Shown here: one piece after another, positions 1 to 64,000 of the stretch | How the letters are laid out: the number at the start of each line of letters is the position of its first letter | Numbering within the stretch: the stretch's first letter is position 1 | From: an uncultured Granulosicoccaceae bacterium | Lineage (GTDB): Bacteria; Pseudomonadota; Gammaproteobacteria; Granulosicoccales; Granulosicoccaceae | Assembly (NCBI GenBank): GCA_937957915.1 | Contig: CALGNZ010000124.1 | Coordinates: 1 to 64,000, forward strand | Length of the DNA: 64,000 nucleotides | Direction of reading: 5' to 3' | Notes under the pieces: generated by a model | Database searches by the model: none | Told to the model about the DNA's origin: nothing | Seen by the model: the letters and a program-made list of their open reading frames with translations, nothing else | Position numbers and translations under genes: made by a program

Positions 1-80
1 ACTTTCTGAGTTCGTCCAGCCAATTGCTCAGTGTGCATACCGAGCTTGTGCGACTCATGCTCCTGGTTTAACTCTGCCAT
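1..80 (-). CDS. 5' end of next methylamine-operon gene (partial, probably mgsB)
   Basis: An open frame starts at an ATG at 80-78, overlaps the 3' end of mgsA by 13 bp and runs without a stop off the left edge (26 codons, beginning MAELNQEHESHKLG). A strong ribosome-binding sequence, GGGGAGG, lies 7 nt upstream of this ATG inside mgsA, and the overlap implies translational coupling. In known N-methylglutamate synthase operons the amidotransferase subunit is followed by the second synthase subunit, so mgsB is the expected identity. Too little protein is visible to recognise the family, so the product name rests on context only. Confidence 0.45.
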   Translation of the reverse strand, partial: MAELNQEHESHKLGMHTEQLAGRTQK

Positions 81-1003
81 ACCCGAACCTCCCCTTCGTA
101 AGGATCAAATGTATCAATTTCATTTGGAAAAATACTGCGTATCGCCACTTCCTCTGAAGCCAGCGCGATAAGCTCGTCACTTTCATACAAAACCATTGGC
201 TTGGCGGCCATCACATCTTTGGCCATACCCAGTGAATCAGCGGTTGCTACCAGATAGGTGAACACGCCATCCAGCTCATCGACCGATCGACTCATGGCAC
301 TGTGCAGGTCGTCGCCTTCGTCTATTCGGTGGGCGATATAAACGGCGATTAATTCAGAGTCACAGTCGGACATAAAGCGATGTCCACGGCGCTCAAGACC
401 GCGGCGGTTAGTCCAGTAGTTGGTTAACTGACCGTTGTGAACCACAGACACATCGTTAAACGGATACGCCCAGTAAGGGTGTGCTGATCGAATGTCGACA
501 TCAGATTCAGTGGCCATGCGTGTATGACCAATCGCATGCGTTCCACCAAAGCCTGCAAGTTTGTATTGCTCGGATACAACCGTCGCATCACCAAGATCCT
601 TGATGAGTTCGAGCGCATGGCCGATAGACAGGATTTCTACACCCTCGATGTCTTCGATAAAATCTATTACGCGTTTTAAATCACCATCGAACCCGAAGGT
701 ATAGCGATGTGCGTACTCGGTGACCTGCTCTTCGGCTTTAACGGTGACACCCAGGTCTTTCAAACGACCGTCAACGGTGTTCTTGCGATCAATGATGGTG
801 TCGTGAATATCGAAGCCTGATGCCAGGTCTTCCTGCTCTGCTACCTTAAACCGCATGATAAGGTCGGAGCCGCCCTCGTCTCCGTAGAGGGCAAAGCCTG
901 TCGAGTCTGGCCCCCGATGTTTTAGTGCCTGTAACATCGAAGTCATTTGCGACCCGATGTTGGCACTAGAGCCGCGGTGTATTAATCCGGCGATGCCACA
1001 CAT
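68..1003 (-). CDS. mgsA: N-methylglutamate synthase amidotransferase subunit (MgsA/GlxB-like)
   Basis: This is a class II (Ntn) glutamine amidotransferase of 311 aa. The start is set at the ATG giving MCGIAGLIHRG, because removal of Met exposes the catalytic Cys1 and a GGAGGG sequence lies 7 nt upstream; an in-frame ATG 15 nt earlier would bury the Cys. RHRGPDS-type (KHRGPDSTG) and GHTRMAT segments and the NGQLTNY motif are characteristic of this glutaminase fold. In the N-methylglutamate pathway this subunit supplies ammonia or handles the amide side of gamma-glutamylmethylamide. It lies 97 bp downstream of gmaS and overlaps the next gene, so the three form an operon. The homologous glxB of rhizobia would look the same; the TMAO genes nearby favour mgsA. 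Confidence 0.75.
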   Translation of the reverse strand: MCGIAGLIHRGSSANIGSQMTSMLQALKHRGPDSTGFALYGDEGGSDLIMRFKVAEQEDLASGFDIHDTIIDRKNTVDGRLKDLGVTVKAEEQVTEYAHRYTFGFDGDLKRVIDFIEDIEGVEILSIGHALELIKDLGDATVVSEQYKLAGFGGTHAIGHTRMATESDVDIRSAHPYWAYPFNDVSVVHNGQLTNYWTNRRGLERRGHRFMSDCDSELIAVYIAHRIDEGDDLHSAMSRSVDELDGVFTYLVATADSLGMAKDVMAAKPMVLYESDELIALASEEVAIRSIFPNEIDTFDPYEGEVRVWQS

Positions 1004-1026
1004 GGCACTACCCTCCATTTCATTGC

Positions 1027-1070
1027 AAAAAAAAGCTTGTGAGTGCGGGTGCCGCGCAAAGGCGGCACTC
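1027..1070 (-). terminator. Intercistronic hairpin between gmaS and mgsA (attenuator-like)
   Basis: On the minus strand GTGCCGC and GCGGCAC (1062-1068 and 1049-1055) pair around a 6-nt loop. An alternative outer pairing of GAGTGC with GCACTC (1065-1070, 1041-1046) is also possible. A run of eight T (1034-1027) follows 6 nt after the outer stem. This could reduce read-through from gmaS into mgsA. The stem to T-run spacing is long for a classical terminator, so the call is tentative. Confidence 0.4.
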
Positions 1071-1099
1071 CGCGTTACTGGATGCCTGGTGTGCCAGCG

Positions 1100-2575
1100 C
1101 TAGGGCAGGCAATCCATGTATTCATCGGCATCCCAGTCGGTGACCGTTGACATGAATTTTTCCCACTCATCACGCTTGTACCAGTTAAAGACTTTGTACA
1201 TTTCGTCTGGCATAGAGGCTTTGATAACCTCGTCTGCTTCGAGGCGATCGAGTGCATCACCCAGTGACATTGGAAGTTTCTTCACTTCTTTACCCGCTTC
1301 CATTGCCTCGTAGATGTTGCGCTCTTCGGGCTCACCCGGATCCAGGTCGTTATCGATACCATCGTCGAATGCCGCGAGAATACCGGTACCCATCAGGTAG
1401 GGGTTAACCATTGAATCAACAGAGCGATATTCAAAACGCCCTGGTGCAGATACGCGCATGCCCGTCGTTCGGTTCTGATATCCCCAGTCTGCAAAGACCG
1501 GTGCCCAAAAACCCGTATCCCATAAACGACGATAGGAGTTCACGGTAGAACAACCAATTGCGGTCAGCGCATTGATGTGCTCCATGAAACCACCGATTGA
1601 CTGCAGCCCGATCTTGCCTGGTTTCTGTGGATCGTTATCGTCTGGCATAAACGTGTTTTCGCCGCCTTCAACATAAGTGAACGCCTGCGCCATACCCGGT
1701 AGTTCACTTTCGTCTTTGAACATGATCTTGTTGACGACATCTTCACCACCACGCCACAGCGATACATTATGGTGACAGCCTGATGCTGAAACGCCCATAA
1801 ACGGCTTGGTCATAAAGCAGGCTATCAGATCAAATTCTCGAGCTACCTGTGCGCAAATTTGCCGATAGGTGGAAAGCCTGTCAGCGTTTCTTAATATGTC
1901 GTCAAACTGCCAGTTGAGTTCTAACTGCCCGGGTGCGTCTTCATGGTCGCCCTGAATCATGTCTAGACCCATGGCCTGCGAATATTCGATGACACGCATG
2001 CTGACCGGTCGCAGTGATTCGAACTGATCAATGTGGTAGCAATAAGGCTTTGAGTAGCCGCCATTCGGCTTGCCATCTTCGCCCTTCTTGAGCCACATCA
2101 TTTCAGGTTCGGTGCCACAACGCAGTTGCAGCCCGTGCTTGGCCTGAAAGTCCTGATGCTGAAATTTGAGGTTGCCGCGGCAATCAGAAGTCAGGTGACC
2201 ACCGGGGTTAACTTTTTCTTCGCGGTTGCGAAAGCACACGCAAAATACGCGAGCGATTTTCTTGTCCCATGGCAGTTGTACAAAGGTATCAGGATCAGGA
2301 ATACCAACCAGCTCTGCTGACTCAGGACCGTAGCCGATGTAGTCGCCATGGCGGTCTACGAACAGATTGGCAGTGGAGCCATAGACCAGTTGAAAGCCTT
2401 TATTGGCTGTTCGCTCCCAGTGGTTGGAGGGAATGCCCTTGCCGACAATGCGTCCGGTTACAGAAATAAACTGGTAGTAGATGTAGGTGACGCCAAGCTC
2501 GTCGATCTTTTCACGAACCTGCTTTATAAGGTCTTCCCGGCCGTCTTCGTTGACGTATTTTTCTAGATCTGTCAT
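1100..2575 (-). CDS. gmaS: Gamma-glutamylmethylamide synthetase (glutamine synthetase family, GlnT/GmaS type)
   Basis: A 491-aa glutamine-synthetase-fold protein. Seen: a beta-grasp N-terminal part (YIYYQFISVTGRIVGKGIPS), the metal-site stretch GTEPEMMWL, the GDHEDAPGQLELNW segment (equivalent of the second catalytic EapGQ..E motif), SASGCHHNVSLW (ATP/His loop) and RVSAPGRFEYRSVD (glutamate-binding RxPG..R equivalent). Start at the ATG 2575, preceded by GGGGGAA 4 nt away, rather than the upstream in-frame Met. GmaS condenses glutamate and methylamine with ATP; type III GlnT makes glutamine. I choose GmaS because mgsA, tdm, tmm and tmoXVW are close by, but sequence alone does not exclude GlnT. 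It is divergent from the GntR regulator across a 711-bp repeat-rich region. Confidence 0.7.
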   Translation of the reverse strand: MTDLEKYVNEDGREDLIKQVREKIDELGVTYIYYQFISVTGRIVGKGIPSNHWERTANKGFQLVYGSTANLFVDRHGDYIGYGPESAELVGIPDPDTFVQLPWDKKIARVFCVCFRNREEKVNPGGHLTSDCRGNLKFQHQDFQAKHGLQLRCGTEPEMMWLKKGEDGKPNGGYSKPYCYHIDQFESLRPVSMRVIEYSQAMGLDMIQGDHEDAPGQLELNWQFDDILRNADRLSTYRQICAQVAREFDLIACFMTKPFMGVSASGCHHNVSLWRGGEDVVNKIMFKDESELPGMAQAFTYVEGGENTFMPDDNDPQKPGKIGLQSIGGFMEHINALTAIGCSTVNSYRRLWDTGFWAPVFADWGYQNRTTGMRVSAPGRFEYRSVDSMVNPYLMGTGILAAFDDGIDNDLDPGEPEERNIYEAMEAGKEVKKLPMSLGDALDRLEADEVIKASMPDEMYKVFNWYKRDEWEKFMSTVTDWDADEYMDCLP

Positions 2576-2870
2576 CTGATTCCCCCTGTTCGTTGTTAGT
2601 CGCAACTACAGACCCCGCATCAATTACCGCTATTTGGCAGCCTGCAGCCTATTCGGAAACAGTGCGTACGGTTGAGTAGTCTGGATGCTTTGATGCAAAC
2701 CAAAAACCCAATTATGTACCTTTTCCAACCAATACTATAACTCTCTTCTTTCAACAGTTTCCAGCCTAATTGGTAAAAAAGGGCGCAATTTGTAATATTA
2801 CCGCTGAAGTTGGAATTGTAAGTTGAAAACAACTGAATAACACGGTAGGTTCTAGATCTGCTAACACATA

Positions 2871-2901
2871 ACCAATTAAGTACCAATTTGTACCAATTGG
2901 T
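2871..2901. promoter_or_regulatory. Three helically phased ACCAAT direct repeats (candidate operator)
   Basis: ACCAAT begins at 2871, 2882 and 2892; the last two are part of TACCAAT, and the third forms the palindrome ACCAATTGGT (2892-2901). The 11- and 10-bp spacing places every copy on the same face of the helix. The same TACCAAT pair with 11-bp spacing recurs upstream of tmoX (15391-15407), so the motif links gmaS and the TMAO transporter. Confidence 0.55.
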
Positions 2902-2998
2902 TGTTTTTAGCTGTTAGCTAACGCGGTAGAGTGTCAGCGGAGTGTTTCGACGCGAATTGCCCGGCGCTGAATAACGCCGACCGCTGGAGTCTGAAATC

Positions 2999-3046
2999 GC
3001 AACTGCGCAGAAGTGCAACTACGCAGAAGTGCAACTGCGCAGATGT
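2999..3046. repeat. 16-bp tandem repeat, three copies
   Basis: GCAACTGCGCAGAAGT, GCAACTACGCAGAAGT and GCAACTGCGCAGATGT follow each other without a gap; each differs from the first at one base. It lies in the gmaS-gntR intergenic region. A shorter duplication, CAGCCAGGAA at 3081-3090 repeated 13 bp on, follows shortly after. Confidence 0.9.
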
Positions 3047-3286
3047 GATTGCGTCTGTGTAGCGCAGAGAGCTGTGGCGGCAGCCAGGAACAGCAGCCAG
3101 GAACTCATGGTTGATCGTAGTATCGATCGACTGCTTTTGCCGTACAGCAACTGATAATCCACCGGACACACCAGCCCGGACAGGACAGATTAAAGTGGGA
3201 GGATGCCTTGATGACACACCCGGTTCCAATCAGAACCGTATTGCAGCTCCACATCTGCATCACATTCGTACTGCAATTGGTGCCCT

Positions 3287-4006
3287 ATGAGTGACGTGAC
3301 GACCGGCTCTGGCAACAGCGCAGGTAACAGCTACAGCGGCGATGCAGGAACTGTATCGGCTGAATTGCGCCGCAAGATTCTGGCAGGCGAGTACCGCCAT
3401 GACGAAAGGCTACCGGCTGAGCGGTCTCTGGCGCAACAATTCGGCTGCTCTCGTGGCACTGTGCGTTCAGCCATGGATAAACTCGAAGAACTCAGACTGA
3501 TTGAGCGACGCGTAGGCAGCGGCACATTTGTTAATCACCATGCCACCGCTGACGAAACCGAAATAGCCAACATCACCAGCCCGCTTGAATTAATAGATGT
3601 GCGCATGGGCCTGGAACCTCAAATAGCGCGCCTTGCTGTCATCAACGCAACGGCGGTCAACCTGCGCAAACTTGAAAGCGTGTTACTGGAACTGGAAAAG
3701 CTCACGAGCAACTGCACGCCCGAATCATTTACCGTGGCCGACCAAAGCTATCACCTCGCACTTGCAGAGTGCACTGGCAATGCCCTGATGATCTGGCTGT
3801 GTCAGCATATTCACGATGTACGCTCGCATCGACAGTGGAGCTCCATGAAAGACAAAATACTAAAGGCGGCACAAATCGAAATCTATAACACGCAACACCG
3901 ACTAATCTACGAAGCCATTTTCAGCCGCGACATCGATGAAGCCGCACGCATAACGATCGAACATCTCGACACAGCCCGCAACGATTTGATTGGAGCATCA
4001 CGGTGA
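3287..4006 (+). CDS. FadR-subfamily GntR transcriptional regulator
   Basis: A 239-aa regulator. The winged helix lies at about residues 22-80 (SAELRRKILAGEYRHDERLP, AERSLAQQFGCSRGTVRSAM, then the LIERRVGSGTFV wing), followed by an all-helical FCD ligand domain (about 95-230) with the Asp and His metal-type positions of that family (DQSYHLAL, TQHRLIYEAI). Its stop overlaps the tdm start in GTGA, so it is co-transcribed with and translationally coupled to tdm. Divergence from gmaS and the nearby TACCAAT repeats suggest it controls the methylated-amine genes. The effector, possibly TMAO or a pathway amine, is inference. Confidence 0.85.
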   Translation: MSDVTTGSGNSAGNSYSGDAGTVSAELRRKILAGEYRHDERLPAERSLAQQFGCSRGTVRSAMDKLEELRLIERRVGSGTFVNHHATADETEIANITSPLELIDVRMGLEPQIARLAVINATAVNLRKLESVLLELEKLTSNCTPESFTVADQSYHLALAECTGNALMIWLCQHIHDVRSHRQWSSMKDKILKAAQIEIYNTQHRLIYEAIFSRDIDEAARITIEHLDTARNDLIGASR

Positions 4007-6405
4007 ATGTGTTAGACCCCGCGATCAGAAGCCCGCTGGGCCAGCAATACCTTGCCGACACCTTTCTGGCATCGGGCGTATCCGGCATTATGAGACCGGG
4101 TATCAACAGCCTTCCCAATGGACTTGAGCGCTACCCGCTGCTTGCGGGCGGAATGATTGTGGTAGATCTGAAGCCCGGTGACGAACTCAAAGTCATTGAC
4201 CCGGAGGGCTTACAAGCCTGCGAAGTTGCAGTATTCGACAGCACCGGCGCTTGTAAGCCTGCGGCATTGAATAGCAATTGCCGTGAGAAAAAAAACAACA
4301 GCATTGCACAGTCACTCACCGCGCCAACCGAGAACATCAGGTCAATCAATGCAGCGCTAAAAAAGCGCAACATCGATACCGGCAACATTACCGCCCTCGC
4401 CTTCCTTGAGGGACAAACACAGCCTGGTCACAGCACGTCTGCGGTATGCGAGGCAGAGTTAACCTGTGTTGTTGCTGCACCATCAATTGACATGCCTGTT
4501 GATGAGCAAGTGCCGCCCACTGACCTGCTGGTGTACATCACCCGCGCTAATCCGGAACAGAACCCGGAACCGGTGCTACCCGAACCACTGGCAGACATGA
4601 CACTGGACTTGCGAGTGGAACGCTGCACCTCGCGTGCGTTTACCGTTAAAGCCGGTGACTACATACAGATCATCGATGTCGAAGGTCGCGAGTGCAGTGA
4701 CTTTCAATGCTTTGATATGGAAAAACTCGATCAGGGCATTGAACGCTGTCTCGATGCGACCACCACCCGAACACTGATGGCAAACGCCTACCCTCAACCC
4801 GGCTTGCATGCGAAATTCTACGACCAGGATATGAGTGCCATGGTCGAGGTTATACGCGACACCTGCGGCAGACACGATACCTTTGGCTTAGCCTGCACCG
4901 CAAAGTTCTATGACGATGCCGGCTACCCGGGACACGTTAACTGCAGCGACAACTTTAACTATGCATTAAGCCAGCACAATATCGCACCCCGGGCCGGCTG
5001 GATGGCCATGAACTTTTTCTTCAATACCGGCTACGACGACCACAATCAGCTTTTTTCAGATGAGCCATGGTCACGCCCTGGTGATTATGTGCTTATGCGG
5101 GCACTGAAAGACCTGGTCTGCGTGTCGTCTGCGTGCCCTGATGATATTGATCCGGCCAATGGCTGGAATCCAACTGATATACATGTCCGGGTTTACCCCG
5201 CCAAAAACGAATTCTCTACCGCGGTGGCCTACAGAATGACTCCTGACGCTGAACCCCAACTCACCAAAGAAACCGGCTTTCACAGCAGAACATCAACGCT
5301 TACGGGTAACTTCATTGAGTACAATGGCTACTGGCTGGCCAACCGCTTTAACAACCACGGCCCCATTGACGAGTACTGGGCATGCCGCGAAGGCGTTATT
5401 GTCACTGACCTGTCACCGTTGCGTAAGTATGAAATCCTTGGGCCCGATGCGGAAGAACTGCTGCAAACCTGTGTGACCAGAGATGTCAGACGATTATCAC
5501 CGGGCCAGGTCGTGTACACCGCCATGTGCTATGAAAACGGTGGGATGGTCGACGACGGTACCGTGTTTCGCATGTGCGAAACAAATTTCCGCTGGATAGG
5601 CGGCTCTGACTACAGCGGCGTGTGGTTGCGGCAACAGGCACAACTTCGCAATCTCAACTGCTGGGTGAAATCATCCACCGACCAACTGCACAACCTACAG
5701 GTTCAGGGACCAAAAAGCCGCGATGTGCTAAAAGAAATCGTCTGGACACGGCCTGATCAAACCCCTCTTGAAGACCTTGCGTGGTTCAGATTTTCAGTCG
5801 CTCGTCTCGGTCATGAGCACGGCACACCTATCCTTGTCTCGCGCACAGGATACACCGGTGAACTCGGCTACGAAGTCTGGTGTCACCCGAAAGACTGCGC
5901 TGAAGTGTGGGATGCTGTGATGGCTGCAGGCAAGCCACATAACATTACCCCGCTGGGTCTTGAGGCCCTCGACATGCTTCGTATTGAAGCCGGGCTTATT
6001 TTTGCAAACTACGAATTCAGTGATGAAACCGACCCGTATGAAGCAGGTATCTCGTTCACTGTGCCACTGAAAAGTAAAACCGATGATTTTATCGGACGTG
6101 AAGCCCTGCAAAAGCGTAAAGACAATCCGCAGAAAAAACTGGTTGGCCTTGAGCTACAGGGAGATGAACCTGCCGCTCACGGTGACTGCGTGCATATTGG
6201 CAGACAACAGATTGGTGTTGTAACCAGTGGTACCCGATCACCCAAGCTATCCAAAAACATTGCCCTTTGCCGGGTAACCGTTGAACACGCAGAACCAGGT
6301 ACGCAGGTAGAAGTGGGCAAGCTCGATGGCCATCAAAAACGCTTGCCTGCAACTGTCGTTAGCTATCCTTTTTATGATCCGGATAAGTCGCGCGTCAGAA
6401 TGTGA
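4003..6405 (+). CDS. tdm: Trimethylamine N-oxide demethylase (DUF1989-GcvT fusion)
   Basis: An 800-aa protein with a GTG start overlapping the regulator stop by 4 bp (GGAG 7 nt upstream). Residues about 200-400 are a DUF1989 (urea-carboxylase-associated) domain with the likely metal-site cysteines (GRECSDFQC, about 228-236; DTCGRHDTFGLAC, 287-298; HVNC, 311-314). Residues about 435-800 are a GcvT/aminomethyltransferase domain with the tetrahydrofolate-site GGMVDDGTV loop. Residues about 45-90 look like a second, degenerate copy of the DUF1989 beta unit (LKPGDELKVIDPEGLQACEV against VKAGDYIQIIDVEGRECSDF). This architecture and length match characterised Tdm, which splits TMAO to dimethylamine and formaldehyde without an external electron donor, the folate domain capturing the formaldehyde. 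Cytoplasmic, no signal peptide. Confidence 0.87.
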   Translation: MNVLDPAIRSPLGQQYLADTFLASGVSGIMRPGINSLPNGLERYPLLAGGMIVVDLKPGDELKVIDPEGLQACEVAVFDSTGACKPAALNSNCREKKNNSIAQSLTAPTENIRSINAALKKRNIDTGNITALAFLEGQTQPGHSTSAVCEAELTCVVAAPSIDMPVDEQVPPTDLLVYITRANPEQNPEPVLPEPLADMTLDLRVERCTSRAFTVKAGDYIQIIDVEGRECSDFQCFDMEKLDQGIERCLDATTTRTLMANAYPQPGLHAKFYDQDMSAMVEVIRDTCGRHDTFGLACTAKFYDDAGYPGHVNCSDNFNYALSQHNIAPRAGWMAMNFFFNTGYDDHNQLFSDEPWSRPGDYVLMRALKDLVCVSSACPDDIDPANGWNPTDIHVRVYPAKNEFSTAVAYRMTPDAEPQLTKETGFHSRTSTLTGNFIEYNGYWLANRFNNHGPIDEYWACREGVIVTDLSPLRKYEILGPDAEELLQTCVTRDVRRLSPGQVVYTAMCYENGGMVDDGTVFRMCETNFRWIGGSDYSGVWLRQQAQLRNLNCWVKSSTDQLHNLQVQGPKSRDVLKEIVWTRPDQTPLEDLAWFRFSVARLGHEHGTPILVSRTGYTGELGYEVWCHPKDCAEVWDAVMAAGKPHNITPLGLEALDMLRIEAGLIFANYEFSDETDPYEAGISFTVPLKSKTDDFIGREALQKRKDNPQKKLVGLELQGDEPAAHGDCVHIGRQQIGVVTSGTRSPKLSKNIALCRVTVEHAEPGTQVEVGKLDGHQKRLPATVVSYPFYDPDKSRVRM

Positions 6406-6840
6406 CTGGTGCCAATTGCGCTTTCCGGATTCGATAATGCAAAGCTTTACCCGGAATGACGCAATGGCGGCGGGAGCGCGTCACCGGCTGCGGGGTTGTT
6501 GGATCTACGAGTCCAACACCCACCTGTAGCAGCCCTGCTTGCTTCTGTTGCAGCAACAGCAATTGACTGATCTTCTATAATCCCCTGGTTTTGGGTGCAC
6601 GCTGACCAGTGCCCACAAACAAGCGCACTGCCGAGCCTGCCCCTGCCGACTGCCAGCGCACACATTGAACACCACCAGCTGTGGTTATTCAGAACCGGCC
6701 ACAGTGCTGGCGCGTGCGGCTGTCGACTACGCATTCCTCCAGCCTCTCATGTGCGCTGCACCTACCCGTATGTACCCAACATCCATCACACTTTCAGGCA
6801 AGCTGCTTAAAAACTGTTGCTTTTCTTTTTAAATCAAATT

Positions 6841-6857
6841 ACTTTATATTACAAAGT
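6841..6857. repeat. Inverted repeat, copy 1 of ACTTTR-N5-CAAAGY
   Basis: ACTTTATATTACAAAGT: half-sites ACTTTA and CAAAGT around a 5-bp spacer. Identical architecture to copies at 7004 and 7103. Confidence 0.7.
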
Positions 6858-6895
6858 ATAGTTGTATTAACACGGCTGTACCAAGCACAGTTTGC

Positions 6896-6937
6896 TTTAA
6901 GAACAGCGAGTTTTAAGAACAGTTGGTTTAAGAGCAG
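6896..6937. repeat. TTTAAGARCAG direct repeats, three copies
   Basis: TTTAAGAACAG at 6896 and 6912 and TTTAAGAGCAG at 6927, spaced 16 and 15 bp. They lie between the first and second inverted repeats upstream of the sortase target gene. Confidence 0.75.
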
Positions 6938-7003
6938 TTTTGATAAGCATGGCCGTGCGAGGTTTAGTGTTGCAGGCAAGGTAAGCCATTTTTTTAATCT
7001 TAC

Positions 7004-7020
7004 ACTTTGCATCACAAAGT
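7004..7020. repeat. Inverted repeat, copy 2 of ACTTTR-N5-CAAAGY
   Basis: ACTTTGCATCACAAAGT: perfect half-sites ACTTTG and CAAAGT, 5-bp spacer. Followed by AAAT as in copy 1 (A/T-rich flank). Confidence 0.75.
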
Positions 7021-7102
7021 AAATTAAACACAACCAGATACCATTATCTTGTGGCGGGTTAAAGAACAGAATTTATCCACCACCGACACACCACGCCAAT
7101 TA

Positions 7103-7119
7103 ACTTTGCTATGCAAAGC
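7103..7119. repeat. Inverted repeat, copy 3 of ACTTTR-N5-CAAAGY
   Basis: ACTTTGCTATGCAAAGC: half-sites ACTTTG and CAAAGC, 5-bp spacer. It is 46 bp ahead of the start codon, where a repressor or promoter element would be expected. Confidence 0.7.
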
Positions 7120-7165
7120 TAATTGCACCCCTTAAATACTGATCGTAAAAAGACGGAGCAATCAA

Positions 7166-9475
7166 TTGAACAACACCCGAACCCGACTTTCGCTAATGAC
7201 TCGCATAGGCATGGCGTTGTCATCGCTATGGATTACGACAGGCCTATTAACAACAATGGCATTCGCCGCTCCACACGTACCATTTAACGAGTTAACTCTG
7301 GACGATGTTAAGGCGGGATCACTGCTGCTACCCGCTGACAAGGCAGGTCACTATACTCAGGTTCCGGCACTGGACACTGTCATCACAGTTGACGTCAGTG
7401 GCATGTCCGCTCATCACGTTATCAATCAAACCTTCACCAATCCAAGTGACGAATGGATTGAAGCGGTTTACGTGTACCCCCTGCCCGACTCCGCGGCAGT
7501 CGATGAGTTGTCGATGATTATCGGGGATCAGCGAATAACAGGAGAGATTCAGACCAGAGCCCAGGCACGCCAAAACTACACAGCAGCGAAAAACAACGGA
7601 CAACGAGCGAGCCTGGTTGAGCGACAGCGGCCTAACCTGTTTACCACTCGCGTTGCAAACATACCGCCGCAAGGAGAAATACAGATCGAAATCGGTTTTC
7701 AGGCTGATGTTCGGTACGACGATGGTGTGTTTGGCTTAATTTTACCAATGACTATCACGCCTCGCTATATACCGGGCAATCAACTTCGACAGCAGGCGCT
7801 TGTCGATGAACACGCTATTGAAAGCAACGGCGGCAAGATGGCCGGAAACACACAACAAATAATAACCACAGGTGGCTGGGGACAACTTCCGGGCCTCGCA
7901 ACTGATCGGGTACCAGAGGCCTATGAGATCACCCCGCCCATGACCGATACTGCACCTCTAGCAACACTGAATATAGCCATAAACAGCGGTCTGACACTGG
8001 ACAAGATCTACAGCTCCAGTCACCACATAACTGTCGCAGAGGAACACTTACTGTACCGGGTGGCGTTTCCTGCCAACCAGGTGCCGATGGATCGTGACTT
8101 TATTCTAAACTGGCGCCCGTTACCCGGAACGAGCCCGCTGGCGGCAGTATTTACCCAGCAAGACAGTACTGAAGTTAACGCTCAGTCATCCACAGAGAAC
8201 AGCGCTGCTTATGCGTCGATAATGCTGGTACCACCGCAACAACTGTTCGAAGGCACCGTGCCATCACGTGAAGTAATATTTGTTATCGATAAATCAGGTT
8301 CTATGGATGGAAACTCGCTGGTTGCTGCAAAAGAAGCACTTGTTCTGGGTATACGCGGATTGGCTGACAACGATACTTTTAATATCGTGACCTTTAATGA
8401 TCAAACTTCAACCCTGTATAGCCAACCCGTAGCCGCTACCCGGTCGCACAAAGATCGGGCTGTTGCAAGCGTGCGTCGAATAACAGCTGGAGGCGGAACC
8501 GAAATCATGGGCGCATTAAACGCGGCACTTGCCAGCAGTTCCTATTCCGAGAGAGTCCGCCAGATTGTGTTTATTACAGATGGCAGCGTAGGTAACGAAG
8601 CAGAGATATTTAAACAAGTACAAAAAAAGCTGGGGAACAACCGCATTTTTACTGTCGGCATTGGCTCGGCACCGAACCGATGGTTTATGCGCAAGACTGC
8701 CGAGCTTGGCAGGGGTACGTACACCTACATTCCGGAAAGCGCCGAAGTCGCTGAAAAAATGCAGGCCCTGTTCCACAAACTCGAACGCCCGGTGCTCAGC
8801 AACCTGCAATTACAATTCAGTGGCGTGAGTAACCCCGAGTATTACCCGGTCACTGTGCCGGATCTCTATGCGGGTGAACCGGTACTCATTGATGTGCGCA
8901 GTATCGAGCCTCTGCAGGGAGCTGAACTTCGTATAAGCGGCGACGAAAACGGCCAGCCCTGGAGCCAAACGCTGAAGCTCGACAGCCACACGAACAATAG
9001 ACAATCCGGTTTAGACAAACTGTGGGCGCGACGAAAGATTACCGAACTCGAAAACAGCCTGTTGTTCAACAATGATGCCAGCACCATTAAGCGCAAGGCC
9101 ACGGAAACCGCACTTGAGTACGGACTGGTTAGCCGCTACACCAGCCTGGTTGCCATCGAACAGACGATTGCTCGTGATGTATCAATTGATTCGCTAACAG
9201 GCAAAGAAGTACCGCTTGCAATGCCTGCTGGCAGTAACATGCAAAACCCTTCACACAACAACACGGGGCACTCACAATCCTCCGCATCGAGCCAGCCCCA
9301 TACAGCCAGACAACCGTCTGTCTCTGTACCGCAGACACACCCCGACGGCAGCCCGATGCCGATACCGCAGGGCAACCTGGGTATAGTGCTACACCTGCTA
9401 CTGTCGCTGCTTATGTCTTCGTCTGTAGCGGTCGGCGCGTGGTTTACCAGGAGGCGCAAGCATGTTGCGCTCTAG
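7166..9475 (+). CDS. Marine proteobacterial sortase target protein (VIT + von Willebrand A)
   Basis: A 769-aa exported protein. The start is TTG (7166), with GGAG 7 nt upstream; the next ATG is 10 codons in. A signal peptide ends near AFAA (about residue 33). A VIT domain (about 45-175; YVYPLPDSAAVDELSMIIGD) precedes a vWA domain (about 368-540) with a complete MIDAS start, DKSGS, and the FITDGSVGNE segment. The C-terminus is a Ser/Pro/His-rich linker, a hydrophobic helix (about 738-758) and RRRKH, i.e. a sortase sorting tail. It overlaps the sortase gene by 14 bp. The family is known as the paired substrate of class-GN sortases in marine Proteobacteria. No textbook LPXTG is visible; VPQTH or PIPQG just before the helix are the nearest candidates. 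Function beyond envelope anchoring is unknown. Confidence 0.88.
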   Translation: MNNTRTRLSLMTRIGMALSSLWITTGLLTTMAFAAPHVPFNELTLDDVKAGSLLLPADKAGHYTQVPALDTVITVDVSGMSAHHVINQTFTNPSDEWIEAVYVYPLPDSAAVDELSMIIGDQRITGEIQTRAQARQNYTAAKNNGQRASLVERQRPNLFTTRVANIPPQGEIQIEIGFQADVRYDDGVFGLILPMTITPRYIPGNQLRQQALVDEHAIESNGGKMAGNTQQIITTGGWGQLPGLATDRVPEAYEITPPMTDTAPLATLNIAINSGLTLDKIYSSSHHITVAEEHLLYRVAFPANQVPMDRDFILNWRPLPGTSPLAAVFTQQDSTEVNAQSSTENSAAYASIMLVPPQQLFEGTVPSREVIFVIDKSGSMDGNSLVAAKEALVLGIRGLADNDTFNIVTFNDQTSTLYSQPVAATRSHKDRAVASVRRITAGGGTEIMGALNAALASSSYSERVRQIVFITDGSVGNEAEIFKQVQKKLGNNRIFTVGIGSAPNRWFMRKTAELGRGTYTYIPESAEVAEKMQALFHKLERPVLSNLQLQFSGVSNPEYYPVTVPDLYAGEPVLIDVRSIEPLQGAELRISGDENGQPWSQTLKLDSHTNNRQSGLDKLWARRKITELENSLLFNNDASTIKRKATETALEYGLVSRYTSLVAIEQTIARDVSIDSLTGKEVPLAMPAGSNMQNPSHNNTGHSQSSASSQPHTARQPSVSVPQTHPDGSPMPIPQGNLGIVLHLLLSLLMSSSVAVGAWFTRRRKHVAL

Positions 9476-10022
9476 CATCCTTGCGCTGCTATTTGCTGTC
9501 GCGCTCTTTCCGGCCGTAAAAGCCGGCTACTGGATGGCCAAAGCAGAGCTTGCTCAGGTGCTGATAAAACGTGCATGGATCAACGGTGACCCAAACGCAC
9601 TTCCCTGGCCCTGGGCTGACACGCAGCCGGTAGCGCGCCTGCAAATCAAGAGCCACGACATCGATGCCCTGGTGCTCGGCGGTGGCAACGATCACGCTTT
9701 GGCTTTTGGCCCGGGCCTGACCAATGCATCCGTTGCACCAGGTGCACCTGGCATTACTTTGATAGGCGCTCATCGCGATACGCAATTCGCCTCGTTACAG
9801 CATATCGAGGTTGGTACGGAAATTAGAATACAGGGAGAGGACCGTAGGTGGCACAACTATAAGGTACGTGACCTGCAGATAATTGATGATGCCACGGTGA
9901 GCCTGCAGAACAATGTGGACGAACCTACGCTCGTGCTAACCACCTGCTACCCCTTTGATCCGCTGGTGATGCACAGCACCAAAAGACTGCTGGTGACTGC
10001 AATTGCGGTTACTGGCGAATAA
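9462..10022 (+). CDS. Class GN sortase
   Basis: A 186-aa single-pass membrane transpeptidase. An N-terminal hydrophobic anchor (about 5-22) is followed by a sortase fold. The catalytic triad is visible: His104 in GAHRDT, Cys162 in LTTCYPF and Arg175 in TKRLLV. GGAGG lies 7 nt upstream of the ATG, within the 3' end of the target gene, with a 14-bp overlap, so the pair is translationally coupled. Class GN sortases in Gram-negative bacteria are dedicated to one adjacent substrate. The pair interrupts the TMAO locus and is probably an independent module. Confidence 0.92.
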   Translation: MLRSSILALLFAVALFPAVKAGYWMAKAELAQVLIKRAWINGDPNALPWPWADTQPVARLQIKSHDIDALVLGGGNDHALAFGPGLTNASVAPGAPGITLIGAHRDTQFASLQHIEVGTEIRIQGEDRRWHNYKVRDLQIIDDATVSLQNNVDEPTLVLTTCYPFDPLVMHSTKRLLVTAIAVTGE

Positions 10023-10141
10023 ACGATAGGGTTTTAAAAAAATAGACGAGGCGTTACAGGTGATTCAGCAATGACAAACAACGACCCGATCATCAGGTTA
10101 ATACCATGAAGCATATCGATGCACTTGAAGCACACAACTCG

Positions 10142-10843
10142 CTAGAAGAAATCCCTCAATACAGGGTTTGCCTCGAGCAATGGCGCGACCAGTTTCGCGT
10201 TCTCGTCAATAACAACTATATCGTGCATGTGGACCAGCCCGTCGTGCACTTTCAGTTTACTATTTTGAGGTAACGACCAGGTTTGACCACCAATGCTCAA
10301 CAACTCTTTTTCCAGCGCTTTAGAAATGAGGATTGTAAGGCCGTCTCGAGTCTCGTCACCAGAGATTTTACTATTCAAATAAGGGTAGTCAGGACTGACC
10401 AGCTGAAAGCCGCTACCAAACCACGGCACCAGAAAATGTTCGGTCTTTAACGCAGGGTTTTCATATGCCGGCCAGTACTCCGTCGGCACAACCACAAAAA
10501 CCGCATTGCTCCAATATGGCTGTGTGTCAACGGTGGACAGGTATTCCACATAAAAACTTTTTGTACCGAGGTATACGCCCTTAAAGAAATCGTTTTGTGG
10601 CTGGGTGTATACCTTGCCCACGTCTTTTTCTTCCCAGATCGATTCTATCGATTCCAGAAACTGATTGTTGGCGTAGACCGGAAACATGACATGATCGATT
10701 TCCAATTCCATAGAATCATCCCCTTTGGCCAATGGCGACAAGGAAAAACCCAGTGCCACACAACACACAAAAAGCACGCGTCGCACCCGGAGCCTGCCCG
10801 ACAATAGTCGATCTACCGTCAACGCGATCTTTTGGTCAGCCAT
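10142..10843 (-). CDS. Exported protein of unknown function (possible glyoxalase-like fold)
   Basis: A 233-aa protein starting at the ATG 10843 (an in-frame GTG lies one codon earlier; GGA is 5 nt upstream of the GTG). Residues about 15-42 form a signal peptide or membrane anchor (VLFVCCVALGFSLSPLAKG). The mature part begins ELEIDHVMFPVYANNQFLES, a beta-strand with DHV that resembles the opening of vicinal-oxygen-chelate domains, but the remaining metal ligands are not evident. It lies 106 bp downstream of tmoW on the same strand and might be the last gene of that operon. Product not recognised. Confidence 0.6.
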   Translation of the reverse strand: MADQKIALTVDRLLSGRLRVRRVLFVCCVALGFSLSPLAKGDDSMELEIDHVMFPVYANNQFLESIESIWEEKDVGKVYTQPQNDFFKGVYLGTKSFYVEYLSTVDTQPYWSNAVFVVVPTEYWPAYENPALKTEHFLVPWFGSGFQLVSPDYPYLNSKISGDETRDGLTILISKALEKELLSIGGQTWSLPQNSKLKVHDGLVHMHDIVVIDENAKLVAPLLEANPVLRDFF

Positions 10844-10952
10844 CACGATCCATATTTATTTCAAACCAGCACGAGCCGGTGCGCTTCGAACCACTCAGAG
10901 CACTCTACCTTTGTGAACTCGTATTGGCTGTTTTCGATAGGGGCGGATTCTC

Positions 10953-13013
10953 CTAGTCCATGCCCAACGCTGCTTTTCTTTGGTTTGCCCAGGTACGCAG
11001 AATCTGATCAATTGCCAGGCCGATAAATGCAACACAAAGACCAAGCACCAGACCATTTCCGACACCTGCTTTATCTGACAATGATTTGAGAATAAGCTGC
11101 CCGAGGTCATCCGTGCCAATCAATGCTCCGATGATTACCATCGACAGAGCAAACACAACCGTCTGGTTAATGCCCAGTGCAATATGCGGAAAGGACAGAG
11201 GAAATTCGATGGACATCAAACGCTGTATGCGGTTAACGCCGGACATGGAGCCGGCATCCTGCAAGGCCTCCGGCACACTTCTTAAACCCTCTACCGTATA
11301 ACGAGCCGCCGGTATTGTTGCGTAGACGACAATCGCGATAAGCACCGAGGTATCGGTGACACCAAACAGCATCATCACTGGAATCAGATAGATAAAGGAC
11401 GGAAACGTTTGAAAGGTATCGCACACAGTCAATATGAAACGCGAAGATGCCGGATGTTGAGCGCATATGGTACCGACGACAATGCCTATAAAACCAGAAA
11501 TAAGCACCGCCATTGTCATCAGGTAAGAGGTGATCAACGCTCTGTCCCACCATTCAGTCAGCGCGATGAATAACAGAAACCCACCCACAATTAGCGCAGA
11601 CCTGATTCCACCAACAATAAAACCGGTGCCCATCGCCAAAGTGAAAGTCGCAGCCACCGGCATACTGAGATAAGCAGTTTTAACCGGCACCAATACTTCC
11701 ACAATAAACCACTCATTAAAACCTTTTAAGGTGTAGAAAAAGGTATCCCATAGCCAGTCAACACCAGCCTGCCAGAAGGGCTCAGTGGTGATACCTTTGT
11801 TATGGGGAATCAGATACAGATAGTTAAAACCGTCCCTGAATATAAATGATCCTATCCAGGCGATTACCGTGCCCGTGCAGAACACCATAAAAAACATCAA
11901 TGAATACTTGTGTCGTTCCTTGAATGACTGATCAGCAAAATAGTCGGTCTGTTTATTGGCCCACGCAAGTGACAACCTGTCGAGAACGATCGCTATCAAC
12001 ACGATGCAAACACCGATCTCCAAAGCCAGCCCGATGCGCAGTCGATTCAACGCAATCAGCAAATCATTGCCCAGACCTTTAGCGCCGATCAGCGATGCAA
12101 TAACTACCATGGCCAGGCACTGCATAATGACCTGGTTAACACCGATGAGTATGTCGCGTCGCGCTGTTGGAATCAGCACCTGCCGCAATAATTGCCAGTC
12201 GCTGCAGCCTGTCATCAACCCGGCTTCGGCGACCTCTGGCGGCACTTTTTTAAGGCCGAGAATTGTCAGGCGCACCATCGGCGGTGTCGCAAAAATAATA
12301 GTGGCAATAGCGCCAGCGTGATCACCGATACCGAAAAACACCATAACCGGTATCAGGTAGGCAAAGTGCGGCATAATCTGCGCAACATTAAGCAGTGGAT
12401 TGAGTATTGTTTCTACAGTTTTGTTTTTATACCCCCACACACCGAGCACCAGACCAAGAAAAATTGCTACCGGTGCGGCGATCAACACAAAGGACAGAGT
12501 CTGCATGGAAGGCTCCCACTGTCCAAACACGGCGATATAGACAAATGCAGCACCGGTAAACAACGCCAGACCAATTCCGCTTAATGCATAACCCAGTATT
12601 GCTGCACCACCTGCCACAACCGTCCACGGCAATGCCGGCCAGCGAGCCCACTTATTTTCGGTTGCCCAGTCCCAGCCGCTGAAGGTGACGATGGTCTTTA
12701 CACCACCGAGCATTATTTCGCGCACAAATTCAATCAGAAAAAGAACCACACCCGAGATACCCCGCGTAATTTCTCGTAGCAACGGTTTTTGTTCGTACTC
12801 CTCAATCTCGGGATCGTACACTTCGATAGGCCACCACTCGAACATCAGGTAGTCGACACCGTTATTGATTACCAAAGGCATTTGTTTGAGCAACGGTGGC
12901 AGGCGCCACAGCCAGTTGCCATCAGATGGCGCGATAAACATACACATCAGGAGAAATACGATAATCAGCAGAATAAACTGCAGATATTTCTTCTCCCGTA
13001 GCAGGTCGATCAT
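10953..13013 (-). CDS. tmoW: TMAO/betaine-type ABC transporter permease, duplicated (TmoW)
   Basis: A 686-aa inner-membrane protein made of two fused ProW-like permease halves. Each half carries an EAA loop for docking to the ATPase: EAGLMTGCSDWQLLRQVLIP (about 260-280) and DAGSMSGVNRIQRLMSIEFP (about 595-615). About 14 hydrophobic segments are seen. This fused architecture and length match TmoW of the Ruegeria TMAO importer rather than the single-domain ProW. The ATG overlaps the tmoV stop in ATGA (13010-13013). Substrate assignment depends on the tdm/tmm context; a glycine-betaine or choline specificity is the alternative. Confidence 0.8.
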   Translation of the reverse strand: MIDLLREKKYLQFILLIIVFLLMCMFIAPSDGNWLWRLPPLLKQMPLVINNGVDYLMFEWWPIEVYDPEIEEYEQKPLLREITRGISGVVLFLIEFVREIMLGGVKTIVTFSGWDWATENKWARWPALPWTVVAGGAAILGYALSGIGLALFTGAAFVYIAVFGQWEPSMQTLSFVLIAAPVAIFLGLVLGVWGYKNKTVETILNPLLNVAQIMPHFAYLIPVMVFFGIGDHAGAIATIIFATPPMVRLTILGLKKVPPEVAEAGLMTGCSDWQLLRQVLIPTARRDILIGVNQVIMQCLAMVVIASLIGAKGLGNDLLIALNRLRIGLALEIGVCIVLIAIVLDRLSLAWANKQTDYFADQSFKERHKYSLMFFMVFCTGTVIAWIGSFIFRDGFNYLYLIPHNKGITTEPFWQAGVDWLWDTFFYTLKGFNEWFIVEVLVPVKTAYLSMPVAATFTLAMGTGFIVGGIRSALIVGGFLLFIALTEWWDRALITSYLMTMAVLISGFIGIVVGTICAQHPASSRFILTVCDTFQTFPSFIYLIPVMMLFGVTDTSVLIAIVVYATIPAARYTVEGLRSVPEALQDAGSMSGVNRIQRLMSIEFPLSFPHIALGINQTVVFALSMVIIGALIGTDDLGQLILKSLSDKAGVGNGLVLGLCVAFIGLAIDQILRTWANQRKAALGMD

Positions 13014-14104
13014 GAACCTGCTCCTGACGACAGCTCTGCAGGCAGCCCTGCAGACTGTTGCGATCGCCCACCAAACAACACCTTAACTACGCGTGATGCG
13101 TGGACTGCACCAACAATTTGCCCGTTCTCATCTATCACTGGCACGGGTTTGTCAGCATTGAGTACAACTTCAGCAACCGTTTCAATGATCGCGTCTTTCG
13201 ACACCCGCAGGTCGCTCACTGCCCCCTCGGGATTATAGTCGTCCATGACTGATTCTATTTTCAAAACCTTTTCACGTGGTACTTCTTCAGTGAACTTTCG
13301 TACGTACTCGGTAGCCGGGTTCAGTACGATGTTGGCCGGTGTATCGAGTTGTTCGATAATTCCGTCTTTCATGATCGCTATTCGATCAGCCAGGCGCAGG
13401 GCCTCGTCGAAATCGTGAGTAACAAATAAAATAGTTTTACTCAAGACACCCTGCAAGCGAAGAAACTCATCCTGCATCTCTTTCCGGATTAGCGGATCAA
13501 GTGCAGAGAATGGCTCATCAAGAAACCAGATATCGGGTTCGATGGCGAGTGACCGTGCAATTCCGACTCTTTGTTGCTGCCCTCCGGATAGCTGACGTGG
13601 AAAGTAATTTTCGCGACCAGAGAGACTCACCAGGTCAATCATTTCTGATGCACGTTGAATGCTCTCTTTGGTACTTACGCCCTTAACCTGTAACGGAAAC
13701 GCGATGTTTTCCAGTACTGTTTTATGTGGCAACAACGCAAAGCTCTGAAAGACCATACCCATTTTACTGCGTCGCAACTGAATCAACTGCTTGTTGTTCA
13801 TCGCCATGATATCTTCACCTTCGATGAAGACTTTGCCGGCTGTTGCACGAGTCAGCCTTGAAATGCAGCGCAACAAGGTAGATTTACCTGAACCGGATAA
13901 ACCCATAATGATAAGCAATTCACCCTGGTGAACTTCAAACGAGGCATTGTTTACACCAACAATGCACCCTGCCTCCTGGAAGCGCGCAGCGTCAACCACA
14001 CCATTGGATTCCTGCATCATCCGCTTTGCATTGTCACCGAATACTTTGTAAACGGAATCGCAACGGATAACGGGTTCATTCGAGTTTGAAGCTGCTGAAG
14101 ACAT
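13010..14104 (-). CDS. tmoV: TMAO/betaine-type ABC transporter ATPase with CBS tail (TmoV)
   Basis: A 364-aa ProV-like ATPase. Walker A GLSGSGKST is at about 68-76, the ABC signature LSGGQQQRVGIARSL at about 168-182, Walker B IWFLDEPFSALDP and the switch His in FVTHDFDEAL follow. The C-terminal 90 residues (KDAIIETVAEVVLNADKPVP, then a second short unit) resemble a CBS-type regulatory module as in ionic-strength-gated betaine importers. Stop overlaps the tmoW start by 4 bp. It is separated from tmoX by a 160-bp gap that contains a strong terminator-like hairpin. Confidence 0.82.
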   Translation of the reverse strand: MSSAASNSNEPVIRCDSVYKVFGDNAKRMMQESNGVVDAARFQEAGCIVGVNNASFEVHQGELLIIMGLSGSGKSTLLRCISRLTRATAGKVFIEGEDIMAMNNKQLIQLRRSKMGMVFQSFALLPHKTVLENIAFPLQVKGVSTKESIQRASEMIDLVSLSGRENYFPRQLSGGQQQRVGIARSLAIEPDIWFLDEPFSALDPLIRKEMQDEFLRLQGVLSKTILFVTHDFDEALRLADRIAIMKDGIIEQLDTPANIVLNPATEYVRKFTEEVPREKVLKIESVMDDYNPEGAVSDLRVSKDAIIETVAEVVLNADKPVPVIDENGQIVGAVHASRVVKVLFGGRSQQSAGLPAELSSGAGS

Positions 14105-14168
14105 AGAGGTTAGATTAGCTCTGTTTTCGGTTCTTGAATCTGCGGCTTACGGGTTATCTGTTACCGCC

Positions 14169-14207
14169 AAAAAAAAAGCCCCCTGGTTCGACTTCGCGCC
14201 AGGGAGC
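14169..14207 (-). terminator. Intra-operon terminator/attenuator after tmoX
   Basis: In the minus-strand transcript GCUCCCUGG pairs with CCAGGGGGC (one G-U pair) around a 12-nt loop, followed directly by nine U (14177-14169). It sits 57 nt after the tmoX stop and ahead of tmoV. Partial termination here would give more binding protein than permease/ATPase, a common arrangement for ABC importers. Confidence 0.85.
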
Positions 14208-14264
14208 TCTTGGGTCCAAGCTAATGCCCGACAAGTTCTATTGCAGGCATCTCAAGCGTTAGCC

Positions 14265-15218
14265 TTACTTGGTCCAGGGCATCCAGACACTTTCGTTGTC
14301 TTTAAGCCACTTGGCAGCTGCATCTTTATGGTCCATTTTGTCGGTATCAACCAGGGCGGCCATTTGACCAATCTGCGTGGTTGTGAAGTCGAGCTTTGTG
14401 AACGCAGTATAGGCAGCGGGGTGAGTTTTAGGGAACTTGTAGTTCGCGGCTTTCTTTAACCAGCCTTTAGGTGAACCACATTTACCGTCGCCACCGTCTT
14501 CCTTACGGCATCCTTCTTCATAGGGAGGGAATTCAATAAATGTAAAACCGTCTGCATCAGTGAAGTTTGGTGTCCAGTTGAATACCACGGTACCACGGCC
14601 TTCTTTCTTTGCAGCGGCGAGTTCGGTCCACAGTGCATCGGCACCACCTGCAAACTTAACCGTCCACTTATCAGCCAAACCCAGTGCTTCCAGTCTTTCA
14701 GGCATTAAGTCACCGTGCCAGCTTTGCGGACCTTCAAGCCAGCGTCCCTTGCCACCGGAATCGGGAGTAGTAAAGTTGGCGTGACAATCTTTCAGTGCTT
14801 CCCAGTTTGGCAAACCGGGGCAGAGATCTTTTTCGATCACCCAGGTAGGCACACCCATTTCTTCAAGCGTAGTTGCTGAATGTGTACCAGCGTCAATGAC
14901 GCCGCCTTTTGCCATTGCGTTATAAAAGGATTTACCGAAGGTAGACTGCCAGACTTCGTGAGATAGTGTAACGTCACCATTACGGATAGATTCATAAACT
15001 GCTTGAGAATCCGCGGGTACGTATTCAACATTGTTACCCATGCTCTCGAACATACCGCCGATAACATAGGCCATAACAATCTGGCTCGACCAGTTATGTA
15101 TTGGTATAACAATGGGTGACGTGCTGTCCGCAGCTTTAGCAACACCTGTTGCAGAAAGCAGAGAAACGCAACCGGCGACCAGCAATGACCGGAACATTTT
15201 TGGTGTTTGTAGCTTCAT
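14265..15218 (-). CDS. tmoX: TMAO-binding periplasmic protein (TmoX, OpuAC/ProX family)
   Basis: A 317-aa type II periplasmic binding protein. The signal peptide runs to about residue 30 (VAKAADS). Aromatic residues expected in a trimethylammonium box are present: Trp43 (HNWSSQ), Trp90 (HEVWQS) and VFNWTPNFTDADG, with an acidic Glu88 two residues before Trp90. Characterised TmoX uses a Trp box with an acidic residue to bind TMAO. GGGGGA lies about 9 nt upstream of the ATG. It is the first gene of a leftward tmoX-tmoV-tmoW unit, downstream of TACCAAT repeats. Betaine specificity cannot be excluded from sequence, but tdm and tmm nearby support TMAO. Confidence 0.82.
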   Translation of the reverse strand: MKLQTPKMFRSLLVAGCVSLLSATGVAKAADSTSPIVIPIHNWSSQIVMAYVIGGMFESMGNNVEYVPADSQAVYESIRNGDVTLSHEVWQSTFGKSFYNAMAKGGVIDAGTHSATTLEEMGVPTWVIEKDLCPGLPNWEALKDCHANFTTPDSGGKGRWLEGPQSWHGDLMPERLEALGLADKWTVKFAGGADALWTELAAAKKEGRGTVVFNWTPNFTDADGFTFIEFPPYEEGCRKEDGGDGKCGSPKGWLKKAANYKFPKTHPAAYTAFTKLDFTTTQIGQMAALVDTDKMDHKDAAAKWLKDNESVWMPWTK

Positions 15219-15595
15219 ATGTTTATTCCCCCGAAGGATTGGAAAGACCCGCCCACAGGCATATCTAGCGGGTTCGACAACGCAACTCTGATTTTACAAT
15301 CAGGGCGTTCAAAAAGTACCATTGAAACGTACCATTATTGTCCCTGACAGACAATTAAACTGACCGAAAAATTCAAACGACTCTTTTCAGACCAATGTTG
15401 TACCAATACAAGCCCATAGCCTCATTGTTATCCGCACTTTCGCTTTTTTATCACCGCGCCTGACGCCGGATTTGGCCGGGCTGTACAATCGAAGCTTTTA
15501 TTATTGACGCACATGATTCAATTTAACTATTTCAAAATCAGCCGAACAGCGCGAGTTTCTATGATTGCCGAAAACTACTGCAACGCCGCAAGTAC
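15219..15595. promoter_or_regulatory. Divergent promoter region of tmoX and the second binding protein
   Basis: A 377-bp region without genes. It contains GTACCATT at 15316 and 15329 (13 bp apart) and ACCAAT at 15391 and 15402 (11 bp apart, the second within TACCAAT). These match the repeats upstream of gmaS and suggest common control, probably by the GntR protein at 3287-4006. Confidence 0.55.
15391..15407. promoter_or_regulatory. ACCAAT direct-repeat pair (candidate operator)
   Basis: ACCAATGTTGTACCAAT, two ACCAAT copies 11 bp apart. The pair at 2882-2897 upstream of gmaS reads ACCAATTTGTACCAAT, i.e. the same with a 10-bp period. Confidence 0.55.
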
Positions 15596-16585
15596 ATGAA
15601 ACCGTATCCCGCTGCATTAAACCTGCTGGTTTGTATACTGCTGGCAATCTGCTATGCGGCTGAAGCGTTTGCTATCGCTAAACAAACAGCTGCCCCGCAG
15701 GCAACATCACCGCCGGCACAGCCAGTCTTGCTGGTGCAAAATGACTGGACCAGTCAGGTTGTGCTGGCACACATTGTTGGCCACATACTGGAAGATGAGG
15801 GCTTTCCGGTTAAGTTTGTTCCGTTCGACTCGCAACTGCAGTTTCAGGCGCTCGCTGATGGCGCTGTGCATTTTCAGATCGCAGCTTGGCAGGGGCCAAT
15901 GTATGAAGCATATGAGCAAGCGCTTGGCATCGGTATGGTGGACGCTGGCACGCATGCAGCCAGCACTCGTGAAGGCTGGTGGATACCGCACTATGTGCTA
16001 AACGAATGCCCCGATGCTGCAAACTGGCAAGGGCTAAATGACTGTGCGCATCTGTTTGCGCCAGACGATGCCGACATGACAGGTCAGTTTACCGGCCCGC
16101 CAGCCGACTGGGGAAAGAACTACGCCCGGCTCATCACCGCCCTGCAAATGAATTTCGCAATTACCAATGTCAACACACCGCAGGAGTTGTGGTCAACACT
16201 ACAAAATGCCTATAAAAATAGAGCGCCAGTCGTTCTGTTTAACTGGACACCCAACTTTACGGACGTCATGTACGATGGACGTTTTGTCGATTTTCCGGAA
16301 CCAACAGATGCCTGCGAAGCAGATGCATCGTGGGGTCCAAACCCCGATGCAACAGGTGATTGTGGTGAGCGTCGCAGCAACTGGTTAAAAAAGGCTGCCT
16401 GGAGCGGACTCGCGCAGATGTATCCGGCAGCATGGAAGATTTTAAAAAGAGTCAACTTCACCAATGAGCAGATCGCAAGCGCGATGAAGATGGTTGATAT
16501 TGACGAAATGCAGCCAGTGGACGCTGCCCGATTGTGGATAGAACAAAATAGCTTCGTTGTACAACAATGGCTGGGCCGGCGCTAA
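15596..16585 (+). CDS. Second TmoX-like periplasmic binding protein (paralogue)
   Basis: A 329-aa exported OpuAC-family protein, signal peptide to about residue 27. It aligns along its length with TmoX in the same window: QNDWTSQVVLAHIVG against HNWSSQIVMAYVIG, VDAGTHAAST against IDAGTHSATT, and VLFNWTPNFTD against VFNWTPNFTD. Aromatic-box positions are kept (Trp51, Trp98), but TmoX Glu88 is replaced by Ala96 (QIAAWQG against SHEVWQS). No permease or ATPase follows it, so it either feeds TmoVW with a different ligand or acts as a sensor. It is divergent from tmoX and 221 bp upstream of tmm. The ligand is unknown; a quaternary or tertiary methylamine is likely. Confidence 0.82.
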   Translation: MKPYPAALNLLVCILLAICYAAEAFAIAKQTAAPQATSPPAQPVLLVQNDWTSQVVLAHIVGHILEDEGFPVKFVPFDSQLQFQALADGAVHFQIAAWQGPMYEAYEQALGIGMVDAGTHAASTREGWWIPHYVLNECPDAANWQGLNDCAHLFAPDDADMTGQFTGPPADWGKNYARLITALQMNFAITNVNTPQELWSTLQNAYKNRAPVVLFNWTPNFTDVMYDGRFVDFPEPTDACEADASWGPNPDATGDCGERRSNWLKKAAWSGLAQMYPAAWKILKRVNFTNEQIASAMKMVDIDEMQPVDAARLWIEQNSFVVQQWLGRR

Positions 16586-16630
16586 CGGATGAGATTGCAG
16601 TGAGCACCTCACCAGCCCCGCCTGGCCCTG

Positions 16631-16690
16631 CTCCCGAGGTGATAGCTCCCGAGGGTGATAGCTCTCGAGGTGATAGCTCTCGAAGCAATA
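16631..16690. repeat. 15-16-bp tandem repeat, three copies plus a partial
   Basis: CTCCCGAGGTGATAG, CTCCCGAGGGTGATAG and CTCTCGAGGTGATAG are consecutive, then a degraded fourth copy starts CTCTCGAAGCAATA. It lies between the second binding protein and tmm, well ahead of the tmm start at 16807. Confidence 0.88.
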
Positions 16691-16806
16691 CCGTCGAATT
16701 ATTGCTGTATTACATGTGATAACGCGTCTGATCGTTTTCAGTCACCGCGTAATCTGAGATACTACAAAACATTGTTGTTCGCTATACATTCAAACGGGGA
16801 AAATTA

Positions 16807-18147
16807 ATGAATAAAAGAGTGGCAATTATTGGTGCCGGGCCATGCGGTACAGCAGCACTCAGGGCCTTCCAGTCTGCGAAACAAAACGGTGAGGATATCC
16901 CCGAAGTGGTCTGTTTTGAAAAACAGGAAGACTGGGGCGGACTCTGGAACTACACCTGGCGCACCGGCCTCGATGAATACGGCGAACCCGTACATGGCTC
17001 AATGTATCGTTACCTCTGGTCTAATGGCCCAAAGGAGTGCCTGGAGTTCGCGGATTATTCCTTTGACGAGCATTTCGGTAAACCCATTGCCAGCTATCCA
17101 CCGCGAGAAGTTTTAGCAGACTACATTAAAGGGCGTGTTGAAAAAGCCGGCGTTCGTGACTGGTGCCGCTTTCGCCACCCGGTCAGACATGTTCAGTACC
17201 ACAAAGACGCCGACAACTTTACCGTCACCGCGCACGACCTCGTTAACGACAAGAGTGTGAAAGAAACCTTTGACTACGTGATCGTCGCCAACGGCCACTT
17301 TTCAACACCTAATGTGCCGTATTTCGATGGACTGGATAAATTCGGTGGCCGCGTACTGCACGCTCACGACTTTCGCGATGCACTGGAGTTTAAAGGCAAA
17401 GATGTAATGGTCGTCGGCTCCAGTTACTCGGCCGAGGATATTGGTTCACAGTGCTGGAAGTATGGAGCAAAGTCGCTCACGGCCTGTTACCGCACTAACC
17501 CGATGGGCTTTCACTGGCCCGACAACTGGGAGACAAAACCGCTTCTCACAAAGGTAGAAGGAAAAACCTGCCACTTTAAAGATGGTACCAGCAAAGAGAT
17601 CGATGCGATAATTCTCTGTACGGGGTACCTGCATCACTTCCCTTTTATGGATGATGACATACGCCTGGTGGGCACCAACAGAATGTGGCTGCCCAACCTG
17701 TACCAGGGCATTGCTTTCGAGCCAAACCCGAAAGTAATGTATCTGGGGATGCACGATCAGTTCTACACTTTCAATATGTTCGACGCACAGGCATGGTGGG
17801 CACGCGACCTGGTGCTTGGCAAAATCAAAATGCCGCCAGCCGCCGAAATAAAAGCGCACGAACAAAAATGGCTGGACCGCGAGGCCAAACTTGAAACAGA
17901 CGAGCAATATATCTGGTTTCAGGGCGATTACGTGCAGGAATTGATCGACCAGACCGATTACCCGAATTTCGATATCGAAGGCGTCAACAAAACCTTCATG
18001 GAATGGGAGCACCACAAGCACGACAACATCATGGAGTTTCGCAACAACGCGTATAAATCGCTGATGACAAAATCACAGTCACCTAAACACCACACGCCGT
18101 GGGCAGAAGCGATGGACGATTCGATGGAGGTTTATCTCAAGAACTAG
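16807..18147 (+). CDS. tmm: Trimethylamine monooxygenase
   Basis: A 446-aa bacterial flavin-containing monooxygenase, the usual Tmm length. The FAD-binding motif GAGPCG is at 9-14, the FMO signature F-x-G-x3-H-x3-F at 179-189 ([11 protein letters not shown]), the NADPH-binding GSSYSAE at 204-210 with Tyr207 at the position described as catalytic in Tmm, and the [10 protein letters not shown] motif near the C-terminal third. A GGGGAAAATTA ribosome-binding sequence precedes the ATG. The enzyme oxidises trimethylamine to TMAO in the cytoplasm using NADPH and O2, supplying the Tdm substrate; it also oxidises dimethylsulfide in some strains. No terminator is obvious downstream. Confidence 0.93.
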
Positions 18148-18537
18148 CGAGCAGCAATGCCCCATTAACTGATTAGTCAACCAGATATCGATCTGAGGGC
18201 TTCTCGGCGAACCGACGCAGATGAACCGACGCAGATGGGTGCGCTGATTTTTTTCGGGCGGTGATTCTACCGCCCGCCTCGCCCTGGCAATCTGCGCCTG
18301 GGATTGGCTGCCTGCAGATAAGTGCCCGCCTTCTCCGGGCAGAATTCAGCCAACAAAAGTGGCATTTTTGCTACAAACCTTCAACACGGGTGGTCATAAT
18401 CACACAAGTTTGTGGAAGTTCACCTTTTCAGCCTACCAACTCGCTCGATATCTATTACAATCAATTTTCTTCTGCGTGTCAGCGTCTGTTCATGTTGACA
18501 CTGTAAACTTTTTGTAAAACAAGCATTTGGGGTTTGT
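18148..18537. other. Gap between tmm and the kinase gene
   Basis: A 390-bp gap without a supported gene. It holds a perfect 14-bp tandem duplication (18209-18236) and a perfect hairpin CGGGCGGT / ACCGCCCG (18255-18276, 6-nt loop) preceded, not followed, by a T-run on the plus strand, so it is not a standard terminator for tmm. Confidence 0.6.
18209..18236. repeat. 14-bp perfect tandem duplication
   Basis: GAACCGACGCAGAT occurs twice in direct succession downstream of tmm. Confidence 0.92.
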
Positions 18538-21500
18538 GTGAGCAGCTACCAGGATACTCTACAACACGGTGCCACCATTGGCTGCTACCAGATCGAAGAG
18601 GTACTGGGCCGTGGCGGCTTTGCGGTTACCTATCTCGCGATAGATCGTAACCTCGACGTTTACGTTGCCATCAAGGAGTTCCTGCCCAGGGAAATCATCA
18701 CCCGCCATGAGTCGGGAACGGTCAACCCGCGGGATCCGGAATTCGCCGAAGACTACCAGACAGGACTCGAAAGCTTTGCCCGGGAAGCAAAGACCCTGGC
18801 GCTTTTTAAGCACCCTAACATTGTGCGTGTGCACCAGGTGTTGCATGAAAACAACACCGCCTACATGGTTATGGACTACGAGCATGGCCAGGAACTGGCC
18901 GAAGTGCTCGAAAATCAGAAAAGTCTTTCCGAGCAGGAACTTCGACCAATCATGCTGCCGGTTCTGAATGCGGTTGCAGAAATCCACCAGCAAGGCTACG
19001 TTCATCGCGATATCAAGCCATCGAACATTTACCTGCGAGACAACGGTGCTCCGGTTCTGCTGGATTTTGGCGCAGCGCGATATACAATGAGCGAAACAAC
19101 CCAGCACCTGACCGCAGTCGTCACTGTCGGCTACACGCCGATTGAACAATACAATGTGTCCGATGCCGATCAGGGCCCCTGGACCGATATCTACGCGTTG
19201 TCGGCCGTGCTATACGAAGCTGTCACCGGCGCCATGCCGGTGGACTCGGTGACACGCGCATCGACCACCCTGACCAACGCCGCTGACCCACTGGTATCGG
19301 TACGTGACAAGTCATTGCACCCCTGCTCGGAGCACTTCTACGACGCTATCGACTGGGGCTTGAGAATGGACGCACTGGAACGGCCACGCAGTGTGGCCCA
19401 GTGGCTACAGGCGCTCGACGGCAACATGATGGAAGCATCCACAGAACAGGCCCAGCCTGCGGCAAGACAAAACCGCCCCGCCAGACCTTCAAAGCTTCGC
19501 ACTCGGGCCAAATCACTCGCCGCCACTGAGGCTGACTCGCATCACCGCACCAGCGTTGAATTGGCCATGCAGGATTTCGATATCGACCACTACCCGGCGT
19601 CGCGCATAGAGCCAAGTTTTAGTGCGTCAATTGACGAAATTGATCTGGGTGATTCAGAGCAGATTCTTGAACAAAGCTATGGCGACCCCGTGCGCGTGTC
19701 CAGGCCTGCGTCTCAACCTGCGCCCCTACATGAGCAGGTGTTGCCACCGGAAACGACATCCGCTGACACCTATTCCAGGCCAGACGCCACGATACCAGTG
19801 CCACCGCACCCGGCACCCGCTGAACCACCAACTCTGTTGCAAACCCGTCTAGAGCCTGACGGCGGCTCAGGCATTAGTTCTCGTGCTGCTGCGGGCATGG
19901 TGAACGCCGACACACTTGCCGCGCCGGCAAGCACCGCAGTTGCCAGCACCAGTGATATGCCCGCAGGCAAGAGCCACACTCAGGAGATTCGAGATGTGGT
20001 GCGCCGAGACATCATGAAGCGCGATATCGAAAGCACGCCTTCTGGAGAAACCGATACAAGACTGCTGGAAACACCGCACAACGACAACTCACCTCACACC
20101 GAAATTCCACGCAGACCAGGGCGAATCCTGACACGCAGTGCAGCCGAGCAAACTCACCAGAGCGACACAGAGCGAGAGCTCGAGGTGCGGCCACGAGCCG
20201 ATACAATGCAGTTCGATGAGTCAGACTGGGACTACGAACCACCGCACAGCCCGTCAAAATGGAAATGGCTGATACCAGCCACCGGCCTTGCCGCAGTGTT
20301 TGCCGCATCATTGCTGTACGTGAATCGCCCGGATCTTTTTCAATTCAACCGATTAAGCCTGCCGGAACTCACAGTTGACGCAGCACTTGAACAGGCACAG
20401 GACAAAGTCGACAGTGGCCAGTATATTTTCCCTGCCGGAGAATCCGCGCTGGACTACTACCAACTGGTACTCGGCAGCGAACCAAATAATGCAGAGGCGC
20501 TGGCGGGCGTTGAGCTTATCGAAAATCAGGTCAGGGAAGACATCGTCCAAAGCGTCGAAGACAACAGCCTGTCAGAGGCGAACCGCTTGCTGTCCAGAGC
20601 AAATAAAGCCGGACTGCGAGTTGATAATATTCCCGCAGCCGGCGTTGCAGCCGCTGCAGATCGGGGCAACGACACAGCCACTGATGGCGTTACTGCCATC
20701 GACCAGAACCTGTCACCCTATCTGAAACGACAAATAGCCGAAATAGAGCAGCAAATTGAAAGCGGCGATGCCAACGCTGCCGAAGCTCTGTTTGCAGAAA
20801 CCGATAAGTACCTGCCTGACACGAGTCTATCATCCAGCTTACAGCAACGCATTCAGGCGCTGCGGGATGAGCAGGTTCAGTCAACAAGCGGCAGCCTGGC
20901 TCAAAATACTGCCCAAAACACTGCTCAAAACACCGCTCAAAACACTGCCCAGAACACGGCAACTGAAGACACGAGCACCAGCAATGGCGAGCAACGGTCT
21001 GTTGCAGTGCTGTCGGCTACGGCAAGCGTTAACGACTCTGCCGCAGATACCGAATCAGTTAACACTGGCATCGTTCCACCAATCACAAACAGCATTAGTG
21101 ATGATGCAAACAGGCCTTACCCGAACACAGAGATACCTGCTCGCGCCGCAATCACTGAAGACCCGGTAACGCCACCTGTCCCAGAAACAGCCGACACGGA
21201 TGCAAGCGTGGATGATGCGCCCGCCGATGCCATTACTGCCGCTGCCACAAGCTCGGCAAACACCGGTACGACAAACTCCACCAGGGCCGCAACGCCGACA
21301 GCCCCGGTTTCTGCGCCACGAAAAAGCTACATTGACGGTCGCGGAGAAAGTGCCCGCCACCTTAACCGTTTGCGCACGGCGATCGAGGCCAAGAACATCG
21401 ACCGCGTGCTGCAGATTAGCGACAACCTGCCTAGAGAACGCGTCGATTTTCTAAATCAGATGTTCCGCCGCTACGATCGACTGGATGTTGTTATTGATCG

Positions 21501-21654
21501 TATACGCGATCAGTCCGGCAAACTGACAGCCAATCTAAACGTGTCAATGTTTAATCAACGCAACGACGGCAGCTATTACTCAGCTGGCCGCTGGAATGGC
21601 GTGACGGTGAGCTCTGAAAAAGCAGACGATCAGTGGCAAAAAATAGAGTGGTAG
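18538..21654 (+). CDS. Membrane-anchored serine/threonine protein kinase
   Basis: A 1038-aa protein with a GTG start (GGGG 4 nt upstream). The kinase domain is residues about 15-290: glycine loop GRGGFAVTY (24-32), Lys46 in VAIKEF, catalytic HRDIKPSN (156-163) and DFGAAR (176-181). A low-complexity cytoplasmic linker (about 300-570) is followed by one membrane helix (about 577-597) and a periplasmic part with a TPR-like unit (ALDYYQLVLGSEPNNAEALA). Five AQNT repeats encoded by 12-bp units occupy residues 788-807. The C-terminus (residues 940-1038) looks like an extra ordered domain. All catalytic residues are present, so it should be active; its substrate is unknown and no phosphatase or FHA gene is adjacent. 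Confidence 0.9.
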   Translation: MSSYQDTLQHGATIGCYQIEEVLGRGGFAVTYLAIDRNLDVYVAIKEFLPREIITRHESGTVNPRDPEFAEDYQTGLESFAREAKTLALFKHPNIVRVHQVLHENNTAYMVMDYEHGQELAEVLENQKSLSEQELRPIMLPVLNAVAEIHQQGYVHRDIKPSNIYLRDNGAPVLLDFGAARYTMSETTQHLTAVVTVGYTPIEQYNVSDADQGPWTDIYALSAVLYEAVTGAMPVDSVTRASTTLTNAADPLVSVRDKSLHPCSEHFYDAIDWGLRMDALERPRSVAQWLQALDGNMMEASTEQAQPAARQNRPARPSKLRTRAKSLAATEADSHHRTSVELAMQDFDIDHYPASRIEPSFSASIDEIDLGDSEQILEQSYGDPVRVSRPASQPAPLHEQVLPPETTSADTYSRPDATIPVPPHPAPAEPPTLLQTRLEPDGGSGISSRAAAGMVNADTLAAPASTAVASTSDMPAGKSHTQEIRDVVRRDIMKRDIESTPSGETDTRLLETPHNDNSPHTEIPRRPGRILTRSAAEQTHQSDTERELEVRPRADTMQFDESDWDYEPPHSPSKWKWLIPATGLAAVFAASLLYVNRPDLFQFNRLSLPELTVDAALEQAQDKVDSGQYIFPAGESALDYYQLVLGSEPNNAEALAGVELIENQVREDIVQSVEDNSLSEANRLLSRANKAGLRVDNIPAAGVAAAADRGNDTATDGVTAIDQNLSPYLKRQIAEIEQQIESGDANAAEALFAETDKYLPDTSLSSSLQQRIQALRDEQVQSTSGSLAQNTAQNTAQNTAQNTAQNTATEDTSTSNGEQRSVAVLSATASVNDSAADTESVNTGIVPPITNSISDDANRPYPNTEIPARAAITEDPVTPPVPETADTDASVDDAPADAITAAATSSANTGTTNSTRAATPTAPVSAPRKSYIDGRGESARHLNRLRTAIEAKNIDRVLQISDNLPRERVDFLNQMFRRYDRLDVVIDRIRDQSGKLTANLNVSMFNQRNDGSYYSAGRWNGVTVSSEKADDQWQKIEW
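20899..20958 (+). repeat. 12-bp coding tandem repeat (AQNT x5)
   Basis: Five in-frame 12-bp units of the form GCYCARAAYACN encode Ala-Gln-Asn-Thr five times inside the periplasmic part of the kinase. The units differ only at third-codon positions. Because 12 is divisible by three, copy-number change would keep the frame. Confidence 0.95.
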
Positions 21655-21680
21655 CCACGGAAAAACAGATACTCTGCCTG

Positions 21681-21740
21681 GCCTGATAATCAGGCTGCCA
21701 GCGATATCGCGCCTGACGTCGCTGCGAGAAGCAGCGACGT
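21681..21740. other. Two hairpins downstream of the kinase gene
   Basis: GCCTGA-TAA-TCAGGC (21681-21695) and a perfect 10-bp stem ACGTCGCTGC / GCAGCGACGT with GAGAA loop (21716-21740). No T-run follows either, so intrinsic termination is uncertain. They end 35 bp before the CoA-transferase start. Confidence 0.6.
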
Positions 21741-21775
21741 AGATACGCTGGCCAAAAACAAGGACACCAACAGCA

Positions 21776-23173
21776 ATGGAATCTACTTCCACACCTGCCT
21801 CGCAAGCGCTGGCAGAAATCTGGAACGCGGTCGAATTACCCACAACCCCTCTAGCGCAGCTGGACCTGACAGGTCCGATTCAGCCGATGCCATCGTCGTT
21901 CCGGATTGGTCCGGCGGCCCAGGCTTCTATCGCAGCTGCAGCCGCTGCTGCATTGCTGATCTATAAAGCCAGAAGTGGCACAACGCAAACAGCAACCGTC
22001 GACAGCATCAAGAGTGCGCTTGAGTGCACGGCGGTATTTAAAATGGATGGCGTTACTCCGGATCAATGGGCGCCATTGTCAGGCTTGTATCGAAGCGCTG
22101 ATGGCTACATCCGCATCCATGCTAATTTCGAACATCACAGAGATGCCGCACTTGCCAGCCTGAATCTGCCTATGGGCAATGGCACCACCCGTGATCAGGT
22201 TATCGAACGGGTGCTGCAGTTCAACGGTGCTGAACTTGACGCCGATATAACAGACGCCGGCGGTGTGTCTGCGATATTACGTTCATTCGAGCAGTGGGAT
22301 AACCACCCGCAAGCGCAGGCACTGGCGTCACTTCCGTTAATAGAGATTACAAAAACTGGTGAGGCCGACCCGATTCCGCTACCGCCGATGGATAGATATA
22401 CAGCACCGCTGCATGGCGTTCGCATTCTTGATATGACAAGAATACTTGCCGGTCCCGTTTGCGGCCGTACGCTGGCGGCATACGGCGCCGACGTCATGCT
22501 CATCAACTCTCCACAGCTGCCAAATATCGATTCGATCATGGATACAAGCCGAGGCAAGCTATCGGCACTCATCGATTTGCAAACCGCAGAAGGCAGCACA
22601 GCCATCCACAGCCTGCTCAAAGACGCGCGCGTGCTGGTGCAGGGCTACCGACCGGGGGCACTGGCCCACTACGGATTGTCGGCTGAGGCACTGGCTGAAA
22701 AATATCCGGGAATCATCACTACCAGCCTCAGCGCCTATGGCCGCAGCGGACCCTGGCGTGAACGTCGTGGATTTGATTCACTGGTGCAAACCGCCACTGG
22801 ATTTAACGTTGCCGAAGCAAAGGCTTTCAACGAGCAGACGCCAAAAGCGCTGCCAGTGCAGATACTCGACTACGCAACAGGTTTTCTGATGGCCTTTGCC
22901 ACACAGGCAGCACTGTATAAACAGTCAATAGAAGGCGGCAGCTGGCATGCGCAGTTATCGCTGGCTAAAACCGGATCGTGGCTGCGCTCCATGGGGCAAT
23001 CTGCTGATGCCCTGGGTGTTCAAAGACCAGACACTGAGGCGCACTTGCAAACTTTCCCCTCAGCTTATGGTCAGCTCGAGGCGATTGCCCATGCCGCAGA
23101 ATTTTCAAACACGCCCGTGCACTGGAAGGTGCCGTCTTCGCCTCCGGGCACACACCTTCCACAATGGCCTTAA
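21776..23173 (+). CDS. Family III CoA-transferase (CaiB/BaiF type)
   Basis: A 465-aa protein. The C-terminal two thirds show the CaiB signature HGVRILDMTRILAGPVCGRTLAAYGADV (about 212-239), GYRPGALAHYGLSAEAL, SAYGRSGPW and the RRGFDSLVQTATGF segment. The presumed catalytic Asp is Asp365 in PVQILDYATGF. Residues 1-190 look like a second, reduced CoA-transferase half. These enzymes move CoA between short-chain or carnitine-like acids. It is convergent with the LysR gene (32 bp apart) and close to the Rieske gene, which suggests a joint pathway, but the acyl substrate cannot be read from sequence. Confidence 0.82.
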   Translation: MESTSTPASQALAEIWNAVELPTTPLAQLDLTGPIQPMPSSFRIGPAAQASIAAAAAAALLIYKARSGTTQTATVDSIKSALECTAVFKMDGVTPDQWAPLSGLYRSADGYIRIHANFEHHRDAALASLNLPMGNGTTRDQVIERVLQFNGAELDADITDAGGVSAILRSFEQWDNHPQAQALASLPLIEITKTGEADPIPLPPMDRYTAPLHGVRILDMTRILAGPVCGRTLAAYGADVMLINSPQLPNIDSIMDTSRGKLSALIDLQTAEGSTAIHSLLKDARVLVQGYRPGALAHYGLSAEALAEKYPGIITTSLSAYGRSGPWRERRGFDSLVQTATGFNVAEAKAFNEQTPKALPVQILDYATGFLMAFATQAALYKQSIEGGSWHAQLSLAKTGSWLRSMGQSADALGVQRPDTEAHLQTFPSAYGQLEAIAHAAEFSNTPVHWKVPSSPPGTHLPQWP

Positions 23174-23205
23174 GCGCCAAACCTCCTCGCTGCTGCCGCG
23201 CCTGT

Positions 23206-24111
23206 TTACTGTGAATGCTGAGCGATTGCCCAGCGTAAAAATTGTTTGGCCGCGTACGACTGCTCAGATCGTTCAGGCCAGACAAGATAGTACCCGTACT
23301 GAGTTTCGACACAGGCGTCCAGCGCTTTGACCAGCGAGCCTTTTTGCATATCGGCATCGACCAGATAGCGCCAGCCAAGGGCAATACCCTGCCCGTTCTT
23401 TGCCGCCTCAATCAGCAACGGGTAACTGTTTATTTGCAGCGCGGCATGACCCGCTGGCAAGTGGGTGTCATTTCTGCTGAGCCAGGTTTGCCAGTTTATC
23501 CAGTTCCAGTGCTCATCTTCGAGTTCAAGCAACTGTCCATTTAACAGGTCCGTAGCACTGCCAATTAAGGGCATGGATTGCAGATATTCCGGGCTGCAAA
23601 CCGCAAAAACTTCTTCCGCAAACAACCGATGGGTGTGGTAGCCGGGCCAGTGACCATCGCCGTGAATGATCGCCATTTGAATCTCGTCGCCAAGACAGTC
23701 ACTTTCGTCATCTGACGCCAGCAGTCGCAGCCTGACCGAGACGTGTTCCTGCTGAAATTCGGGCAGACGCGGCATCAGCCACATCGCCGCTATCGATTGA
23801 TCAGCCGCGATAGTCAGGCGCTCACTCCGAGCAGGCTTGCGCAGATCGGTGGTTGCAGCAGCCAAATGACGCAACGCACTGGAAACCGTGTGCTGATAAC
23901 TGCGACCCGCGCTCGACAACCTGACTGCGCGGTGCGAGCGGATGAAGAGCGCAGTGCCCAGATTCTGCTCGAGGTTTCGAATTTGCTGACTGACTGCCGC
24001 TTGCGACAGATCAAGCTCATCGGCGGCACGGGTAAAGCTCAAATGCCTTGCAGCCGCCTCAAAGGCAATCAACGGCTCAAGCGGCGGCAACCCTTTTTTC
24101 AACTTTTGCAT
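23206..24111 (-). CDS. LysR-family transcriptional regulator
   Basis: A 301-aa regulator of the GcvA-like LysR branch. The winged helix-turn-helix lies at about residues 10-68 (FEAAARHLSFTRAADELDLS, QAAVSQQIRNLEQ, LFIRSHRAVRLSSAG) and the substrate-binding domain at about 95-290 (MWLMPRLPEFQQEHVSVRLR, MAIIHGDGHWPGYHTHRLF). It is divergent from the Rieske oxygenase across only 40-97 bp, the usual layout for a LysR protein controlling its neighbour, and convergent with the CoA-transferase. Confidence 0.9.
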   Translation of the reverse strand: MQKLKKGLPPLEPLIAFEAAARHLSFTRAADELDLSQAAVSQQIRNLEQNLGTALFIRSHRAVRLSSAGRSYQHTVSSALRHLAAATTDLRKPARSERLTIAADQSIAAMWLMPRLPEFQQEHVSVRLRLLASDDESDCLGDEIQMAIIHGDGHWPGYHTHRLFAEEVFAVCSPEYLQSMPLIGSATDLLNGQLLELEDEHWNWINWQTWLSRNDTHLPAGHAALQINSYPLLIEAAKNGQGIALGWRYLVDADMQKGSLVKALDACVETQYGYYLVWPERSEQSYAAKQFLRWAIAQHSQ

Positions 24112-24208
24112 AAGTACTGCTTATCTATTTCGACCAGTGATTATTGATTGAATGTGCTTTCACATCAACGTAGCGTATGCCCAACCTGGAAACAAAGCTG
24201 AAGACTCA

Positions 24209-25351
24209 ATGCAACCCGACCTCCTGACCCGCACCGATGACGATGCTCCTTTTTGCGAAAATCCGGCCGACTCGTACACCTTGCCAGCACGCTTCTACCT
24301 CGATGAGGACATCTTTCAAAAGGAGCAGGACGCCATTTTCCACGCCAACTGGTGGTATGCCGGGCACACCAGCCAGCTTGCCGGCAACGGCGACTACCTG
24401 ACTTGCGCCGTTGGTGATCAGAATGTGTTTGTGGTGCGTGATCGCACTGGTGAGTTACGTGCGTTTTACAATGTGTGCCAGCACCGAGGGCACGAACTGC
24501 TCAACGGTGCAGGACGCACCAATGTTATTGTTTGCCCGTATCATGCCTGGTCCTACGACCTGGATGGCTCACTGATCGGGGCACGCAACACGGCGAAGAT
24601 GGCCGGTTTTTCCAAATGTGATTTTTCCCTCAAGCCTGTGCAGGTCGAAGTGTTCTGCGGACTGGTTTTTATTAATCTGGACAGCGCCGCAGCACCGCTA
24701 TCGGTACAGACAGGCAATCTCGAAAGCGAGATTCGCAGCTACTGTCCGGACGTTGATCAGCTCGCCTTTGCACAGCGCGATACCTACCACGCCACCTGCA
24801 ACTGGAAGGTGATGATCGACAACTTCCTGGAGTGTTATCACTGCCATACCGCCCACCGGGACTTCGTTGATCTGGTGGACATGGAAAGCTACCGCTCGGA
24901 AGCAAAAGGGATTTACTCCAGCCATATCTCAAACGCTGCAAAATCGACCGAGAACTCCGCTTATCAGTTTGAAAAAGGCGACGTCGACTTTGGTTACGCG
25001 GGCTGGTACCTGTGGCCAAACCTGACAATCTGGGCCTACCCGGGAGAACCGAATATTTCTGTGTTGCAAATGGTACCGGACGGCGCCGGCAACACGATTG
25101 AGTATCAGGACTGGTTTGTGCCAGGTGGCACGCCAACACCGCAACTCATCGACGCGATGAAATACCAAAAAGACATCCTGCAGCCAGAAGATATTTCACT
25201 GTGCGAAAGCGTTCAGCGAGGGCTCAAATCTAAAGGATACAACCAGGGTCGATTCGTCGTTGATTCAGATCGCAGCGAGCTGTCCGAGCACGCAGTGCAT
25301 CACTTTCAAAAACTGGTGGCTGATGCCCTTGATGCAGACCTGGAAGGCTAG
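24209..25351 (+). CDS. Rieske non-haem iron oxygenase, carnitine monooxygenase (CntA/YeaW)-like
   Basis: A 380-aa oxygenase from the ATG at 24209; an in-frame ATG at 24152 would add 19 residues absent from CntA/YeaW, whose N-terminus aligns here. Rieske ligands: C90-x-H92 and C109-x2-H112. Mononuclear iron: His211, His216 and Asp328. The bridging residue is Glu208 (LECYH), as in CntA, which uses Glu instead of Asp. ENPADSYTLPARFY, FYNVCQHRGHELLNG and the C-terminal PEDISLCESVQRGLKSKGY closely resemble E. coli YeaW. CntA splits carnitine to trimethylamine and malic semialdehyde. No CntB-type reductase is adjacent; a ferredoxin and reductase lie 3.3 kb on. Related enzymes for stachydrine or glycine betaine are alternatives. 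Confidence 0.78.
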   Translation: MQPDLLTRTDDDAPFCENPADSYTLPARFYLDEDIFQKEQDAIFHANWWYAGHTSQLAGNGDYLTCAVGDQNVFVVRDRTGELRAFYNVCQHRGHELLNGAGRTNVIVCPYHAWSYDLDGSLIGARNTAKMAGFSKCDFSLKPVQVEVFCGLVFINLDSAAAPLSVQTGNLESEIRSYCPDVDQLAFAQRDTYHATCNWKVMIDNFLECYHCHTAHRDFVDLVDMESYRSEAKGIYSSHISNAAKSTENSAYQFEKGDVDFGYAGWYLWPNLTIWAYPGEPNISVLQMVPDGAGNTIEYQDWFVPGGTPTPQLIDAMKYQKDILQPEDISLCESVQRGLKSKGYNQGRFVVDSDRSELSEHAVHHFQKLVADALDADLEG

Positions 25352-25466
25352 ATAAAAAAACTGTTCCAGACGATTAAGTCCGACGCGCCGTGTTCTGCTG
25401 CGCGGCGAACATCTCGACGAACATCGACGCAGTATCCGCTGTATGGAGCCTTGTGCCGATTGCAGG

Positions 25467-27557
25467 CTAGCTACTGCAGTCATTGGTCACTTCAACGCTG
25501 AGCACGGCGGGTGTGCCGCTTTCACGAGCAAGGAACGCGACATCATTGCCACTGGCCTGCGAAAGCATCAATGCTAACTCGCCGGTATTTTCCTGCTTAA
25601 GCCCGCTTAGGCTGAATTGATATTGCTGACCACTTAACCAACTGCCGGTGATGCTGCCTGTTATGGACCCGGTTTGTGGCACTTCCAGTTCGCTATCGGT
25701 TTCAGACCACAGGAATGCATCAGGCTGTGACACATTGATAGTACCGTCACCTTCATCGTTACCGACGGTGATCGTGAGCGTGGCGTTGCCTGTCAGAGCC
25801 AACCCCGAAGGAACTGAAAACGCCAGCAGGCTTCGTCGGTCGTCGCTATCGACACGCAGCTGTAAATCGTTAAATACTTCATCATCCTGTACATGCAAAT
25901 CCCGAATCGCTGCAAAGTCACTGATCGATGTTGTGGCGGTACAACCACTGTCGGGGGACGCTATAGTAGTGTTCACCTGAAAGCTCGCATACAGCTCTAG
26001 TGAGTTGGCAGGATTGCGAACATCAACGGTAAAGGATAACTGACTGCCCGGTGTCGCCGATGCAGGTGGCACCCACTGAATCGTATTGTCGCTGCTATTC
26101 CAGTTAAACTGATATTCGCCGGAAAAGAGCTCATAGCTGCCACCCGCACAATCTACAAACCCGGCTATTGACTGAGTGGCCTGAGTCCCTGCGGCGATAA
26201 CCTGTGCAGGTACATCGCTAACCGTACAGCTAACCGTAGTACCACCATTGCCCGGCTCATCCGGGTCTGTATCCGGGTCAGGGTCAACATTAGGATCAGA
26301 GTCGGCAATGAGTGGATTGGACGCCTGCTCGCGTTCAATATAGTTGAGCACATTATCCAGATCGGTATCGATTTGCAGATTAAAATCAGATTGAGAAAAT
26401 TGCACCACTTGCTGCGGTGAGGCTATAGGGACAGTCTTTTGCGCCTGCGCCACTATGTATTCAGTGCCGTTGAAGTTGTCTTTTAACGTTACATCGAGCA
26501 CGACAATTGTGCCAGCAGCAATACTGCTATTGGCGGTGTAAGTATTAGCGTTGCGACTGAGCCCGACAGTTTGCCCGTCAACCCGAAATTCTCCATAGAC
26601 CGAGCCCGGATTTTGAATGACCGACGGAACAGCAAACGTCGTCGTGAACGATAGCTCACCAGGTGCCGAGTTGCCGCCAGCTTCAAAGATACTGGTGCCA
26701 GCAATCAGCTCTGACAAGTCTGACTGGCTATCCCCGTCACGGTCTGACAGTTGATAGCCGTTCTGCGAAAACGTCACGGTTTGCTGATCAAACACTGAGG
26801 ACAGCTCATAACTCTGACTGGCCACAGACAATTTTTGACCAGTGACATTTTCAATATATTCCGCCGAGACCATTACCGGTGATTTTTCGACCGTATAAAA
26901 GGTACCTCGAAACTGGTTACCCGATTGCTCCAGCAATCTGACACTGTTACCTATCGAGGCCTCCACCGCATACTTACCGCTACTATCACTGCCAACCCCT
27001 TCGGGGTGTGCAGCAACCACGTTGATGTTCACCATTGGGGGCGCATCATTTTCATCACGAGGATTGGTGTTCTCTTCGCGCTCAATAATGTTGCTAACGG
27101 AGTCACCATCGGCATCATGCGCGTCAAAGTTATACGCAGACCGACGTATGGTTACCTGATCGTCGGTACTACCAGTCCGGACTTGCTGTGTCTGAGTGGC
27201 GAGCACCAGTGCTTCACCGCTGACCTGTTCAGTGAACTGAATACTCATCGAGACGACACTGTTGGCAGGCACTGAGACGTTGCCACTGAATGTGCCGTTA
27301 CCAGCCTGATTCAGGAAAACCTCAACGCCATTGACCGTAGCAAGAGCGGATACTGCCGCAGGGTTGATCGCCTGAGCGTTTCGTATTCTGTCTGGAGTGG
27401 AAAGAGTCAACCTGTCCGTTTCAAGCTGATCAACCGAGCTGTCGCACGAGGCGAGTGCAATTACGGTTGCAGCAACCAGCGCTCTGGTCAGACCGGCGCT
27501 TGCCGGGCTAGATTGATAAGACACTGATCGACTCTTTGTTAAATAGGTTTCAGTCAT
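25467..27557 (-). CDS. Lipoprotein with three Asp-rich repeat modules and a DNRLRE-like C-terminus
   Basis: A 696-aa predicted lipoprotein (lipobox LASC at about residue 38; ATG start at 27557, with an in-frame TTG 15 nt earlier). Three successive modules of about 110-130 aa each end in a beta strand followed by a calcium-binding Asp motif: DADGDSVSNIIEREENTNP, DRDGDSQSDLSELIAGT and DTDLDNVLNYIEREQASNP. A linker DPNVDPDPDTDPDEPG follows, then a domain with Cys pairs and a DNRLRE-like C-terminal jelly roll (DLQLRVDSDDRRSLLAFSVP). No function is known; a surface or adhesin-like role is inference. It is probably co-transcribed with the upstream secreted protein (87 bp gap). Confidence 0.75.
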   Translation of the reverse strand: MTETYLTKSRSVSYQSSPASAGLTRALVAATVIALASCDSSVDQLETDRLTLSTPDRIRNAQAINPAAVSALATVNGVEVFLNQAGNGTFSGNVSVPANSVVSMSIQFTEQVSGEALVLATQTQQVRTGSTDDQVTIRRSAYNFDAHDADGDSVSNIIEREENTNPRDENDAPPMVNINVVAAHPEGVGSDSSGKYAVEASIGNSVRLLEQSGNQFRGTFYTVEKSPVMVSAEYIENVTGQKLSVASQSYELSSVFDQQTVTFSQNGYQLSDRDGDSQSDLSELIAGTSIFEAGGNSAPGELSFTTTFAVPSVIQNPGSVYGEFRVDGQTVGLSRNANTYTANSSIAAGTIVVLDVTLKDNFNGTEYIVAQAQKTVPIASPQQVVQFSQSDFNLQIDTDLDNVLNYIEREQASNPLIADSDPNVDPDPDTDPDEPGNGGTTVSCTVSDVPAQVIAAGTQATQSIAGFVDCAGGSYELFSGEYQFNWNSSDNTIQWVPPASATPGSQLSFTVDVRNPANSLELYASFQVNTTIASPDSGCTATTSISDFAAIRDLHVQDDEVFNDLQLRVDSDDRRSLLAFSVPSGLALTGNATLTITVGNDEGDGTINVSQPDAFLWSETDSELEVPQTGSITGSITGSWLSGQQYQFSLSGLKQENTGELALMLSQASGNDVAFLARESGTPAVLSVEVTNDCSS

Positions 27558-27644
27558 TCTGCTCAGCCGCAATCCGTGTGTAATCCACCCTGCTACGAGC
27601 GCGTCGGCGCATGGCGATACCTGTGCAAAGTGACTTCAATTTCA

Positions 27645-28307
27645 CTAGTTAGCAGGCCCGTCAGTGATGATGGTAAGGGTGACGGTATCCGGATCGCCGC
27701 CGTTCACCGGGCCGGAGTCTCCACCACCACTGCTGGCTCCGGCAAGCGCTCCGAGTACTACCAGCGCTCCGAGGCCCAACAGCACAGTTTTCGAGTTAAA
27801 CCCACTCCCGGACTGCGAAGCCGGCGGCGCTGTGGCAACCGGCGCAGTTACCGGACGGTTGTCCGCGATCACCGGCGCCGGCTCCAGCGGTAACACGATT
27901 GGTGCGTAGTCGAAGCCACGGTTGGTAATGTTACCGGATGAGTCGCGGGCCTCTATGTAGTACTGCAACCCCTGATAGGCACTTTCCACCGTTTCCACGG
28001 CGATCATGTATTCATCGAGGGAGTCGAACAATGCCCGCATGGATATTCGGGTAAAGCCGCCCTGGTCGCTTTGGCGGTAGTACAGGGTGACCGATTCCAC
28101 CTCGAAATCGTCTGACACGCGTGCGAGAAAAGTCTGCAACTCGCCCGCCACCCCGGCGCTGTCAGCCTGGCGATGAATGAGTACCGGCGGTTCGGTATCC
28201 GCAACCTGCGCGGATGCGATACCTGCCAGCAACTGGCTCATACCCATCATCACGGCGAGCGATAATCCGATAAATCGTTTCATAGTGGATATCATGTTCG
28301 TACTCAT
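27645..28307 (-). CDS. Secreted protein with C-terminal membrane anchor
   Basis: A 220-aa protein with a signal peptide ending at IASAQVAD (about residue 34), a compact beta-rich domain beginning DTEPPVLIHRQ (about 37-140) that resembles Ig-like/carbohydrate-binding repeats and includes YYIEARDSSGN, a Pro/Ala linker, then a glycine/alanine-rich hydrophobic helix (about 173-190) and a short Gly-rich tail. It lies just upstream of the Asp-repeat lipoprotein on the same strand; the two likely act together at the envelope. Function not recognised. Confidence 0.7.
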   Translation of the reverse strand: MSTNMISTMKRFIGLSLAVMMGMSQLLAGIASAQVADTEPPVLIHRQADSAGVAGELQTFLARVSDDFEVESVTLYYRQSDQGGFTRISMRALFDSLDEYMIAVETVESAYQGLQYYIEARDSSGNITNRGFDYAPIVLPLEPAPVIADNRPVTAPVATAPPASQSGSGFNSKTVLLGLGALVVLGALAGASSGGGDSGPVNGGDPDTVTLTIITDGPAN

Positions 28308-28694
28308 TGTTGCACCGGCCAGTTCGCCAGCGAAAATGTGAACTATTCACCATTCGCTCAAACGCCGCAACTATCAATGTTTTTTCGGGCCCGGTTAATT
28401 GCTGCCCACAGAGGCCTGTTGCTCGTTCGCAACGAAGATCGGGCACATCAAAACACTTATCAGGAGCAAAGCAATAATCGGGAGCATCCACGCAGCAAAC
28501 GGGCGTTTGCAGTGAGATTCGTGATGGGCGTCGCTTGATCGATAGTGGTAATCGGCCGTGTTAAAGACAGCGGCATTGGCACGCCCGCTGGTGACGGATG
28601 TGTTTAGACGCGCAGCGGTCTCGCAAGGATACTGTGCGGCGAATTGCCTGCCGTTACTGACACGGCAGTGATCGCTTGCGGTACCGCACCGGGG
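28308..28694. other. Gap between the ferredoxin reductase and the secreted protein gene
   Basis: A 387-bp region upstream of the secreted-protein operon and downstream of the reductase stop. I see no gene, RNA or clear hairpin in it; it presumably holds the promoter of 28307. Confidence 0.5.
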
Positions 28695-29954
28695 CTACGC
28701 TTTTGACGGAAGCAAGGCCTTAAGATCAAATGCGCTGTCACCGGCCTGCTCGGCGCCTGGCGAAACGCCTGCCTCAATCAGCTTTCTCGCCAGCATGTGG
28801 TCTCGCGGCATATTGACGGAATCTACCGCCAGCAATTTACCCGATCGATAGTGATACATCGAAAAGCTGTTTGCCGTGGATTCGCCACGCATGACATATT
28901 CGTCAGCATCGAATGATAAGCCTGCCATTTGCAGACTGTGCTCTCCCTGATCGGACCAGAACCAGGGTACCGCTTTGTAGCTGGTCAGAGATGATGACTC
29001 TGCTGCACCACCGCTGGCCAGTGCTGCAATATTAGCGGCTGCCACCCTCGCCTGATCAGTTGCGTTCTGAATTGACTCGAGTCGCAGTCGATCAACGGCG
29101 GCAAAGGGATTCGGATGATTGGCACAATCGCCAGCGGCGAACACAAAGGGATCGGACGTGCGGCAGAATTCATCGACCACCACGCCGTTATCGCAGTGCA
29201 ATCCGGCAGCTTCAGCCAAGCCCGCGTCTGGTATTACGCCAATGCCAACAACTACCATTTGCGCGTCCAGCACCTCGCCATCGGCACAGTTCACATGCGT
29301 GACCTGACCATTGTTTCCACCGATACTCGAAATTGCCTCGCCAAGCCGCAAGCTGACACCGCTTTGCAAATGCATATCCTGGTACCACTGCGAGATTGCC
29401 GGCGCTACCGCTCTGGCCATAACGCGATCTGCGGTATCAAAGACGGTTACGTTCTTGCCCAGACTGCGAGCAGCCGCCGCCACTTCGAGCCCGATGAAGC
29501 CCGCTCCGATCACCACCAGACTGTCAACTTCGTTCAAGCGGGCTTTTATCGCACGGCTATCGTCGAGGCTTCGCAGGCAATGCACACCGCTGAGTTCAGC
29601 ACCATCAACCGGCAATTGCCGAGGCGCGGCGCCAGTGGCCATTAGCAGCCAGGAGTAAGGTTGACGATCATTACCAGACAACACCTGTCTGGCGTCGAGA
29701 TCAATCGAGGTAACCGCTTGATTGAGGTGCAATGCGACTGACTTGGCCGGATAAAAGCTCTCAGGGCGCATTGGCAGCTTATCTTCGCCAATTTTGTCGA
29801 GTAAAAATGACTTGGACAAGGGTGGCCTATGATAGGGCGCATCGGCCTCAGCGCTGTACATCACGATCGGGCCGTCAAACTTGCTCTTGCGCAATGACAG
29901 ACACAGCTGAACACCGGCCTGTCCACCACCAACAATCACCACAGGATCAGTCAT
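28695..29954 (-). CDS. FAD-dependent ferredoxin reductase
   Basis: A 419-aa reductase of the putidaredoxin/rubredoxin reductase family. FAD-binding motif VIVGGGQAGVQ (about 5-15), AP-YHRPPLSK segment, NAD-binding VVIGAGFIGLEVAAAARSLG (about 147-166) and the second FAD motif VFAAGDCANHPNPF (about 268-281), with a C-terminal reductase domain (YKAVPWFWSDQGEHSLQMAG). It follows the ferredoxin gene by 26 bp on the same strand. The pair would pass electrons from NAD(P)H to an oxygenase; the CntA-like Rieske protein at 24209-25351 is the nearest candidate acceptor. Confidence 0.9.
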   Translation of the reverse strand: MTDPVVIVGGGQAGVQLCLSLRKSKFDGPIVMYSAEADAPYHRPPLSKSFLLDKIGEDKLPMRPESFYPAKSVALHLNQAVTSIDLDARQVLSGNDRQPYSWLLMATGAAPRQLPVDGAELSGVHCLRSLDDSRAIKARLNEVDSLVVIGAGFIGLEVAAAARSLGKNVTVFDTADRVMARAVAPAISQWYQDMHLQSGVSLRLGEAISSIGGNNGQVTHVNCADGEVLDAQMVVVGIGVIPDAGLAEAAGLHCDNGVVVDEFCRTSDPFVFAAGDCANHPNPFAAVDRLRLESIQNATDQARVAAANIAALASGGAAESSSLTSYKAVPWFWSDQGEHSLQMAGLSFDADEYVMRGESTANSFSMYHYRSGKLLAVDSVNMPRDHMLARKLIEAGVSPGAEQAGDSAFDLKALLPSKA

Positions 29955-29980
29955 TTATGTTTCACTAAGCGCGGAATCGG

Positions 29981-30304
29981 CTAGTTTTGCTCGGCGGGTA
30001 AGTGAACAACCATGCCTTCCATATCATCAGTCACCTTTATCTGGCAACTCAGGCGACTGGAATCACGACGCTCCTCGGCGGCAAAGCCAAGCATTTCGTC
30101 TTCTTCGCTTTCCATTGCAGGCAGCTTTGCCGACCAATCGCCTTCGATAAAGCAGTGGCAGGTAGCGCACATACATGAACCACCACACTCGGCCTCGATG
30201 CCGTCGATGTTATTGGCGATTGCAGTTTCCATCAGGCTGACACCCGTTTTTGCATCCACTGGATGCTCGGTGCCGTCAGCGTCAACATAGGTAATTTTTG
30301 GCAT
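29981..30304 (-). CDS. [2Fe-2S] ferredoxin, adrenodoxin type
   Basis: A 107-aa plant/vertebrate-type ferredoxin. Cluster ligands are Cys40, Cys46, Cys49 and Cys87 in the C-x5-C-x2-C...C pattern (ECGGSCMCATCHC). Extra cysteines at 44 and 51 are not ligands in the family. It is the first gene of a two-gene unit with the ferredoxin reductase and would be the electron carrier of a three-component oxygenase. Confidence 0.92.
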   Translation of the reverse strand: MPKITYVDADGTEHPVDAKTGVSLMETAIANNIDGIEAECGGSCMCATCHCFIEGDWSAKLPAMESEEDEMLGFAAEERRDSSRLSCQIKVTDDMEGMVVHLPAEQN

Positions 30305-30630
30305 TTCAGTTCACGTGTTTTCTGGTCAGAGAGTAAGTAATCCAACCGGTATTTATTGGCTAAAAGCTAAATGACAAGACGGTGGTGAGCCGCCAGTGCA
30401 TTTTGCCGGCTAATACTACTGGAAATTAACCCTCGTTGTTGCCAACTTTAGTACTGCTCGTTGTTGCCAACTTTAGTACTGTAGACTGGCAACCTCAGCC
30501 GTAAGCCGATGCAATAATCAGGTCGAGCTGCCGGGTATGGCATCAGCAACAATCCCTCTGGCGGGTGATCCTGACTTTGCTTTTGCTATACTCGCTCCCT
30601 TCCAGCTTTCGACCACGTGTGAATTTTACA
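30305..30630. other. Divergent gap ahead of ferredoxin and Gfo/Idh/MocA genes
   Basis: A 326-bp promoter-bearing gap between two divergent genes. Its main feature is a perfect 25-bp tandem duplication at 30432-30481. A TATACT hexamer at 30587-30592 could be a -10 element for the rightward gene, without a good -35. Confidence 0.5.
30432..30481. repeat. 25-bp perfect tandem duplication
   Basis: Two identical 25-bp copies (30432-30456 and 30457-30481), each starting CTCGTTGTTGCCAAC. A nearby TGGCAAC (30487) is the reverse complement of the GTTGCCA core of each copy. Confidence 0.97.
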
Positions 30631-31578
30631 ATGAACGTACTGATGATTGGCAATGGCGCTTTCGCCAAGAAGCACCTTGACGGCATTCGCAACATTGATG
30701 GTGTAACGGTTGCAGCCATCGTAGGTCGACGGCAGTCCGCAACCCAGGATATTGCTGACCAGTACGGCATTGCACACGCTTTTGATAATCTGGAGGCCGC
30801 ACTTGCTGTGCCGGGTCTGGATGCAGCCATTATTACCTCTCCAACACAAGTGCATGCAGAACAGGCTATCCAGTGCATGCGCGCCGGTTTGCACGTCGAG
30901 GTTGAAATACCGATGGCAGACTCGCTGCAGGACGCGCAGTCAATCTGTGATGCGCAAAAAGAAACCGGGAAAATAGCCATGGCCGGGCACACCCGCCGCT
31001 TTAATCCCAGCCATCAGTATGTGCGCCAGCAGATTGATAAAGGCGATTTCAACATCCAGCAAATGGATGTTCAGACCTATTTCTTTCGTCGCACCAATAT
31101 GAATGCCGAGGGCAACCCGCGCAGCTGGACAGACCACCTGCTCTGGCACCATGCCTGCCACACCGTTGATCTTTTTCAGTATCAAACTGGCGAAATAGCC
31201 AGTGAGGTATTTGCACTACAGGGGCCGAAACATCCCGATCTCGGTATCGCAATGGATATGTCTATTGGTATGAAAACACCATCCGGCGCCTTGTGCACTT
31301 TGTCCCTTTCATTCAACAACAATGGCCCACTCGGCACCTTCTTTCGCTACATCGGTGACAGCAACACATACATCGCTCGCTACGATGATCTGGTTGATGG
31401 TCATGAAAAAGCGATCGATGTATCAAAGGTAGCTGTGTCGATGAACGGCATCGAACTGCAGGATCGGGAATTTTTTAACAGCATCGCGGAAAATCGCGAG
31501 CCCAATTCGAGCGTGCACCAGTGCATCGATGCGATGAAAACACTGCAGCGACTCAGCGAGTGTCTTGACTACGCGTGA
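30631..31578 (+). CDS. Gfo/Idh/MocA-family oxidoreductase
   Basis: A 315-aa NAD(P)-dependent dehydrogenase. The Rossmann start NVLMIGNGAFAKKHLDGIRN, the ASPTQ-like ITSPTQVHAEQAIQCMRAG segment and the catalytic EIPMADS (EKP equivalent, Glu then Ile in place of Lys-Pro context) are visible, followed by the alpha/beta substrate domain with WHHACHTVDLFQYQTG. Start ambiguous between ATG 30631 and GTG 30619; neither has a strong ribosome-binding sequence. The family oxidises sugars, inositols and derivatives; the substrate here is unknown. In place of the usual EKP lysine this protein has Ile, which weakens a standard catalytic assignment. Confidence 0.82.
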   Translation: MNVLMIGNGAFAKKHLDGIRNIDGVTVAAIVGRRQSATQDIADQYGIAHAFDNLEAALAVPGLDAAIITSPTQVHAEQAIQCMRAGLHVEVEIPMADSLQDAQSICDAQKETGKIAMAGHTRRFNPSHQYVRQQIDKGDFNIQQMDVQTYFFRRTNMNAEGNPRSWTDHLLWHHACHTVDLFQYQTGEIASEVFALQGPKHPDLGIAMDMSIGMKTPSGALCTLSLSFNNNGPLGTFFRYIGDSNTYIARYDDLVDGHEKAIDVSKVAVSMNGIELQDREFFNSIAENREPNSSVHQCIDAMKTLQRLSECLDYA

Positions 31579-31623
31579 ATTGACAGTCAAACACCGGCCG
31601 CCGCACGAGCATAGGCAGCAATC

Positions 31624-31643
31624 TGCGTCGCGAGAGCGACGCA
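31624..31643. terminator. Perfect hairpin between convergent genes
   Basis: TGCGTCGC-GAGA-GCGACGCA: an 8-bp perfect stem with a GAGA tetraloop, between the convergent Gfo/Idh/MocA gene and the lipoprotein gene. Position fits a bidirectional terminator, but there is no T-run on either side. Confidence 0.5.
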
Positions 31644-31709
31644 CTGCGGCCGGAGTTTGTAAGGCGCATTGCTATTCCAGCGCCACGAATATCCACCACG
31701 GGTTATTGA

Positions 31710-32816
31710 TTATTGCACCAACAGCACCGGAGCATGGATTCCTTCACTGCCAACAATAATGAAGTCACCGCCGGCACTAAAGGCAACTGACTCGCTCTGG
31801 GACATCCGGTGAGAAGAGATAATCTGCGGTTTACTGCGCAACGCCGCCGACCAGGCTTGGCCTGGCTGTTTGCGGTACAGGTACACATGGCGGTAGTTAG
31901 CTATAACTGCGAGTTGGTTATCAGCGCTAATGTCCATGGCTGTCGGCCCAAGTAGAAATCGCGAGCCCAGACTCTGCTCTATCCAGCTGGCGCTGGCATC
32001 CCAGTGCAAGCCAGTCGTGTTGCCGATCAGTTTCGCGGTTATTTGCCCGGGCTGCGATTCGAACACCAGCGGCAATTCATATAAAGATGACTTCGCCCCC
32101 CGTTTGGCGACCAGATAAATCGATCCGTCTTCAGCAGACACGGCAATCGACTCAACGTTCTGCGGGCCATCGACGTAGGCAAATTCGATTGTGGCCTGTA
32201 CCTTCAATTCACGCGAAGCATGCGCTGCCGCTGCAACAGGCTTTGCGTTTGCAGAATTACTCGGTTGCACGGTAGCGGCACTGGCGAAACCTCTCTGCAA
32301 CACAGGTTGGTCCAGCACAGGCTCCTCAAGCAAGTATAAAAACGAAGAACTGCGGCGCCGCAGGTTATCGCCAGTATCTGCAATCGCAAGCCATGATTTC
32401 CCTTCATGTCGGAAACTTGCCAGATCTTCCCAGTCAATATTGCGTTCGGGCAGGCTGAATGTTTGCAGATGCCTGCCGGTTTTATCGACGGCAAAAAGCT
32501 CCGGGCGGTTTCCACTATCGTTAATCGCCCAAAACACATCCGGGTTCTTGTGCGAAGCAGCAAGCCCGCTGAGCTCTCCGATCGATGTAGATTCCAGATA
32601 GCCTGAGAGTACGGTAGTTACCTCGCCCTGCAACGGACCACCGGCCTCCTGCACACTGGTTTTGTGCAGCGCCTGGGCCTGTATGCTTTTCAACCAGTTG
32701 TTTTGCGATCGCTGCGCCAGCTGCTGCGTGCATCCCGTTAGCACAATCACCAAAGCGGCAACAACCGCAGCCTTGAACAGGCTTGTGCCAGCTGATTTAT
32801 TGCAAAGTCTGTTCAC
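31710..32816 (-). CDS. Lipoprotein with beta-propeller-like domain
   Basis: A 368-aa predicted lipoprotein; lipobox VLTGC at about residue 29. GTG start directly after the TAG of the upstream gene (TAGGTG), so translation is coupled. The mature part contains propeller-like blades: LSGLAASHKNPDVFWAINDS, ELFAVDKTGRHLQTFSL, DWEDLASFRHEGKSWLAIAD, VESIAVSAEDGSIYLVAKRG and MDISADNQLAVIANYRHVYL. This resembles the esterase-like/SMP-30-like or phytase-like propellers, but no catalytic set is clear. Coupling to the degenerate swivel-domain protein is unexplained. Confidence 0.7.
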   Translation of the reverse strand: MNRLCNKSAGTSLFKAAVVAALVIVLTGCTQQLAQRSQNNWLKSIQAQALHKTSVQEAGGPLQGEVTTVLSGYLESTSIGELSGLAASHKNPDVFWAINDSGNRPELFAVDKTGRHLQTFSLPERNIDWEDLASFRHEGKSWLAIADTGDNLRRRSSSFLYLLEEPVLDQPVLQRGFASAATVQPSNSANAKPVAAAAHASRELKVQATIEFAYVDGPQNVESIAVSAEDGSIYLVAKRGAKSSLYELPLVFESQPGQITAKLIGNTTGLHWDASASWIEQSLGSRFLLGPTAMDISADNQLAVIANYRHVYLYRKQPGQAWSAALRSKPQIISSHRMSQSESVAFSAGGDFIIVGSEGIHAPVLLVQ

Positions 32817-33365
32817 CTAACCCGTATTCCGTGCTTCATCGTCGTCAGACTGGTTTTCTGCCTGCTCGGGTCGCGAGCGACCTGCTACGTTAAGTGCGAC
32901 CACGGAGGCACCCTCAATGGCGTTAGCATGAGGCTCGACCTGCCCGGCGAATTGCCTGGCATGCACCGCAGCCGGTACAGACACCCTCATTTGAGAGTCC
33001 GGCGCACGGTTTTCCTGAAGCCGCTCGATAGAGCCGTCGTTGTGCATGGTTACGATATCGCCTGAACGCAAGTCGTTAGTACCACCGCGCACGCCGGTAA
33101 TTACCGGCAAAGAACGAGCATTTGCCACTTCCGCTACATAGGCTGGCAGAGCATCAGTTTCAGTAATAATCGCCCTGGCCAGGTCAAACAGGCAATTCCA
33201 GTGTGGTGGAATCTCTGTTGCTACCAGAATTTCGCCTTCCCGAAATTTGTCCAGTTCGGCTTCATCTCGAATGACGTGCACGATGCCACTGACGGCATCA
33301 TCTCCGGCAACTCTATTCCCCTGTACAACAGGCGGTCGATCGTAACCTGAACTCGGTATTGGCAT
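32817..33365 (-). CDS. Stand-alone PEP-utiliser-type swivel domain, phosphohistidine lost
   Basis: A 182-aa protein. Residues about 25-110 match the mobile phosphohistidine domain of PEP synthases and pyruvate phosphate dikinases: GIVHVI..., EGEILVATEIPPHW, ARAIITE and LPVITGVRGGTNDLRSGDIVTM. The conserved G-G-x-x-S-H-A-A motif is replaced by DALPAYVA, so the phosphorylated His aligns with Tyr76. It therefore cannot act as a normal phosphocarrier. The C-terminal 70 residues are unlike the family. The next gene starts immediately after its stop. I infer a binding or regulatory role. Confidence 0.65.
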   Translation of the reverse strand: MPIPSSGYDRPPVVQGNRVAGDDAVSGIVHVIRDEAELDKFREGEILVATEIPPHWNCLFDLARAIITETDALPAYVAEVANARSLPVITGVRGGTNDLRSGDIVTMHNDGSIERLQENRAPDSQMRVSVPAAVHARQFAGQVEPHANAIEGASVVALNVAGRSRPEQAENQSDDDEARNTG

Positions 33366-33868
33366 TACGTATGGCCTCTAAAACAACATTCAATAATCGG
33401 CATGCTGCTGGCGAGGCAGAAACTTATCTACGCGCCGCAGAATTCAGACGACAGACCTGGACTGTTTCGGCCACCGGCTTCAAAAGGGTTCTTGTAACCA
33501 TTTAGCGCAGGGTCTGTGGTGGTTCCAACCGCGTCGTCGCACATTCGCATACCGGAACCGCAAGGTTTTCGGCCGCTCTGGCATTCCTTTGATAACCCAT
33601 AAGTAGCATTAATCTGAAAATGCCAACATCGTTACAATAAATTATAAAACCAATCATCCTTATCAAGCTGCTCCATTGGCAGTCGAAAACAACTCAGAGA
33701 CCTGAGCTCAGATTGCAATTCAGTTGTTCCGACGGGCAGCCACGAGTTCTGGAGAAACGAAAATGGAACCACTGCTGCAGCCAGACACCTCCGACAACAC
33801 TTTCATTGTTTAACGGGTAGCACTAACGGCAAGGAGCTGTAAACGATTCAAAACTGATTGGAGAAGGT
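33366..33868. other. Gap before the HPt gene
   Basis: A 503-bp divergent gap between the swivel-domain gene and the HPt gene. I see no gene or clear structure; it must carry both promoters. An AT-rich stretch with TACAATAAATTATAAAAC near 33634-33651 could belong to the rightward promoter. Confidence 0.45.
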
Positions 33869-34216
33869 ATGAATTTTCAACTGGAACAGAGCGCCATAGA
33901 AGGAATTCGTGCGCTACAGCGACCGGGCAGACCCGATATCCTTGCTCGTCTGGTGAATCTCTATCTGGATAATACTCCGGTACTCATTGCCGACATCAGG
34001 GACGGCGTTTCCGCCAACGATGCCGATCGAGTGAAAATGGCAGCGCACACTCTCAAATCGAGTAGCGCGTATCTTGGCGCAACATCCCTTGCAGACCAGT
34101 GCGACAAGCTTGAGCAAAAAGCTGCAAACAACGATCTTTCCAAGGCAGGAAGCTATATCGAAACGATTACTACCGGTTTTGAAGCCGTTAGCGATCAAAT
34201 CCAAAAATACGGTTAG
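33869..34216 (+). CDS. Histidine phosphotransfer (HPt) protein
   Basis: A 115-aa all-helical HPt domain. The phosphorylation site is His60 in MAAHTLKSSSAYLGA. AGAAGG precedes the ATG. Its stop overlaps the GTG start of the REC-GGDEF-EAL gene (TTAGTG), so the two are coupled and the REC domain next door is the natural phosphotransfer partner. No histidine kinase is in the window, so the phosphate source is encoded elsewhere. Confidence 0.9.
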   Translation: MNFQLEQSAIEGIRALQRPGRPDILARLVNLYLDNTPVLIADIRDGVSANDADRVKMAAHTLKSSSAYLGATSLADQCDKLEQKAANNDLSKAGSYIETITTGFEAVSDQIQKYG

Positions 34217-36405
34217 TGCATATCAATTCGTTGGGCGCACTCCCCTCCAATCGTGTGGACAGCCCCGTCACAACTGCGGACTTACGCATCAATCCACTGG
34301 TGCTGCTGGTTGACGATGACCCAACCGGTCAGTTGATGGCTTCAGAAGCACTTGAGGCAGAAGGGTTTGATGTAATCGAGGCTGTTGATGGTGTAGAAGC
34401 CGTTCAGCTGTTTGCACAACACAAGCCGGATATAGTGGTGATGGACGTCGTGATGCCTCGCATGGATGGTTTCGCCGCCTGTGCCCAGATCAGACAGAGC
34501 GCCGCTGGCAAGCATGTGCCAGTGTTGATGGTGACCGGCTTAAACGATATTGACTCGATCAAGAAAGCCTATGAATTCGGCGCAACCGACTTTGTTACCA
34601 AGCCTATAAACTTTTTCACCCTACCGTATCGTGTTCACTACATGATACGTGCGAAGGCGACCGCTGACGAACTGCGCGAAAGCCGTGCCAAGCTTGATAA
34701 GGCGCAGCGCATTGCAAAACTCGGGCACTGGGAATGGCAAACGCAGGACGACCAGTGCCTGTGGAGTGCGGAATGCGCTCGCATCCTGAACGTGTCGAAA
34801 CTCGGTAATACACTACATACGTTGATCGAGTGCATTCACGCAGACGATCAGGTAATGGTTAATGCGCTGCTGGAGCGGACCAAAATCGATTCGCAGCGGT
34901 TCTCTACAAAATTCAGAACCAGAACCGACAATGCTGATCGGTCGAGAATTATCCAGGTCGAGGCTGAGCCAGACTCAACCGGCACGATGGTTGGCACGCT
35001 CCAGGACATTACCGAGCGGGCTAACGCCGAAGAGCAAATCCACAACCTCGCCTACTTTGACCTTGTAACAGGCTTGCCGAACCGCGCAAACCTGAACGAC
35101 ATGGTCGACAACGCGATCACCAAAGCACGGATCGGTAACAAGAAGTTCGCACTGCTGTTTCTGGATCTGGATCGCTTTAAACAGGTTAATGACAGCTTTG
35201 GCCACAATGTAGGCGATGCACTGTTGCGCAGTGTCTCTACGCGACTGGGCGAAGTGATCAGAGAAACCGATTGTGTGGGCCAGATTGACGACTCGGTAGC
35301 CGCCATCAGACCCCCGGACAAAATCGCCCGACTGGGTGGAGATGAGTTTGTCGTATTACTGGACAGCATAGAACGGGTAGAGGATGCCGCCTACGTCGCC
35401 AGGCGAATCTGTAAGTCTCTGGCAAAGACATTTCAGCTCAGTGAAACTGATGTCCATATCAGCACCACCATTGGCATCAGTATTTACCCGGCTGACGGTA
35501 AAACCCCTGACGAGCTATTAAAGCACGCTGACGTGGCGATGTATCATGCCAAAGAACAAGGACGCAACTGCTACCATTTTTACTCGCAGAGTATCCATAA
35601 ACTGTCGCTTGAACGTTTTGCACTGGAGCGAGACCTCAGAGAATCTCTGGAGTCCGGTGGCTTTCACCTGGAATACCAGCCCAAGATATCTATTCGGACT
35701 GGTGATATCACCGGTGTCGAGGCATTGGTACGTTGGGAACACCCTACCCGCGGCAGAGTAAGCCCGGCTGACTTTATTCCATTGGCCGAAGAAACAGGAC
35801 TCATTCTGCCATTAGGTGAATGGGTGCTGAGAACAGCCTGCCAACAAATGGCGGAGTGGATAGAGTGTGGCATACAGCCTTTTGTCATGGCGGTGAATTG
35901 TTCATCGATCCAGTTAGTTCGCACTGACATGACCAACGTTATTAAGTCTGCACTTGACGCCACGGGTCTGGATCCAACCTGCCTTGAAATCGAGTTAACT
36001 GAAAGTCTTCTGTTGCAGAACGTTGAAGAAGGCATTGCAATACTGCAAGCCTTGAAGTCACTCGGTCTGCACGTGTCGATAGATGATTTTGGTACCGGGT
36101 TTTCATCGCTCAGTTATCTAAAGCGCCTGCCCGTAGATAAGCTAAAAATTGATCAGTCGTTTATTCGTGACCTCAATACTGACCCGGGTGATGCGGCAAT
36201 CGTCACATCGATGATAACGCTTGCGCACAACCTCGACCTGACCGTTATTGCCGAGGGCGTGGAGAACACTGAACAACTCGGTTTTCTACGCGCAAACCGA
36301 TGTGACGAAATTCAGGGGTTTCTCATTAGCAGGCCGCAGCCAGCCGACGACCTGCAACAGTGGATAGAACGGTTTAACTCTCAGTTGACCGATAAAGCTG
36401 CCTGA
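34216..36405 (+). CDS. REC-PAS-GGDEF-EAL cyclic-di-GMP response regulator
   Basis: A 729-aa cytoplasmic protein, GTG start overlapping the HPt stop. REC domain about 27-145 with acidic pocket DDD (33-35) and phosphoacceptor Asp77; PAS about 155-270 (KLGHWEWQTQDDQCLW); GGDEF domain about 285-455 with intact GGDEF at 374-378; EAL domain about 475-720 with EAL at 502-504, NCSS, ELTES, DDFGTGFSS and the KIDQSFI motif. Both catalytic sites look intact. There is an insertion of about 16 residues ahead of GGDEF, so that two RxxD inhibitory-site motifs exist: RETD (349-352) and RPPD (365-368), the second at the canonical 5-residue distance. Confidence 0.93.
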   Translation: MHINSLGALPSNRVDSPVTTADLRINPLVLLVDDDPTGQLMASEALEAEGFDVIEAVDGVEAVQLFAQHKPDIVVMDVVMPRMDGFAACAQIRQSAAGKHVPVLMVTGLNDIDSIKKAYEFGATDFVTKPINFFTLPYRVHYMIRAKATADELRESRAKLDKAQRIAKLGHWEWQTQDDQCLWSAECARILNVSKLGNTLHTLIECIHADDQVMVNALLERTKIDSQRFSTKFRTRTDNADRSRIIQVEAEPDSTGTMVGTLQDITERANAEEQIHNLAYFDLVTGLPNRANLNDMVDNAITKARIGNKKFALLFLDLDRFKQVNDSFGHNVGDALLRSVSTRLGEVIRETDCVGQIDDSVAAIRPPDKIARLGGDEFVVLLDSIERVEDAAYVARRICKSLAKTFQLSETDVHISTTIGISIYPADGKTPDELLKHADVAMYHAKEQGRNCYHFYSQSIHKLSLERFALERDLRESLESGGFHLEYQPKISIRTGDITGVEALVRWEHPTRGRVSPADFIPLAEETGLILPLGEWVLRTACQQMAEWIECGIQPFVMAVNCSSIQLVRTDMTNVIKSALDATGLDPTCLEIELTESLLLQNVEEGIAILQALKSLGLHVSIDDFGTGFSSLSYLKRLPVDKLKIDQSFIRDLNTDPGDAAIVTSMITLAHNLDLTVIAEGVENTEQLGFLRANRCDEIQGFLISRPQPADDLQQWIERFNSQLTDKAA

Positions 36406-36861
36406 ATAATCATAGAGCGATCGCGTACCAAACGCGATCTGCTGATGATACAAAAGAAAGCGGTGTTCGTAACTAACGTTAACCAGTCTGCAGGAGGTAC
36501 TGCAGACGCAGAGCCGTTGCTACAGCACGCCTCATCATCTATTCCAAAATATCGATAAAATTCTATTCATCAGCAGGTAACGATAAATGCCGTGTGTTAT
36601 TCGTAGTGTCTGCAGCACAAGCGGTTAACAGTCTTTTTCGGCAGCCTGTTCTGCAAACAGCATAGGTGGCAAATAGGGTGATTACCGTGTGCGCTGGTGA
36701 AACATGCTGTTACATTCTTTACGCTATTACGATGCCCCACGTCATTGACATCGCGATACCCACTCCATACCATCGCTTAAAGGTCTACAATCAACAAATA
36801 TCCTTTTGCAGTTAGTCATTAGAGATCGCTGCACCCCCTATTCAAATACTCAGGAATCAGC
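36406..36861. other. Gap after the GGDEF-EAL gene, with two hairpins
   Basis: A 456-bp gap without a gene. Two perfect 8-bp hairpins stand near its start: GATCGCGT / ACGCGATC (36419-36439, loop ACCAA) and GTCTGCAG / CTGCAGAC (36486-36507, loop GAGGTA). Neither has a T-run. The right half presumably carries the promoter of the RND operon. Confidence 0.6.
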
Positions 36862-39183
36862 ATGCTGCGCTCATACATGGAATGGCTTATAAAATTTCGC
36901 TGGATCGCGATTTTAATTACCTTGGTGGTCATCGGAGCGCTTGCCTCCGGAGGCAGATTCCTGTCATTTACCAGCGACTATCAGGTTTTCTTCGGTGAAA
37001 CCAACCCGCAACTTGCGGCTTTTAACGATCTGCAGGATACCTACTCAAAGAATGACAATGTACTGATCATGCTGGAGCCGGCTGACGGCAAAGTATTTAA
37101 TCAGGACACTCTGCAAGCGGTGGTCAGTCTGACAGAAATGGCGTGGCAAACACCCTATTCAAGCCGCGTCGACTCGCTCAGCAACTTTCAGTATACCTAT
37201 GCCGAGGAAGACGATCTTATCGTAGAAGACCTGATTGAGGACGCTGCAAACCTCGATCAGCCAGCACTCGACAAACTGCAGGAAATTGCACTGGCGCAGC
37301 CACTGCTTGTCAACCGCCTGCTGTCGCCTTCGGCACATGTTACCGGCATCAATATCACTTTCGAATTGCCAAACCTCGATGCTGCCAATGAAGCCATTGA
37401 AGTGGTGACCTTTCTGGACGGTGCGCTTGAGCAAATAAAACAGGACCACCCCGACATCCGTGCTTACAAGACCGGTGTTGTTGTCATGAACAAGGCGTTT
37501 CCGGAAGCTTCATTTAAAGACATGAGCACGCTTATACCTGCCGCCTTTGGCATTATCCTGCTCGGGTTTCTGATCTTCACCCGCAGTGTCTGGGGAACAC
37601 TGGGCTCACTGATTGTAATGATCATGTCAATTATGGCTGCCATGGGAACCGCAGGCTGGATGGGTATCGTACTCACACCACCTTCGGCGTCGGCACCAAC
37701 ACTGATTCTGACCCTGGCTGTCGCTGATTGCGTGCATTTTCTCGTCACATTTTTCCAGGGCCTCAGAAGCGGCAGCGACAAGTACACCGCCATCAAGGAA
37801 AGTGTGCGAGTGAACTTCAATCCAATTTTTCTGACATCCCTGACCACGGCCATCGGGTTTCTGAGTATGAACTTCAGTGACTCACCACCCTTTCATGACC
37901 TCGGGACGATTACCGCAATCGGCGTTATCTACGCATTCTTTTTGTCGATCTTCTTTTTACCAGCCCTTATGGCCGTATTGCCGGTAAAAATGGCAACCCG
38001 ATCCGGCTCGGCAAAAAGCTCAATGGATGGACTGGCTAACTTTGTAATCAAGTACAACAAACCACTGCTTATCAGCATCGGCATACTCATCGTTGGCCTT
38101 GTTGCGCTTATCCCTAAAAACGAATTGAACGACGTTTTTGTAAACTACTTCGACAAAAGCATACAATTCAGAGCTGATACCGACCACATCAGTGAAAACC
38201 TGACAGGCATGTATTTCGTTGACTATAGTTTGGACGGCAAGGACCCCAGCGGCATCAACCAACCTGACTACATCGCACAACTTGAAATGTTTGAAAAGTG
38301 GCTGCAACAACAGCCCGAGGTAAAGCATGTTAACGCACTGTCAGAAACCTATCGTCGCCTGAACAAGAACATGCACGCTGACGATAGCAGCTACTATCGA
38401 ATACCCGAAGAACAGGAACTGGCCGCACAGTATTTGCTGATGTACGAAATGTCGTTACCTTTTGGACTGGATCTGAACAATCAGATCAATGTTGATAAAT
38501 CCGCGTCTCGACTCACAGCAACACTCGAAACCCTTTCATCGAAACAGGTATTTAACTTTGAAAGTCGTGTGCAAAACTGGATGACCGACAACACCCCGGA
38601 TCTGATTACCGAGGGCTCCAGTCCGACCATTATGTTTTCCCACATCGCCAAACGTAATATCATCAGTATGCTGACAGGTACCACTCTCGCGCTGATCCTG
38701 ATATCGGGAATCCTGATGGTCTCCTTGCGTTCAGTGAAGTTCGGTATACTCAGTCTTGTGCCGAATCTGGTGCCGGCAGGCATGGCTTTCGGAGCATGGG
38801 CGTTATTTGTAGGGCAAGTCGGACTGGCAGTTTCTGTGGTTGCCGCAATGACACTTGGCATCGTCGTGGACGACACAATACACTTTCTCAGCAAGTACCT
38901 GCGCGCCCGCCGCGAGCGGGGCATGAACACTGAGGATGCAATTCGCTATGCATTTAACACCGTGGGCGTAGCACTGTTTATCACTACTGTTATCCTAACT
39001 GCCGGATTTATGATCATCGCACAGTCAACCTTCCTGGTTAACGCTAACATGGGGCTATTGACGGCGATCACCATTTGTATCGCCTTGTTTGTCGACTTTC
39101 TATTCCTGCCACCACTGTTAATGCTGGTAGATCGAGACAAAAGCGAAGACATCGACACTAGCGCAGAGTTGGTTCCGGGCTAG
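36862..39183 (+). CDS. RND-superfamily exporter (MMPL type)
   Basis: A 773-aa inner-membrane protein with two repeats, each a TM helix, a large periplasmic domain (about 35-220 and 425-590) and five further helices (about 12 in total). The proton-relay-like polar residues appear in TM4-type segments LAVADCVHFLVTFF and LGIVVDDTIHFLSKYL, and GTAGWMGI and GAWALFVGQVGL are the paired TM stretches. CAGGAATCAGC precedes the ATG. It heads a three-gene set with a LolA-like periplasmic protein and an outer-membrane barrel, suggesting lipid or hydrophobic compound transport across the envelope. Confidence 0.88.
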   Translation: MLRSYMEWLIKFRWIAILITLVVIGALASGGRFLSFTSDYQVFFGETNPQLAAFNDLQDTYSKNDNVLIMLEPADGKVFNQDTLQAVVSLTEMAWQTPYSSRVDSLSNFQYTYAEEDDLIVEDLIEDAANLDQPALDKLQEIALAQPLLVNRLLSPSAHVTGINITFELPNLDAANEAIEVVTFLDGALEQIKQDHPDIRAYKTGVVVMNKAFPEASFKDMSTLIPAAFGIILLGFLIFTRSVWGTLGSLIVMIMSIMAAMGTAGWMGIVLTPPSASAPTLILTLAVADCVHFLVTFFQGLRSGSDKYTAIKESVRVNFNPIFLTSLTTAIGFLSMNFSDSPPFHDLGTITAIGVIYAFFLSIFFLPALMAVLPVKMATRSGSAKSSMDGLANFVIKYNKPLLISIGILIVGLVALIPKNELNDVFVNYFDKSIQFRADTDHISENLTGMYFVDYSLDGKDPSGINQPDYIAQLEMFEKWLQQQPEVKHVNALSETYRRLNKNMHADDSSYYRIPEEQELAAQYLLMYEMSLPFGLDLNNQINVDKSASRLTATLETLSSKQVFNFESRVQNWMTDNTPDLITEGSSPTIMFSHIAKRNIISMLTGTTLALILISGILMVSLRSVKFGILSLVPNLVPAGMAFGAWALFVGQVGLAVSVVAAMTLGIVVDDTIHFLSKYLRARRERGMNTEDAIRYAFNTVGVALFITTVILTAGFMIIAQSTFLVNANMGLLTAITICIALFVDFLFLPPLLMLVDRDKSEDIDTSAELVPG

Positions 39184-39231
39184 CAATAGCAACCAGCCTC
39201 CCCAATTTTCATTTACAGGACAAGACAGGTT

Positions 39232-40032
39232 ATGAAACAGCTTACAAAGCTATCCATCACACTGCTTACCGCAGGTACTCTTGGTTTATACGTACCCGCT
39301 GCCACCGCACAGACTGACGAGGAGAAAGGCCTGGCTATTGCCGTCGAGGCAGACCAGCGTGACCAGGGCTTCGTCGACAGTACAGCGAACATGAAAATGA
39401 TTCTTCGCAATCGCTCAGGAAAAGAGAGCATTCGCAATGTCCGCGTGAAGACACTGGAAGTCACCGGAGACGGTGACAAAAGCCTTTCAATCTTTGATGA
39501 ACCGGCAGACGTCAAGGGAACCGCGAGTCTGACCTGGTCTCACTCGCAAAAGCCCGACGAACAATGGCTATACCTGCCTGCCTTGAAGCGTGTAAAAAGA
39601 ATCTCCTCGAAGAACAAGTCCGGGCCCTTCATGGGCAGCGAATTCGCCTTTGAAGACATAGGGTCACAGGAAATAGACAAGTACACCTATAAATACCTTC
39701 GCGATGAAGCTTTAGATGGCACAGATACTTTCGTCCTCGAGAGATTCCCCACTGATAAAAACAGTGGTTACACAAAGCAGATTGCGTGGATAGAAAAAGA
39801 ACGCTACATCGCTCATAAAGTAGAATACTATGATCGCAAAGGCGCACTGCTAAAGACGCTTTCTGCCAGTGGTTTCGAGCAGTTTCTGGACAAACACTGG
39901 CGCCCTACGCAAATGGACATGCTCAATCATCAAAGCGGTAAATCAACCACATTGATGTTTGAGAACTATGCCTTTAAAACTGGCTTGTCGGACAAAGACT
40001 TTGCAAAGAATGCACTTAAAAAGCTGCGCTAG
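39232..40032 (+). CDS. Periplasmic LolA-like outer-membrane lipoprotein-sorting family protein
   Basis: A 266-aa exported protein; signal peptide to about residue 26 (ATAQTD). The mature part is one half-barrel as in the LolA-like/DUF family paired with RND exporters: MKMILRNRSGKESIRNVRVK, WLYLPALKRVKRISSKNKSG, PFMGSEFAFEDIGSQEI, YTKQIAWIEKERYIAHKVEYYD. GACAGGTT precedes the ATG. It lies 48 bp after the RND gene and 22 bp before the barrel gene. It probably carries a lipid or other hydrophobic molecule between the RND pump and the outer membrane. Confidence 0.87.
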   Translation: MKQLTKLSITLLTAGTLGLYVPAATAQTDEEKGLAIAVEADQRDQGFVDSTANMKMILRNRSGKESIRNVRVKTLEVTGDGDKSLSIFDEPADVKGTASLTWSHSQKPDEQWLYLPALKRVKRISSKNKSGPFMGSEFAFEDIGSQEIDKYTYKYLRDEALDGTDTFVLERFPTDKNSGYTKQIAWIEKERYIAHKVEYYDRKGALLKTLSASGFEQFLDKHWRPTQMDMLNHQSGKSTTLMFENYAFKTGLSDKDFAKNALKKLR

Positions 40033-40054
40033 GCCCGCAACTGCTCATGGTTCA

Positions 40055-41311
40055 ATGACCACAGCGCGAGCGTTACTCGCGCCTGTGACAGCTACCCTGG
40101 GTACAGTACTGAGCACCGTTCTCGGCCTGGCTGCACTGCCTCTCATACTTGCTACCGATTCCCACGCTGTAGACTGGCGCGGCAACGTATCAACCGAGCT
40201 GACCTATTTTCCCGAATATTCAGCAGATCGCGAGAACTGGAAGTCGCGTGCATCCATTGCAGCGGATGTCGAAATTTTTCACGACTTCAGTGACGAAGTA
40301 ACACTGACCGTGCACCCGTTCGCGCGCATCGACCAGCGAGATGACGAACGCACACACACCGACTTTCGAGAGCTGATTCTAACCACCACCGGCGATAACT
40401 GGGAGTTTAGCGGCGGACTGGGTACGGTGTTTTGGGGTGTCACCGAGTCACGCCATCTGGTCGACGTAATCAATCAGACCGATGGTGTAGACAGTGTCGA
40501 TGGCGAGGACAAACTCGGCCAGCTGATGTTGAACCTGAATCTGTTTCGCGACGTCGGCGAGTTTCAGTTTTATTTGCTTCCGCACTTTCGCGAAAGAACA
40601 TTCGCCGGAATCGACGGCAGACCGTTTGTCGGGGCACTGGTCGATGAAGGCCGGGCACAGTTCGAATCTGATCGCGGAGACAGAAACATAGATGGCGCTG
40701 TCAGATGGTCACAGAGTTATGACTACTGGGACGTCGGTTTGCACTACTTTAACGGTACGGCACGCGACCCGCTACTGACTCCGGTTGTCAGCAATGGCGC
40801 TCTTCTTACGCAGGATGGCGTTGTTGTATTGGCACCCCGTTACATTCAGATGGAGCAGGTAGGCCTGGACGCACAGGGCCTGTACGGCGATCTCAGTGTC
40901 AAGGCAGAGATAGTTGGCAGGTATGGCGATGAGATCGATAACCACGTTGAGTTGGTCAGTGGTATCGAATACACGTTAGTTGGTGTCTATGAACGCATCG
41001 ATTTGGGTATTGTAGCTGAGTACCTATGGGACGAACGCGGTGATGAAGCCACACATCCCTTTCAGAATGATTTACTCGCCGGTTTCAGATTTGCCCTGAA
41101 CGATGAAAGATCAACTGATGCGCTGCTGGGCATTATTCAGGATCTGGATGGCGGGGCAACCACCCTGTCGCTCGAAGCCAGCACCCGCGTGTTTGACGCA
41201 CACCGCCTTTCCCTGGAAGCACGGCACTTTGCCAATACAAGCGACGATGCGAGTTTTGCCGCTTTCCGCGACGAGAGCTTTATCAAACTGGACTTTAGCT
41301 ACTTCTTCTAG
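40055..41311 (+). CDS. Outer-membrane beta-barrel protein
   Basis: A 418-aa protein from the ATG at 40055 (an upstream in-frame ATG lies inside the preceding gene). Signal peptide to about residue 38 (ATDSHAVDW). The mature part is alternating amphipathic strands ending in the C-terminal aromatic signature FIKLDFSYFF, typical for BamA recognition. It completes the RND/LolA-like/barrel triad. No porin-type specificity can be read. Confidence 0.82.
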   Translation: MTTARALLAPVTATLGTVLSTVLGLAALPLILATDSHAVDWRGNVSTELTYFPEYSADRENWKSRASIAADVEIFHDFSDEVTLTVHPFARIDQRDDERTHTDFRELILTTTGDNWEFSGGLGTVFWGVTESRHLVDVINQTDGVDSVDGEDKLGQLMLNLNLFRDVGEFQFYLLPHFRERTFAGIDGRPFVGALVDEGRAQFESDRGDRNIDGAVRWSQSYDYWDVGLHYFNGTARDPLLTPVVSNGALLTQDGVVVLAPRYIQMEQVGLDAQGLYGDLSVKAEIVGRYGDEIDNHVELVSGIEYTLVGVYERIDLGIVAEYLWDERGDEATHPFQNDLLAGFRFALNDERSTDALLGIIQDLDGGATTLSLEASTRVFDAHRLSLEARHFANTSDDASFAAFRDESFIKLDFSYFF

Positions 41312-41347
41312 CCATAATTGAGTTTTAGGCATGCAACTCACCAGCTT

Positions 41348-41791
41348 ATGGCCAATGACCCGATTCAACAGACCGCGAAGAGAATAGCCGGAACTGACCA
41401 CCCGGCTCTGGAACGTCGCCTGAAACACGATATGTTCGAGGCCATCACACGCGTCAAGCCGGACCTCGCGACAGGTGTAGACTTCGACAAAGATGTGATG
41501 AGCGGCGTTTTCTTCGAAGGCCTGAAGTCTACCCTCCAGGGCATTGCCGTAGTCAAACTCGAAAACGCGATCAGCTTCTACGACCGGGTCGGCTGGAAAG
41601 ACGCCTATCTCGACAAGCCACTCGCCGATTTACTCACGACATTTCAGGTGGACAAAATAACCGAGAAAATTAAATTACAGTCGGTACACGACATCTCGTA
41701 CGTCTCTCAGAAAAAAATCGACAAGCTGCTCGGAGATATAGAGGCAGCAAGACTCTGGGAAACGCTTAAGGGGTATCAACTGGATAGTTGA
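41348..41791 (+). CDS. Small cytoplasmic protein of unknown function
   Basis: A 147-aa soluble protein (ATG 41348; a TTG 30 nt earlier is in frame), 36 bp after the barrel gene and probably in the same operon. Mostly helical: ALERRLKHDMFEAITRVKPD, FYDRVGWKDAYLDKPLADLL, KIDKLLGDIEAARLWETLKG. No signal peptide or family recognised. Confidence 0.6.
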   Translation: MANDPIQQTAKRIAGTDHPALERRLKHDMFEAITRVKPDLATGVDFDKDVMSGVFFEGLKSTLQGIAVVKLENAISFYDRVGWKDAYLDKPLADLLTTFQVDKITEKIKLQSVHDISYVSQKKIDKLLGDIEAARLWETLKGYQLDS

Positions 41792-42097
41792 GAGCAAAAG
41801 CAGATCACCCCCTGACCTCGTCGACATCACCGATCCGGATAGCGGTGATGCACGATCCGCGAGCAGGGAAACCACGCGCTACGCCTGCATCGACGGCATC
41901 ATTTCCAAACTGCACGCGGCGATGGAACACGCGACATTTGAACACGCGGCAATGGAAAAGAGAGCATAGGTAAAAATTGAGAGGCGTTTGATCACCCTAT
42001 CGCACCCACTACACTTGATCCTCACTACTAACTGCTTTCTATAGATCTCTCGCCCCCCTCAATGCGACAGCGCAATTGTATGCCGGGGCGTAAACTC
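41792..42097. other. Convergent gap with a hairpin and short repeats
   Basis: A 306-bp gap between convergent genes. It has a perfect 8-bp hairpin CATCACCG / CGGTGATG (41825-41850) and imperfect direct repeats of ACACGCGRCAWT around 41915-41955. No T-run follows, and no gene is supported. Confidence 0.55.
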
Positions 42098-44077
42098 CTA
42101 ACTCTGCAATTCCGGAACATTGTCAAACAAGTCGAGTGCTTCAGGGTTCGCAAGCGCCTCTTTATTTTTTACCGGCTCACCGTGTACGACATTGCGAACC
42201 GCCAGCTCAACTATCTTGCCACTCTTGGTGCGTGGTATATCCGCTACTGCAGCAATTCTGGAGGGCACATGCCGAGGTGTACAGTTAGCCCGAACCTTGT
42301 CTTTTATCTTCTGACGCAGGCTGTCGTCAAGCGTAATGCCTTCACGCAATCGAACAAACAACACCACTCTGGTGTCGGACTCCCATTGTTGGCCAACTAC
42401 CAGTGATTCTACAATTTCATCAAGCTGCTCTACCTGTCGATAGATTTCCGCGGTACCTATACGCACACCACCTGGATTGAGAACGGCATCTGATCGACCA
42501 TATACCACCATACCACCGGTATCAGTCAGCGCTACAAAGTCACCGTGACACCAGACATTGTCAAAGCGATCAAAATAGGCTTTGTGATATTTACTACCGT
42601 CTTCATCGTTCCAAAAACCTATTGGCATACTGGGAAACACGTCGGTACAAACCAGCTCCCCTTTGTCGCCACGAACCGGGTTGCCGCTGTCATCAAACAC
42701 CTCAACCGCCATACCCAACAGCCGGCACTGTATTTCACCATGGTAAACAGGCAACACCGGGTTACCGCCGATGAAACAGGCAAGTATATCGGTACCACCA
42801 CTGATCGACGACAGACAAACATCCTGTTTGATGTTCTCATAAACATAGCTGAAGCTTTCCGGTGACAAGGGCGAGCCGGTGGAGAGTATTGATCTGACAC
42901 TGGAGAGATCATGAGTGTCCGCAGGCTGTAACCCTTCTTTGCCCAGTGCATCAATATATTTGGCAGATGTGCCAAGTATGTTTATTTGCTCTTGTTCTGC
43001 GAAATCAAAGATCACATTGGCGTCGGGATAGAACGGGCTGCCGTCGTACAACATTAGTGTTGCCCCGCTGGCGAGCCCGGTCACAAGCCAGTTCCACATC
43101 ATCCAGCCACAGGTTGTAAAGTAGAAAAAGCGTTCGCCGCTGTTGAGATTGCAGTGTAAATTCTGCTCTTTTAAGTGCTGCAGCAATGACCCGCCAGCGC
43201 TATGCACAATGCACTTCGGGACACCGGTAGTGCCTGACGAATACATAACATACAGCGGGTGAGCAAAAGGCAATTGCTCAAAGGCCGGCATCTGCGCACT
43301 GTAGTCTGCACAAACGGTAGCGTAATCTATAGCGTTCGGTATGTCCCCCCGCGCCGACGGATGAAGTGATCCTTGCAGCGATGACGCAGGGTTTTCAAAG
43401 GGCACAATCACCACGTGCTCAACGCTGGTAATTTCTTTTAGAAACTCTGCAACCTTTCCAAGCGAGTCATGAAATTTTCCGTTATAGAAATAGCCATCTG
43501 TTGTAAACAGAACTTTGGGTTCTATCTGCCCGAAGCGATCTACAACCCCGCGCACGCCAAAGTCAGGGGAGCTCGATGACCACACCGCACCAATACTCGT
43601 GGCTGCAAGCATGGCCACAATGGTTTCAGGTATGTTTGGCATAAAGGCAGCGACCCGATCGCCCGCGGTAATTCCGATGCTGCGAAGGTAGTTGGCCACA
43701 TGCGCTACCTGCTGGTGGAGTTCATCCCAACAGAGCGTGCGGCTGGTGTTGCTCTCGGAGCGGAAAATCAGCGCCGGTTCAGGCCCATGTTTTTGCAACA
43801 GGTTTTCTGCAAAGTTCAAACGCGCTTGCGGAAACCAGCTCGCTCCAGGCATTTTTTCGGGGTTTACCAGCACCTTATCGCCGCGTGCACTGGATACAAC
43901 ACCGCACCAGTCCCACACCGACAACCAGAACTTTTCCGGCTCTGCCAGCGACCAGTGATACAGCGCCTCGTAGTCGGCAAGTTCAACGTCATAGTCGTCA
44001 CTTACCTTTTCCCGAAAGCGAGTCATATTTGCGGCCTGAATAGCCGCTGGTGTGGGTTGCCAAAGCATTTCGGACAT
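42098..44077 (-). CDS. aacS: Acetoacetyl-CoA synthetase
   Basis: A 659-aa acyl/aryl-CoA synthetase of the acetoacetate:CoA ligase family. N-terminal ACS-type cap (YHWSLAEPEKFWLSVWDWCG), AMP-binding motif YSSGTTGVPKCIV (about 270-282), ISGGTDILACF and the GRSDAVLNPGGVRIG hinge segment, with the C-terminal lysine in TKSGKIVE. Length and motif spelling match AacS rather than acetyl-CoA synthetase. It activates acetoacetate in the cytoplasm for lipid or PHB metabolism. No operon partner is close. Confidence 0.92.
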   Translation of the reverse strand: MSEMLWQPTPAAIQAANMTRFREKVSDDYDVELADYEALYHWSLAEPEKFWLSVWDWCGVVSSARGDKVLVNPEKMPGASWFPQARLNFAENLLQKHGPEPALIFRSESNTSRTLCWDELHQQVAHVANYLRSIGITAGDRVAAFMPNIPETIVAMLAATSIGAVWSSSSPDFGVRGVVDRFGQIEPKVLFTTDGYFYNGKFHDSLGKVAEFLKEITSVEHVVIVPFENPASSLQGSLHPSARGDIPNAIDYATVCADYSAQMPAFEQLPFAHPLYVMYSSGTTGVPKCIVHSAGGSLLQHLKEQNLHCNLNSGERFFYFTTCGWMMWNWLVTGLASGATLMLYDGSPFYPDANVIFDFAEQEQINILGTSAKYIDALGKEGLQPADTHDLSSVRSILSTGSPLSPESFSYVYENIKQDVCLSSISGGTDILACFIGGNPVLPVYHGEIQCRLLGMAVEVFDDSGNPVRGDKGELVCTDVFPSMPIGFWNDEDGSKYHKAYFDRFDNVWCHGDFVALTDTGGMVVYGRSDAVLNPGGVRIGTAEIYRQVEQLDEIVESLVVGQQWESDTRVVLFVRLREGITLDDSLRQKIKDKVRANCTPRHVPSRIAAVADIPRTKSGKIVELAVRNVVHGEPVKNKEALANPEALDLFDNVPELQS

Positions 44078-44175
44078 AACTGTTTCGCTTGCTAGTTTGT
44101 CGTTTAAGTTGTTAAAAAAGCGGTCTTCATCAAAACCGATAGTGAACTAACACAACGCCTGTGAACCAGTTACTG

Positions 44176-44754
44176 TTACCTGGCCATGGCATAGAACTCG
44201 GTATTCGGCTTCATATCAAAAGCGTTAGCCAATCGGTTAGACATACCAAAAAAGGCAGAGATACTTGCTATATCCCAAATGTCCTCGTCGTCAAAGCCGA
44301 CATCTCGCAAAGTCTGTTTGTCTGCATCACCCAGTTGATCCGCCTGTAATGCTACCTTCACTGCATACTTTAACATTGCCATTTCACGCGCCGTTATATC
44401 AGCCTTGCGGTAATTGGTGGCAACCTGATCTGCTATCAACGGGTTCTTCGAATAGATTCGCAACAACGCGCCGTGTGCAATAACACAATACTGGCAATTG
44501 TTGGCGGCACTGGTCGCCACGACAATCATCTCTCGATCAGCTTTGGATAGGCTCCCTTCTTCCTTGAGCATTAGTGCATCGTGGTAGTCGAAAAACGCTC
44601 GAAACTCCGCTGGCCTGCGCGCCAGCGAAATAAAAACGTTGGGTATAAAGCCGGCTTTATCGTTAACTTCAGTTATGCGCGCACGAATATCCTCCGGTAA
44701 GTCTGCAAGTTCCGGCAGTGGCCATGCACAAGGCACATCAGTAGGTTGGGTCAT
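44176..44754 (-). CDS. AhpD-like peroxidase-related protein (carboxymuconolactone decarboxylase fold)
   Basis: A 192-aa protein with the AhpD-type redox motif C-x2-C-x3-H: Cys87, Cys90, His94 in NNCQYCVIAHGA. N-terminal WPLPELADLPEDIRARI and the GFIPNVFISLARRP loop match the peroxidase-related (uncharacterised CMD) family. ATG start, 98 bp downstream of the AacS gene start region on the same strand but transcribed before it, so a two-gene unit with aacS is possible. Likely antioxidant or peroxide related. Confidence 0.85.
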   Translation of the reverse strand: MTQPTDVPCAWPLPELADLPEDIRARITEVNDKAGFIPNVFISLARRPAEFRAFFDYHDALMLKEEGSLSKADREMIVVATSAANNCQYCVIAHGALLRIYSKNPLIADQVATNYRKADITAREMAMLKYAVKVALQADQLGDADKQTLRDVGFDDEDIWDIASISAFFGMSNRLANAFDMKPNTEFYAMAR

Positions 44755-44828
44755 TGTTGTTCCTGTTTGACAAATTTTATGGCGACGGTATCGAACACTG
44801 TACGATTAAACTAATGTCAGACCAGCGT

Positions 44829-44865
44829 TATTCCCAGAGCTATTCCCAGCACTATTCACAAGCAC
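44829..44865. repeat. 12-13-bp tandem repeat, three copies
   Basis: TATTCCCAGAGC, TATTCCCAGCAC and TATTCACAAGCAC are consecutive, just after the PaaK-like gene stop on the minus strand and upstream of the AhpD-like gene. Confidence 0.8.
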
Positions 44866-46103
44866 TACTCATAGGTGCGTATATCGTCGATCACTTTGCC
44901 ATCATTTGGCAGTTCACCGACGGACACCAGTCTGGCTTCACCACGCAGCTTGCAGACTTCCTTCAAACTTGTGGCCAGCCCTGCAAGCAGTGACTCGTCT
45001 GATGATGTCGTTTCACATAGCAGTGTCATTGAATCAACAACGCCTTCCCGATCAACGACCAGCCGAGCCTTTGTGACTTCCGGGTGTCTGCGGACTACGT
45101 CAGCAACCTGCTCCGGGCGTACGAACATACCCTTGACCTTGGTGGTTTGATCAGCGCGCCCCATCCAGCCGGCAATTCGCGCGTTGGTTCTGCCGCAGGC
45201 GCTTTCTCCTGGTAGGAATTTTGTTAAATCCCCGGTAGCAAACCGAACCAGGGGATACGCGCCGGAAAAACTCGTCACGATGATCTCGCCAACCTCACCC
45301 TCCGGCACTGGATCACCGGTACCCGGGTGGACCAGTTCAACCACAATTTTTTCATCGATAATCAGGCCATCCAGCGCATCGGACTCATAGGCGATCAGAC
45401 CGACATCCGCAGTACCAAAGCTCTGGCGTACAGTAATCCCCGAAGACTCCAGATCAGCACGCAGCGATGGCGGCAATGCCTCTCCACCGACCGCAGCGCG
45501 TTTCAGGCTACTGATATCGCCACCAACTTCCTTTGCCTTGTCGAGGATAATTTTGAGGAAAGACGGTGTTCCCGCATAAGCTGTGGGTTGCAAATCTGTG
45601 ATCGCCGCTACCTGAAGCTCAGTCTGTCCGACACCGGCAGGGAAAACGCCACAGCCAACCGCCGCGGCCCCTGATTCAAACATAAACCCGGCCGGCGTAA
45701 AGTGATATGAGAAGGTGTTGTGGACCAGATCGCCCTTGCGTATGCCAGCCGCAAAAAGCGCTCGGCCCATGCGCCAGTAATCTTCACTATGATCTTCCGG
45801 CTCGTAGATTGGTCCGGGCGATGAATAGACTCGCCTCATTTGCCCTGGTGCGGCTGTTGCCAGGCCGCCAAATGGTTTCAACGCCCCCTGCCGTTCGATA
45901 AGATCGCTCTTGCGCGTCACCGGCAAAGCGGCCAACTCCGTTAATGAGGTAACTGATCCGGGGTCAACGTCTGCAAGTATCTCCGCATAGGCCGACGACA
46001 ACGCTTTTGCGTGTGCAATTTGCTTTGGCAGCTCCATCTGCAGAGCAAGACTACGCGTCATCGCATCACGGGTTTCCAGTTTATCGAAATATTCATCCAT
46101 CAT
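44865..46103 (-). CDS. Phenylacetate-CoA ligase-like AMP-forming enzyme (PaaK family)
   Basis: A 412-aa short acyl-CoA ligase. Seen: RRVYSSPGPIYEPEDHSED (PaaK phosphate loop equivalent), TPSFLKIILDKAKE, GGEALPPSLRADLE, QSFGTADVGLIAYESD, GEIIVTSFSGAYPLVRFATGD and MGRADQTTKVKGMFVRPEQV. The substrate is a carboxylic acid activated with ATP and CoA, and aryl acids are the family norm. It is separated from livF by 387 bp on the same strand, and probably belongs to the same Liv transporter unit. Confidence 0.82.
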   Translation of the reverse strand: MMDEYFDKLETRDAMTRSLALQMELPKQIAHAKALSSAYAEILADVDPGSVTSLTELAALPVTRKSDLIERQGALKPFGGLATAAPGQMRRVYSSPGPIYEPEDHSEDYWRMGRALFAAGIRKGDLVHNTFSYHFTPAGFMFESGAAAVGCGVFPAGVGQTELQVAAITDLQPTAYAGTPSFLKIILDKAKEVGGDISSLKRAAVGGEALPPSLRADLESSGITVRQSFGTADVGLIAYESDALDGLIIDEKIVVELVHPGTGDPVPEGEVGEIIVTSFSGAYPLVRFATGDLTKFLPGESACGRTNARIAGWMGRADQTTKVKGMFVRPEQVADVVRRHPEVTKARLVVDREGVVDSMTLLCETTSSDESLLAGLATSLKEVCKLRGEARLVSVGELPNDGKVIDDIRTYE

Positions 46104-46490
46104 GACAATGCCTTTGGGTAGTCAATGTATACAATAAATTATGCCTTATTGACCGCCAAGCGGGTATCCGTAGCCGAGTGTTCTGCAAAACCGTGATTGC
46201 ACCGCACCTTCGTCCAACGCACATCTGTTGCAAAATGGCTGACACCCAAGGGCGCTCGGTAGGTATGACAAAGCTACTGCCAGGCGAAGGGAGCCGTTGG
46301 TCGTTGCATTTCACCCAACAGCGATGGTGGTGGCTACTATTCAGTGAACCCGGCAAGAGCATGAACAGCGGCGCCCTGTTGTTGCCACCAGTGGACCACC
46401 ACGGAGTTACCGAGAGTGCTGCTGCGGACTGGCACCCGATCAACGGGTCGCTTTTACTCTATGTTTTTGTCGCCTGGAGGTGCAGCAAAA
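46104..46490. other. Gap between livF and the PaaK-like gene
   Basis: A 387-bp gap within the Liv/PaaK strand run. I see no gene, terminator or repeat of note; it may carry a separate promoter for the PaaK-like gene. Confidence 0.45.
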
Positions 46491-47342
46491 TCAGGACAAC
46501 CAGCGCTTTCTTCGCTTGTAATGCTTCACTTCGCGAAAGCTTCTTTTGGAACCTTCGCTGACACCAAGATAAAACTCTTTGACATCGGAGTTGTCACGCA
46601 GATCAGAAGCCTTACCATCCATGACCACACGACCGGACTCCAGGATGTAACCATAGTGTGCATAGCGCAATGCAATGTTGGTATTTTGCTCAGCCAGCAG
46701 AAAAGACACACCCTCTTCTTCGTTCAGTTGTTTAACAATCTCGAAGATCTCTTCAACCAGTTGCGGTGCTAAACCCATCGAAGGTTCATCGAGCAGAATG
46801 GTTTCCGGACTGGCCATCAGGGCTCTGCCGATTGCGCACATTTGCTGCTCACCGCCTGACGTATAGCCCGCTTGTGATTTCCGACGGTCCTTTAATCGCG
46901 GGAAGTAGCCATACACCATTTCCAGATCACGCTGTACAGCGGCCTTGCCATCACCGCGGGTGTACGCGCCTGTAAGAAGATTCTCTTCAACCGTCAGATG
47001 TTCAAAACAGTGGCGCCCTTCCATCACCTGGATAACGCCCTTTTTAACCAAAGCCTCCGGACTGAGATCCGCAATCGGTTGTCCACGGTAGGAAATACTG
47101 CCTTTGCTGACAATACCTCGTTCTGAGTGCAGCAGATTTGAAATCGCTTTTAGTGTGGTTGTTTTACCGGCGCCGTTACCACCAAGCAGTGCCGTGATGC
47201 CACCTTCGGGTACCGACAAACTGACACCTTTTAAAACCAGTATTACGTGGTTATATATTACTTCAATGTTGTTAACGCTAAGCAAGCTGTTGCTCACAGC
47301 ACTAGCGCTATCCGGTGTATCAGCAACTGCGGGGCTATTCAT
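46491..47342 (-). CDS. livF: Liv-type ABC transporter ATPase (LivF)
   Basis: A 283-aa ATPase; Walker A GGNGAGKTTT, signature TSGGEQQMCAIGRALM, Walker B TILLDEPSMGLAP, and the EQN switch (FLLAEQNTNIAL). About 20 extra basic residues trail the family end (SFREVKHYKRRKRWLS). It follows livK, which ends 139 bp upstream, with a perfect hairpin between. Works with LivG on the LivHM permease. Confidence 0.88.
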   Translation of the reverse strand: MNSPAVADTPDSASAVSNSLLSVNNIEVIYNHVILVLKGVSLSVPEGGITALLGGNGAGKTTTLKAISNLLHSERGIVSKGSISYRGQPIADLSPEALVKKGVIQVMEGRHCFEHLTVEENLLTGAYTRGDGKAAVQRDLEMVYGYFPRLKDRRKSQAGYTSGGEQQMCAIGRALMASPETILLDEPSMGLAPQLVEEIFEIVKQLNEEEGVSFLLAEQNTNIALRYAHYGYILESGRVVMDGKASDLRDNSDVKEFYLGVSEGSKRSFREVKHYKRRKRWLS

Positions 47343-47390
47343 ATGCTACGGGTCATCGCTAATGTTCAGTGATACGGAATCAGGTGAATC

Positions 47391-47416
47391 AACACCCTCC
47401 TGGTACGGAGGGTGTT
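47391..47416. terminator. Intercistronic hairpin between livK and livF
   Basis: AACACCCTCC / GGAGGGTGTT, a perfect 10-bp stem with a 6-nt loop (TGGTAC on the plus strand). On the minus strand it is followed by GATTC, not a T-run, so it may stabilise or attenuate rather than fully terminate. Confidence 0.7.
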
Positions 47417-47481
47417 TCTTCCGCGTGGTTAGTTCAAATGGCTGCTTTCGAGAAGCAGCCAAAAAGAGCCACCCTCAAGAG

Positions 47482-48771
47482 CTACGCACACTCTTTCATT
47501 TCGATCTTGTTCTCTGTGGCGAAAGCAGAGCTGTCTTCGTCGATCAGAGGCTGAATCACGTCCATGTCAGAAGGAGCAAAGTCAGAGATCAAAGACCATG
47601 TACCTGCTTCAGCATCCCATTGCTGAACGGCGCCAAGACCAGGACCACCATGATTGCCACAATCGACAGAGAACTCAGGACCAAAGCCCGGAATGCCAAG
47701 CGCTTCCATCTTTGCATTGTCGATAACCAGTGCTTCCATACCATCTCTCATTTGAGCAGCATTGATATCTTTAGTGCCATGAATTTCCTGTGCAACTTTA
47801 GCCGCTTCTACAGCCAGCAACGCTGCGTACAGGCCACGGTTGTAAAGTACCGTGCCAACCTGATCGCCTGCGCCTGCTGCCTTGCCCGCATCAACAACGT
47901 ACTTTTTGATATCGTCAAATATCGGGAAATCGCTGCCAACACCATGAAAGGTCAGGGCTTTGTAGCCGTTCGCTTTTATACCAGCTGGTAAAACGTCATT
48001 TTCTGACCCGGACCACCAGATACCAATGAAATTTTCCATTGGGAATCGAATGTTTGCAGCTTCCTGTATCGCCACCTGATTCATGACTCCCCAACCCCAC
48101 ATCAGTACATAGTCGGGCCGTTCACGGCGAATTTGCAGCCACTGAGACTTTTGCTCTTGCCCTGGATGGTCAACGGCGATGGGTGTGAATTTGTACCCGT
48201 GTTTCTTTGAGAGCTCTTCCAGTGTGCGGATTGGCTCTTTGCCATAAGCTGAATTGTGATAGACCAGCGCAATAGTCTTGCCTGCGATATCACCACCATT
48301 TACGTCGAGAATATGGTTAACCGCATGCGACGCACCATCCCAGTAGTTGACCGGGTAGTTGAATATGTGGCTGAACACTTTGCCATTCTTGGCAGAGGTA
48401 CGGCCATAACCCATTGAGTGGACCGGAATACCATCAGCAGTAGCCTTTGGAATCAGCTGATAAGTAATACCCGTAGACAATGGCTGGTAGACCAACGCAC
48501 CTTCGCCTTTAGTTGCCTCGTAGCACTCGACACCCTTTTGCGTGTTGTAACCCGTTTCGCACTCAAGCACCTTCGCTTTTACGCCGCCGATGCCTCCGTC
48601 GCGCTCGTTGACGAGAGTCAGGTAGTCTTCGTAGCCATCCGCATAGGGAATACCGTTGACCGCATAGGGGCCGGTTCGGTAGCTGAGTGACGGGAAAACC
48701 AGATCCGCAACGGCCGTTGTCGACGTTAGCGCCGCAACCATTGCGATACCAGCTGCTTTTAAGCCTTTCAT
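47482..48771 (-). CDS. Liv-type periplasmic substrate-binding protein (LivK family)
   Basis: A 429-aa type I periplasmic binding protein. The start is set at the second ATG (48771), because AGAGGA is 6 nt away from it and abuts the first ATG. Signal peptide to about residue 22 (TTAVADLVF). Mature: DLVFPSLSYRTGPYAVNGIPYADGYEDYLTLVNERDGGIGG, YHNSAYGKEP, NFIGIWWSGSEND. The C-terminal CGNHGGPG and Cys pair may be a disulfide. It belongs to the ligand class used by Liv importers (amino acids, aromatic or short acids). The flanking CoA ligases suggest an organic acid. Confidence 0.85.
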   Translation of the reverse strand: MKGLKAAGIAMVAALTSTTAVADLVFPSLSYRTGPYAVNGIPYADGYEDYLTLVNERDGGIGGVKAKVLECETGYNTQKGVECYEATKGEGALVYQPLSTGITYQLIPKATADGIPVHSMGYGRTSAKNGKVFSHIFNYPVNYWDGASHAVNHILDVNGGDIAGKTIALVYHNSAYGKEPIRTLEELSKKHGYKFTPIAVDHPGQEQKSQWLQIRRERPDYVLMWGWGVMNQVAIQEAANIRFPMENFIGIWWSGSENDVLPAGIKANGYKALTFHGVGSDFPIFDDIKKYVVDAGKAAGAGDQVGTVLYNRGLYAALLAVEAAKVAQEIHGTKDINAAQMRDGMEALVIDNAKMEALGIPGFGPEFSVDCGNHGGPGLGAVQQWDAEAGTWSLISDFAPSDMDVIQPLIDEDSSAFATENKIEMKECA

Positions 48772-48894
48772 ATACATTCCTCTTTACAGGTTAAATTTAC
48801 CGATCTTCCAGACGCACTGACCACTTGTATTCAGGGTGCCAGCTTTACCGATGCCGTCCGATCAGATTTATCATTTATAACGCGCCACATCACT

Positions 48895-49971
48895 CTAATG
48901 CGGGAAAGGCCATAACAACAACTTTTCTTTGGCCAACCGCCACAACTGAGCCAGTCCATGCGGCTCAACAATCAAAAACCCCATTATCAGGCCACCTACA
49001 ATAACAAACTCTATGTGAGCGGCAATATCTGTCGGCCAGCCAAGTCCGTTTACCATCACATTTTTCAGCAGCACCGGCACCAGCACAAGAAAGCCGGCAC
49101 CAATAAAACTGCCAAGAATAGACCCCAGGCCGCCAATAATTATCATGAACAAAATAAGGAACGACAAAGTAATTCCGAATACCTCACCCACTTCAACCGC
49201 ACCAAGATACACGGAGAAAAACAACGCCCCCGAAACACCAATATAAAAAGAAGACACAGCGAAGGCCAGTAACTTGGTTTTTAGCGGATCAACACCGATA
49301 ATTTCTGCAGCGATGTCCATATCACGAATCGCCATCCAGCTGCGCCCGATACGGCCTCGCGTCAGGTTTCGCGCAATCCATGCGAGCAATACAACAATCG
49401 TAATACAAAACAGATAACGCACGGGTGCCTCGGCATTGGGACCGGTGATCGCCCAGCCGAACATGGTTCTTTCCGGCGCACTGATCTGGCCTGATGCCGA
49501 ATAGTTGTAGAACCATGGCACTTTGTTGAATAACCAGACCAGGAAAAACTGTGCGGCAAGGGTTGCAACTGCCAGATAGAAACCTTTAATCCGCAGCGAC
49601 GGAATACCAAAGATCAACCCGACCAATGCAGTCACTGCACCCGACAGCAACACCACAAAGAAAATACTGAGGTCAGGTGCCGAGGTCATAATCTTGTAAC
49701 AGGCATAGGCACCGACAGCCATAAATCCTCCGGTACCCAGAGAAACCTGGCCACAATAACCGGTTAAGATATTCAGACCCAGTGCGGCAATGGCAAGAAT
49801 CAGAAAGGGCAGCAAAACTGCACTGGCCCAATAGTCGTTAATAATAAATGGCACCACCAAAAACGCGACCACCAACAGCGCGTAGTACGCCCAGCGATCC
49901 TGTTTCAGTGCAAAGGTCTGTAGGTCTTCACGGTAACTGCTTTTAAAGTCACCTGCCTGGCGATAAAACAT
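48895..49971 (-). CDS. livM: Liv-type ABC transporter permease (LivM)
   Basis: A 358-aa inner-membrane permease with about nine to ten helices; the LivM family segments GYCGQVSLGTGGFMAVGAYA, GIPSLRIKGFYLAVATLAAQ and the EAA-like RSWMAIRDMDIAAEIIGVDP are present, as is IIGGLGSILGSFIGA. Lies 15 bp downstream of livH. Confidence 0.9.
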   Translation of the reverse strand: MFYRQAGDFKSSYREDLQTFALKQDRWAYYALLVVAFLVVPFIINDYWASAVLLPFLILAIAALGLNILTGYCGQVSLGTGGFMAVGAYACYKIMTSAPDLSIFFVVLLSGAVTALVGLIFGIPSLRIKGFYLAVATLAAQFFLVWLFNKVPWFYNYSASGQISAPERTMFGWAITGPNAEAPVRYLFCITIVVLLAWIARNLTRGRIGRSWMAIRDMDIAAEIIGVDPLKTKLLAFAVSSFYIGVSGALFFSVYLGAVEVGEVFGITLSFLILFMIIIGGLGSILGSFIGAGFLVLVPVLLKNVMVNGLGWPTDIAAHIEFVIVGGLIMGFLIVEPHGLAQLWRLAKEKLLLWPFPH

Positions 49972-49986
49972 TTAATCTAGCCCCCG

Positions 49987-50988
49987 CTACACGCGTTCAA
50001 TGATTTTGTCGCCGAACAAACCTTGTGGTCTAAACACAAGGAAAATAAGCGCGAGAACATAGGCAAACCAGTTTTCGGTTGCCCCGCCAATTAAAGGACC
50101 AACCCCGTATTCAAACAGTTTCTCACCAACACCGATAATGAGACCTCCGATAATGGCACCGGGGATTGATGTAAACCCACCAAGAATAAGCACAGGTAAC
50201 GCTTTAAGGGCAATCAACGACAGGGAGAATTGAACACCTGACTTCGCACCCCACATGATGCCGGCAACCATGGCCACAATGCCGGCTATCGCCCAAACGA
50301 TAACCCAGATCTTACGTAAGCTGATACCCACTGACAGTGCCGCCTGGTGATCATCAGCAACGGCACGCAGCGCCCTGCCCGTGCGAGTGTACTGGCTGAA
50401 CAGAGTGAGTGAAATAACCAGAACAATCGCAACGACAGTCGCCACGATATCCAGTCTGTCGATATACATGCCATAGTAGGTTGAGCCCTCGGTAGCCCAG
50501 CCAGCGGTAAACTCTTCCAGCCATAGAGAGCCACCCTGGGGTACACCAACATCGAGGATCTTCATTTCAGAACCCCACATCAGATCGCCCATACCTTCCA
50601 TAAAGTAGGCAAGCCCGATAGTGGCCATGAACAAAATAATAGGCTCCTGATTGACAAGGTGTTTCAGCACCAAACGCTCGACAAGGATGGCAAAAAGTAT
50701 CATCACCACCACCGTCAGCAACACCGCCACCACAGCCGGCAACGTCCACCCAAAGCTGTGAATACTGGTACCAAAAACTGCATTAATAAGGTGTGAAAAA
50801 GGTACCTGGCCGGTTTGAAACCCAACCAGTGTCATGGCTGCAAACAAGGCCATTACACCTTGCGCGTAGTTGAATATACCGGATGCTTTGAAAATCAAAA
50901 CAAAGCCCAGCGCGACCAGCGAGTACATGACTCCGGCCATCAACCCGTTGAGAATAACTTCAATCGTATTTAGAAAATCAGGCGACAT
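49987..50988 (-). CDS. livH: Liv-type ABC transporter permease (LivH)
   Basis: A 333-aa inner-membrane permease of about eight helices. LivH marks: NGLMAGVMYSLVALGFVLIF, GIFNYAQGVM, RALRAVADDHQAALSVGISL (EAA-type loop) and LGGFTSIPGAIIGGLIIGVGE. Its start is 5 bp after the livG stop. Confidence 0.9.
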   Translation of the reverse strand: MSPDFLNTIEVILNGLMAGVMYSLVALGFVLIFKASGIFNYAQGVMALFAAMTLVGFQTGQVPFSHLINAVFGTSIHSFGWTLPAVVAVLLTVVVMILFAILVERLVLKHLVNQEPIILFMATIGLAYFMEGMGDLMWGSEMKILDVGVPQGGSLWLEEFTAGWATEGSTYYGMYIDRLDIVATVVAIVLVISLTLFSQYTRTGRALRAVADDHQAALSVGISLRKIWVIVWAIAGIVAMVAGIMWGAKSGVQFSLSLIALKALPVLILGGFTSIPGAIIGGLIIGVGEKLFEYGVGPLIGGATENWFAYVLALIFLVFRPQGLFGDKIIERV

Positions 50989-50993
50989 GTTTG

Positions 50994-51806
50994 CTACTCA
51001 TGTGGGACACCAAGGTAGGCATCAATGACTGCCTGGTTGTTTCTGACTTCATCCGGAGTGCCATCACCGATCTTTTTTCCATAGTCGAGTACGACCACGC
51101 GATCGGAGATATCCATGACCACACCCATGTCGTGTTCAATAAGCGCTATGGTTGTTCCGAACTCTTCCTGCACATCGAGAATAAAACGCGACATATCCTC
51201 TTTTTCCTCGATGTTCATTCCCGCCATCGGCTCATCAAGCAGCAATAACACCGGTTCGGCCGCCAGTGCCCGACCGAGTTCAACACGCTTTTGCAGGCCA
51301 TAAGGCAAGCGACCTACCGGCGTTTTACGAATGGTTTGAATTTCAAGAAAATCGATAATCTCCTCAACCTTCAATCGATTTTCAATTTCCTCCTGCTCAG
51401 CCGGCCCACGCCAGAATGCATGCTGAAGGACATTCGTTTTCATGTGGGTAAATCGACCGGTCATTATATTGTCAAGAGTAGACATACCCTTGAACAACGC
51501 AATATTCTGAAAGGTTCGGGCAATTCCCTGATGGGCTATCTGATGGGGTTTCATTGCGTTGCGCTTCTGACCACAATAAAACACTTCACCCTCCTGCGGG
51601 TGATAAAAGCCGTTAATTACATTCAACATGGATGACTTGCCGGCACCGTTCGGCCCGATAATGGCCCTCACTTCGCCTTTCACCAAATCAAACGAGATAT
51701 CAGTTAATGCCTTTACACCTCCAAACGACAGAGAGATATTTTGCACACTGAGGACCTCTTGACCAGGCTCAATGTTACTGACCAGCGATGTACCGTGATT
51801 TTTCAT
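50994..51806 (-). CDS. livG: Liv-type ABC transporter ATPase (LivG)
   Basis: A 270-aa ATPase; Walker A GPNGAGKSSMLN, signature-type LPYGLQKRVELGRAL, Walker B LLLLDEPMAGMN, and the LIEHDMGVV switch His. Its signature is PYGLQ in place of the usual YGQQ, a mild variation. It follows the acyl-CoA ligase gene by 91 bp. Confidence 0.88.
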   Translation of the reverse strand: MKNHGTSLVSNIEPGQEVLSVQNISLSFGGVKALTDISFDLVKGEVRAIIGPNGAGKSSMLNVINGFYHPQEGEVFYCGQKRNAMKPHQIAHQGIARTFQNIALFKGMSTLDNIMTGRFTHMKTNVLQHAFWRGPAEQEEIENRLKVEEIIDFLEIQTIRKTPVGRLPYGLQKRVELGRALAAEPVLLLLDEPMAGMNIEEKEDMSRFILDVQEEFGTTIALIEHDMGVVMDISDRVVVLDYGKKIGDGTPDEVRNNQAVIDAYLGVPHE

Positions 51807-51897
51807 CGCAAAACCTCTCGGCCTGCCTGGTAGTACGCTGTTTGACGCAACCGGTGTGGCTGTACCGGGTCACACGGCACGGGATCACTGCATGGAG

Positions 51898-53868
51898 TCA
51901 TGCACTTTTTCTCATAGGTTCAGCACTGTAGGTCTGCATATCTCGAATATTCACGGTGGCTGATATCTCACCACGGCGACCATCCTCAAATACGACTTCG
52001 GTTGTGATGTATTGCTCCGTTGACCCATTGTAAAGGGCACTGATCAACGGTTCATAACGCTCTGCTATGAAAGAACGCCGCACTTTCTGCGTGCGAGTTA
52101 ATTCGCCATCATCTGCATCGAGCTCCTTGTGCAAAATCAAAAAACGTTTGATCTGTGCACCGGCCATCAATGGCTCTTTGCTCAGGTCCTGATTGACCTG
52201 ATCAATATGTCCCTGAACCATCTTATAGACTTCTTCGTGTCCAGCAAGCTCCTGGTATGACGCATAGGCGATATTGTTGCGCTCGGCCCAGTTACCGACA
52301 GAGGTCAAGTCGATGTTCACGAACACAGCACAGAAATCTCTGTTGTCACCAAACGCAACCACCTCTTTAATATTTGGAAAAAACTTCAGCTTGTTTTCAA
52401 CATACTTTGGCGGAAACATGCTGCCATCGCGCAACTTGCCTACATCTTTGGCTCTGTCAATAATGTGCAAATGACCGTTGTCATCAATGAAACCCGCGTC
52501 TCCGGTATGCACCCAGCCATCAGCTGTTTTTGTTGAAGCTGTTGCTTCATCATTCTTGTAATAGCCCATAAAAACACCGGGCGATCGATACATTACCTCA
52601 CCGCTGTCTGAGACTGAAAGCTCAACATCAATTGAAGGTTTACCGACAGTATCGGGGTAGATTTCACCGTTCGGTTGCGCCGTAACATAAACACTCGCCT
52701 CGGTCTGTCCGTAGAGCTGCTTGAGGTTGATACCCAGCGAGCGATAAAAGCGAAAGATCTCCGGACCAATGGCCTCGCCAGCGGTGTAGCCAACTTTTAT
52801 GCGCGTCATACCCATGCGGTTACGCAACGGCCCGTAAACGAGCGCACCACCTACTGCATAGAGAGCCCGGTCTTTCAAGCCGACAGATTCGCCGTTGAGT
52901 ATTTTCTCACCAACCCGATCCGCAACTCCCATAAAGTAATGGAACATCCGCCGCTTAACGCTGCCCGCGTCTTCCATCCGAACCATGATCTCGGTCAGCA
53001 GTATTTCAAATACCCGAGGTGGTGCAAAAAAATACGTCGGCGCGATTTCACGACGATCGACTTCAATAGTTTCGCTACTCTCCGGACAACACACGCAGTA
53101 GCCGGCCGTTAAAAACTGACCGTAGGAAAAGACGTGATCCCCGACCCAGGCGAGCGGCAGATAGGCAATGATCTCTTCACTGCTATCGAGCTTGTCGAAG
53201 GCGTTGCCATTCAGGGAAGAGATCAGCAGGTTATCGTACGAAAGCATTACGCCTTTTGGCCTGCCCGTCGTACCCGACGTATACAACATGACACACAGAT
53301 CTGCACCTTTGCCAGATTCGATGCCCTGTAGCCATGCTGCTTCTCGATCGGATGACGCTTTCAACTCTTCGGCACCGCGCGCGATGACACTGTCGATCGA
53401 GTGAAGACGCGTATGATCGTAATCAAGCAATCCGCGATGCTCGTCGTACAGCACCTGCTTAAGATTGGGTAGCTGATCACTCAGGGACAGCAATTTGTCC
53501 ACCTGCTCCTGATCCTGACAAACGGCATACTCGACTTCTGCATGCTCGAGTACAAACTGCATCTCGTCTGCTACCGATTCGGCGTAAACAGGAACCGGTA
53601 CACCGCCAAGGGCCTGAACTGCACCGAAGGTCCAGTAGAGTTTGGGCCGATTGCTTCCGACCAGTGCTACCTTGGTGCCTTCTTTGACGCCGAGACTTGC
53701 GAGGCCGATCGAGTAGTTACGAACCTCCGAGAGTAAGTCTGCCCAGGTCCAGGTTTGCCAAACCCCAAATTCCTTGTGCCGCATGGCCGCGCGCGACCCT
53801 AGTCGCTCGGCATTACTGATCAGGTACTTTGGAAACGTATCAAGTTGACGAGCAGAAGCGTTGGGCAT
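51898..53868 (-). CDS. Long-chain fatty-acid-type AMP-forming acyl-CoA ligase
   Basis: A 656-aa ligase. AMP motif MLYTSGTTGRPKGVMLSYDN (about 193-212), YGQTEASVYVT (about 390), DGWVHTGDAGFIDDNGHLHI and DRAKDVGKLRDGSMFPPKYV; the C-terminal motif is followed by an additional tail (ERYEPLISALYNGSTEQYI). It is the first gene of the leftward Liv operon, so the imported carboxylate is probably CoA-activated on arrival by this enzyme or the PaaK-like ligase. Preceded by a near-perfect palindrome at 53916-53937. Confidence 0.85.
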   Translation of the reverse strand: MPNASARQLDTFPKYLISNAERLGSRAAMRHKEFGVWQTWTWADLLSEVRNYSIGLASLGVKEGTKVALVGSNRPKLYWTFGAVQALGGVPVPVYAESVADEMQFVLEHAEVEYAVCQDQEQVDKLLSLSDQLPNLKQVLYDEHRGLLDYDHTRLHSIDSVIARGAEELKASSDREAAWLQGIESGKGADLCVMLYTSGTTGRPKGVMLSYDNLLISSLNGNAFDKLDSSEEIIAYLPLAWVGDHVFSYGQFLTAGYCVCCPESSETIEVDRREIAPTYFFAPPRVFEILLTEIMVRMEDAGSVKRRMFHYFMGVADRVGEKILNGESVGLKDRALYAVGGALVYGPLRNRMGMTRIKVGYTAGEAIGPEIFRFYRSLGINLKQLYGQTEASVYVTAQPNGEIYPDTVGKPSIDVELSVSDSGEVMYRSPGVFMGYYKNDEATASTKTADGWVHTGDAGFIDDNGHLHIIDRAKDVGKLRDGSMFPPKYVENKLKFFPNIKEVVAFGDNRDFCAVFVNIDLTSVGNWAERNNIAYASYQELAGHEEVYKMVQGHIDQVNQDLSKEPLMAGAQIKRFLILHKELDADDGELTRTQKVRRSFIAERYEPLISALYNGSTEQYITTEVVFEDGRRGEISATVNIRDMQTYSAEPMRKSA

Positions 53869-54473
53869 AAACGGGGTTTCTCTCCGGAACAGCGTCGATC
53901 GAAGCGCAAATTATATTGACGTTTACGTTAACGTCAACTAAAAACTGCGGCTTGTAGCCTTACAGTACATGTATCTCTGTAACCATACATGTCCGTGATC
54001 GCAATATCATTTAATGATGCACTAATTTTGTCGTTACCGGTGGCGTTTTTGGTCGAATCAAACGGTGACCGAGCGGGGGAAGTGCTTATTCGAGGCGATA
54101 CTGGATAGATACCCGCTGTCGATCCAGATACCCGAAAGGGCTGGCTCAATTCCGGACATCACGCACTGGTGTGCTGGTGTGCTGCTAACAAACTGAATGT
54201 GAGATTGGTTCACAGCAGTGGGTATTGCAAATAGAAGATTCCAGCCGAGGTCTGCATTTTTGAAAAACAAAAACGAAGCGCTCCAACGGCAAGAGCAAGC
54301 GCAAGAGCAAATGCTCTGCGTTTCCCCGTCTGTTCATCGTTATCACCGGGTCACCGCTTTTGTATGTGCCCGGCGACTCCTAAACAACAACAAGATGTTT
54401 ATAGTTTTGTTGGATACAAGATAATGCTGCCACGACGCGAGGTGCCCCGCCGCGCGATGCGAGATCTGCCGGT
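53869..54473. promoter_or_regulatory. Promoter region of the Liv/acyl-CoA ligase operon and gap to serS
   Basis: A 605-bp gap. The palindrome TTGACGTTTACG..., 53916-53937, is the only regulatory-looking feature. The 3' side has short duplications (CTGGTGTG twice at 54166-54181; GATACCCG twice near 54108-54135) and no gene or tRNA that I can recognise. Confidence 0.5.
53916..53937. promoter_or_regulatory. 22-bp near-perfect palindrome (candidate operator)
   Basis: Left half TTGACGTTTAC, right half GTTAACGTCAA; reverse complement agrees at all but two mirrored positions. It lies 48 bp ahead of the acyl-CoA ligase start. The ACGT-rich, TTGACGT-ended form resembles, from memory, operators of LiuR-like regulators of branched-chain/fatty-acid degradation; the regulator is not in this window. 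Confidence 0.6.
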
Positions 54474-55787
<1,314 letters not shown>

Positions 55788-55903
55788 TCAAAGCGTGGAT
55801 TATAGCAAGGACCCACCTAATAGCAGCATACAATATCGCCCATCGGCGAGAGTAGCGTATGACTGGCGCAAACCTGCCTCGAAAACGCCGAGACGGGCGT
55901 CGG

Positions 55904-56293
55904 TTATCGCGCCAAATAGCCCGAAATACCGAAGCCAGCCGCTACTGCTGCCAAACACAACAGTATATTGAGCGCTACGCTGGCCAAAGCAACTCGCCAC
56001 AGCCCCTGCTGCCATAGCAACAGGCTATCGAGCGAAAATGCCGAAAACGTGGTGAATGCGCCCAGCAGCCCCGTTTGAAAGAACAATCTGGCGCCCTGCG
56101 GAACTTCACCCTGCAACAGGGAGTACCCGGCAAAAATACCGATAAGCATAGACCCGGCAACATTCACCAGCAGCGTCCCCAGCGGGAAAACCATACCGGT
56201 GACTGATGCAAGGCTGACAACCAGATAACGCAGCATCGCACCGACCGAGCCGCCTAGCCCTACCCAGACCAAAGCGGGAACAAAACTACTCAC
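55904..56293 (-). CDS. crcB: Fluoride ion channel CrcB/Fluc
   Basis: A 129-aa four-helix membrane protein. GGSVGAMLRYLV, NVAGSMLIGIFAGY and GLLGAFTTFSAFSLD are the family motifs, with Asn and Phe lining the pore. Exports fluoride from the cytoplasm as a dual-topology dimer. I do not see a fluoride riboswitch upstream. Paired with serS. Confidence 0.94.
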   Translation of the reverse strand: MSSFVPALVWVGLGGSVGAMLRYLVVSLASVTGMVFPLGTLLVNVAGSMLIGIFAGYSLLQGEVPQGARLFFQTGLLGAFTTFSAFSLDSLLLWQQGLWRVALASVALNILLCLAAVAAGFGISGYLAR

Positions 56294-56448
56294 CAGGCTA
56301 TTGCCCCAAGCTCGTTGCGGGCGCTTACAGGTGGCTCAAAACGACTCAAATCCACTCTATCGATCCACTAGCAGGTTTATCGTTAGCCGATCGGCACAGT
56401 GAATGCTTTGAAGCGTCGGCGACATTTATAAACAAAAGGATACAGGAC

Positions 56449-57093
56449 ATGCGACGATTTTCGGCTGTTTTTGCTCTGGTGACTGGTATCGCCATGAGTG
56501 CCAGCCTCAGCACATCGACAATCGCCGGAACACTTTATCAATGGACTGGAAAAGACGGCACCCCTACGTATTCGCCTGATCCACCACCAGCAGGCGTAAA
56601 TTACGAGCTGGTGGGGGCAGATCTTCAGCCATTACCAAAAAATACCGATGCCACCAAAGCAACACAGACGGCGACAGCCACAACGGTTAGCAGAGCGCCA
56701 AAAGCACCGGTTGCCCCCCCTCAGGGCCAGTCAGCAGAAAATGCCGGCCAAAATCCCTCACTGATGCAGCAAGCAGCGCAACTGGCGACTCAAGAACCAG
56801 CGCAACAACCAGCACAGCAAGCGCCGAAAAAGCCGATAGTGCCCTGGAAACCTGTCAGATATGCGAACGATCCAAACCCTGCAAAAAAGGCACAAGTCCG
56901 GACGTCTGCAGCTAACGCCCCGGATCCGGTCAGCATTGCCAGAAACAGCCCTGCCTGCGCCAGCGCAAGACAAAAAATGGCTTTACTCGAAGGTCAGTTC
57001 GCTCAGTCAGTTACCGACGAGCAGATGGATGCCGCAATTTTACAGCTGCGAGAGCACAAACCCGCTTTTAAGGCAGCGTGCAAGATCAATTAA
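56449..57093 (+). CDS. DUF4124-domain exported protein
   Basis: A 214-aa secreted protein. Signal peptide to about residue 26; the DUF4124 motif YQWTGKDGTPTYSPDPPPAG follows (about 30-50). The middle (about 75-130) is rich in Ala, Pro, Gln and Thr. The C-terminal 60 residues carry two Cys (CASARQKM and AACKIN). ATACAGGAC precedes the ATG. Function unknown; the DUF4124 motif is shared by many gammaproteobacterial envelope proteins. Confidence 0.82.
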   Translation: MRRFSAVFALVTGIAMSASLSTSTIAGTLYQWTGKDGTPTYSPDPPPAGVNYELVGADLQPLPKNTDATKATQTATATTVSRAPKAPVAPPQGQSAENAGQNPSLMQQAAQLATQEPAQQPAQQAPKKPIVPWKPVRYANDPNPAKKAQVRTSAANAPDPVSIARNSPACASARQKMALLEGQFAQSVTDEQMDAAILQLREHKPAFKAACKIN

Positions 57094-57122
57094 GTACAAC
57101 GAAACCACACGGCCAGGTCATG

Positions 57123-57635
57123 TCACGCACCGGGCACGACTGCCCGATCGTCCCACTGGCCGGATTGATCGCATAGCCTGAAACCGTGGCCTCGATAGAG
57201 AAGGTACCGCAGCCACTTGTACAAAAAACGGTTTAGCCGCCACGAGCCATCCAGGCCTCGGGTTTTTCGCGGATGCTGCTGACCATGCAACAACCCGCTC
57301 ATGACCTCGGCTGACCTCGCATCGTGGTACACGCGTATGGTGAGATCAGGCTCGGCTGTGGCACGAAGCATCGTCTTTTGCGCCTCGGTGGCAGAGGGTG
57401 ATGCCTGCTCGATAAATCGATAGGTCAGACGCAGGGTAGACGTGTAAGGACTCTGTTCAGTCAGCTGCAGGTACAACGTCAGACAACCCGGCACATTCGA
57501 CACGGTTGTGGCAATGGGGCCGCGCTTTAAGTCAGGAATCAACAATCTCAGCTGAACATAGTTGCGCTCGTACAGCTCCATCAGATTGCCAAAGCGATCT
57601 GTGGTCCTGGACTTGTGCTGTACCGAGCAATGCAT
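57123..57635 (-). CDS. DUF1249 family protein (YqiB-like)
   Basis: A 170-aa cytoplasmic protein from the Met at 57635; earlier in-frame Met lies beyond the family start. It aligns with the YqiB family: LMELYERNYVQLRLLIPDLK (start), YTSTLRLTYRFIEQ, LTIRVYHDARSAEVMSG, and NRFLYKWLRYLLYRGHGF. Function unknown. It is convergent with the DUF4124 gene and divergent from infA. Confidence 0.85.
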   Translation of the reverse strand: MHCSVQHKSRTTDRFGNLMELYERNYVQLRLLIPDLKRGPIATTVSNVPGCLTLYLQLTEQSPYTSTLRLTYRFIEQASPSATEAQKTMLRATAEPDLTIRVYHDARSAEVMSGLLHGQQHPRKTRGLDGSWRLNRFLYKWLRYLLYRGHGFRLCDQSGQWDDRAVVPGA

Positions 57636-57923
57636 GGTATCGATGTTACCTCTTCGATGTTTAAACGAGTATGTATTGTAGAGTATCGGCCACGCTAATT
57701 CTGTCAAAAAGCCCGACCGGATAGGCCCGCTTCACACGCCGAGCCATGAGACCGTGACGTTAATCGTGGATAATTGCAACAAATTGTTTCCAATAACAGG
57801 CACTGGACTTTAAACTTGCACAATTGGCATATATGTTGATAATGCTCGCGCTTACAGGCGAGTTTCTAAAGAACCGTGCGGAGTCGTTTTTTATCGACTG
57901 ACGCACTTTAAAGAAGATATTGG

Positions 57924-58142
57924 ATGGCAAAAGAAGAAGCAATTGAAATGGAAGGCACTGTGGTCGACACACTGCCAAACACCATGTTCCGAGTAGAATT
58001 GGAGAACGGGCACGTCGTAACTGCTCATATTTCCGGCAAGATGCGCAAGCACTACATTAGAATTCTAACCGGTGACAAGGTAACGGTGGAAATGACACCT
58101 TACGACCTGACTAAGGGCAGAATCACCTATCGCAGCCGTTAA
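57924..58142 (+). CDS. infA: Translation initiation factor IF-1
   Basis: A 72-aa S1-fold protein: [40 protein letters not shown] and KGRITYRSR. Binds the 30S A site during initiation. AAGAAG precedes the ATG by 9 nt. Faces clpA tail-to-tail with a shared terminator. Confidence 0.98.
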
Positions 58143-58202
58143 CAGGACCGGCGCTGCCTGTATGCCCGATCTTCGGGCGATTGAGTAAACAAAGACTTAC
58201 AC

Positions 58203-58237
58203 AAAAAAGGCACAACTCATTGTTGTGCCTTTTTTTA
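58203..58237. terminator. Bidirectional terminator between infA and clpA
   Basis: GGCACAAC / GTTGTGCC (58209-58229) with a 5-nt loop, flanked by an A-run (58203-58208) and a T-run (58230-58236), so it is active in either direction. Confidence 0.93.
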
Positions 58238-58353
58238 TTTCCTGCCTGTTTATTTCTTACCTGTCTTTACCGCACCTGAACACACATACCTGATCAGATG
58301 CCAGTCTTGATCGTTGCGATCCGTCAGTCGAACCGCAACAGGTACTGGTATCC

Positions 58354-60615
58354 CTAAACAGTCTCTTCAGCGTTCTCGATATCGAAGGTCAACTCACCAA
58401 ACTCATCGAGTTCAACCCTGACCTTCCCGCCTTTCGACAAAGTACCGAACAGAATCTCGTCAGCGAGCGGCTTTTTGATGTTTTCCCGGATCACGCGGCT
58501 CATTGGCCTTGCACCCATTTTGACATCAAAGCCATGCTCCGCGAGCCAGCCTTTGGCTGAATCAGCGATATCGATCATCACATTCTTCTCATTCAACTGC
58601 GACTCCAGTTCAAACAGGAACTTGTCAACCACATTGAGAATCGTGCTCTTGTTGAGAGGCGCAAACTGAATGATGCTGTCGATACGATTACGGAATTCAG
58701 GAGTGAAGAACTTGTTGATTGCCTCCATTCCATCGCTGGAGTGATCCTGAATGGTAAAGCCAAGACTTGGCCTGCTGATAGACTCAGCACCGGCATTCGT
58801 AGTCATCACCAGAATCACGTTACGAAAATCAGCTTTACGACCATTGTTGTCAGTCAGCGTGCCATGGTCCATCACCTGCAGCAGCAGGTTGAACACATCC
58901 GGATGAGCCTTCTCGATTTCGTCGAGCAGTAACACACAATGCGGGTTCTGAATGACAGCATCTGTCAACAATCCGCCCTGGTCATAACCGACGTAGCCCG
59001 GAGGCGCACCAATCAAACGCGACACGGTGTGGCGCTCCATGTACTCAGACATGTCGAAGCGCAGAAACTCAATACCGAGCACTTTGGCCAACTGTTTGGT
59101 GACTTCAGTCTTACCAACTCCGGTTGGGCCGGCAAACAGGAAGCTTCCAATCGGGCGATCTTCCGGCCCCAGTCCGCTGCGAGACATCTTGATAGCGGAC
59201 GACAGTTGCTCGATCGCCGGATCCTGACCAAAGACCAGCATGCTGAGGTCACGCCCCAGATTGCGCAGCTTTTCCATATCTGTTGAGGAAACGCTCTTCT
59301 CGGGGATACGGGCAATCTTCGCAACGATCGTTTCGATTTCCTTTACGCCGATCGTCTTTTTGCACTGCTTGGCCTGCAAGCGCCGGCTGGCACCGGCTTC
59401 ATCAATGATGTCGATCGCTTTGTCTGGCAGAAATCGGTCGTTGACGTAACGGTCTGCCAGCTCTGCCGCTGCTTTAAGCGCATTGCTGGAGTACTTCACA
59501 TCGTGGAATGATTCGAAGTTACCTTTCAGCCCCTTGAGGATCTCAACGGTCTCTGAAACGGTCGGTTCGGTGACATCCACTTTCTGAAAGCGTCGTGACA
59601 GTGCACGGTCTTTCTCAAATATGCCGCGATATTCCTGGTAAGTCGTTGATCCGATGCACTTTAGCTCGCCAGATGCGAGCATCGGCTTAATCAGATTGGA
59701 CGCATCCATTACACCACCGGAAGCGGCTCCTGCGCCGATAATCGTATGGATTTCATCAATAAACAGTATGGCGCCGTCTTCCTTCTGAAGTTGACCCAGA
59801 ACTGCTTTCAGGCGTTTTTCAAAATCACCGCGGTACTTGGTGCCAGCGACCAATGCGCCTAAATCGAGTGAATAAATAGTGCTCTCAAGCAGCACTTCAG
59901 GCATGTCGCCTTCGACGATCTTGAGGGCAAGCCCTTCTGCAATCGCCGTTTTACCTACACCGGCTTCACCAACCAGCAAGGGGTTGTTCTTGCGACGTCT
60001 GCACAAAATTTGAGCAGATCGCTCGATCTCTTTCTCACGCCCGATGAGCGGATCGATTTTGCCTTCTTTGGCCTTGATATTTAAATTGGTCGAGTACTTG
60101 TCTAACGGAGAAGCTTCGGTTTCCGCTTCCTCGCCACCAGCTTCGCTGGACAGATCCTCAATGTCATTTTTGTCATCGTCCGGAATCTTGGATATTCCGT
60201 GAGAGATGTAATTAACCACATCAAGGCGGGTTACGTTCTGCTTGTTGAGCAGGTAAACCGTGTGAGAATCCTGCTCGCCGAAGATCGCCACCAGCACGTT
60301 GGCGCCGGTAACTTCTTTTTTGCCAGAAGATTGCACGTGAAAAACCGCACGCTGCAACACGCGCTGGAAGCCCAGTGTTGGCTGGGTTTCACGGTTGTCC
60401 GAGTCGTCCAGCAATGGCGTGTTTTCATCGATAAATTCGACCAATTCGACACGCAAAGCTTCCAGATCACCACCACAGCTTCTCAGAACCTGCGCTGCAG
60501 TCGGGTTGTCCAGCAACGCAAGCAATAGATGCTCGACCGTCATAAACTCGTAACGCTTTTCACGAGCTTCTTTAAATGCGTTGTTTAGTGTGAATTCGAG
60601 TTCTTTACTCAACAT
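58354..60615 (-). CDS. clpA: ATP-dependent Clp protease ATP-binding subunit ClpA
   Basis: A 753-aa AAA+ unfoldase. N-domain about 1-140 ([20 protein letters not shown]), first Walker [14 protein letters not shown] (about 213-225) with [10 protein letters not shown], second Walker [14 protein letters not shown] (about 494-506) with LLDEIEKAH. The IGF-like loop for ClpP docking cannot be placed with certainty. Unfolds substrates for ClpP. Downstream of clpS by 52 bp. Confidence 0.97.
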
Positions 60616-60667
60616 CCCACAGTTCTCTCTCTGGTTATTTATTTTTTATTATCTTTAAAAACACAGG

Positions 60668-60985
60668 TCACGCCTCTTCCATATCACACATTAACGGATG
60701 CTGATTGTCACGTGAAAACTGATTCACATGGACAACTTTTGTCTCCGCGACTTCTCGCGTAAACACACCGCAAACACCCTTCCCCCGACTGTGGACATGG
60801 AGCATTACCTGTGTCGCCTTCTCTCGATCCATAGAGAAAAAGCTTTCCAGCACCGTTACGACGAACTCCATCGGAGTATAATCATCGTTCAAGAGAACCA
60901 CCTTATACATGGGTGGTTTCTTGAGTGCCGGCTTGGCAACTTCAACTGCCGTTCCGGTATCTTCGGAAAACTCTTTGTCAGACAT
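60668..60985 (-). CDS. clpS: ATP-dependent Clp protease adaptor ClpS
   Basis: A 105-aa adaptor for the N-end rule. [20 protein letters not shown] carries the [10 protein letters not shown] motif of the ClpS pocket, ending in [23 protein letters not shown] precedes the ATG. Co-transcribed with clpA. Confidence 0.97.
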
Positions 60986-61205
60986 ATAACCTTACGTTAA
61001 TACTTTCGACATTATGTTTAACACCTGAATAGCGAAGCCAATGACTGCAACCGGAAAAAAACCACACAAACTCTCGTATGGTATTGATTCAACAGGCGAT
61101 GACGGTTCACTGGCTACTCTCACAACGCAAACTAATTATGGCGACTGTGATGCAGGTTTCAATGTAGAAACGGGCAATTAAAGCCTATTTGTCCAAAGAC
61201 TGCCC

Positions 61206-63722
61206 TCATACGGCGGCTGCCAGCTGCGAGTCGGTGTTTTTGCCGGGCACAGCGGCCTGTAAAAAGTCGTTTGGAAAATCATCAACCATAATGACTTTAT
61301 ACGTCGCAGCCCACGATTGGCGCAACAAATCTGCCTGCTCACCGGTCACCTGGCCGTCGCCGAGCAACTCTGCTACCCAGGTATCGTAGTCGACTGTGTC
61401 AGGTTTTCTGTGGCCTTTGTCTCTCAGCATCTTTTCCACTTCATCAGCATCGATGACGAGTTTCATTGCAACCTCGAGGCAGCCGGTTACGTCGTCAGCA
61501 TCTTCGTTGTTGTAAATACCATGGGTTAATCGGTCTCTCGACTCCCCTGGTTGTAAAAGCAACTTGGCTACTTTGCGGCCCAGCCGATCATTCGGCGTGC
61601 GGAAACGACGTCCCAGCGGAAAAATCACACCGCGCAAAATGATACCAACCCATTTGTTGGGAAAATTGCGCAGAATCTGATCGAGCGCCACCTGGGTTTG
61701 GTAGATACAGTGCTTGGCACCCCATTCAACCAATGGTAGATCGGCTTCGGGCCGGCCGTCATCTTCGTAGCGCTTGAGCACGGCTGACGCCATGTACATG
61801 TAGATCAGGCCATCCGCAAAGCGGCCTGACAGCTTCTCTTTACGCTTTAGCTCGCCACCCAAGAAAAGAAGCGTGAAATCTGCCAGGAACGAATAACCAG
61901 CGCTCATACGCGCAAGCCGGCGAAAATACTTGGCAGTGGGCCCTTTGACCGGCGACGCAGCGAAGCGCCCTCGCGTCAGACCATGAAACATGGCCTCGGC
62001 ACCGCTTTTGATCGCATAGGTGATATGCCCAACCAGCGCCTCATCGAACTTCGCCAGCGCAACATCTGCCTTTTCCCTGGTCGAAGCGTCCATTGACGCC
62101 GCCTCTATTTCTGCGACCAGATGCGGGTGACAACGCATCGCACCCTGTCCAAACACGATCATGCTTCTGGTCAGTATGTTCGCACCTTCCACGGTAATGC
62201 CGACTGGCACACCCTGATAGGCACGAGCCAGATAGTTGCTCGGCCCCATGCAGATGCCCTTGCCACCGTGTACATCCATCGCATCGTTGATCACCTCACG
62301 CATATGATGGGTGTTGAAATACTTCAGTATTCCACTTGCCACCGATGGCCTTTCGCCCTGATCAAGCGCTGCGCAGGTCAGCTGTCTGCCCGAGTCCATC
62401 AGGTAAGTCAGACCGCCAATTCTGGCCAGCGCCTCTTCTACCCCCTCAAACTGGCCAATTGGTATGTTGAACTGCTTGCGTACACGCGCATACGCGCCGG
62501 TGTAGCGAGCTGCCGCCATGCCCGCAGCCGCACCGGAAGAAGGCAGCGATATGCCACGGCCTGTCGACAACGACTCCATTAGCATGCGCCAGCCTTTGCC
62601 GATGTTGTCCTGCCCGCCAATAATCCACGACATCGGCACAAACACGTCCGTGCCACTATTGGGCCCGTTCATAAATCCCTGGTTCAGCGGAAAATGCCGG
62701 CGGCCGATTTCAACGCCGGGCGTATCGGTTGGAATCAATGCGCAGGTGATGCCCAGATCTTCTTTTTTGCCCAGTAAATGATCCGGATCGAATGCCTTGA
62801 AGGCAAGACCGAGCAGTGTTGCTACCGGCCCGAGCGTTATGTAGCGCTTATTCCAGGTCACCCGCATACCAAGCGTCTCAACGCCGTCGACCATCTGCTT
62901 GCACACCACTCCCATATCCGGAATTGAGGCTGCGTCGGAACCCGCGGTTGGGCCAGTCAGCGCAAAACAGGGTAACTCCTCGCCAACAGCCAGTCGCGGC
63001 AGATAGTAATTTCTTTGTTCGTCCGTGCCGTAGTGCAATAACAACTCTGCCGGGCCCAGCGAGTTTGGCACCATGACCGTTGAACCGGCTGTAACGCTGC
63101 GCGCGGAAATACGTGTCACAACAGCAGAGTGTCCGTAGGCACTAAAACCCAGCCCGCCGTACTCTTCGGGTATCACCATGCCGAAAAATTTGTTTTTCTT
63201 GATGAAATCCCAGATATGAGGCGGTAAGTCATTGTGCTCATAGGTGATTTCCCAATCATCCAGCATGGCGCACAACTCGTTGGTCGGGCCCTCAAGAAAT
63301 GCCTGCTCGGCGGCACTCAATGATGCAGCCGGCGTGGACATCAGCTTCGACCAGTCAGGGTTGCCGCGGAAAAGTTCAGATTCCCACCAGACCGTACCCG
63401 CCTCGATGGCATCTCTTTCGGTCTGAGACATTGGCGGCAATACCGCTTTGACATAGCCAAGCAACGGGGTGCTGAGCACTTTCAGGCGCACTGAATCGAC
63501 ATTCAGAATCACCGCTGCGGCTATAAACAGCAACCACACAACCAACCCGACAATACCGCTCACCAATCCGGTCAGGGTCAGCGCCACCAGCGCTACACCG
63601 AACACCGCAGACATGGTTTGCAGGTTTTGGGAAAACTTGGCGAGCACGAAGATCGCCACCAGCACAATCGCAATCCAACTAAGCAATATGATCATTAGTA
63701 CAATCCAGGGTTTGGCGATCAC
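61206..63722 (-). CDS. fadE: Acyl-CoA dehydrogenase, FadE type
   Basis: An 838-aa flavoprotein like E. coli FadE (814 aa). Two N-terminal hydrophobic helices (about 8-30 and 38-75) anchor it to the membrane, the acyl-CoA dehydrogenase core is about 130-530 (IPEEYGGLGFSAYGHSAVV, TRISARSVTAGSTVMVPNSL, RWNKRYITLGPVATLLGLAFKA, GGKGICMGPSNYLARAYQG), and a C-terminal DUF1974-type extension follows. The start is GTG (63722); an ATG 27 nt in is an alternative. Performs the first step of fatty-acid beta-oxidation. No partner gene is close. Confidence 0.93.
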   Translation of the reverse strand: MIAKPWIVLMIILLSWIAIVLVAIFVLAKFSQNLQTMSAVFGVALVALTLTGLVSGIVGLVVWLLFIAAAVILNVDSVRLKVLSTPLLGYVKAVLPPMSQTERDAIEAGTVWWESELFRGNPDWSKLMSTPAASLSAAEQAFLEGPTNELCAMLDDWEITYEHNDLPPHIWDFIKKNKFFGMVIPEEYGGLGFSAYGHSAVVTRISARSVTAGSTVMVPNSLGPAELLLHYGTDEQRNYYLPRLAVGEELPCFALTGPTAGSDAASIPDMGVVCKQMVDGVETLGMRVTWNKRYITLGPVATLLGLAFKAFDPDHLLGKKEDLGITCALIPTDTPGVEIGRRHFPLNQGFMNGPNSGTDVFVPMSWIIGGQDNIGKGWRMLMESLSTGRGISLPSSGAAAGMAAARYTGAYARVRKQFNIPIGQFEGVEEALARIGGLTYLMDSGRQLTCAALDQGERPSVASGILKYFNTHHMREVINDAMDVHGGKGICMGPSNYLARAYQGVPVGITVEGANILTRSMIVFGQGAMRCHPHLVAEIEAASMDASTREKADVALAKFDEALVGHITYAIKSGAEAMFHGLTRGRFAASPVKGPTAKYFRRLARMSAGYSFLADFTLLFLGGELKRKEKLSGRFADGLIYMYMASAVLKRYEDDGRPEADLPLVEWGAKHCIYQTQVALDQILRNFPNKWVGIILRGVIFPLGRRFRTPNDRLGRKVAKLLLQPGESRDRLTHGIYNNEDADDVTGCLEVAMKLVIDADEVEKMLRDKGHRKPDTVDYDTWVAELLGDGQVTGEQADLLRQSWAATYKVIMVDDFPNDFLQAAVPGKNTDSQLAAAV

Positions 63723-64000
63723 AACAGGACCGCTCTATTCACTATTCAGAATCAGTTATTGTTACGCGGGCAATGTAAAGTCGGTTGGCCTGTGCATGAA
63801 ATATACGTTAGCGGACTACGCATCTAAACAACATTTGGGGCTATTCAACCCTCACACTGGCGCGAGCCTCATGGCATACTAGCTTGCGCAGGCCTTTAGC
63901 CCACCTGCCTGCGTAGCCGCGCCTGGTGCCTCGGTAACTGGCCCTTCAGTTTAAGCTCGGACAATCTTTTGCAAAACGAATTCAAAAAACTAATCGAACT

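What the first reader, a model, noticed from the sequence alone, without database searches (positions are those of the whole stretch)
2871..15407. Helically phased ACCAAT repeats shared by gmaS and tmoX control regions
ACCAAT occurs at 2871, 2882, 2892 and at 15391, 15402, i.e. at 10-11-bp spacing in two distant intergenic regions of the same pathway. GTACCATT at 15316 and 15329 is a variant. ATTGGT sits six bases before gntR. This suggests a regulon operator for the FadR-type regulator at 3287-4006, with an unusual direct-repeat layout; FadR-family operators are usually palindromes.
Basis: partly seen in the sequence, partly recalled or inferred. Interest (0 to 1): 0.75.

Follow-up and report, generated by a model that had tools for sequence, protein, structure and literature searches.

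The report
Direct-repeat switch for methylamine genes
Short DNA words repeated once per helical turn in front of the methylamine-use genes of a marine bacterium are a widely shared control element that most likely lets the neighbouring GntR-type regulator hold these genes off until methylated amines are being used, but nobody has yet shown the regulator binding them.

Summary
The repeats are real, at the stated places, and not chance: the only exact ACCAAT direct pairs at 7-16 bp spacing in 64 kb are the three reported; 0 of 60 shuffles gave a 10/11-bp pair. Two elements were missed: an array against the likely gmaS -10 box (2707-2733; 12 of 12 regions, the window's included) and a near-invariant block before tmoX. 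In 51 gmaS-gntR regions ATTGGT/ACCAAT occurs 130 times against 14.4 in shuffles, in direct steps near 10, 20 and 30 bp; no exact FadR-type palindrome. The array goes with an adjacent gntR, not with gmaS alone: 14 of 16 gmaS loci with gntR beside them have a 10/11-bp pair, 4 of 29 without. A site model, partly trained on them, finds only these three places in the own genome. Best reading: operators of a gmaS-linked GntR/FCD regulator, probably a repressor of gmaS, gntR-tdm and tmoXWV, working like NanR on direct repeats. It is not NanR, and in Roseovarius it is a different gene from the GntR near tmm. Binding, effector and sign are untested. The ATTGGT before gntR is not conserved.

The parts
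2707..2733 (.). Array A: three half-sites CCCAAT-N5-ACCTTT-N4-ACCAAT at 11- and 10-bp steps, directly against the likely gmaS -10 box
   Evidence: Found in 12 of 12 gmaS-gntR regions, the window's and 11 relatives'; model hit 2706-2726
2734..2763 (-). Likely gmaS promoter: TGGAAA (2763-2758), 18-bp spacer, TATAGT (2739-2734)
   Evidence: One promoter-like site, 9 of 12 matches; shuffles give a mean of 1.0, so not significant by itself; the ACTATAA/AATATAA next to array A is kept in 12 of 12
2871..2901 (.).
   Evidence: in relatives this element varies between direct and inverted layouts
15391..15407 (.). Array T1 upstream of tmoX: ACCAAT-N5-ACCAAT
   Evidence: 9 of 11 tmoX upstream regions have a 10/11-bp pair within one mismatch; model hit 15389-15410
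15316..15336 (.).
15338..15354 (.). TTGTC-N7-GACAA palindrome joined to the 15329 copy; conserved block of the tmoX promoter region, binder unknown
   Evidence: Block pattern matched in 10 of 11 tmoX upstream regions, imperfect in L047
3287..4006 (+). gntR: GntR winged helix plus FCD domain, proposed cognate regulator
   Evidence: Pfam PF00392 and PF07729; model pLDDT 87.6, pTM 0.64
1100..2575 (-). gmaS-like gene (glutamine-synthetase family); proposed target
   Evidence: Pfam PF00120; no NCBIfam cut-off is reached, so the name gmaS rests on its neighbours and on the finding
4003..6405 (+). tdm, TMAO demethylase, overlapping the end of gntR; proposed target through gntR
   Evidence: NCBIfam NF053776, 1219.9 bits against a cut-off of 1100
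10953..15218 (-). tmoX, tmoW, tmoV: OpuAC binding protein, ATPase, permease; proposed target
   Evidence: Pfam domains; the tmo names are inferred
16807..18147 (+). tmm, trimethylamine monooxygenase; no array before it in this window
   Evidence: NCBIfam NF058570, 811.5 bits against 675; no pair in 16586-16806

Best explanation
The ACCAAT/ATTGGT arrays are operators of the gmaS-linked GntR/FCD regulator. Shown by comparison: half-sites repeat head to tail about once per helical turn in the control regions of gmaS, gntR-tdm and tmoXWV; array A lies directly against the likely gmaS -10 box; the arrays go with an adjacent gntR gene in Gamma- and Alphaproteobacteria. Inferred: without substrate, GntR dimers sit side by side on one face of the DNA and block RNA polymerase at gmaS and tmoX and at the regulator's own promoter; as in NanR, each dimer may put one domain on a half-site and the other on neighbouring DNA. 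Inferred further, weakly: the FCD domain with its invariant histidines senses a pathway metabolite, perhaps a carboxylate such as gamma-glutamylmethylamide or N-methylglutamate rather than the amine, and lets go.
For: Exact half-sites in 51 gmaS-gntR regions: 130 against 14.4 in shuffles. Direct pairs at 11 bp: 11 exact against 0.01, and 52 against 1.4 with one mismatch; further peaks near 20 and 30 bp. 41 of 51 regions have a 10/11-bp pair. Array A in 12 of 12. gmaS-chosen survey: 14 of 16 with an adjacent gntR against 4 of 29 without, Fisher p 1.7e-6. In the family of G063, 15 of 15 gntR upstream regions printed have an exact half-site, also where gntR is apart from gmaS. Genome-wide model: 3 hits at E up to 5 in the own genome, all here; over 14 genomes 24 of 27 hits at E up to 0.3 lie at gmaS-gntR or tmoX; G008, not used for training, has its two best hits beside gmaS and beside gntR. 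Half-site fits the FadR-subfamily TKGT/ACMA box (PMC4494728, passages).
Against: No binding data. 10 of 51 regions and 2 of 11 tmoX regions lack a 10/11-bp pair within one mismatch. Part of the signal is inverted: ACCAAT..ATTGGT at 13-14 bp is enriched. With one mismatch, ATTGGT-N4-ACCAAT occurs 3 times before tmoX against 0.18 expected. The triple pattern over 14 genomes gave 9 matches against 8 for the reversed control; only its location (5 of 9 at gmaS) is telling. In the survey the 29 regions without gntR are fixed stretches of up to 600 bases, many of them coding, so they are not a matched background, and relatives are not independent. Model E-values are rough, three training sites are the window's own, and only the best 150 of 1155 first-look candidates were scored in the own genome. 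No promoter-like site was found on the tmoX strand. NanR's cooperativity needs an N-terminal extension; here the N-terminus is variable and of low confidence.
Confidence: 0.72

Rival explanations
1. The arrays are sites of an AraC-type activator like TmaR, whose family often uses direct repeats (recalled), not of GntR.
For: In R. pomeroyi TmaR binds the promoters of gmaS-mgs, tdm and others and activates most of the pathway (PMC13390433).
Against: The arrays go with an adjacent gntR gene, not with gmaS alone (14 of 16 against 4 of 29). Array A overlaps the start side of the promoter, a repressor position. No AraC domain among the 10 window proteins scanned; the genome was not searched for one.
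Confidence: 0.12
2. Another regulator, for example a response regulator of the OmpR/PhoB type that binds direct repeats at 10-11 bp (recalled), uses the arrays, and gntR is only a co-inherited neighbour.
For: Identical half-sites at 10-11-bp steps are typical of such proteins (recalled).
Against: Arrays stay at the gntR control region also where gntR is apart from gmaS, and the half-site fits the GntR/FadR box.
Confidence: 0.08
3. The GntR protein binds, but classic inverted pairs (ACCAAT..ATTGGT at 13-14 bp, or ATTGGT-N4-ACCAAT) are the functional sites and the direct repeats are spare half-sites that raise local concentration.
For: Inverted ACCAAT..ATTGGT at 13-14 bp is enriched (6 exact against about 0.01); a review reports weaker extra half-sites 7-12 nt from palindromic GntR sites (PMC4494728, passages); the Roseovarius tmm promoters have an inverted ATTGGT/TTTGGT-N4-ACCAAT.
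Against: Array A, in 12 of 12, and T1 have no inverted partner in the window, and outside the Granulosicoccaceae-like set exact inverted pairs at 13-14 bp number 1 against 9 direct pairs at 11 bp.
Confidence: 0.15
4. Chance repeats in AT-rich DNA.
For: Array B and the ATTGGT before gntR vary among relatives.
Against: 0 of 60 shuffles; 130 against 14.4; array A in 12 of 12.
Confidence: 0.02

Closest known systems
NanR of Escherichia coli (GntR family, FCD, sialic-acid repressor)
   Same: FadR-subfamily GntR/FCD protein; TGGT-type half-site in direct repeats (TGGTATAW, PMC4494728 passages); three dimers bind three repeats cooperatively, one domain of a dimer on the consensus and one beside it (PMC8012715 passages)
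   Different: Half-site ATTGGT, not GGTATA; steps of 10-11 bp; different pathway; below the NCBIfam NanR cut-off (76.9 against 260 bits); cooperativity untested
PdhR, LldR and UxuR (FadR subfamily)
   Same: Nearest NCBIfam models besides NanR; TKGT/ACMA half-site
   Different: They use palindromes (PMC4494728); all three models score below their cut-offs (78.3 of 330, 88.1 of 311, 88 of 442 bits)
TmoR of Ruegeria pomeroyi (GntR repressor of tmm, PMC13390433)
   Same: GntR-family regulator in the same pathway; the same half-sites cluster before tmm in Roseovarius
   Different: Here gntR is linked to gmaS and no array lies before tmm; in three Roseovarius genomes a GntR gene near tmm exists besides the gmaS-linked one and forms its own clade. 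R. pomeroyi TmoR itself was not available for comparison
TmaR of Ruegeria pomeroyi (AraC master activator, PMC13390433)
   Same: Acts on gmaS-mgs and tdm promoters
   Different: AraC type, activator; its sites are not given in the parts I read (1-4 of 6)

Membership tests
GntR family, FadR subfamily (protein) | GntR winged helix plus FCD effector domain | tested here: met
   PF00392 and PF07729 above cut-off
FadR-type operator | Palindrome TKGT-N2/3-ACMA | tested here: not met
   0 exact ATTGGT..ACCAAT pairs at 2-15 bp in 51 regions; no dyad in the half-site profile
NanR-type operator | Direct repeats of a TGGT-type half-site | tested here: met
NanR-type operator | GGTATA repeat sequence | tested here: not met
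   Conserved word is ATTGGT; the two bases after it are loosely AC/TT only
NanR (protein) | NCBIfam NanR cut-off | tested here: not met
   76.9 bits against 260
NanR (mechanism) | Cooperative binding of one dimer per repeat | not testable with these tools
   Needs purified protein
NanR (mechanism) | N-terminal extension that carries cooperativity | tested here: inconclusive
   Residues 1-16 of low confidence; length varies among orthologues
PdhR, LldR, UxuR | NCBIfam cut-offs | tested here: not met
TmoR | Gene beside tmm and operator at the tmm promoter | tested here: not met
   gntR lies by gmaS; no pair at 16586-16806
TmoR | Sequence orthology to SPO1553 | not tested
   Sequence not at hand; only a positional stand-in was compared
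TmaR regulon | AraC-type regulator gene in this genome | not tested
   Only 10 window proteins were scanned

The most novel reading that the evidence does not exclude
Methylated-amine GntR/FCD regulators form an operator class of their own: ATTGGT half-sites head to tail on one face of the helix, two to four per promoter, in either orientation, filled by cooperating dimers so that the number of half-sites sets the strength of repression; the tmm-linked paralogues use the same half-site in a mixed direct and inverted layout.
Probability: 0.3. Interest if true: 0.7.

Novelty: new variant of a known kind. Interest (0 to 1): 0.55.

Why it matters
Methylated amines are an important part of marine dissolved organic nitrogen (abstract, PMC13390433), and gmaS is reported in about 23% of surface-ocean microbial genomes (start of the abstract of PMC7948447, seen in the listing). 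The 2026 paper on this pathway names TmaR and TmoR; in parts 1-4 of 6 that I read it gives no operator sequence and no gmaS-linked GntR. If right, this adds a concrete, testable operator and regulon for a third regulator found in Alpha- and Gammaproteobacteria, and a second case besides NanR of a FadR-subfamily protein on direct repeats.

Tried and rejected
Chance: against shuffles. FadR/PdhR palindrome: looked for, no exact case, no dyad in the profile. The ATTGGT before gntR: the window and one of 11 relatives. Equating this GntR with TmoR: in three Roseovarius genomes (L245, L246, L247) a GntR gene lies 1.7-3.6 kb from tmm besides the gmaS-linked one and forms its own clade (100/100); its place relative to the gmaS-linked groups is open, and three rows of unknown linkage (L024-L026) fall among the gmaS-linked ones on a long branch. 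I call it TmoR-like by position only. In L244 no GntR gene was found within the 16 kb around tmm, though half-sites are there. In the one Rhizobium plasmid looked at, no GntR gene is annotated within 8 kb of tmm. Wider regulon: the three hits up to E 0.3 away from gmaS-gntR and tmoX are L199 (before a reading frame that looks like a dimethylglycine-dehydrogenase-type enzyme, by eye), L201 and L190; L201 lies in a small unconvincing frame, L190 was not followed. Plasmid search with gntR: best identity 38%; with gmaS: two records, 52-53%. tmm in the family of G698: 0 of 16. Foldseek: TM-scores about 0.4-0.55, so it only confirms the GntR/FCD fold.

Rows dropped. Of 49 loci L058-L106, seven without a divergent gmaS within 2 kb were not used and seven were skipped as copies of genomes already held; one of these, L105, had no counterpart in the set and was lost, leaving 35 plus 16 = 51. 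For seven regions over 1000 bases only the last 400 bases before gntR were used. Of 13 tmoX loci, L049 (behind tdm, no own promoter) and L057 (paralogue) were left out, leaving 11. The gmaS survey examined 45 loci; one search listed 12 more gmaS places without a locus, one of them already held as L155, so 11 were not examined. In L142 and L150 (gntR adjacent, no pair counted) half-sites lie nearer gntR than the counted region reached. In L141 and L151, counted as without, gntR lies about 1.8 kb away. Five distant GntR hits (L173-L177) were left out of the upstream print. Pfam was run on 10 window proteins only.

Papers. PMC13390433: parts 1-4 of 6. PMC4494728, PMC6608401, PMC8012715: passages. 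PMC7948447: start of abstract in a listing. That no operator for a gmaS-linked GntR is in print is claimed only for the ten searches, open-licence papers, no supplements.
Full report
Setting. The region holds methylated-amine genes of a bacterium whose near relatives include records named Granulosicoccaceae. A gmaS-like gene (2575-1100, minus) and an amidotransferase gene (1018-68, minus) diverge from gntR (3287-4006) and tdm (4003-6405). tmoXWV runs leftward from 15218 to 10953, a second OpuAC-type binding protein lies at 15596-16585 and tmm at 16807-18147. Tdm and Tmm reach their NCBIfam cut-offs; the gmaS and tmo names are inferred.

Observation. Exact ACCAAT direct pairs with 7-16 bp spacing occur only at these places in 64 kb, and 0 of 60 dinucleotide shuffles had a 10/11-bp pair. 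The own genome has five such pairs, three of them here; the reversed pattern none.

Missed elements. Comparing the window with 11 relatives shows a more conserved array nearer gmaS, in the window CCCAATTATGTACCTTTTCCAACCAATACTATAA, with half-sites at 11- and 10-bp steps, ending against a likely gmaS -10 box; it is in 12 of 12. The promoter itself is a weak match, no better than shuffles give. Upstream of tmoX, 9 of 11 regions carry a 10/11-bp pair. Its orientation is flipped in L046 and L050.

Breadth. A scan of public genomes with the aligned regulator kept 49 orthologue-like loci (L058-L106) of 36-85% identity in Gamma- and Alphaproteobacteria; 42 of them have gmaS divergent within 2 kb. The scan returned 80 loci in all; the others are distant GntR proteins and were not used. 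In 51 gmaS-gntR regions exact half-sites number 130 against 14.4 in shuffles; exact direct pairs peak at 11 (11 cases), 19 (9), 30 (7) and 21 (5), each with a shuffle mean of 0.01 or less; no exact ATTGGT..ACCAAT pair stands closer than 16 bp. Outside the Granulosicoccaceae-like set: 9 exact direct pairs at 11 bp against a shuffle mean of 0; several of these regions come from near relatives of one another. Around 64 and 108 half-sites aligned on ATTGGT the strongest neighbour is another (A)TTGG about one turn upstream, with a weaker GG one turn downstream and no dyad partner. Against: 10 of 51 regions have no 10/11-bp pair within one mismatch, the 13-14-bp inverted pair is also enriched, and with one mismatch an inverted N4 pair occurs three times before tmoX. 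A looser triple pattern over 14 genomes gives 9 matches, 5 at gmaS, against 8 for the reversed control.

Which protein. Loci chosen by gntR cannot tell whether the array belongs to gntR or gmaS, so I surveyed gmaS loci in one alphaproteobacterial family, in the class and in the phylum. With gntR adjacent, 14 of 16 have a 10/11-bp pair; without, 4 of 29. The p-value of 1.7e-6 is overstated, because relatives are not independent and the regions without gntR are partly coding. In the family of G063, 15 of 15 gntR upstream regions printed carry an exact half-site near gntR, including those where gntR is apart from gmaS. This ties the array to gntR rather than to a general activator of gmaS.

Regulon. 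A sequence model of 21 sites, three of them the window's own, finds in the own genome only 2706-2726, 15389-15410 and 2870-2888 at E up to 5; the best 150 of 1155 first-look candidates were scored. Over 14 genomes of the genus, 24 of 27 hits up to E 0.3 lie at gmaS-gntR or tmoX. G008, which gave no training site, has its two best hits beside gmaS and beside gntR. G009 and G012, without tmoX and without a close gntR, have best E of 0.24 and 1.66. No pair lies before tmm in the window. Of nine further tmm loci, L239 and L241 have an 11-bp direct pair (ATTGGT-N5-ATTGGT; ACCAAT-N5-ACCAAA); the four Roseovarius ones (L236, L240, L242, L243) have clustered half-sites at 9- and 12-bp steps plus an inverted ATTGGT or TTTGGT-N4-ACCAAT; L235, L237 and L238 have no array (by eye). 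By strict count only one of the four Roseovarius regions has a 10/11-bp pair.

Mechanism. The protein is a FadR-subfamily GntR regulator, nearest by family models to UxuR, LldR, PdhR and NanR, all below cut-off, and by solved sequences to a streptococcal GntR protein, a chain labelled pyruvate dehydrogenase complex repressor, and NanR. A review gives the subfamily consensus as a TKGT/ACMA palindrome and names NanR, on direct repeats, as an exception (PMC4494728, passages). NanR binds three GGTATA repeats as three cooperating dimers, each with one domain on the consensus and one on neighbouring DNA (PMC8012715, passages). That is the best template here. Repression is inferred from the place of array A and from the family. 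The effector is unknown; invariant His156, His204, His226 and Asp152 would fit a metal site as in NanR, and a carboxylate ligand; in this pathway that would be gamma-glutamylmethylamide or N-methylglutamate. This is inference.

Relation to what is known. In R. pomeroyi TmoR (GntR) represses tmm, and TmaR (AraC) activates most of the pathway, binds the gmaS-mgs promoter and responds to a product made from monomethylamine (PMC13390433). The gmaS-linked GntR is a different gene from the GntR near tmm in three Roseovarius genomes; whether R. pomeroyi TmoR is that tmm-linked gene could not be tested. Both layers, an activator and this regulator, could act on gmaS together.

Verdict. Real, conserved and tied to gntR: most likely a direct-repeat operator of a GntR/FCD regulator of methylated-amine use. 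New variant of a known kind; binding remains to be shown.

Noticed in passing
window 15338-15354: TTGTC-N7-GACAA palindrome in the tmoX promoter block, near-invariant in relatives; it is not the ATTGGT motif and may belong to another regulator.
   Followed up: partly
L046 and L050 against L045 and L047, tmoX upstream: The T1 pair lies in opposite orientation at about the same place in close relatives, so the element seems to work either way round.
   Followed up: no
L199 1501-1518: A site-model hit (E 0.12) before a reading frame that looks like a dimethylglycine-dehydrogenase-type enzyme in genome G001; possible extra target.
   Followed up: partly
window 15596-16585: A second OpuAC-type binding protein between tmoX and tmm, about 32% identical to TmoX.
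   Followed up: no
L236, L240, L242, L243 upstream of tmm: Roseovarius tmm promoters carry about six ATTGGT-like half-sites, partly inverted; likely operators of a tmm-linked GntR.
   Followed up: partly
L156, L157: Second gmaS-like genes (56-57% identity) directly behind another reading frame, without gntR and without arrays.
   Followed up: no
window 7166-10022: A VIT/von Willebrand-like gene followed by a sortase-like gene between tdm and tmoV (by eye from the translations; not searched).
   Followed up: no
L002 1501-1517: One more ACCAAT-N5-ACCAAT pair of the own genome, 37 bases upstream of an ABC-ATPase reading frame.
   Followed up: no
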